Assembly: GCF_026151205.1 (NCBI RefSeq) | Contig: NC_087077.1 | Span: 14,608,983 to 14,672,982, forward strand | Length of the DNA stretch: 64,000 nucleotides | Reading direction: 5' to 3' | From: Bolinopsis microptera | Lineage: Eukaryota; Ctenophora; Tentaculata; Lobata; Bolinopsidae | Shown here: positions 1-64,000 of the stretch, one piece after another | Layout: the number at the start of each line of letters is the position of its first letter | Position numbering within the stretch: the first letter of the stretch is position 1 | Translations under genes and position numbers: made by a program | Notes under the pieces: model-generated | What the model was told of the DNA's origin: nothing | What the model saw: the letters and a program-made list of their open reading frames with translations, nothing else | Database searches by the model: none

Positions 1-1894
1 ATTACTACTTATATATATGTGATAATTATAAATCAGCAACTGAAAATGTAAAATTTGAAAGCCCGGGTACTAATTCTTCTTACTGGATGACGGAAGCAGA
101 AGTTTGCTTGGCTTTAAACAATGATTTAAGTCCCATGTCACGATACGGCCAAACTACATACTGCATTAAACTAAAATTACTTAAATCACTAAATATGAGC
201 AGCCTTGCCAGCTTGACAGAAAATTATCGTGGGACGTAGATAGCCAGTGTTGTATTTTTAGTATCTTAGTACATTAGCTGTGACGTACTGATAAGAAGCG
301 ATAAGGCAGATGTAATCCTTGAATTCTTCCAGAAATTCGGCTACTGATTGGGGTTGCCAATCATAAAGTTTTAAGCTCATCTCGTTCATCATTTGAAACA
401 AATCGTAAAAATCTGGCAAAAAAAAGATAGCTAGGATAGTCTTTTTTACGAGAAGAATGAGAGATCGAAGTGAAATTGAAAGATGAGATGATCAAATAGC
501 CATTGTTGTAGTTGTATGATTTATTGACGCAAACAGTAACTGTAGGATATCGTAATGAGACTATATTTATCAATTAGTAATGGTTTCACTACTTGATGGA
601 AGTACTATGATACTATATCATAATAGTAATACTATAACATAGTAAATAGTAATGCTTCCTGACCTGTAGCTGTTCATTGATAAATCTAGATTTGATTGAC
701 AAACCACGAGGTATTAAATTCAAAGAATGATAAAGTACTTACTTACAAGAATAAACAAATAAATACATTGTTGACTGTTGTATTTTCAACACGATTCGGC
801 ATGAAAAACCAAGAAAGATATATTAAAGCCATTGAATTTCAACCGTAACTTAGTAGAGTGAGTTTTAAAAGTCTGATAATACAATACTTTAAACGTTTAA
901 CCGGAGGGTGGATGACACATGGGCGGAGGACAAAAGGGCTGTCTTAAAAGGGTGGACACGAGTGCGGATCCCAGAATACTCACATATGGACACGAGAGCG
1001 GAACCAAACACCGTCCTAGCTATATGATGAACCAGTAATAAACTTGTGATATCACACAATTTGATTCAAATTTTGTGTATATGCGTCAACCTACTTTTAT
1101 ACACATGAATCAATATCTACTAGCTGTTAACATATTGCCATATAACACAGAACGCCGGCAAGGGATAAGCGGATAACAATGTAGAGCACGTAACACGAGG
1201 GATTGCTATGAAAAGAACCCTGATTCCGTCCCGTAGCAGTATCCCGGAGGAGTTTAGAGCGAAACGGTTGATGTTGTGGTTTGAGTGGAACTGGAACTAA
1301 ACATGTTACGCCGCCAACGCGATGTGTGTGATGCAGGCCACTCCAACGACTAGGAGGAGACCTTACCATGTATGTATGAACTAAATCATAATATTATGCC
1401 CCCCCCCCCACTATTATCCTCAACATGAGGCTTATGTGATGTTAAGTTGTCGTTTCACAGTGCAATCTTTTCGTTTGGAAACAGTTGATCAGACTCTGAT
1501 GTCCTCACATACAGTTGTGTGGTATAAGATAGCATTGTAACGAGGACATTAACAAACATCACTACTGAGAACATAAAAATTCCTATGTTTTGACAGAAAA
1601 GTCTTATATTGTTAGATGTAATCAAATTGTTGAATATGGCTAAAAGTTAACAGCTAAAAGATATTAATTCATGTGTATTACTGCAGTAGCTTAGGTTGAC
1701 GCATATTAATAAAAGTTAAATCAAATTGTGTGACAAGTTTATTACTGGTTCATAATTTAGGAGTTAGGACTCATAGTCATGTCCATGTTAAAGTGAGTAT
1801 CATGAGATCCGCCCTCGTGTCCACCCATTATGAAAGTACCACCCTGGCCCTGGACACCCATATAAACGATAATAAATGTATAAAGGTAGCTTAC
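1..1894. other. Start of myosin intron 20; no exon seen
   Basis: No myosin tail exon was found on the minus strand here. Bases 900-1870 are occupied by a foldback repeat described separately; 1-890 shows only AT-rich sequence without a supportable feature. Confidence 0.5.
900..1870. repeat. Foldback element with imperfect inverted arms of about 200-230 bp
   Basis: Arm 1 (about 931-1133) and arm 2 (about 1643-1845) are inverted copies. Shared landmarks are GGGTGGACACGAG, GCGGATC, ATACTCAC, GAACCAGTAATAAACTTGT, ATATGCGTCAACCT and TAGCTGTTAAC, in the same order and inverted. About 500 bp of unrelated sequence lies between. No open frame looks like a transposase, so it would be non-autonomous. 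Exact ends and a target-site duplication were not resolved. Confidence 0.6.
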
Positions 1895-27343
<25,449 letters not shown>

Positions 27344-28960
27344 CTGCCAAGTAATAAAACTATTATGAAGTTTTCTGTAACGATATATTTTTGATGAAAG
27401 AGTGTTGAATTGTTATAATAAAAACAATTCATCTGGATCTGAGTAGAAAAAAGATCAATCAAAATGGGAATAACCAAAACAAAGCTATATTTGACTAGAA
27501 GATTAAAATAATAGGCTGGGCCAGTCAAAATGATACTTGCAACTTTTAAAAATTTACTGAATTTTAATGAATGCATTGTAAAAATATTTCAATCTATAAT
27601 GCAATGTTGTTTAAAGCCATGCAGGCACTGAAACTTGTTGATAACTCGCCCCAAAAGTTGTGACCACAACAATTTGCCGGAATTGGCTGTTTTGCTATTT
27701 CTCTGATTACTCAATTATTTAAGGTACTCTTATCAACCATTCGATTATGTCATTTCTAATCAAAAGTGAAATGTTGACATGCAATTGGACAGTAACATAT
27801 TTATATATGTACTGAACGGCAATTTTACATAATATAACCGATATGTTAAGGTATTATTTTAAATTCTTAGGTTGTAATACCAATGAGGATTTATCAACAT
27901 AATATATTATATAATTTACACTAAACGTATATAATAAATATATAAAGATTCTTCTGATGGTGAGATGTGACTTGTGAGTGAATCATGAACATAAAAGTTA
28001 TAAAACAAAATTTCTAAAACGGAAGCAGAGAAACTATATCATTATAAATGCTTTTCATACAAAGTTACAACAAATTCTTCATGTTATGCATCCTGGGTTT
28101 GGACAGGATACGACCCGTTTAAAATATTTCCATCATGTTACATTAGATAATTTTCAATAAATGTAATAGATTTTTAGTGTTGTAATTAGTTTAAAACTAT
28201 ATTATAAATAATTATATTATATAAAGTAACTTAGAATATGAATTTTAACTGGGACTGTCGTTTACCTGTTTTTCACAAGTGAGAACTTCATATTAATATT
28301 AACAGGTACCTGAATTTATGTAAAGCAAGCCCAAAAAACAAAAAATGTTGTACCATTAAAGTTCAGCTTTCAAGATAAAACTGACTGCTCACCTTTCCAA
28401 TGAATTTGACTGAATTATAATTTTTTAAGCCTCTGAAATATGATGATGAGATTGAATGGCTTATAAACCGTTATATGATAAAGAAAATTCGAGGGAAAAT
28501 AAGAAGTTAGCATGCATGAAATGGGTAAAAAAAGCATAGATGATCAATCTCATATGCTTATCAAGGATGCTCCAGACAAAGGAGCAAGATGCCCTCAATC
28601 TCAATTATGGTTTAGATATACCTTATACGCAGCAAGTTTGTATTTGGGGTTTACGGAAGTCCGTGGTTCTGAATACATTGAACTGTTAGCTGATAGGTTT
28701 ATTTTAGGTTAATAATTGATATCTAGAACAATTTTATCACTCAATCAGTAAGATATTATAATTAAAATATAATACTTTGGTCCCTCCTTGTCAGCCTAAG
28801 AAACTGTGAGGTTGTTAGCAACAATGATTGAGGTTGTAACATAATATATATGTAATTAACTTACAACAGTATATTTGAACTGCTTTACAATAATAGGGGA
28901 TGACCACCTCTATTGATAGAGACTCAAAGATGAGCAGACCACGGTAAGCAGATAAGGTTG
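27344..28960. other. Upstream flank of myosin coding exon; no exon identified
   Basis: The acceptor at 27344-27345 means that the first intron and a 5' UTR exon lie upstream, but no convincing donor/exon or promoter could be placed. The sequence is very AT-rich. An open frame at 28512-28712 (plus) looks protein-like but matches nothing I recognise. Confidence 0.4.
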
Positions 28961-28967
28961 GTTTGCT

Positions 28968-29680
28968 ATGCCGAATATGTGTCTGGAGGTGCAAGACACC
29001 AGTTACCTGCAACTGAAAGAAGAGCTGGGTGGGGCAGACTCACATTCCTATCTAGATGAAGTGTTAACAAAAAGCAGCACACAAAAAGCATTCATTAGGA
29101 GAGTCGAATTTCTTTGGGGACAAAATGATGCTCTCCAGGATTTATCCGACTAGAAAGATCATGAAATAAAGACTCTGCAAACATCTCAGAGAAATATTAC
29201 CACCATAAAGAACAAAGAGGTTAGAAGGAGTATCCTGGACCCCGAAATCCACCACTTTTCTGTACTTTCAGAGGTACCAATGTGGCAGGAAACCAGGGCT
29301 CATGCTGCCGCTGAGCTAAAGCAGTAGAGGGGATGGCGGCTTCTCTAGGATCTAACACGTCCTGAAGCAGACCAACACTATGTCCCAACGCACTGGTGTT
29401 GGGATGTCTGCCCCCGCGCCGGTGCCTGTCCGGGTCAATAAAGCAGTCAAGCACCATGTATGTTATGTTGAGCATTCTCAACCAACAAATGTGGGAACTC
29501 CCACGAAAGACCAAAACAGATCTAAAGAGACACTTAACAACATTGGAAAATAGACTTCAATTTGTTTATATAATTTATAAAGCGTATATTATTGCCCACG
29601 TTAAGGGGCCTGTTAATAATTTATTAAATTATTAGCTATTTTAGATTTAATAATAATTATAATAAAAATAATAATAATGC
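28968..29680 (+). repeat. Degenerate retroelement-like repeat, copy 1, with AAT-rich tail
   Basis: From about 29171 to 29660 this matches 48048-48520 in direct orientation. Shared stretches include GAGCATTCTCAACCA, GTGGGAACTCCCACGAAAGACC and GCCCACGTTAAGGGGCCTGTTAATAA (each shortened here where longer). Both copies end in an AATAAT tail, typical of non-LTR retroelement 3' ends. The preceding frame (28968-29345, one stop) reads as a charged helical protein, possibly an ORF1 remnant. Confidence 0.55.
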
Positions 29681-31518
29681 CGAATATGGTTCTAGGGAAC
29701 TTTCAGGATGATGGACTGATGGAGCCTCCTGTGCAAGACGAATCCCGCCTTTGCTTACTACCCAGGCACTAGAGTAGAAAGTGTACTTGACAGAGCCAAG
29801 TTTCTGTTCGTCCAAAGTGAAAACAAGATATTTATTTCTGGATAAGAACATCAAAGAGCTGCAGTAGAAACAGATAGGTATATGGGTAGAGGGAAATAGG
29901 TGCCAGATATTAAAAACAGCAGAATGAAATCGAAAAAGCAAGATCATTCAAGCTTTACTCCCTTATAAATTCAAACATTACCATTTACCAATCGATTCTT
30001 CCAAGAAGTTGCCAGATGGTTGCCAAATCATGTTAGTAAAGGGTACCCTTACGTACACATATGTAAGTGAGTACTCAAAATAAGAAAACATCAATTCCAG
30101 ACTATAGTCTGATAGAGGAGCATCATAATTTTGCGTTCAATCTTAAAATGAATTAATAAGACCACCCTCAATCCCGACGACCAGGATGTGTGCTTAAAAA
30201 GAAGAACGTGATTTGTACGATTCGCATCAACAGCAGACATGAGAGCAAGTGTTGAAGAAGGGAATGCAATGGATCCCAACTAAACGTCAGTGATCTTAAT
30301 AGCAATCATATGACCATTTTAAACTAAATTATTTTGTAACTTATATCTTTCAATATTTAAACAATATACAGAAATAAAATTGGTACACAGATTGATTGAC
30401 GATATCAATCTTTGCATCTCGCCGATCTGCATAATTGGTTGCAAAAAGCATTATTGGATGCGCGCGCGACCCAGTAGTGCATCGCGCTACAAGTGCACAG
30501 ATAATTAATTTTTCATGCTTCCTTTTTAGAAGAAAAAACCAACCATCCTTTTTGCAATTTAATTGTGAAATATATTTACAACAAAGTTTCATTTATTTCA
30601 TAAAATCTAAAAGAATTTATTGCAAAGCGCGCAATTTGAAAAGTACTTTTTTGCAGTCAGTAGTGAAGGTATAAAAACCATAATATGGTTGGATTAATAA
30701 TTTTACTCTAAAATTTGTTTTGGCGCATCGTTTCATTTATTTTCCAGTAAAAAATAACAAGTACAAGCTGTAAACTATTAACATAACTGCAGCTGTGTGG
30801 TATACAGGTAAAAGTAAATTATTTAATTGCACGACCCAATTTTACCTAGCACGTTCACCTAACCGTGTGCTTTCGCGCCACTGTGGACTGCGCCCGCCGG
30901 GAGGCGGGCGCGCGCCACTTGTACTGCAAGCGCAAGGGCTCTGGATAGAGCAACCTAGCACCCCAATCCCTGTGCTAATGGCTAAGTGATGCGCGGCTCG
31001 TGGTCAGTTGCAGTTTGTTAAATTATTTAGATTCATAGCTCGCAACGTTTTTTGCTCAGGTCCTTAATTGCAAGAAGCTCGAAATTAACGCTGCACAGTA
31101 CACATACAGCATTGAGCATAGGTGATAGGGATAGGTGTGCCCGATAAATTGCTTATTAACTACAATAGCCTTTTTATTTGTAGCGCAATGCACTACTGAG
31201 CCGAGCCGCGCATCAAATAATCTTTCTCGCAATATCGGCAAAATGCACCAGTGAGCCTCACCAAGCTGCGAACGATTGAAAACTATTAATCACGATTAAT
31301 TTTTTCATTTGTAGTGTGAGTTTGAGAATTCATAGTAAGTTTAGATCCCTCAATTTAGTACGCGTGCTTTACTGTTTACCAATTTATTATAGCCAAACGT
31401 TAATTTTGAACATGAGGGTTAAAATTAAAATAATATTAATGTTCAAATAGTTAACATGACACTCCTATTTTGTAGATGTAGTCAGTTTTTGATTTGTGAT
31501 CATGATATCGATATTTAG
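29681..31518. other. Flank between repeat copy 1 and the palindrome
   Basis: No gene supported. Bases 30430-31260 contain scattered GCGCGC-rich patches (for example around 30463 and 30890-30915) in otherwise AT-rich DNA. Short plus-strand open frames here lack recognisable motifs. Confidence 0.4.
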
Positions 31519-31523
31519 GTAAG
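31519..31523. repeat. Target-site duplication GTAAG, left
   Basis: GTAAG immediately precedes the left terminus TATAATGGCGCAGGAGG and is repeated immediately after the inverted right terminus at 47754-47758. Confidence 0.7.
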
Positions 31524-31561
31524 TATAATGGCGCAGGAGGGTCAACCTGAAAAGAACATTG

Positions 31562-31775
31562 CTTGACCCTCCTGCCCCACCGCATGGATCAGGAGGTTCA
31601 TTTCAGAAACAGTGCTTGACCCTCCTGCCCCACCACATGGATCAGGAGGTTCATTTCAGAAAAAACAGTGCTTGACCCTCCTGCCCCACCACATGGATTA
31701 CGGGGGTCACCCACAAAAACAGTGCTTGACCCTCCTGCCCCACCACATGGATTACGGGGGTCACCCACAAGACCA
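31562..31775. repeat. Subterminal minisatellite, left arm (4 units of about 54 bp)
   Basis: Units begin CTTGACCCTCCTGCCCCACC at 31562, 31615, 31671 and 31725. Two internal variants alternate (ATGGATCAGGAGGTTCATTT and ATGGATTACGGGGGTCACCC). Embedded CTCCTG...CAGGAG makes small hairpins and echoes the terminal motif. Confidence 0.9.
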
Positions 31776-31977
31776 TGTGCGCTGCACTTATTTCTACATC
31801 GCGCGCGATACGTGTGTGCGTGATTACATGAAATATTACCGCGCCCTACGCTAAGTAGACGAAAAGCGTGGTCGAAGAGCGAGAGTCGGTACAATAAATA
31901 AAACGAGAGTTGGTACATTTAACTGGCATTTTTTAACCGTGGTACAATCAGAATTGAATACAGCCGACACAGGATGA

Positions 31978-31999
31978 GGGGGGGGGGGGGGGGGGGGGG
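31978..31999 (+). repeat. Poly(G) tract, mirrored as poly(C) at 47227-47245
   Basis: 22 G in the left arm and 19 C in the right arm at corresponding positions. Copy-number difference is expected for a homopolymer and could be a sequencing artefact. Confidence 0.8.
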
Positions 32000-32539
32000 C
32001 AATGACTACTGATGGAGACTTTTGAGCACCAATGGGGACGAAAATCATAGGGACTGAAGGTCAAATCGCTGGTGAAATTTTCCATTTGTCCCCATAAGTA
32101 CCCAAAGTTTTGGCGAGTTTTATGTAGTTTTGATATTATCTTTTATTAAATGACTTCTAAAGGAGACTTTTGGGTACCAATGGGGGCTAAAAATCTTGGA
32201 GACTTGAGGTTAAATTGCTGGCGAAATTCTGCACTTGTCCCCAAAGTACCCAAAGTCATTGGCTCCCCCCCCCCTCCCCCGGGTGAGGTGACGGAGAAAA
32301 ATAAACTGAGCTCAAGGCTACATTTCCAGATATCCCGCCACGGCACCGTCGCTCATGCTGCAAAGTGTGTTGAGAGATGCCCACGTCATCACACGTAAAC
32401 TGTGTCACGAATACCTGAAATGCAGACGTGCAGAACAAACATAACTCTGATCTATATTTTTCATAAAACTTTCAGGATTTGCCAATGAGGGAAAAGACAG
32501 CACTGTCCGAGAAGCTAGAAATGCATGAATCATAGGTGA

Positions 32540-32738
32540 CATGGATAGGGGTAAGAAGTTTTTTAAAAACATGAAAATTGTGAAAGGAAAAGAAGTAGAA
32601 ATGAGAAAGGGTAGATTTAAAATGTTTGAGAATCGATTTTGTGCTGAAGAACTCCGTCCGCAGGACGGGCTTCCGGCTACTTATGATAATTCGAATAAAT
32701 TTGAGATTCAAACAAGCTACGAATACGAATGCTTATAG
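32540..32738 (+). CDS. Unrecognised basic open frame in left arm (mirrored at 46489-46687 minus)
   Basis: Begins MDRGKKFFKNMKIVKGKEVE and ends TSYEYECL; 65 residues, Lys-rich. An in-frame stretch just upstream (from about 32475, after a TTTCAG acceptor-like site) reads FANEGKDSTVREARNA before a stop. The two arm copies encode the same frame. No family recognised; the balance of codons and the acceptor make it a candidate exon of an element-borne gene. Confidence 0.3.
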
Positions 32739-32820
32739 CAGTGGCAAGCTCTTGTTTGCTGCGCATTGGCTGCAATGTATAACCGCAGTATGAACTGTCA
32801 AAATATTTGAATTTGCTTAC

Positions 32821-33057
32821 CTAGTGGCTTTGTTTGATAAAGCATACATACTTTATATACCGATAAATCAATAACTCCTTTTGATTCTTCGGTTTGAGAA
32901 TTGTGCGGTCACACATCTCTGCAATGTCTGAAAAGGTGGCAGGGAAGTATTGAAACTTACTTAACACTATATTTACAGTTAAACCTTGAACTACTATAAC
33001 TAGGGCAGTAGGAAACGCCAAAAAGTAGATCATCTGACTAAAACAACTTAACTTCAT
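32821..33057 (-). CDS. Unrecognised 78-residue frame with hydrophobic N-terminus (mirrored at 46170-46406 plus)
   Basis: Starts MKLSCFSQMIYFLAFPTALV, a plausible signal peptide or membrane segment, then a short polar region. In the right arm it is preceded by TTTTATTTCAG and its stop codon TAG is followed directly by GTAAGC, so it could be part of an internal exon read in another frame. Identical in both arms. Function unknown. Confidence 0.3.
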   Translation of the reverse strand: MKLSCFSQMIYFLAFPTALVIVVQGLTVNIVLSKFQYFPATFSDIAEMCDRTILKPKNQKELLIYRYIKYVCFIKQSH

Positions 33058-33771
33058 CCAAGAGTCTAGTTAGCAGCATTGTAGCGATAAGATACCACCA
33101 TAGTTTGAGCTGTCGACACTGAAATAAAACAAACAATTTACTTTTCACTACTGCAGGGGAATGCATGTAACATATAAAGAATAAAGATATAATATATTGT
33201 ATGTTTTTCATCGTGGCCTCAGGGGAGAAGGGCAGCTCGAAAAACCGAAAAAAGTCTAAAAAACCGTGTTGGAGCTGGTGAGTTAAAGCTACCGATCTCG
33301 ATCGTGAGAGTCAGATGATCAGATCGCATGTAACGTGAGTTTCGCCCGCCTGAATAAGGCAACATGAAATCATATTGCTGGTGACAGGTCTCGACCAAGA
33401 TGTAAAATAAAGATACCCCAAATTTGTTATTTTTAAGCCGATTCACATCGACCCAAGTCTCTGCTTTGACCCTAAATGCTCAAACTTCGTTAATAGATTG
33501 GAAAATCGTGTTATGCTTGTTACTAATAACTGTTGTTTGTGAGAGGACATCTCGATTTCCCGGATCAGAGGATCACACCAATGAGGGGTTGATTGTGCAT
33601 GTGTGAACTTGACTAAATTTTCAAATTGCCCGATTTTTTTTCAGTAGGTCACATTACTCGTGACGTGCAAATGTATCTTTTGTCTTTTAATAGGTCAAGC
33701 TCAGAGCTTTAAAGCTTTAAAGACTTCTCCGTGACAAAGACGGCCGACATATATCTTTACTCCAGGAAAAG

Positions 33772-34190
33772 TCAGAACTCTTTCCACACCACATTCTTAA
33801 ATGTACACGACAGCAGAACGACGATGTAGCCCCACGCCGCAGTAAACTTTAAATTTCTGACCCGGAACGAGCCCAGCAACTGTAGACAGCTGCGTGAGCT
33901 ATGTACGGTTAGCAGATTTAAGAGCTTATGCAATAAGCAGTCACCGTTCACTCTCATTTTTGACTTTTCTTCTTTTGAACAACAAATGTCCATTGAATGA
34001 TGCCAAGCTAAGCGATTATGATTAGAAAAGTACCGTGATTTACACTGATGGCTCATACAAGGACTTGTTGGACTTCGTGAATTTGGAGGACCTGCAGCTG
34101 TAATCAGTACTTCACTACCAGATGTGCGAGGCCGAGGTTCCCGTTTGACAACATTACAAGTGGACCACCCAGGCCGGGATGATCACGCGC
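33772..34190 (-). CDS. Unrecognised open frame of about 137 codons (mirrored at 45041-45455 plus)
   Basis: Opens after a TGA and reads ...REPRPRTSGSEVLITAAG, then MSHQCKSRYFSNHNRLAWHH, a Cys/His-containing stretch (DICCSKEEKS), and a hydrophobic C-terminal segment FTAAWGYIVVLLSCTF. Identical in both arms, which shows recent duplication rather than selection. No family recognised. Confidence 0.3.
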
Positions 34191-36019
34191 TAGTTGACAT
34201 GAGATCTGATTCTCCCGGGAAAATTGGCGAGATGACCGGTGTCCTGTCAGAGGTCACGGATACAAGGATACAAAAATATAAATATTTTATTGTACAATTA
34301 CAATAGTCGTATAAACTTGACAAATTCGCCTACCATCACGTGACCCTCGTCAACGAGCAAGTGAAAAATGTGTTCACAGCATTTATATTATACGGTAACT
34401 ACACCATAGATTGACAAGCTAAGCGTACAGAAAAACGTCCAACTCCTGACTATATAAAACTCCGGTATAATAGCGTTTTTGACGGAGCAATTTAATGGCC
34501 TGGAGTAGGAAACTTTGTTGACCGGAATAAATTTATCCGAAAGGCGAAAGATACATATGAGAGGCCATCATAAGATGGTACCAAAATATCTCTGTGAAAA
34601 GTCCTTTTTACTTTTTTAAGCGTCAAAAGTCGGTGCACTTACTTTATCCATCGAAAAAAGGCATCCCCTGGTGGCTCGTAAAGTATCGATTTTAGCTGTC
34701 TAGTAGCCATCTTCTGTGCTCTCTGGCAGTCTAAGAAGAAACATTATTATATACGACTCTATACAAATAATCTTATTATAAAACAGGATCATACATAGTT
34801 AATAGAACTCCATTAAGAAAACATCTTAACTACGTAATCTGTGCCTAGTACAACAGTTTCCAACACTTCCTACAGCTGGCAATATCCCTTATTTCATTTA
34901 ATCACTCAAATTTCTAAGTTCTAAGTTTCTATATTTAAGGTCATCAACAAGCATATTTGATATAAGTTTGTATTAGGTCTACCAACACGCCCTTTAAATT
35001 TACCACTACTATTAACACAAATTTCTCTTTGTGATGAAAAAGTTTAAAGAAGCTTTACAACTTAACTCAAACTAATGCTTCTGTCTGTCTGCTGCATTTG
35101 AATTTATTTCTAAATGATTCGCAGCTTTCGGTAGCTCCATGTTCAGCCCACCATGCCTGAAAAAATTTGGTTCACAATAACTTTGGTTCCCATAAATATT
35201 ATGGTTACCATAATATAAGTCACAAATTTTGTTAATTTCAAGTCAACAACAATATTAGTCGTATTTTTAAGACCATTTTTCCATATCATTTAATTTTTTT
35301 AAATTTATTCAGCTAGCTTTTTTGACTAAAATATTTTCGATCTGGGAAATTATTTAAAGACGAGTCAACATTACATACATCAATTACATAGCATCACATA
35401 CATTTACCTATAACACGCAGTAGCGACTTGTATAAATTTAACGATACTTAAATTCGTTAAATCATATATCATGTATATGCTCTGCTGAAATCTTAGTCTC
35501 CTTTAAAATAAGTCCTCCCATGAAATTTAGTTTACAACAATTTAGGCAATTGTTTGACTTAATTTATGGTATAATAGATTTTTCGTTTCCTGAGGAAAGG
35601 GAATTTCGGCGGATATAGTAACACCAGAAAATATTGGTTTATGTAAATTGAGTTTACGGTTGTTTATCAATGATTCGAGGGCACTGCAACGAGAATTAGA
35701 ACAATTAATCAAAAATTACTGCCTAAACATTTAATGACCAAAACCTAACGAGCTTAACCTCTGTCACTCTTTTTCGAGATTCAATATCATTTGACACAAC
35801 TCTATGATTAACTATATGATTTTTTAAAATAGGAAAACTAATCTGGTTGTATCCTAGGCAGAACTGATTATTATATACGTTAAGAACAGTGTCAGCTGGA
35901 ATATTCAAGTAAGGTCATTTGTGTGCTTTCTTTACAACAGAAACAAGGAATTGAAATATCATTGTAAACTAAAACTGACAAGGGTAATCATAACATAACA
36001 TTGTGCTCACAGTGTCACT

Positions 36020-36347
36020 CCATTCCTGAAAAAAGCCCATTTTCTTCCAATAAGGACAACAAATAGAGTATAAGATTGCTCTAACCGTGTTCAAATGTGT
36101 CAACAACGTAGCACCAAATGCATCAACATTAAGAGTCAACCTGTACGTGTACTACGGACTGAACAAGACTATTTCCTCCTAAATGTTCCTACTGTTTCAA
36201 ATTATAGTAAAACTGAGAGAAGCTTTAGTTACTGTGGACCCTTTGTTTGGAATCAGCTTCCTTAGCAATTGAGAACATTAACCGATATCGTCTTGTTTAA
36301 AAAGAGAATAAATACGCATCTCTTTGAAAAAGCATTCATATAAGTAC
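36020..36347 (+). pseudogene. LINE RT C-terminal remnant, left arm (mirrored at about 42285-42615 minus)
   Basis: Conceptual fragments QPVRVLRTEQDYFLLNVP, TERSFSYCGPFVWNQLP and LRTLTDIVLFKKRINTHLFE are the usual C-terminal end of CR1/jockey-group RT proteins. In-frame stops and frameshifts make it dead. Present in both arms, so it predates the palindrome. Confidence 0.75.
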
Positions 36348-36844
36348 ATATAATAACTTTATCATAAAACCCAAACTTCATAAAAATAATTCTAATGTAC
36401 ATATTCAATATTCATGAGTCGCTTTAGATGGCTTGAACTGAATCTTTACTTAGCTGTCATTAGTTTAGTGCTCAGTGTCAACAAGAATTGTCATTATATT
36501 TTCCCTGTGATAATATTCAATTTCAAGTCAATATATCATAGTTATTGAATGCCTATATATATCCTGAAGTTAGGACTAGATTTGACCTCCCATCTCCCTA
36601 ATTTTGAAAGAATTTATATGCCTCCTATCTGAAAATAGTTAATTATGAAGCTTTCATGGTATTCTTATTATCACTCAGCTTCATCACAGTACGCTCGTGG
36701 TCCATATATGCACTATGTAATTACTCATGGGTATCAACCAATTGAATAATAATGTGCGCGTTTGTTACTACTTGATCCCACACTCACAACTGTACGTTGC
36801 GGGAGGTCACACCCACGATGTAGAACTTGATTTCCTTCCGTGGT

Positions 36845-36891
36845 GGGGGGGGGGGGGGGGTTGGGGGGGGGGGGTGGGGGGGGGGGGGTGG
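36845..36891 (+). repeat. Interrupted poly(G) tract, left arm only
   Basis: Long G runs separated by TT and T; strong G-quadruplex potential. The corresponding right-arm stretch (about 41700-41900) does not carry the inverse tract. Confidence 0.8.
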
Positions 36892-37904
36892 TCCACAACA
36901 CCAAAACAACACCTCGGACGTATTGTCATTATATCTTTACACCTGACTTGGAAGTACTCACAATAAGCCGAGAACAGCCTAGCCGGTCCCACATCTAGTC
37001 TACACAGAATCATAGCTCAGTTACTCTAGTCACCAACTGTGACAGTAGTCTCTTGATGTCCATTGTCCCAACCGAATTCTGCATTTACAGTACATCTAGG
37101 TAAAGAAAAGATTAAGTGAATTGCATAATAGGGACCCCGAGCAAGATCAGTTAGTAATAAAAACACCTTAATTTATGAATAATACAATAGACTGAAATAT
37201 CTCTTCGAAATTTTTCTGTGACAAGTGGATCTTGAATCTTTGAATAGAGTTGGTGGTTACTGTCTGGTGACATTACACACTCACTTAATCTTCCTCTTGG
37301 TCCAAGGGATGTTTTAAGAAGGGCATTAATAACTTCCCTTACTGACATACTTACAACAAAATAGCTGCATTGCTTTGGGACTTGTCAGTAGAATGCCTGA
37401 AGATCGGTTACCCCAACTGTCTACTTGAATGACAACCCAAAAATAGGAAGAGATCAAGAGGCAGGTCTATAGGAAGAGCTTAAATGTAGTAGAAATGTTA
37501 CCTACCCTCCGAAGATGTATAAGTAAAGTAATAAAACAGCTCCCGCAGACTAATCTTTTTGGATGGAGATCTCGCTAGAGTAACATGTTACTTGGTTCAA
37601 TCCAATAACATATAAAATTAAAGAGTTTAAGAGTCCAAAATAGGAATTTAACACAAATATATATTAAATTCATTCACTGCAACAATCACTTCATAAAATC
37701 ATGTAGGAGTATTGATAAGATTGAGTTCCAGATCACCTATATATGCTGTGGATGCTAAAATCCTGACACCTCTATAACCCCTAAAAGAAACTATACATGT
37801 CATGGGTAATGGATATCATTAGTAGGTAGTTATTGCAAACAGAGTGCTACCAAGTGCCACGTCTTATGATTTTCTAGAAATCAGAAACAAAAAGTAAAAC
37901 TCTA

Positions 37905-38530
37905 ATCAAAATGCTGAGCAGGATGAAGCAAAGACTTGAAGAAGAACTAAGAGAACAACCAGAATGGCTTCAGACCTGGTTGCTCTACAACTTCGCACAT
38001 TCTTGTTCTGTGAAGAATTTATATAGGGTCCTAAAGGCCATGAGTGTGACAGGCACTATGGTGTTTATAGATTTTATAAAGCCTTTTGACAGTGTACATA
38101 AGGTTTGCTTATTAAGACCAGCCATGACTTATGTTGATAGCCTACGAGCTGACACGGGTCTCAAACGACACTGGAGAAATGGGCGGACTTATGGCGGATA
38201 GAGTTTTATGGAGACCGCGCATCAATACTCCGGACGCGAAGTAAGTCAGAGTTATTAAGATACTTAAAGCAAATGGTATACCAGAATAGATGGTATTACA
38301 GGGGTCTTCGAGGTCTGGTAGGATCAGGATTCGGAGTACTGCAAAGAGACACCTCATACTTGTTCATCATCGTGATTGACTATATCTTGACAGTGGCTAT
38401 AGATGATGACTCAGACTCTGGGTTCACTCTTAAGCCTGCACAGGGTGTAGATGGATTTGTGCTGAAAATATCGCATATGTCAAATTCTCAGATGATGGTG
38501 CCCTTATCACTGATATAATTGAATGGGGCA
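37905..38530 (+). pseudogene. RTE-type LINE RT remnant, left arm (mirrored at about 40500-41020 minus)
   Basis: Fragments EEELREQPEWLQTW, TMVFIDFIKPFDSVHK, and LFIIVIDYILTVAIDDDSDS followed by SGFTLKP correspond to RT motifs of RTE-like LINEs. The first has decayed from the usual FIDF-KAFDS. Interrupted by frameshifts and by the 134-bp insertion at 38118-38251. A C-terminal piece (TYVDSLRADTGL) follows at 38876-38990. Confidence 0.75.
38118..38251 (+). mobile_element. Left-arm-only truncated LINE 3' end with 9-bp target duplication
   Basis: Flanked by TTATTAAGA at 38109-38117 and 38252-38260. The right arm at 40790-40809 has the uninterrupted empty site with a single TTATTAAGA (inverse). The insert encodes TYVDSLRADTGL, the RTE C-terminal motif, also found at about 38876. 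Confidence 0.9.
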
Positions 38531-38870
38531 AAACTACTCCTGGACAGGCTATAGGAAGCAGCAAAAAGTGTGGGGTTAGTCTTGAACAACTCTAAAACAA
38601 ATCTCATGACTCTAAACACTACAGAGGAAAGTAGACTTTAAAGCTGTTCTGGAAACCAGCTGGAAAACGTACCTTGGGGGCATAGATATCAACAACTGAG
38701 AGAGACTTTAGAGAGACTTTAGAGAGACTTTTCAAGAGCAACTATGAAGATCCAAGAGCGTAGGATGCAACTAGCTTTGCCATATACACTGCCACCTTGA
38801 ACTAGTTGCTAAGTGTGGGGTAACTTTAATGAACCTAACCATGGTGTGCTGAGGCAGGGGAAGAACAGTC

Positions 38871-38995
38871 ATAACTTATGTTGATAGCCTAAGGGCTGAT
38901 ACAGGTTTGAGTAACACTGAGAAATCACGGAACTTATGGAGGATAGAAATCTATCGAGACAGTGCATCAATACTCGGACGCTGAAGCCTAAATAA
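38871..38995 (+). pseudogene. RTE LINE C-terminal fragment, left arm (mirrored at about 40020-40145 minus)
   Basis: Reads ITYVDSLRADTGLSNTE, then RNLWRIEIYRDSASILGR, the usual end of RTE-like RT proteins. Same family as the insertion at 38118. Confidence 0.7.
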
Positions 38996-39472
38996 GAGAA
39001 GTTTAAAAGTTCACAATCATAATTATTATTTAAAAATTGCTTCTAATAGCTACTGATAATCAGCTTGATAGTCGTCTTCCAGCCAGTTTATCAGAAATAA
39101 ATAAAATGCAGAACCTAACAAAGGACTAAAATAACTCCAAGATATATTTCATGAAAATTACTAAATTTGCATTGGCGCTCGATTCCAAAGAATTTTTGTT
39201 AATGATGCGTTGACAAAATGCGCGGCGCGCAAAAATTATCATTTGAAATTGTTTGTTGTTCAAACATATTTCATAAATAATCTGTAATATATAGTTCTAA
39301 TAGTGTATAAAAAAGAATAATCTCAAAATATAACACTAAACAGAGCAAAAAAACGAGGATCGCGCAAAAATTATATCTATTTTGACAATTTCCGCGATTT
39401 TAAATAGGAACCATTTAAATATATGAAAACAAAATACGCAAACCATTAAAATCTTGATCCATAAATTTTTAA

Positions 39473-39532
39473 TTGTAGAGTCCCGGTCAATAGTTTGCAA
39501 AAATAATTTTATATACGAAAAATATAAAGAAT
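39473..39532. other. Central spacer of the palindrome
   Basis: 60 bases of unique sequence between TTGATCCATAAATTTTTAA and its inverse. No gene. Such a short loop between 8-kb arms is expected to be unstable in cloning and replication. Confidence 0.8.
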
Positions 39533-42500
39533 TTAAAAATTTATGGATCAATAAATTTAGGGTTTGCGTAATTTGTTAATTACACTATATGTATAAACAT
39601 GGTTCCTGTTCAAAATCCCGGAAATTGTTAAAATAGATATGATTTTTGCGCGATCCTCGTTTTTGCTCTGTTTAGTGTTATATTTTGAGATTATTCTTTT
39701 TTATACACTATTAGAACTATATATTATAGATTATTTTATGAAATATGTTTGAACAACAAAACAATTTCAAATGATAATTTTTCCGCGCCGCGCATTTTGT
39801 CAACGCATCATTAACAAAAATCCTTTGGAATCGAGCGCCAATGCAAATTTAGTAATTTTCATGAAAAAATATCTTGGAGTTATTTTAGTCCTTTTGTTAG
39901 GTTCTGCATTTTATTTATTTCTGATAAACTGGCTGGAAGACGACTATCAAGCTGATTATCAGTAGCTATTAGAGGCAATTTTAAATAATAATTATGATTG
40001 TGAACTTTTAAACTTCTCTTAATTTAGGCTTCAGCGTCCGAGTATTGATGCACTGTCTCGATAGATTTCTATCCTCCATAAGTCCCGTGATTTCTCCAGT
40101 GTTACTCAAACCTGTATCAGCCCTTAGGCTATCAACATAAGTTATGACTGTTCTTCCCCTGCTCAGCACACCATGGTTAGGTTCATTAAGTACCCCACAC
40201 TTAGCAACTAGTTCAAGGTGGCAGTGTATATGGCAAAGCTAGTTGCATCCTACGCTCTTGGATCTTCATAGTTGCTCTTGAAAAGTCTCTCTAAAGTCTC
40301 TCTCAGTTGTTGATATCTATGCCCCCAAGGTACGTTTTCCAGCTGTTTCCAGAACAGCTTTAAAGTCTACTTTCCTCTGTAGTGTTTAGAGTCATGAGAT
40401 TTGTTTTAGAGTTGTTCAAGACTAACCCACACTTTTTGCTGCTTCCTATAGCCTGTCCAGGAGTAGGTTTTGCCCCATTCAATTATATCAGTGATAAGGG
40501 CACCATCATCTGAGAATTTGACATATGTGATATTTTCAGCACAAATCCTCTACACCCTGTGCAGGCTTAAGAGTGAACCCAGAGTCTGAGTCATCATCTA
40601 TAGCCACTGTCATGATATAGTCAATCACGATGATGAACAAGTATGAGGTGTCTCTTTGCAGTACTCCCGAATCCTGATCCTACCAGGACCTCGAAGACCC
40701 CTGTAATACCATCTGCAGTTGTGATTACTTAAGCCACTGTGTTTGTGTAGATCAATCGCACTATGTATTCTGGTATACCATTTGCTTTAAGTATCTTAAT
40801 AAGCAAACCTTTATGTACACTGTCAAAGGCTTTATTAAAATCTATAAACATCATAGTGGCCTTCACACTCTTTAGACCCTATATAATTCTTCACAGAACA
40901 AGAATGTGCGAAGTTGTAGAGCAACCAGGTCTGAAGCCATTCTGGTTGTCTCTTAGTTCTTCTTCAAGTCTTTGCTTCATCCTGCTCAGCATTTTGATTA
41001 GAGTTTTACTTTTTGTTTCTGATTTCTAGAAAATCATAATGGCCACTTGGTAGCACTCTGTTTGCAATAACTACCTACTAATGATATCCATTACCCATGA
41101 CATGTATAGTTTCTTTTAGGGGTTATAGAGGTGTCAGGATTTTAGCATCCACAGCAATATATAGGTGATCTGGAACTCAATCTTATCAATACTCCTACAT
41201 GATTTTATGAAGTGATTGTTGCAGTGAATGAATTTAATATATATTTGTGTTAAATTCCTATTTTGGACTCTTAAACTCTTTAATTTTATATGTATTGGAT
41301 TGAACCAAGTAACATGTTACTCTAGCGAGATCTCCATCCAAAAAGATTAGTCTGCGGGAGCTGTTTTATTACTTTACTTATACATCTTCGAGGGTAGGTA
41401 ACAGTTTCTACTACATTTAAGGCTCTTCCTATAGACCTGCCTCTTGATCTCTTCCTATTTTGGGGTTGTCATTAGAATTGTCATTCAGTATTATAACCTG
41501 ATCTTGCCCTCCGGGGGTCCCATCATAAGCACATTCAACTTAATCTTATTCTTATTCATTTCATTATTTCATTTCATTTCCTAGATGTTACCTGTAAATC
41601 GCAGAACTGGTTGACCATTGGACATTCAAGACTAACTGTCACAGCCATGGTGACCTTAGCTAAATGAGCTACTGTTCCTGTGTAGTACCGCCCAATGCTG
41701 ACATCCTATGGATACCTCCCTTGTGATAACTTCAAAGATCAGGTTGTATGATTTAATGAAATTGCCAAGGGGCGGGGGGGGGGGAAGACAAATTTTTCGA
41801 CCTAAATTTTATTCTCTAAACAAATCACTTCATTATTCAATTGGTGTCGTAATTAGGAAAGACTACAGATTATGTATTAAATACTATTAACAGAATAACC
41901 TGAAAGCCTCATATCAATAACTCATTTTCTCATAACTATAAGAGCTTCCAAAATTAGATCAGTCCTAAGATATGACTATCATATCCGACTCTAAATATCA
42001 CTTGCATATATAGTAGCATTCAATAACTATGATATATGTGACTGAATGGATCACAGCAACATTTCGCACATGGAGTCACACAGGACTATCTCTCTATGAC
42101 AATTCGGTTTCACTGAGCACTAAACTAATGGACATCGATAAAGGACTTTCACCAGTTGCAACGCGTGCCGAGATCCACTAGCTCTATACTCAGCGACATA
42201 ATATTGAAATAGATGTGACTCACGATCGCACGTGGTTAGATCTGTTTTTTAGAAGTTGGGTTTTATTAAAAGTATATGCTACTTATATGAATGCTTTTTT
42301 CAAAGAGATGCGTATTTATCTCTTTTTAAACAAGACGATATCGGTTAAGTTCTCAAATTGCTAAGGAAGCTGATTCCAAACAAAGGGTCCACAGTAACTA
42401 AAGCTTCTCTCAGTTTTACTATAATTTGAAACAGTAGGAACATTTAGGAGGAAATAGTCTTGTTCAGGTCCGTAGTACACGTACAGGTTGACTCTTAATG

Positions 42501-42767
42501 TTGATGCATTTGGTGATATAATTTGGAGCTACGTTGTTGACACATTTGAACACGGTTAGAGCAATCTTATACTCTATTTGTTGTCTTATTGGAAGAAAAT
42601 GGGCTTTTTTCAGGAATGGAGTGACACTGTGAGCACAATGTTATGTTATGATTACCCTTGTCAGTTTTAGTTTACAATGATATTTCAATTCCTTGTTTCT
42701 GTTGTAAAAGAAAGCACACAAATGACCTTACTTGAATATTCCAGCTGACACTGTTCTTAACGTATAT

Positions 42768-43351
42768 TAATTAATTAATTAAAATTGAAATTTAAAAACA
42801 CCACTATTAAGCGTACACTTTTACTCAGCAGTGTCACTACAACTAGTTTACAAAAATACTTTTAAAACTATATATCAAAAGCAAAATAAAGTTCTATGTA
42901 TAAATTCGTTCATAAAACTTCCAAAAAGCTAATATAATTTAGATAAGTCAAAGAGAGGGTTAAAATTATTAATAAAACATTTTTGCTACCTCAGTGTCAG
43001 ATAAAGTAAACAAATAAGTCTTCAGTGCGGACTTAAACGCCTCAACAGAATAACATTGTTTAACTGAGTCTGGTAGTGCATTAAAAACTCGTGGACCAAC
43101 CACACTAAAACTACGATCACCAAAACCCTTGGTTGAACGATAAGGGACTATGAGCCTAACAGTGTGTCCATGGTGAGCATACTTAAACATATCTTGAAGG
43201 TACAGTGGCGCTATTCCATTAATAGCCTTAAAAGATAGGAGACATATTTTAAAAATCACTCTTTTAGGTATATTAAGCCAGTGCAATTTATCAAGATCGT
43301 CGCCTAGGTGATCAAATTTATATTTTCCAGTTACTGCTTTTGCACAGGCAT
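42768..43351 (-). mobile_element. Right-arm-only 5'-truncated CR1/L2-like LINE insertion
   Basis: About 584 bp carrying an RT C-terminal frame (42969-43286: MHWLNIPKRVIFKICLLSFK ... FGDRSFSVVGPRVFNALPDS) and a 3' tail of ATTA repeats at 42766-42782. Target duplication TATAT at 42763-42767 and 43352-43356; the left arm has the empty site near 35866-35887. Confidence 0.88.
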
Positions 43352-44493
43352 TATATAATAATCAGTTCTGCTAGGATACAACCAGATTAGTTTTCCTATT
43401 TTAAAAAATCATATAGTTAATCCATAGAGTTGTGTCAAATGATATTGAATCTCCGAAAAAGAGTGACAGAGGTTAAGCTCGTTAGGTTTTGGTCATTAAA
43501 TGTTTAGGCAGTAATTTTTGATTAATTGTTCTAATTCTCGTTGCAGTGCCCTCGAATCATTGATAAACAACGTAAACTCAATTTACATAAACCAATATTT
43601 TCTGGTGTTACTATATCCGCCGAAATTCCCTTTCCTCAGGAACGAAAAATCTATTATACCATAAATTAAGTCAAACAATTGCCTATGGGAGGACAATTTC
43701 ATGGGAGGACTTATTTTAAAGGAGACTAAGATTTCAGCAGAGCATATACATGATATATGATTTAACGAATTTAAGTATCGTTAAATTTATACAAGTCGCT
43801 ACTGCGTGTTATAGGTAAATGTATGTGATGCTATGTAATTGATGTATGTAATGTTGACTCGTCTTTAAATAATTTCCCAGATCGAAAATATTTTAGTCAA
43901 AAAAGCTAGCTGAATAAATTTAAAAAAATTAAATGATATGGAAAAATGGTCTTAAAAATACGACTAATATTGTTGTTGACTTGAAATTAACAAAATTTGT
44001 GACTTATATTATGGTAACCATAATATTTATGGGAACCAAAGTTATTGTGAACCAAATTTTTTCAGGCATGGTGGGCTGAACATGGAGCTACCGAAAGCTG
44101 CGAATCATTTAGAAATAAACTCAAATGCAGCAGACAGACAGAAGCATTAGTTTGAGTTAAGTTGTAAAGCTTCTTTAAACTTTTTCATCACAAAGAGAAA
44201 TTTGTGTTAAATAGTAGTGGTAAATTTAAAGGGCGTGTTGGTAGACCTAATACAAACTTATATCAAATATGCTTGTTGATGACCTTAAATATAGAAACTT
44301 AGAACTTAGAAATTTGAGTGATTTAAATGAAATAAGGGATATTGCTAGCTGTAGGAAGTGTTGGAAACTGTTGTACTAGGCACAGATTACGTAGTTAAGA
44401 TGTTTTCTTAATGGAGTTCTATTAACTATGTATGATCCTGTTTTATAATAAGATTATTTGTATAGAGTCGTATATAATAATGTTTCTTCTTAG

Positions 44494-44582
44494 ACTGCCA
44501 GAGAGCACAGAAGATGGCTACTAGACAGCTAAAATCGATACTTTACGAGCCACCAGGGGATGCCTTTTTTTCGATGGATAAA
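44494..44582 (+). CDS. Candidate first coding exon in right arm (mirrored at 34643-34730 minus)
   Basis: Acceptor TTTCTTCTTAG, then ATG at 44514 reading MATRQLKSILYEPPGDAFF and SMDK up to a strong donor GTAAGT. In the left arm the T-run is one base shorter (6 instead of 7), which changes the frame just before the donor. The next exon could not be assigned with confidence. No homology recognised. Confidence 0.35.
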
Positions 44583-47460
44583 GTAAGTGCACCGACTTTT
44601 GACGCTTAAAAAAGTAAAAAGGACTTTTCACAGAGATATTTTGGTACCATCTTATGATGGCCTCTCATATGTATCTTTCGCCTTTCGGATAAATTTATTC
44701 CGGTCAACAAAGTTTCCTACTCCAGGCCATTAAATTGCTCCGTCAAAAACGCTATTATACCGGAGTTTTATTATAGTCAGGAGTTGGACGTTTTTCTGTA
44801 CGCTTAGCTTGTCAATCTATGGTGTAGTTACCGTATAATATAAATGCTGTGAACACATTTTTCACTTGCTCGTTGACGAGGGTCACGTGATGGTAGGCGA
44901 ATTTGTCAAGTTTATACGACTATTGTAATTGTACAATAAAATATTTATATTTTTGTATCCTTGTATCCGTGACCTCTGACAGGACACCGGTCATCTCGCC
45001 CAATTTTCCCGGGAGAATCAGATCTCATGTCAACTAGCGCGTGATCATCCCGGCCTGGGTGGTCCACTTGTAATGTTGTCAAACGGGAACCTCGGCCTCG
45101 CACATCTGGTAGTGAAGTACTGATTACAGCTGCAGGTCCTCCAAATTCACGAAGTCCAACAAGTCCTTGTATGAGCCATCAGTGTAAATCACGGTACTTT
45201 TCTAATCATAATCGCTTAGCTTGGCATCATTCAATGGACATTTGTTGTTCAAAAGAAGAAAAGTCAAAAATGAGAGTGAACGGTGACTGCTTATTGCATA
45301 AGCTCTTAAATCTGCTAACCGTACATAGCTCACGCAGCTGTCTACAGTTGCTGGGCTCGTTCCGGGTCAGAAATTTAAAGTTTACTGCGGCGTGGGGCTA
45401 CATCGTCGTTCTGCTGTCGTGTACATTTAAGAATGTGGTGTGGAAAGAGTTCTGACTTTTCCTGGAGTAAAGATATATGTCGGCCCGTCTTTGTCACGGA
45501 GAAGTCTTTAAAGCTTTAAAGCTCTGAGCTTGACCTATTAAAAGACAAAAGATACATTTGCACGTCACGAGTAATGTGACCTACTGAAAAAAAATCGGGC
45601 AATTTGAAAATTTAGTCAAGTTCACACATGCACAATCAACCCCTCATTGGTGTGATCCTCTGATCCGGGAAATCGAGATGTCCTCTCACAAACAACAGTT
45701 ATTAGTAACAAGCATAACACGATTTTCCAATCTATTAACGAAGTTTGAGCATTTAGGGTCAAAGCAGAGACTTGGGTCGATGTGAATCGGCTTAAAAATA
45801 ACAAATTTGGGGTATCTTTATTTTACATCTTGGTCGAGACCTGTCACCAGCAATATGATTTCATGTTGCCTTATTCAGGCGGGCGAAACTCACGTTACAT
45901 GCGATCTGATCATCTGACTCTCACGATCGAGATCGGTAGCTTTAACTCACCAGCTCCAACACGGTTTTTAAGACTTTTTTCGGTTTTTCGAGCTGCCCTT
46001 CTCCCTGAGGCCACGATGAAAAACATACAATATATTATATCTTTATTCTTTATATGTTACATGCATTCCCCTGCAGTAGTGAAAAGTAAATTGTTTGTTT
46101 TATTTCAGTGTCGACAGCTCAAACTATGGTGGTATCTTATCGCTACAATGCTGCTAACTAGACTCTTGGATGAAGTTAAGTTGTTTTAGTCAGATGATCT
46201 ACTTTTTGGCGTTTCCTACTGCCCTAGTTATAGTAGTTCAAGGTTTAACTGTAAATATAGTGTTAAGTAAGTTTCAATACTTCCCTGCCACCTTTTCAGA
46301 CATTGCAGAGATGTGTGACCGCACAATTCTCAAACCGAAGAATCAAAAGGAGTTATTGATTTATCGGTATATAAAGTATGTATGCTTTATCAAACAAAGC
46401 CACTAGGTAAGCAAATTCAAATATTTTGACAGTTCATACTGCGGTTATACATTGCAGCCAATGCGCAGCAAACAAGAGCTTGCCACTGCTATAAGCATTC
46501 GTATTCGTAGCTTGTTTGAATCTCAAATTTATTCGAATTATCATAAGTAGCCGGAAGCCCGTCCTGCGGACGGAGTTCTTCAGCACAAAATCGATTCTCA
46601 AACATTTTAAATCTACCCTTTCTCATTTCTACTTCTTTTCCTTTCACAATTTTCATGTTTTTAAAAAACTTCTTACCCCTATCCATGTCACCTATGATTC
46701 ATGCATTTCTAGCTTCTCGGACAGTGCTGTCTTTTCCCTCATTGGCAAATCCTGAAAGTTTTATGAAAAATATAGATCAGAGTTATGTTTGTTCTGCACG
46801 TCTGCATTTCAGGTATTCGTGACACAGTTTACGTGTGATGACGTGGGCATCTCTCAACACACTTTGCAGCATGAGCGACGGTGCCGTGGCGGGATATCTG
46901 GAAATGTAGCCTTGAGCTCAGTTTATTTTTCTCCGTCACCTCACCCGGGGGAGGGGGGGGGAGCCAATGACTTTGGGTACTTTGGGGACAAGTGCAGAAT
47001 TTCGCCAGCAATTTAACCTCAAGTCTCCAAGATTTTTAGCCCCCATTGGTACCCAAAAGTCTCCTTTAGAAGTCATTTAATAAAAGATAATATCAAAACT
47101 ACATAAAACTCGCCAAAACTTTGGGTACTTATGGGGACAAATGGAAAATTTCACCAGCGATTTGACCTTCAGTCCCTATGATTTTCGTCCCCATTGGTGC
47201 TCAAAAGTCTCCATCAGTAGTCATTGCCCCCCCCCCCCCCCCCCCTCATCCTGTGTCGGCTGTATTCAATTCTGATTGTACCACGGTTAAAAAATGCCAG
47301 TTAAATGTACCAACTCTCGTTTTATTTATTGTACCGACTCTCGCTCTTCGACCACGCTTTTCGTCTACTTGGCGTAGGGCGCGGTAATATTTCATGTAAT
47401 CACGCACACACGTATCGCGCGCGATGTAGAAATAAGTGCAGCGCACATGGTCTTGTGGGT

Positions 47461-47718
47461 GACCCCCGTAATCCATGTGGTGGGGCAGGAGGGTCAAGCA
47501 CCGTTTTTGTGGGTGACCCCCGTAATCCATGTGGTGGGGCAGGAGGGTCAAGCACTGTTTTTGTGGGTGACCCCCGTAATCCATGTGGTGGGGCAGGAGG
47601 GTCAAGCACTGTTTTTTCTGAAATGAACCTCCTGATCCATGTGGTGGGGCAGGAGGGTCAAGCACTGTTTCTGAAATGAACCTCCTGATCCATGCGGTGG
47701 GGCAGGAGGGTCAAGCAA
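47461..47718. repeat. Subterminal minisatellite, right arm (5 units of about 54 bp)
   Basis: Inverse counterpart of the left array with one extra unit, marked by five occurrences of GGGGCAGGAGGGTCAAGCA. The 54-bp size is a multiple of three, so open frames running through it show an 18-residue repeat; these are not taken as genes. Confidence 0.9.
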
Positions 47719-47753
47719 TGTTCTTTTCAGGTTGACCCTCCTGCGCCATTATA

Positions 47754-47758
47754 GTAAG
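47754..47758. repeat. Target-site duplication GTAAG, right
   Basis: Matches 31519-31523 in direct orientation directly outside the right terminus. Confidence 0.7.
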
Positions 47759-48047
47759 TGATCAATGCCAATGTGCATATTCAATATTACAGTGCACAGT
47801 GTGCAATTTTTGTGTGATGAAGGCTGTTTTTACGGAGTACAAATCGGTCTACATAGAAAAGTACAAAAAAGATACTACGAGCGGGCGCCAAAATACCGTA
47901 ACTTCTTTTTATTAATAAACAGGGCTTATATTTTTGAACATTAAATGTTAAAGGGGCGCTAACAAGGATTCAGCAAGTGGATGTTAACTTCACACCACTG
48001 CAGCCATTACAAAGTATTTTGCAACTTGTATACAATTGTACTGTTGA

Positions 48048-48520
48048 CATCTCAGAGAAATGATAACACCTTAAAGAATAAAGAGGGAGGATCCTGGACC
48101 CCGAAATCCACCACCTTTCTGTACTTTCAGAGGTACACGTACCAATGTGGCAGGAAACCAGGGCTCATGCTGCCGCTGAGCTAAAACAGTAGAGGAGATG
48201 GCGGATTCTCTGGGATCTAACACATCCTGAAACTTACCAACACTATGTCCCAACGCACTGGTGTGGGGATGTCTGCCCCCGGTGCCTGCCCGGGTTAATA
48301 AAGCAGTCAAGCATCATGAATGTTATGTTGAGCATTCTCAACCAGCAGATGTGGGAACTCCCACGAAAGACCGAAACAGATCTAAAGAGACAATTAGCAA
48401 AATCGGAAAATAGACTTGAACTTGTTTTATAATTTATAATAAAGCGTATGTCATTGCCCACGTTAAGGGGCCTGTTAATAATTAATTAAATTATTAGCTA
48501 TTTTAGATTTAATAATAATG
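48048..48520 (+). repeat. Degenerate retroelement-like repeat, copy 2
   Basis: Second copy of the 29171-29660 sequence, same orientation, ending in AATAATAAT. Differs by small indels, so neither copy has a shared intact frame. Lies about 290 bp outside the palindrome. Confidence 0.75.
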
Positions 48521-48683
48521 TACTGTTGAAAATGTACAATCGGCTTCTCATGTATGATGTAGTTCCAGTTTCTTGTGTTCTGGTTATTGTTGATTACATT
48601 TGCACTCTCACTGTGAGTGCTAATCCTAAATGTAAGTGAACGGAAATAAAAAATATGTTAAGAATTTTCATCAGAGTAAACAT

Positions 48684-48755
48684 GCCTCCGTGGCCTAATG
48701 GCTAAGGCATCGGCCTTCTAAGCCGGGGATTGCGGGTTCGAGCCCCGCCGGGGGT
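48684..48755 (+). tRNA. tRNA-Arg (anticodon TCT)
   Basis: 72 bases forming a full cloverleaf: acceptor GCCTCCG/CGGGGGT (with G-T wobbles), D arm GCC...GGC, anticodon arm TCGGC-CTTCTAA-GCCGG with TCT at the anticodon position, five-base variable loop GGATT, T arm GCGGG-TTCGAGC-CCCGC. Box A TGGCCTAATGG and box B GGTTCGAGCCC fit the Pol III consensus, and a T-rich terminator (ATTTTT) follows at 48757. No intron. It could also be the head of a SINE, but nothing downstream shows a SINE body. Confidence 0.92.
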
Positions 48756-49792
48756 TATTTTTGGCATTTCATTCACAGCATGTTTGCTCCTTGTGAGTGG
48801 GCTTGGGAATTCTAGAATCTTTTATAGCGGTAGCATTGAGCATTGTAGATGATAACTCAATGGTTTGGTACCCATTCAAAAATTGAAAACCTTTAAATAT
48901 TATATAGATCTCTTCCAGTGATGGGTGGCATGAGGTGCTGATCTCCTTTTCAGTAACCCGAAGCCACTTTGTGCATGTCACTACACTAGACTGGCCTATT
49001 TACAAGAAAGACAATAAAGAATGCATTGAAAATTATCGGCCTGTATCAATATTACCTTTATTTGGAAAGATCTTCGAGAAGGTTATTTATAAACGCCTCT
49101 ATAATTTCTTCACATCTAAAGGTGTACTAACAGACTCACAGTTTGGATTTAGGAAAGGCCATTCTACCACCCATGCTCTACACAAATCTATAGACTCCGT
49201 TACTAAGTCTCTGGCAAGCAATAAACATGTCCTAGGGATATTCATTGACTTGAGCAAAGCCTTCGACACCCTTGATCACGATATTCTTTTATGCAAATTA
49301 AATTCCTACGGTATTAGGGGCACAGCACTTACCTTACTAAAAAGCTATTTGACTAACAGAAAGCAGTATGTTATGTATAACGATGTACCATCAGAAACAA
49401 TGGACGTAAAATTTGGAGTACCACAAGGGTCAATTCTAGGGCCGTTACTCTTCCTATTGTATATGAACGATATAGTAAACTGCTTTTCAGACAGTGAGGT
49501 GAAATTTGTACTTTATGCTGATGACACTAATATCTTCATATCAGGACCATCTAGAGAAGCAACATACAAAAAAGCCAACTTAGTACTTAAACATGTCTCG
49601 ATTTACATGAAATGTAATCTACTTCATATCAACATGTCCAAATGCTGCTACATACATTTTAAACCTGCCTCTGAATATGATGACACCTGTGCACGGACCA
49701 GACCATTTGCTATCCTGCTAGATGAATCTAGATCAATATTCATCAATGGTAAGGTTATTACTAAAGTCAAGGATACCAAATTCTTAGGTGTT

Positions 49793-50593
49793 GTTAATAA
49801 TAATAATAATAATTTAAACTTATAGATTATAGTGGCACAACAACTTAAAATGCACAGGTGTGCCACGAAAACAAGTCAGGATACAAGAAAACCTGAAAAG
49901 CAATCCACATTTAGGTTCCAAACCATAGAAAATTGTAAAGACTTGATACACTAAATTACAAGGTTAAGGGTATGCACTTAACAGTAGAAACGTTGAAAAA
50001 GTAGTAAATTAATTAATATCAAAAGCACGTTTAAAAAGAAACGTTTTCAGATACACTTTAAAAGATTCCAGTGACATGCAATTCTTAATTTCAAGAGGCA
50101 GCTCATTCCATAATTTAGGGCCAACCTTCTGAAACGATCTTTCTCCATACTGTGAATATACTCTTGGTTCAGTCAAATAGATAAGATGATTATAATTGGC
50201 ATATTTAAACATATCACTTAAATAATCTGGTCCCATACCATTAAGACATTTATAGACAAGAAGCAATAACTTATATTGAATTCTGTAACTAATAGGCAGC
50301 CAATGAAGGTCTTTCAGAGTGTCTCCTAGATGATCATATTTATATAGTCCTACTATAGCTTTAGCAGCTGCATTCTGAACGAGTTGGAGTTGGTGGATGA
50401 GGTTGTCACTAATTCCATAATAAAGAGCATTGCAGTAGTCCAATTTGCAGACAATGATGCTGTTAATTATAAGCTTGAGCTGAGCTTTACTAAAGAGATA
50501 TTTTCTCCTTATTACATTCCTAAGGAGTCTGAAACAATGCTTTTTGAGGGACATGATTTGAGGCTCAAAAGTAAGATGATGGTCAATTTGTTA
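49793..50593 (-). mobile_element. 5'-truncated CR1-type LINE nested in the LINE at 48985-52175
   Basis: Reads on the minus strand: RT C-terminal frame 50009-50554 (MSLKKHCFRLLRNVIRRKYL, LDYCNALYYGISDNLIHQLQ, GERSFQKVGPKLWNELPLEI), a 3' UTR of about 200 bases, and a 3' tail of TTA/ATT repeats at 49793-49812. TTGTTA appears on both flanks, a possible short target duplication. Confidence 0.85.
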
Positions 50594-50595
50594 TA

Positions 50596-51480
50596 CCTTA
50601 CTCGGGAATATTATAGCGGGTTAATTTATGACTGGGAAAATTAATAACCGGGAAAATTATGGCGGAATTTCCCAAAACCCGCCAAATTATCCCGGTCATG
50701 TATTTACCGGTGGCCGACCTTTCAAGTTTTTTTTCAGAGGTCAACAAATTTTCAACCGAAATTTCTGTTTTTGTTACTTGTTAAAGAAGTTATTTCAATT
50801 TACAGTTACTGATATTACTCAGAAATAGAAAAAAAGACACGTCTAGTATTTAAAGGAAAATAAATCTATAGCAATAATAAGTCAAATCTTCATTAAAGCG
50901 TATTCTCATTCTCATTATCGCTAATGTCCCCTCCATTATCATTATTGATATCCCCCTGCTGCTGACCGTCAAATTCGAAGTTGTATTGTTGTCTTAACAA
51001 GACTTTCATTTTGTCCGCTAATGGGGCTACTGCTCTGAAGGTCAGCCGGACTCACCGGAGCTTAATTTCCTGCCCACCGCTTGGTATTGGGGAACGTCTT
51101 GGCTTTGCATCTTCAACTGCTCCAGTAATCAATCCACCGTGGACCATGAAATAGTGGCACAGTTTACTCACTTCATGGGCAAGAAAAGTGAAAATCACGG
51201 TCCACCCTGAAATCTGATTTCTATAACCAAATTGTGATTTTTATAACGAAATTATGGTAGCAACCGCCAATAAAGTTACAGCCCTCCATCCACTGCTTCA
51301 AAAGTCTTCTCTAGCACATATGAGACTTCAGGTAAAATATAATAATCACCACCCCCTTGGAACCCCATAATCTGAGTCGGCGGGTTTTTTTATGACTGGT
51401 AAAATTTTTGACCGGGAAAAATATGGCGGAATCTTCCAAAAACCACCACTTTATCCCGGTTATAATAATCCCGAGTAAGG
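50596..51480. mobile_element. 885-bp TIR element flanked by TA
   Basis: Left terminus CCTTACTCGGGAATATTATA and inverted right terminus CCTTACTCGGGATTATTATA; TA at 50594-50595 and 51481-51482. Both subterminal regions carry ATGACTGG-AAAATT and GGGAAAA-TATGGCGGAAT blocks. No transposase frame, so non-autonomous. It interrupts the LINE RT; its removal plus that of the adjoining CR1 piece restores the LINE's continuity. Confidence 0.85.
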
Positions 51481-52175
51481 TAGATAGTAAGCTAAACTGG
51501 ATTGCCCACATGCACTACATCCGTAAAAAACTGCGATCTATGACTGGTGCAATCTGCAGAATTCGGCACTCGATACCTTCTGAACTATATTTGAAAATAT
51601 ATAATGCTCTTTTTGAATCACATCTCAGTTATGGTATAAGTGTGTGGGGTGTTGTCCTCAAAGAACGGTCCAATGATAGTCTTTTCATCACACAGAAGCA
51701 CTGTATAAGGATCCTTTTTGGCGACCTTGACTCATATTTAGATAAACAATCAACATGTGCACGTACTAGACCATACGGTATGCAAAAACTAGACCATAAA
51801 CACTTTGAAAAGGAACATACAAAACCCATTTTTAATAGATTAAAAATACTTACGGCTCAAAACTTGTACAAATATCACTGCATCTTAGAATTTTCTAAGA
51901 TTATCAAGTACCACTGCCCATACTCCCTTTATGAGGCTATCAACATTTCAAACCGTGCAACGAGTCTCACAGTTATTCTCCTAAATAAATCAAATACCTT
52001 TTTGTTTAATGCAGCCAAGCTTTGGAACGCTGTTCATAAAAAAATTTTAACTTCAAGCAATTGCTTAGAAACGTCCATTAGCTTGATAAAACTGAGAACA
52101 AAAGCACTATTAATACAAGCACAGGCAGCTGACTTAAATGATACTTGGACTCCAAACAATTTTAAATTGCAGTAA

Positions 52176-53590
52176 TCAAGTCTAATTGCAGCGGCGCACA
52201 CTTACTATTACTATCATGATTGTACTATAGACAGAAAATCTTTTAAATCGATTTTGGGCGCTTTTTAACCATTTGTTGTAATGTTTTTAGATACTAAATA
52301 TCTAAATATATAAAAATTTTTATCGGAATGAATTAATTGATTGATATTTAATAATTTATTCGGTAGGTTTATCTGGTATTGATATTGATTATATTGATAT
52401 TGTTATTATTGAACGAAGCTAACTCTAGACATAGTTAATACTACTTCTTTTAAGAAAGGGACTTGGAGTATAAACGACCAAGTTTGCATAAATTTCTATC
52501 CAACCAAGAACTCAGGAGGCAAAGGTGGGTGCGTAAACTTTTGGTCTGCACTCTCCGATCCTGTATCACCCTGGATTCTTCTCGACGTATCTTTGTAAAA
52601 GGTATATACCTTCTAGTCAATCTCTTGTTACTCCAAGTCCCCTAAGATATCTGATCTAAAGTTCGTGCTAGTTATATATATATAGAAAATATATTTTTGT
52701 CTGCTTTAATTGATACTAAATAAAATTGTTGTTTTCTTGAAATTGTTGTTTTCTTATTTGCATTAGACTGAATTTGAACCCAGGAACTTCTGAAATAAAC
52801 CAAATCAGAAATAAATAAAATTGTTAGGTGTATCTGCCTTATCTAGTCAGAATTTAATTTGCAGTTATAAACTTCTGTTTTCTTTATAGTTTCACCCCCG
52901 TTCAAGGCGAGATGCGCAATCTCTACTGTCTTTTAAGTTTAATTTACAGCTGAGCATAAGGGTTAAATTTAAATTATTTAACCTTATGGTGCTGTATAAA
53001 AACAACATTAATTTATTATTATTATTATTAAATTAAAACAAGTTTAAGGAAAAAAAGGTTAACTATCACCATAGTTATCTATAAAGAAGTCTCATACAAC
53101 CTTATCCCTGCCCCTATGATGGAGTAAATTATGTTTTTCAAAACTTTGTGTATATATTTGTTTGTTTCAAGTTAAGTAAAACAAAATTTGTGCGTGCGTT
53201 AACTATCACCACCAATGATTTGAAGAGATGCATTTGACTGCCGGCCTACCAGGAAATGTGATAGGGTACTGTACTGAGAAAATTGAGAGACTTCTAATTT
53301 ATCTTTCCTCTCTACTTTTTAGAACTGGAAAAGATACCTACTTCAGATATATAGACAGTTGTCCAAGGAACCACTGTACCAAACGTCAAGATCAGAGAAT
53401 TGAAAAGGTCATTTAAACAATATATACATTCAATTACATCAAGTGATGCAATTGGCAGAGCACTATCAAATCAAGTGTTGCAACTAGCAGAGCACAATAC
53501 ATAGTTAACGGAAATGGTTCATTGCTACCAATATTTTTGAACTTTAAACAATCAAATATATATACGCACATTTTTTTAAACACATCATCT
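52176..53590. other. LINE 3' flank and unassigned AT-rich sequence
   Basis: Likely the 3' UTR of the preceding LINE up to about 52330, then AT-rich DNA with an ATT microsatellite at 53015-53030. No gene supported. Confidence 0.4.
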
Positions 53591-53596
53591 ACTCCA

Positions 53597-53890
53597 TCAT
53601 TGGGGCAGGGATGAGGTTGACCAAGACTTCTGATAGAGGGGTCTCAAACAAACATGAGGGGTCTCATTTTTGTTTTCCATCCTCTTTCCTCTGTACCCAC
53701 GTAAAGCAATGAGTTTTGTTCTTAGCATTGCAAATCTTGTTCTTTTTCTTGTATACCTTACTACATCGCAGTACCTCTCCTTCCTCTTTCTGGCTATGAG
53801 ATCTGCTATTCGGTTAACAAATTCAATGAAACGAAAAGTTTTCAATGAAACGAAAAGTTTTATTTTACATTCCTTTAATCATAAATAAAA
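53597..53890 (-). pseudogene. Possible transposable-element protein fragment
   Basis: The frame reads FVNRIADLIARKRKERYCDV then RFAMLRTKLIALRGYRGKR. The pattern of LA-LIA-KR--YS--I-WIRT-L-FALLR---L-LRG is familiar from C-terminal regions of retroelement-encoded proteins in invertebrate genomes, but I cannot name the family. The rest of the protein is absent. Confidence 0.4.
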
Positions 53891-54620
53891 TAAGAGCTTA
53901 AACCACGAATTAGTTAGCTAGAAGTAAACTTGAGGAAATACTTTCGGTGATTGTATATAATTATTTTAAAAACTTTATTTGGTTGTTAGTATTTGAATTA
54001 TGGTAAGTGGTTGAATTTAGTGAGACAAGGTCAGTTTCTCTATTATCTTAGAAAAATTTCTACTTTACAGTAGGCAATGCTGAGTGGCAGGAATGAGGGA
54101 CCAAAACGCTTGGGGCTAACAATGGCCCATTTACAAACCACTTCAGACATGGCAATGATGTCATTTATGCTTAATTCGTCTGAAACTGACCCTACTGCAC
54201 TTGTAACATTCTATAAAAATATCTTCCAAAATAGGTATAAAAATGCATAACACAAAACACACAAACAAAATGTTTATAATCCTTATATAATAAATTTCTA
54301 TAGAACTTTTAAATTTCTATAAAACTAATAAACCTATATATATATAATAAAATAATAATAATAAAATTTGGTAGCTTAAACACAAACTCTAAGCCCAGTG
54401 GATAAACCACAAAACTTATGCTCTATTGTGTGAAACAAAGATACTAGATCAAGATAACTATCAAGGAGTGTATGCATAGGACATAAAAAGTTTTGGAACG
54501 AAGATGACATGCTTGTGAAGCGAGCTAACAGTCTAATTGCTAATAAGTTCAAAAAGATCATGACATTAGGTTGCATCCTAAACAGTTTAAGCAAATAACA
54601 TAAAGTTATTATATTGTCAA

Positions 54621-56925
54621 TTAATCGCTCATGCCATAACTTTTCTTAAACAGGTGAGTTTTTAATAATGTTTTGAACAGATCAACATCGGAACAAGTCT
54701 TAATTTAATTTCAATTGGTAGTTGGTTCCAGATTTTCGGAGCAACAGTCTGAAACGCTCTTGGGTGTGATCTTGTAGATCCGACGGGTAGGTGTAAGGAG
54801 GAAGTTCTTCTGCTACTCGAACTAACAAATGTTACTAGATCACACAGATATGCAGGAGCAACACCATTGACTGCTTTGAAAATCAGTAAGCATAACTTAA
54901 ACTCAATCCTCTCCTTCACCTTGAGCCAATGAAGGGATTTGAGCTTCTCCTCGACTGAGTCTCTCTTATTTAATCCAAAAACCAGACGGCATGCTCGGTT
55001 CTGAATGTTCTGCAGCTGCGTAATTGAGGCTTGACTACAACCGTAGTAAAGTGCATTGCAGTAGTCAAGCGATGAGATTACAATTGCTTGAGTCAGTGTT
55101 CCCATCTGTTTGGTTGTGAGGAAAGTTTTCATCTTAGCAAGGTCTCTTAGTTTCAGAAAACACGATGTTTTAAGTTGCTTGATTTGCTCACCAAAGTTTA
55201 GTTGAGAGTCGAGACGAAATCCGAGGTTCTTTGCAACAGGTGACAGCCTGACACACGTCTCAGAGTTAACAAACACGCCCCCTATGGACAGCTGCTGGAG
55301 AACAAGCGGTGTCCCAAAGACAAGAATCTCAGTTTTTCCTGCATTGAGCTGTAGATAATGTTTTTTCATCCAGTCATTAATTTCTTGGAAACATTTGGGA
55401 ACATCGTTGATAAGGACGGTGGGCTCCTCGTTTGGCTTGAAACTTTTATACAGCTGATGATCGTCGGCGTAACCCTGGATGGAGAAGTTCAAATCATGTG
55501 CTGCTGAGTACAAAGAGCGAATGTAGATGTTGAACAGGACTGGACCCAGCACAGAGCCCTGTGGGACTCCAAACTTAATCACTATCTCATAAGATTCCTC
55601 ATTTCCAACTTTAATCGTTTGACATCTACCTGTGAGGAAGCTGCTGAACCATTTCCAAGCTGTCCCTGTTATTCCCAACTCATTTCTGAGGATGTTCAGT
55701 AGTTTGCAGTGGTCAACTGTATCAAAAGCTGCGCTGAGATCTAGGAGAAGAACAACAGTTGCCTTGCTTTCTGTAGATGCAATGAGTAGATCGTTAACAA
55801 CTCTCACAAGCAGAGTCTCGGTGCTGTGTTTTGATTTGTATCCAGACTGCTGTGGGATGTTCAGGTTGTTGTTTTCGAGATGTTCATTTAGACGCCTGAG
55901 GACTACTCTTTCTATCAACTTGCCCACAAAACTAAGGTTAGATATTGGTCTGTAATTCTTGAGATTATCACTATCTAATCCCTGGCCCTTGATCAGGGGT
56001 GTGATATGAGCTAGTTTAGCGCCATCAATACTGCCAGAAGATAATGAAGCATTTACTATGTCAACTAAGACGGGTAGTAGAACCTCAAGGTTTTCTTTAA
56101 AGATGTTTGCAGGTAGAGGGTCAATTGAAGAAGACTTGATCTCAGATGCCTTGATTATCTCCTCTAGTTCTTCTAGAGTAGTTGGAGAGAACTCAGCTAG
56201 TTTTTCTCCGCAGTAAGAGGGCGTTTGATCGTCAGACTCCACATGATCAAAGTTATTTCGTATTGCCTTTATTTTCTCCTGAAAATATACGTTAAAGTTT
56301 TCGACTGTGTCCTTGAGAGACTCCGACGAAGGCAACACAATGCTTTTATCCCGATCAAGAAAGGTGTCCACAAATCTAAAAAGACTCTTAGAAGAATAGG
56401 AATGCTTTATGAATTCGACTTTGAAAAACTCATGTTTCTTCCTGTCTGAGAGTTCTGTGCACTGCTCTCTGATTGATTCATAGTGTTTCTTGTCAGTTAA
56501 AGATCCGGAGATTTTCCACTTTGTCTCGGCTTTTCTTCTTTGGCTTCTAAGTGCTTTATATTCACCATCGAACCAAGGGGCAGACTTACGTTCTTTGATT
56601 TCCTTTGTGAGGAGAGGAGCATGGTTATTCAGCACAGTTAGGCACTTAGAGTTGTATAGGCTGATGCGGCTTTCAAATGACGGCATTTCAGCTTGTGATA
56701 GACCCTCAGGATCCATTACAGTAACCAATTCCTCAGCAAGATTATCCGCAAAACAATTTTTGTCAATTTCTTTGACATTTCTGAATGTGATAACTTTTTT
56801 CTTGTTGAGATTGCTTGCAACTGTTTTTGTGAGGCTAAAAGTAACCGGGAAATGGTCACAGTTTGGGAACATTTCCGAGGTGTGCGAGTCTACTGTGGAT
56901 TGACTATCTGATGGGAGGAGATTAC
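54621..56925 (-). pseudogene. CR1 LINE ORF2, reverse transcriptase part
   Basis: Main frame 54662-56872 (736 codons) contains the RT motifs: NYRPISNLSFVGKLIERVVL, LLLDLSAAFDTVDHCKLLN, FGVPQGSVLGPVLFNIYI, catalytic GYADDHQLY and KNLGFRLDSQLNF, then the C-terminal SSLDYCNALYYGC and APKIWNQLPIEIK. A second frameshift near 54700 cuts off the true end; the alternative frame continues SDVDLFKTLLKTHLFKKSYG and stops at 54621. The enzymatic core is uninterrupted; the copy as a whole is broken in two places. Confidence 0.9.
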
Positions 56926-57580
56926 AACATCCAGAATATGTCCTTTGTTGTGAGTTGGATCTCTCACGTATTGATGCAGTCCATAGCTGGCCAATACTTC
57001 AGTCAGTTTGGCCGTGTTTCTTGATTTATGATCATCCAAATGAATATTAAGATCACCACAGATTAAAAACTTCTTGTATTTCATGAATATGTTCCCAATA
57101 AACTCATCCAAATCTTCAAAAAATACATCAGTCAATGACCCTGGTCGGTAAACACAAGCACAGAGGACAGTATCACCCGATGAGTCTCGAAATTTGCCTA
57201 AAACTGCTTCAAACGTATCTCCACACTTATCAAACACAGGAGTAAGGTTCAAATCACTTGAATTGTAAATAATTCCAACTCCTCCGCCTCTGCATTTAGC
57301 GGAGTCTTTCCTGATGTAGTGAATCAAGTTATAGCCATAAGACTTGATGGTAGCAGTAACATCATTCTTCATGCTGGTGAGCCAAGTCTCAGTGACAAAA
57401 AGGACAGAGATTCCTTGGTCGATTATAGATTCCATGATTGGTTGAATCTTATTATTGAGAGATCTCACATTCCAGCAACAGCCAAGAATCTCCGCCGGAG
57501 AGGATTTCAGACCACTGCTTACAAGTTTTTTGAACTGTAGTAATTGATAGTTTTGCGGAGATGCTGCTGTTCAGCAACAT
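56890..57580 (-). pseudogene. CR1 LINE ORF2, apurinic-like endonuclease part
   Basis: Frame opens after a TGA near 57580 and reads LKSSPAEILGCCWNVRSLNN, then LFVTETWL, CRGGGVGIIY, ACVYRPGS, ICGDLNIHLDDHK and GHILDVVISSH, the ordered motifs of the LINE exonuclease-endonuclease-phosphatase fold. No ATG precedes the first motif; the first is at 57468, so a non-AUG or reinitiation start is likely. The frame ends in TAG at 56890 because of a one-base shift near 56920. The next frame supplies SQSTVDSHTSEMFPNCDHFP, completing the final (S)DH motif. Confidence 0.88.
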
Positions 57581-58919
57581 AAGCTGGACATGTCCTATCA
57601 AATGCCGTGTGTGTGTTTCTTTCATCCCGATACTTGCCCTTAGAGCAGTTAATGCAGCATGAAATACGACTATTAGTTTTCTTTTCTGGACAATCTTCTG
57701 ACGTATGATTCTTGGAACAATAACCACAAATAGCTTTTTCTGATTCGCACTCAGACCTGTAGTGTCCAAAACCTTGGCAGTTGTTGCATCGTTTTACATG
57801 AAATTGATCATAAACTTTGCAACTAAACGAACTGATGTATAGCCGATCTCCCTGTTGTTCTATGATTTTCCTGATATTGTTACTAACTCGTATAGTAGCT
57901 TGATGCTTGCTGCTGTTTTTGATCTGAGGTTTAACTTTTAGTACAGAAAATGTTTCACCCTGGGATTTTAATGCCTTAATGTTGGGGTGAGCTTGAAGGA
58001 GCAGGTCTTCTAGATCTTCTTCAGAATAATTATCAGCAAGGTTAGCAACAGAGATTGTGGGCAAACGTTCTGGTGGCTGGTGCGTTTTCATTTCTGGAAG
58101 TTGCTGGGATACTTTCTTGACAAGATTTTCCCTGTCAGCCGTTGTCGGACACACAACCACAATGTCCCCATTCTTGTTGACATACCGTTTGTCAGCATGA
58201 ATGGCGTTGTCTTTGATGATTTTGTCAACTTCTTCTTGGTGATCTTTTGCTTGATTTTCTGGTGTTTTGCTGGACATGATTAATACAGAGCGATATGAAG
58301 GGGCAACTGGTGCTGGAGATGGAGGAGAAGAAATTTCAGTTTTGTCCGGAGATGTTTTCATATTCACAACTTTCATAAGTAAACCCTTCATGTCCTCCAT
58401 AGATTGGGTCAGATTATCTACTCGCCTGTCAATCAGGTCGACTTTACTTTCGGCACTGACTGCGGAGTTCTGTTCAGAGTGTGTCTTGCAGACATTACAC
58501 ACAAACGTAAAAGTCCCAAATCTGGAACTGTTAACACCCTTGGTTGCGTTTCTGTCGGAGTATGCTTTGAAGAAAGTGCGAGGACAGATTACAGCATTAT
58601 TGATCCTATCTTTATCAGCATCTCGACAAACAGCATGAAATGACGATTTACACAAAAAGCAGGTAAGAGCAGTGTCATTAGCTTGAACATCATTACAGGT
58701 GTTACAAGTGCCGTCTTTGATGTAGGCAAACTGGTATTGAAGAATGTTACCTTGTCGCTGTTGAGTACTTTCAGAGGATGTGGATGAGTTCAGGGTAGGT
58801 GTGAAACGTTGTGGGGATAACATATCTTCGCTAACATTCCTGTCATTCTTTGGCGTATCATCCTGTAACGAGATTGAGGACCTGTTACCCTCATCATCAA
58901 AACCACCTTCTCCGATCAT
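57519..58919 (-). CDS. CR1 LINE ORF1 protein: PHD-like finger, helical region, RRM-like domain, CCHC knuckles
   Basis: 466 codons, intact, ATG start. A C4HC3 PHD-like finger occupies about 72-144 (C72, C75, C87, C90, H95, C98, C141, C144). A predicted helical segment (VDLIDRRVDNLTQSMEDMKG) suggests oligomerisation. An RRM-like stretch spans roughly 225-365, then Cys/His knuckles (CNNCQGFGHYRSEC, CGYCSKNHTSEDC) near the C-terminus. In CR1-like elements ORF1 binds the RNA and forms the RNP; a PHD in CR1 ORF1 is established knowledge. The stop TAA lies inside the start of the ORF2 frame. Confidence 0.9.
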   Translation of the reverse strand: MIGEGGFDDEGNRSSISLQDDTPKNDRNVSEDMLSPQRFTPTLNSSTSSESTQQRQGNILQYQFAYIKDGTCNTCNDVQANDTALTCFLCKSSFHAVCRDADKDRINNAVICPRTFFKAYSDRNATKGVNSSRFGTFTFVCNVCKTHSEQNSAVSAESKVDLIDRRVDNLTQSMEDMKGLLMKVVNMKTSPDKTEISSPPSPAPVAPSYRSVLIMSSKTPENQAKDHQEEVDKIIKDNAIHADKRYVNKNGDIVVVCPTTADRENLVKKVSQQLPEMKTHQPPERLPTISVANLADNYSEEDLEDLLLQAHPNIKALKSQGETFSVLKVKPQIKNSSKHQATIRVSNNIRKIIEQQGDRLYISSFSCKVYDQFHVKRCNNCQGFGHYRSECESEKAICGYCSKNHTSEDCPEKKTNSRISCCINCSKGKYRDERNTHTAFDRTCPAYVAEQQHLRKTINYYSSKNL

Positions 58920-59136
58920 TGCGCACTTCTTTTACAAAGTGAAACAGTGCAGATCAGCAGAGTCAGTAGAGAATCAAAATTGAGTTCGGGGTCCTCAAAT
59001 TATTTGTTATATAGTAGTGTTGAAAGTATTAAAACTAAAGTATATTCATTTTGCACCCAGAGAAAGATGTGATCACAGAGGTAGTTTCGATATTATGTTC
59101 ATGACAAGGTATGGGGCTGCTGCAAGTTATATTTTG

Positions 59137-61587
59137 CTAAGATATTACCGCTTTTTCAAGCTTAAGTAATCTAGGCAAGGTCAATTTTAAAGTTTTTGAA
59201 TTTTGTCGAACGCTGTTTAAGGCTAAGTTCCAGTCATTTGGTTCTCCTTCCTTTTGAGTGTGAGTGATGGTGATTCTTATGGATGATTTGAGGTGATTGG
59301 GCTTATAACAGGTGAATGTAGTTAGCATGAGATTTTGTCGTACTGTATTCCATATTGTCCCTGCTCTGTATATGTAGCTGTCTGATGGTTTAGGTGTGAG
59401 AATGAGGGTCTCTTTGCCAAGTCTGCCAGATGTTTCAAAGAGGGAGTATAGTGATATAGGGGTTCTATATTTCAAGACCTTGAAGATGTCATTAATACAA
59501 TGGTAGAAGTACAGATTATGCACATTCATGATTTCATGAGTGTTGAAGAGGGGTTTTGTATGCTCCTTTCTGTAGAATTCCTTGCCCAAGATTTGCTCCC
59601 CGTAGGGTCTGCATCGTGCACTAGTTTTAAATTTATCCAAGTATGCTTCTTTATCTCCAAACATTATGCGGGCACACATTTTCTGTGCTTTGAACAGAGG
59701 TTCAAGTTTTTTGTTAGATGCCCCTCCCCAGACAGTTATACCATATGCAAGATAGCTTTCAAACAGAGTGTGATATACATCTTTATGGAGTGATGTGGGA
59801 ATGTTATCTTTAATTCTATTTAGCATGCCACAGCAGCTGGCTAGTTTTTTTGCTAATTTCCTTCTATGTGCGTTCCAGTTTAGGTCTTCATCGATTGTTA
59901 CACCTAAGAATTTAGTTTCATGTACTCTCTCCAAGGGTATGCCATTGATATTGATTTCTTGATCAGAGGGTGTATCTTCATCTTTGTTGGATCGAGAGTT
60001 TGAGAATTCAAGGTAACAGCTCTTGCCAGTGTTTATGTGAAGTTTATTGGCAAGCATGTAGCGGTGTACGGAATTTAGGACTTCATTGGCTTTTTTGTAT
60101 GCTAGGTTTTTACTTTTTGCAGCGACGAAGATATTTGTGTCATCAGCAAATAGAACAAATTTAGAGTTCTTTTCAGAGTTTGTAAGATCGTTTATGTAAA
60201 TTAAGAACAGAAGGGGCCCTAAGCAGCTCCCTTGTGGCACTCCAAAAAGCACAGGTAGAGTATCAGATATTTCATTGAGCACACCAACATATTGTTTACG
60301 GTCGGAAAGATAACTTTCCAGGAGTTTGTGTGCCCGTCCTCTGATCCCGTATGTGTTTAATTTTTTGAGAAGTATTGAGTGATCTATTGTATCAAATGCT
60401 TTACTTAGGTCGATAAAGATTCCTAAAACATGATTACCGGCTTTGAGTGACTGCTGAATGTGGTGAATAGAGTAGTTGAGTGCATGTGATGTTGAATGAC
60501 CCTTTCGGAACCCAAACTGGCTATCGTGCAGTATTCCCTGACTCGAGAGAAAACCATAAAGCCGTGAGTAGATAACCTTTTCAAAAATTTTACCGAAAAT
60601 TGGGAGAGTGGAAATTGGACGATAATTTTGTAAGTGTTCTTCGTTATCTTTTTTGTAGATGGGGCTAATTTTACCTATCTTAAGGATGGCGGGAAAGCAT
60701 CCTGTTGACATAAGGTTGTTGTATTGTATGGAAAGCACTGGGCTGAGAATGTGTGAGGCCTTTTTAATAACACTGATGGGGAAATCACTAGCTTTGCCAT
60801 TTTGTAGCTCAGAAATGATATGAGATATTTCACTCTCAGTGCAGTCTGTTAAGTACATCGAATTTGGGTGAGTTTTTGGTAAAAATTCAACAAATGAAGG
60901 AAGTGGCTCAATTTTCATTTCCCCATCAACTTGTTCATTCAATTTCGACGCTATTGAGGCAAAGTACTCATTAAATTTGTTGGCTATGAGTCTACGTTCT
61001 GTGATGCGTACTCCGTCGACACAGAATTGAGGCTTTATGGTTTTTTTGCATTTTCCTCTTAATTCATTGATAACTTCCCAAGTCTTGCTGTCTCCTTGAT
61101 GATCCATAATCTTAGTACAGTAATATTTCTTTTTTTGACTTTTTATTACACCTTTAAGACATCGACAATAGTTTGAAAATTTTGTGTGGAGATCAATATT
61201 TCCATCTGGACTAAATTCTTTTGACGTTTTCGAGGCTATCCAGTCATCATACAGCTCCTCTTTAGTTGAAATAGCTTCTGAAATTCCATCTGTCATCCAA
61301 GGATTGTTAACTGGATTTCTTTTGGAGACTTTGGGTTTATCTAGTTTGCAGTTAGAGTCAATTGTATGTGTGAAGATGTTAAAGAAGGTTTCAAAGTTGG
61401 TACTGTTTGCCATGATATCTTCTTTGGATTCAAGGTCTGTAATTAAAGTATCAACATTTTTCTTGGAGAAGCTGTAGTGTTGGAGTAGCTTTTGGTCTGA
61501 AGAAGTTTCGTTCATAGGCATGCAAAGGTTGAACATGGCTATGATTGGTTTGTGGTGGGAATTCATATCATCAATTACCCCAGACAT
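59137..61587 (-). CDS. Intact reverse transcriptase frame of the AlkB-SGNH LINE
   Basis: 816 codons without a stop, beginning inside the last endonuclease motif. RT motifs in order: KIGKISPIYKKDNEEHLQNY, FGFRKGHSTSHALNYSI, GIFIDLSKAFDTIDHSILL, FGVPQGSCLGPLLFLIYI, catalytic FADDTNIF, KFLGVTIDEDLNWNAHRRKL, then a conserved tail with YGITVWGG and RCRPYGEQ. Two aspartates of FADD are present. Part of ORF2, not a separate gene; listed because the frame is complete. Confidence 0.9.
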   Translation of the reverse strand: MSGVIDDMNSHHKPIIAMFNLCMPMNETSSDQKLLQHYSFSKKNVDTLITDLESKEDIMANSTNFETFFNIFTHTIDSNCKLDKPKVSKRNPVNNPWMTDGISEAISTKEELYDDWIASKTSKEFSPDGNIDLHTKFSNYCRCLKGVIKSQKKKYYCTKIMDHQGDSKTWEVINELRGKCKKTIKPQFCVDGVRITERRLIANKFNEYFASIASKLNEQVDGEMKIEPLPSFVEFLPKTHPNSMYLTDCTESEISHIISELQNGKASDFPISVIKKASHILSPVLSIQYNNLMSTGCFPAILKIGKISPIYKKDNEEHLQNYRPISTLPIFGKIFEKVIYSRLYGFLSSQGILHDSQFGFRKGHSTSHALNYSIHHIQQSLKAGNHVLGIFIDLSKAFDTIDHSILLKKLNTYGIRGRAHKLLESYLSDRKQYVGVLNEISDTLPVLFGVPQGSCLGPLLFLIYINDLTNSEKNSKFVLFADDTNIFVAAKSKNLAYKKANEVLNSVHRYMLANKLHINTGKSCYLEFSNSRSNKDEDTPSDQEININGIPLERVHETKFLGVTIDEDLNWNAHRRKLAKKLASCCGMLNRIKDNIPTSLHKDVYHTLFESYLAYGITVWGGASNKKLEPLFKAQKMCARIMFGDKEAYLDKFKTSARCRPYGEQILGKEFYRKEHTKPLFNTHEIMNVHNLYFYHCINDIFKVLKYRTPISLYSLFETSGRLGKETLILTPKPSDSYIYRAGTIWNTVRQNLMLTTFTCYKPNHLKSSIRITITHTQKEGEPNDWNLALNSVRQNSKTLKLTLPRLLKLEKAVIS

Positions 61588-61867
61588 CGTGACGTGTTCA
61601 ATGTCGTTGGTGAGTATATTGTCATGCAGGAATGTTGGTGAATGTTTGTGGAATGAGTTGGTAATGAGATGAGCGGAAAGAATCCCAATGAAAGAAACAA
61701 ATTTTCAAATTTTTGAGTTGTGGGATTTGTTCTCTTTAGAAGGTCAAAGTTGTAGTCTCCCAAAATTATAGGGAATTTCGCTGGATTGTACAACTTTCGT
61801 CTTGGTAGATTCCAAACACAAGGAAATTTTTCCTTTGGTTGGTAATATACTCAATGATGGAAGTATA

Positions 61868-61985
61868 GTGTATTGGCTATGCCCCGCTCACTAGTTTAGC
61901 TCTTTCTAGTCCCCTGCTACACGGTATGTAAACAGGGATTGGCTAGTTAGAGGCGGTCCGTGTAGGCCTTACACTGTGCTTTCAG
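61868..61985. mobile_element. Possible small insertion in the LINE endonuclease frame
   Basis: About 118 bases with no endonuclease coding sense lie between KDIKSM and the FPIILGDYN motif. Ends AGTATAGTGTATTGGCTA and, inverted, AGCACAGTGTAAGGCCTA share 13 of 18 positions, which hints at a decayed MITE. No target duplication defined. Confidence 0.4.
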
Positions 61986-62775
61986 CAATACTCATAGATT
62001 TTATGTCTTTGGGGAAGAGTGACTTCAGGTGTGTCAACTCATTGAGAAACTCTTTCGAGTCCCCATTGGGTGATCTATAAACCACACCAACATTAACTTT
62101 TTCACTCCCTTTATTGACAGTAACAAAGAGTGATTCAAGGTTTTTAGTTGTACTGATAAGCTTGTCGTTTATGGTTGCATTGAAGGAACAGTGGATATAT
62201 AAACAGACACCTGTTCCTTTTGTTTTATTTGGAATTTTATCATTATAGAAATGCGAGTAGTTGCTTAATTTGTACAGATCACCTTTGTTTTGATTAACAT
62301 TTGTTTCAGCAAGAGCAATAGCTGAGTAGGTAAGTTTTTGCATGCTCATTTCTGCAGAAAAGGAGTCAAAGTTGGATAGATTTCCATCTATATTGTAGAA
62401 CATTGTGCTAAAATCAGAGTTATTAGGGACCTTTTCATGGACTGATTTAAGTTTGTAACTCTTACAGTTTTCCAAAATTGTGGATGCTTGGTTAATACAG
62501 TCAAAAGACTCCAGGAAGTCTTCTGAGTAGAACTTATCATCAGACTCTTTTTCAAGTCCTATGAGTTCCTTAAAGGGATTGTAGATCATGACACTAATAC
62601 TATAGCAGTTGGTACATAAGTGTCCAGAGCCTCCTTGGCTAAATTTTGAATTTTTGAAGCATAATTTGTGTATTATTTTGGGACAATTTTGACATTCCAA
62701 GTATCCTTGACCAATATAAGGACGTTTTTGTTGCAGCAGTCGCATATTTCTCGTTTGATTGATGGAGTCATTTAT

Positions 62776-64000
62776 CTATACAGGGTTTGGTGGGCCACCT
62801 CTGAGTGCGTTAGAATATAACCTACTGCTTGATAATTTAGTTTTACTAGATTTAAATTGAAAGATGCAGCGTTTTAATAGGACAACAAGGATGCTGGTGC
62901 CTTTTCTATTGAGATGGAGTTCATCTCCAACATCAGTCTTTGCAAGATCATAATCTAAAAGATTTGTTCGCTTGTCTAGGAACTTGATAAAACCTTCAAC
63001 TAGGATAACTTTAAGGTCACACTGGCATAAATCTTCAGCAATAAATCTATTAAACATAAAAATTCTACGGTTCTTGTCGTGTGATTTTGTGGGAAGTACT
63101 GGACATATGAATATTTTACATTTAGGGTTGTACTTCCTTATCAGACTAAGTTTTGTTTTATATTGCTTATAAAGTTCTTTGACCTTTTGGTCGGTGACTT
63201 TGTTCTTGAGGTCATTAGTGCCCACCATTAGCACAACATTACGGTATGATGTGCATGATAGTGGGTCTATCGAGTCTATTGTAGGAGCCCAAGATCTGAG
63301 GCCAGGGGTCGACTCTCCAAGTTTACCTTTGCCGCTTCCGAATGTTATAGGCCCAAAGTTAGAATCCCCTACGAGAATAGTTGAGTTGAAGTTTGACCAA
63401 TGGATGGCCCTGAATGTAAGGCTGAAGCGAATGCCGTCAGAGACAGAATCATCATCTTCTTCTTTGATGGTGTGTTTGAAGAAGTCTTGACTATGCCTAG
63501 TCATCTGGTACATGCTTCTGCTATTACATTTGACAGTCATTGTTTCGTCAGACTGTAAGTTCCTAAACTGAAGGTGACGTGGGATCCCTAGAGATATGGT
63601 GAAGATAGATGACTTAGGGTCAATGTCCCCCTCATTGTCTGCGTGTTCTGGGAGAGTTGACTCCTTATCATCATACATGTTCACTAGGCAAGAGTTTAGT
63701 CTGTAGTGGTGCCTTTCCTCTTGGTGTGAAGACCCATACTCATTGTTGAGACGCTCCATCAGTTTCTTGATGGGTTCAGGCATCTCCAAAGGGTTTGACT
63801 TTGAACCCATGTACTTGTAGTGCTCTCCATATTGAAGTACATTTCTTTGCCCCTCTATTGAGAAGTCTGCAATTTGATTCTGTAGCATGTTCATGAGGTC
63901 GCTCTCTTCTTTCTCTGTGATGTAGTCTTCTAGCTGGTTTTCTACATGCTTTATATCAGGAACCAAGTTGATTGAACTGACATTTTCTACTTGAATTGGG
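62776..64000 (-). CDS. LINE ORF1: AlkB-like 2OG-Fe(II) dioxygenase fused to SGNH esterase (5' partial)
   Basis: The frame is open from the window edge with no in-window ATG that is clearly the start; I number from the TTG at 63966 as residue 1 (396 residues to the stop). Residues about 1-190 form an AlkB-type domain: LVNMYDD, iron ligands H108 and D110 in LPEHADNEGD, third ligand H165 in FFKHTIKEE, and the 2OG-binding arginines R180/R186 in RFSLTFR. Known AlkB enzymes demethylate nucleic acids. Residues about 195-360 are SGNH hydrolase: GDSN (S202), VGTND (G249-D252) and DELH (D348, H351), so the catalytic residues are all present. The frame has no stops or shifts. The role in retrotransposition is unknown; removal of alkyl marks from template RNA is a guess. 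Confidence 0.88.
   Translation of the reverse strand, partial: PIQVENVSSINLVPDIKHVENQLEDYITEKEESDLMNMLQNQIADFSIEGQRNVLQYGEHYKYMGSKSNPLEMPEPIKKLMERLNNEYGSSHQEERHHYRLNSCLVNMYDDKESTLPEHADNEGDIDPKSSIFTISLGIPRHLQFRNLQSDETMTVKCNSRSMYQMTRHSQDFFKHTIKEEDDDSVSDGIRFSLTFRAIHWSNFNSTILVGDSNFGPITFGSGKGKLGESTPGLRSWAPTIDSIDPLSCTSYRNVVLMVGTNDLKNKVTDQKVKELYKQYKTKLSLIRKYNPKCKIFICPVLPTKSHDKNRRIFMFNRFIAEDLCQCDLKVILVEGFIKFLDKRTNLLDYDLAKTDVGDELHLNRKGTSILVVLLKRCIFQFKSSKTKLSSSRLYSNALRGGPPNPV

What the first reader, a model, noticed from the sequence alone, without database searches (positions are those of the whole stretch)
31519..47758. 16.2-kb near-perfect palindrome with inverted termini and 5-bp target duplication
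Both ends read TATAATGGCGCAGGAGGG inward and GTAAG flanks both sides, so the whole 16 kb appears to have inserted as a unit. Arms of about 8 kb around a 60-base spacer far exceed the terminal repeats of known cut-and-paste families. There is no recognisable transposase, yet the arms carry unrecognised open frames with good splice signals. It could be a giant foldback element, a mobilised inverted dimer, or a new family whose transposase I cannot recognise.
Basis: partly seen in the sequence, partly recalled or inferred. Interest (0 to 1): 0.88.

Follow-up and report, generated by a model that had tools for sequence, protein, structure and literature searches.

The report
Giant palindromic jumping DNA element
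A 16-kilobase stretch whose two halves mirror each other is one of fifteen two-ended copies of a giant palindromic transposable element scattered through one genome (likely an animal's), most of them inserted cleanly as whole units and likely moved by a cutting enzyme made elsewhere, although palindromes this long are usually thought to be unstable.

Summary
Window 31524-47753 has inverted ends TATAATGGCGCAGGAGGG and a 5-bp duplication GTAAG. It is one of 15 two-ended copies found in this 264.65-Mb genome. Nine have perfect 5-bp duplications, one more has its duplication beside an eroded end, one matches 4 of 5, four have none. For four copies the joined flanks exist uninterrupted elsewhere (40 places, 90-100%); a fifth sits in a 34-bp tandem repeat whose neighbouring units show the empty site.

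An assembly-made inversion is very unlikely: in all 10 copies read in full one inner arm, and only one, carries the same indel plus linked substitutions, so one palindromic ancestor spread as a unit. The outer 4.3 kb is 99.5% or more identical between arms in 7 of 10 copies, with signs of copying between arms. "Near-perfect" fits only the outer arms; overall the window's arms are 93.1% identical.

No transposase was found in what was read. Best reading: a young, non-autonomous giant foldback transposon moved in trans by an unidentified enzyme with a 5-bp stagger. Architecture and arm-to-arm transfer are known from Galileo (longest copy I read of: 9.0 kb); size, copy number and duplication length make this a new variant, not a new kind.

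The parts
31519..31523 (.). left copy of the 5-bp target-site duplication, GTAAG
47754..47758 (.). right copy of the 5-bp target-site duplication, GTAAG
31524..31770 (+). left end: TATAATGGCGCAGGAGGG terminus and about four 54-bp subterminal tandem repeats; motif CAGGAGGGTCAA or its complement at 31534, 31563, 31616, 31672, 31726 (transposase binding inferred)
47453..47753 (-). right end: same terminus and about five 54-bp repeats; motif at 47486, 47540, 47594, 47650, 47703, 47732; no exact copy in the rest of the window
31524..35877 (+). outer left arm, 99.91% identical to the best arm of other copies (4.35 kb compared)
43352..47753 (-). outer right arm, 99.51% identical to the left arm
35878..38287 (+). 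inner left arm, type B (lacks the marker indel)
40715..42775 (-). inner right arm, type A (carries the marker indel)
38288..40714 (.). central palindrome (94.1%) around a short spacer near 39480-39560
42776..43351 (-). insertion of about 580 bp in the right arm only, partly LINE-derived (38% to the window's RT frame 54665-56998, E 2e-17); also in one arm of copy C4:11.1M
40624..40956 (-). decayed reverse-transcriptase remnant (weak match)
   Evidence: tblastn, (E 5e-5 and 1.5e-4)
35250..35277 (+). site empty here that carries a 494-bp TA-flanked MITE in both arms of three other copies and one arm of a fourth
43945..43972 (-). mirror of the MITE site in the right arm, also empty
34447..34485 (+). 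39-bp stretch found duplicated (40 bp) around a 1475-bp FLYWCH-containing insert in copies C6:2.1M (both arms) and C5:12.7M (one arm); no insert here

Best explanation
Window 31524-47753 is one of 15 two-ended copies of a giant foldback transposon, a palindrome with 8-kb arms that is predicted to lack its own enzyme and likely jumps as a whole when a transposase made elsewhere binds its repeated ends and pastes it in with a 5-bp stagger. Shown: same ends, 5-bp duplications in most copies, empty sites for five other copies, recent spread (8 of the 10 copies read have an outer arm at least 99.9% identical to an arm of another copy) and a shared arm marker in each of the 10, which points to one palindromic ancestor. 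Shown as a pattern, mechanism inferred: arms exchange sequence within a copy, most simply by gene conversion between folded or sister arms, which would keep the outer arms alike while the inner arms stay different. Inferred: the 54-bp subterminal repeats with the CAGGAGGGTCAA motif are the enzyme's binding sites; the transposase is a DDE-type enzyme supplied in trans; the arms grew by recruiting fragments of other elements, as described for Galileo.
For: Termini and duplication: (9 of 15 perfect; C6:2.1M is a tenth with GTAAG on both sides but 8 bp lost from its left end). Copies: 29 of 49 terminus places belong to the 15 pairs; 15 inverted mid-arm pairs among 37 matches, 14 of them in the 15 two-ended copies; by my count 18 central palindromes among 57 matches. 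Empty sites: uninterrupted joined flanks for four copies (11, 16, 12 and 1 places; 90-100% identity, one of them 100% over 191 bases), the C3 copy inside a 34-bp tandem repeat. One ancestor: the gap at arm positions 6594-6765 (replaced by about 79 bp) is in exactly one arm of each of 10 copies, 12 substitution or gap sites fixed between those arms and the others (26 allowing one exception per group), in two short stretches near 6.5 and 7.9 kb from the ends; 500 random swaps of arms gave at most 1. Arm exchange: MITE at one site in both arms of 3 copies, one arm of 1, neither arm of 11 inverted pairs; FLYWCH insert in both arms of 2 copies and one arm of 1 (C6:19.97M placed by spacing only); outer-arm alleles agree within copies in 298 of 316 comparisons (0.943) against 0.737 for shuffled partners, 0 of 2000 shuffles reaching it. 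Binding-site-like repeats: 11 motif copies in the element, all within about 270 bp of the ends, 0 in the rest of the window.
Against: No transposase or autonomous copy was found, but five two-ended copies were read only at their ends, plus 2.9 kb of one, and the genome was not searched for transposase families. Four of 15 copies lack a matching duplication (C4:11.1M, C2:14.5M, C5:12.7M, C12:4.7M): either recombinant copies, as reported for Galileo, or assembly switches between near-identical arms. One arm in each of C9:8.8M and C11:17.5M carries 68 and 65 substitutions and 64 and 55 deletions with few transitions while its partner is nearly clean, which looks like uncorrected read error. Homogenisation is incomplete: in W 22 outer-arm variants are private to one arm and 1 to both, and several insertions are in one arm only. 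A second indel block (5087-5905) separates the arms in only 8 of 10 copies. Inner arms agree little within copies (0.533 against 0.475; 13 of 2000 shuffles reach it). Five single full-length mid-arm matches were not resolved; single-arm copies could be among them.
Confidence: 0.82

Rival explanations
1. Assembly-made palindrome: the assembler or a foldback read inverted a single 8-kb arm.
For: No reads were available. One arm of two copies looks like uncorrected sequence, and four copies have mismatched flanks.
Against: Arms differ by an indel and linked sites shared across 10 loci; both flanks of most copies carry matching duplications; joined flanks of four copies exist intact elsewhere.
Confidence: 0.04
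2. Each copy became a palindrome on its own, by an inverted duplication of a shorter element after it had landed.
For: Arms within a copy share alleles and insertions. Five single mid-arm matches (C146, C1:12.87M, C9:2.10M, C7:17.13M, C11:12.05M) were not resolved; only C7:17.1M was looked into, and it is palindromic with another interior.
Against: The same arm marker occurs in exactly one arm of each of the 10 copies read, and central palindromes are present at 18 places by my count.
Confidence: 0.06
3. The element is moved by a virus-like integrase (Polinton/Maverick or Ginger2/TDD type) and is a gutted relative of such an element.
For: Integrases of this kind can give 5-bp duplications (TDD-4 and TDD-5, PMC2836005 passages); size is in the Polinton range (recalled). 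Another giant foldback in this genome has AG ends and a 6-bp duplication, which is Polinton-like (recalled).
Against: Ends here are TATAATGG, not TG or AG; no integrase, polymerase or capsid match appeared in the frames tested.
Confidence: 0.12
4. It is a Mutator-family (MULE) foldback; the FLYWCH insert in some arms is a remnant of its own transposase.
For: [quoted passage not shown] A 295-aa FLYWCH frame (E 5.4e-9) lies in both arms of two copies and one arm of a third, and a related remnant sits in both arms of another foldback.
Against: MULE duplications are 8-11 bp (PMC6446971 passage); here they are 5 bp. The FLYWCH insert was found in 3 copies only and is flanked by a 40-bp duplication, so it looks like a later acquisition. 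FLYWCH-related stretches are common: 140 matches, a lower bound.
Confidence: 0.12

Closest known systems
Galileo (P superfamily, Drosophila), copy 112 of D. willistoni
   Same: Two very long inverted repeats and little else: 9021 bp with repeats of 4246 and 4680 bp, no transposase segment, flanked by identical duplications; tandem repeats inside the repeats; another element inserted in one repeat and later part of both; chimeric Galileo copies with mismatched flanks occur in D. mojavensis (PMC4168063 and PMC3573991, passages).
   Different: Galileo duplications are 7 bp, here 5 bp; the ends differ from Galileo's as recalled; arms here are 8 kb; copy 112 is a single long copy, here 15 two-ended copies share the ends and at least 14 the palindrome; no P transposase found.
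Tetris (foldback, D. virilis)
   Same: Terminal part plus internal tandem repeats inside long inverted repeats, no coding capacity, missing autonomous partner (PMC4079207, passages).
   Different: Duplications of 8-10 bp; much smaller as recalled.
Drosophila FB and sea-urchin TU foldback elements
   Same: Inverted repeats built on short tandem repeats (recalled; foldbacks of these hosts are named in a PMC4079207 passage).
   Different: Smaller, with other ends and duplications (recalled, not tested).
Ginger2 / TDD-4, TDD-5
   Same: 5-bp duplication in TDD-4 and TDD-5 (PMC2836005, passages).
   Different: Ends follow TGTNR; repeats of about 50-300 bp; integrase present; the animal Ginger2 elements give 4 bp.

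Membership tests
Foldback-type transposon (architecture, not a lineage) | Very long inverted repeats making up most of the element | tested here: met
Foldback-type transposon (architecture, not a lineage) | Tandem repeats inside the terminal inverted repeats | tested here: met
   54-bp repeats at both ends
Foldback-type transposon (architecture, not a lineage) | Mobile as a unit with target-site duplication | tested here: met
Mutator / MULE | Target-site duplication of 8-11 bp | tested here: not met
   5 bp in 9 of 15 copies; empty sites agree; definition from PMC6446971 passage
Mutator / MULE | MULE transposase | tested here: inconclusive
   FLYWCH fragment in 3 copies only; five copies unread inside
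P superfamily / Galileo | Target-site duplication of 7-8 bp | tested here: not met
   5 bp; definition from PMC4168063 passages
P superfamily / Galileo | P/THAP transposase | tested here: inconclusive
   no match in the frames tested; not searched genome-wide
Polinton / Maverick | AG termini and 6-bp duplication (recalled) | tested here: not met
   TATAATGG termini and 5 bp
Polinton / Maverick | Protein-primed DNA polymerase, integrase and capsid genes | tested here: inconclusive
   none in the frames tested; five copies unread inside
Ginger2 / TDD | TGTNR termini | tested here: not met
   TATAATGG; definition PMC2836005 passages
Transib | 5-bp duplication with CAC-type termini (recalled) | tested here: not met
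   the 5-bp duplication is met but the termini are TATAATGG

The most novel reading that the evidence does not exclude
A lineage of transposons whose unit of movement is itself a giant palindrome of 15 kb or more, mobilised by an undescribed transposase superfamily (5-bp stagger, TATAATGG ends) in a host that tolerates such palindromes; the arms act as traps that capture and mirror pieces of other mobile elements, so any read-through transcript would be a long hairpin RNA able to silence them. At least one more giant foldback with unrelated ends in the same genome suggests host-level permissiveness rather than one freak element.
Probability: 0.15. Interest if true: 0.85.

Novelty: new variant of a known kind. 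Interest (0 to 1): 0.55.

Why it matters
Closely spaced long inverted repeats cause breaks and instability in the systems where they have been studied (general knowledge; starts of abstracts listed). Here a palindrome with 8-kb arms has multiplied to 15 two-ended copies, many of them nearly identical, in what is probably an animal genome. That makes two questions testable: how this host replicates such palindromes, and how foldback arms are kept alike, since the arm markers and the MITE and FLYWCH insertions record which parts were copied across. It also warns that assemblies may scramble such elements.

Tried and rejected
Rejected: assembly artefact (shared arm markers, duplications, empty sites); independent palindrome formation per copy; MULE, Galileo, Polinton, Ginger2 or Transib membership (each fails a tested feature). 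Considered and dropped: single termini as autonomous copies. Of the 49 terminus places, 29 belong to the 15 pairs and 20 do not. Ten loci holding 11 of those 20 were read at 1 kb each: nine loci hold a truncated end embedded in another repeat with nearly the same flank (one with two ends 511 bp apart), and one (L059) is an end with only about 100 bp of matching sequence. Of the other nine places, six were fetched with up to 1.5 kb on each side and looked at for their ends only, and three were not read. C7:17.1M looked at first like a non-palindromic, possibly autonomous copy, because 2.9 kb of its middle has no match to the 10 copies read; a genome search with that piece showed matches in inverted orientation within the same element and at C10:5605476-5610591, so it too is palindromic with a different interior. 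No frame over 96 aa was found in those 2.9 kb.

The host was not identified by a test: size (264.65 Mb) and about 13 large contigs, as far as seen, fit Bolinopsis microptera (265 Mb; 13 chromosomes shown for it in a figure legend; PMC11797021 passages), but that record lists 346 scaffolds and ours has 232, so this stays a guess.
Full report
WHAT IS THERE. The window is G000:C6:14608983-14672982 of a 264.65-Mb genome in 232 contigs. The element is 31524-47753 (16,230 bp) between copies of GTAAG. Both ends read TATAATGGCGCAGGAGGGTCAACC inward, followed by four to five 54-bp repeats. The motif CAGGAGGGTCAA occurs 11 times in the element, all within about 270 bp of its ends, and not in the rest of the window. 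The arms are 99.8-100% identical over the first 4 kb, then a mosaic, 93.07% over 7494 aligned columns in all with 1162 gap columns.

A FAMILY. A search with the first 401 bp gave 43 matches (40 of 51 candidates scored, so a lower bound) and the 22-bp terminus 49. Fifteen pairs face each other 15-32 kb apart. A mid-arm query gave 37 matches: 15 inverted pairs (14 in two-ended copies, the fifteenth at C6:19.97M where only one terminus was found), with one arm split in two, five single matches and one of 38 bp. An inner-arm query gave 57 matches, with central palindromes at 18 places by my count (+ and - matches within about 1.5 kb).

CLEAN INSERTION. Of 15 two-ended copies, nine have perfect 5-bp duplications: W GTAAG, C7:13.3M CAAAC, C11:17.5M GTCTT, C10:4.2M CATAG, C2:9.0M GATAC, C3:0.4M GTTAC, C6:12.4M ATTGT, C1:13.0M GTAGC, C7:17.1M CTGTT. 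C6:2.1M has GTAAG on both sides but its left end lacks 8 bp. C9:8.8M matches in 4 of 5. C4:11.1M, C2:14.5M, C5:12.7M and C12:4.7M have none. Joined flanks of five copies were searched in the genome: 40 of 298 candidates were scored and all 40 run across a junction, 11 for C7, 16 for C11, 12 for C10 and 1 for C2:9.0M, at 90-100% identity. W's own flanks did not reach the list, so says nothing about an empty site for W. The C3 copy lies in a 34-bp tandem repeat, and joining its flanks restores the repeat in phase.

ONE PALINDROMIC ANCESTOR. The 20 arms of 10 copies were projected on W's left arm. A gap at arm positions 6594-6765, with about 79 bp in its place, is in exactly one arm (called A) of each copy; a neighbouring block (5087-5905) follows the same split in 8 of 10. 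With A and B set by the first indel, 12 positions are fixed between A and B arms (26 with one exception per group), all beyond 6.4 kb from the ends; 500 random swaps gave at most 1. They lie in two short stretches (6507-6538 and 7849-7930, plus one at 6421), the first close to the indel, so they are few events and not fully independent of it. In five copies A is on the left and in five on the right.

ARM-TO-ARM COPYING. A 494-bp MITE flanked by TA sits at one exact site: in both arms of C6:2.1M, C9:8.8M and C7:13.3M, in one arm of C5, and in neither arm of 11 inverted pairs, two of which (C6:19.97M, C6:3.97M) are outside the 15 (the right arm of C7 is seen only; C2:9.0M and C7:17.1M were not scored). 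A 1475-bp FLYWCH-containing insert flanked by a 40-bp duplication is in both arms of C6:2.1M and in one arm of C5, and in both arms of C6:19.97M, placed there by spacing only. In C5 the two inserts are on opposite arms. Alleles at 32 informative outer-arm sites agree within copies in 298 of 316 comparisons against a shuffled mean of 0.737. Against: many variants and several insertions are private to one arm, and the inner arms barely agree beyond chance. So copying looks real but partial, strongest in the outer arm.

AGE. In the outer 4.35 kb, gaps left out, 8 of 10 copies have an arm at least 99.9% identical to an arm of another copy (C10 99.61, C2:9.0M 99.15); arms within a copy are 99.5% or more identical in 7 of 10 (C11 98.48, C9 98.41, C2:9.0M 96.63). 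The first two of these three are the copies with a noisy arm. Spread was recent.

CODING. The 11 frames of at least 150 aa in the 10 copies are three in terminal repeats, three FLYWCH frames, and five others. Pfam found FLYWCH, and PHD and a 2OG-Fe(II) oxygenase domain in one LINE-like frame of C7; the same oxygenase domain is in the window at 62779-63999. The C5 frame at 7489-8391 had no Pfam match but is like the window's RT frames (77 and 42%). The other three (C10, C7, C2:9.0M) had no match at E 0.1 (of the C10 frame 310 of 344 aa were tested). Ten shorter frames of W had none above cut-off. tblastn with the window's reverse-transcriptase frames hits inner-arm pieces of W (33-55% identity, best E 2e-17). 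No transposase was seen; genome-wide transposase families were not searched.

HOW IT LIKELY WORKS. An enzyme encoded elsewhere would bind the subterminal repeats, pair the ends, cut, and insert with a 5-bp stagger; the palindromic body is passenger. Repair between arms would keep the outer arms alike. These steps are inferred. Copies without duplications could be recombinants; chimeric Galileo copies with mismatched flanks are described (PMC3573991 passages), or they could be assembly switches.

RELATION TO WHAT IS KNOWN. Galileo copy 112 (9021 bp, repeats of 4246 and 4680 bp) and the transfer of insertions between repeats (PMC4168063 passages) are close precedents; Tetris (PMC4079207 passages) shares the missing transposase and tandem repeats. 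The 5-bp duplication does not fit MULE (8-11 bp, PMC6446971 passage) or Galileo (7 bp). [quoted passage not shown] A review of giant transposons (PMC6431247, passages) mentions foldbacks only as flanks of a composite element in the passages seen. In nine paper searches I saw no title or abstract start reporting this family or foldbacks in ctenophores; some lists were capped (15 of 133, 10 of 57, 10 of 25), and most subscription papers are not held.

MORE OF THE KIND. Another foldback, with no sequence match to W, at C8:7140643-7149864 has 3.48-kb arms at 99.6%, ends AGCCCCCTCCCGGG and a 6-bp duplication ATAAAA; its FLYWCH remnant is one of seven inverted pairs about 6-9 kb apart in the list, of which only this one was read. 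C7:17.1M and C10:5.6M share a different palindromic interior.

Noticed in passing
L061/L062 (G000:C8:7140643-7149864): Another giant foldback: 9.2 kb, arms 3.48 kb at 99.6%, ends AGCCCCCTCCCGGG, 6-bp duplication ATAAAA, a 2.2-kb core of AG-rich repeats, FLYWCH-related remnants in both arms.
   Followed up: partly
L070 (G000:C7:17127400-17130300) and G000:C10:5605476-5610591: A different palindromic interior; in C7 it is framed by ends 86% like W's over about 400 bp, with a mid-arm piece 99% like W's on one side only and a CTGTT duplication.
   Followed up: partly
L045 (one arm of C9:8.8M) and L041 (one arm of C11:17.5M): 68 and 65 substitutions and 64 and 55 deletions in the first 4.35 kb of one arm, few transitions, partner arm nearly clean: read-error-like sequence on one side of a palindrome.
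   Followed up: partly
L051-L058, L060: A truncated W-type end embedded in another dispersed repeat (flank cctaaagaagattgatcaatggcag, two bases shorter in L057), tandem at 511-bp spacing in L054.
   Followed up: partly
L042 (about 3243-4718) and L035 (about 3177-4652): A 1475-bp FLYWCH insert flanked by a 40-bp direct duplication, unusually long for a target-site duplication.
   Followed up: partly
window 54665-63999 and L038:1-1119: LINE-like reverse-transcriptase and endonuclease frames beside frames with a 2OG-Fe(II) oxygenase match and sub-threshold PHD-like and GDSL-lipase matches; PHD plus the oxygenase recur in the insert of copy C7:13.3M.
   Followed up: no
window 29181-29657 and 48047-48519: An 89% identical direct repeat on either side of the element, not symmetrical to the insertion point.
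   Followed up: no
window 48684-48756: A tRNA-Arg(tct) prediction about 0.9 kb from the right end.
   Followed up: no
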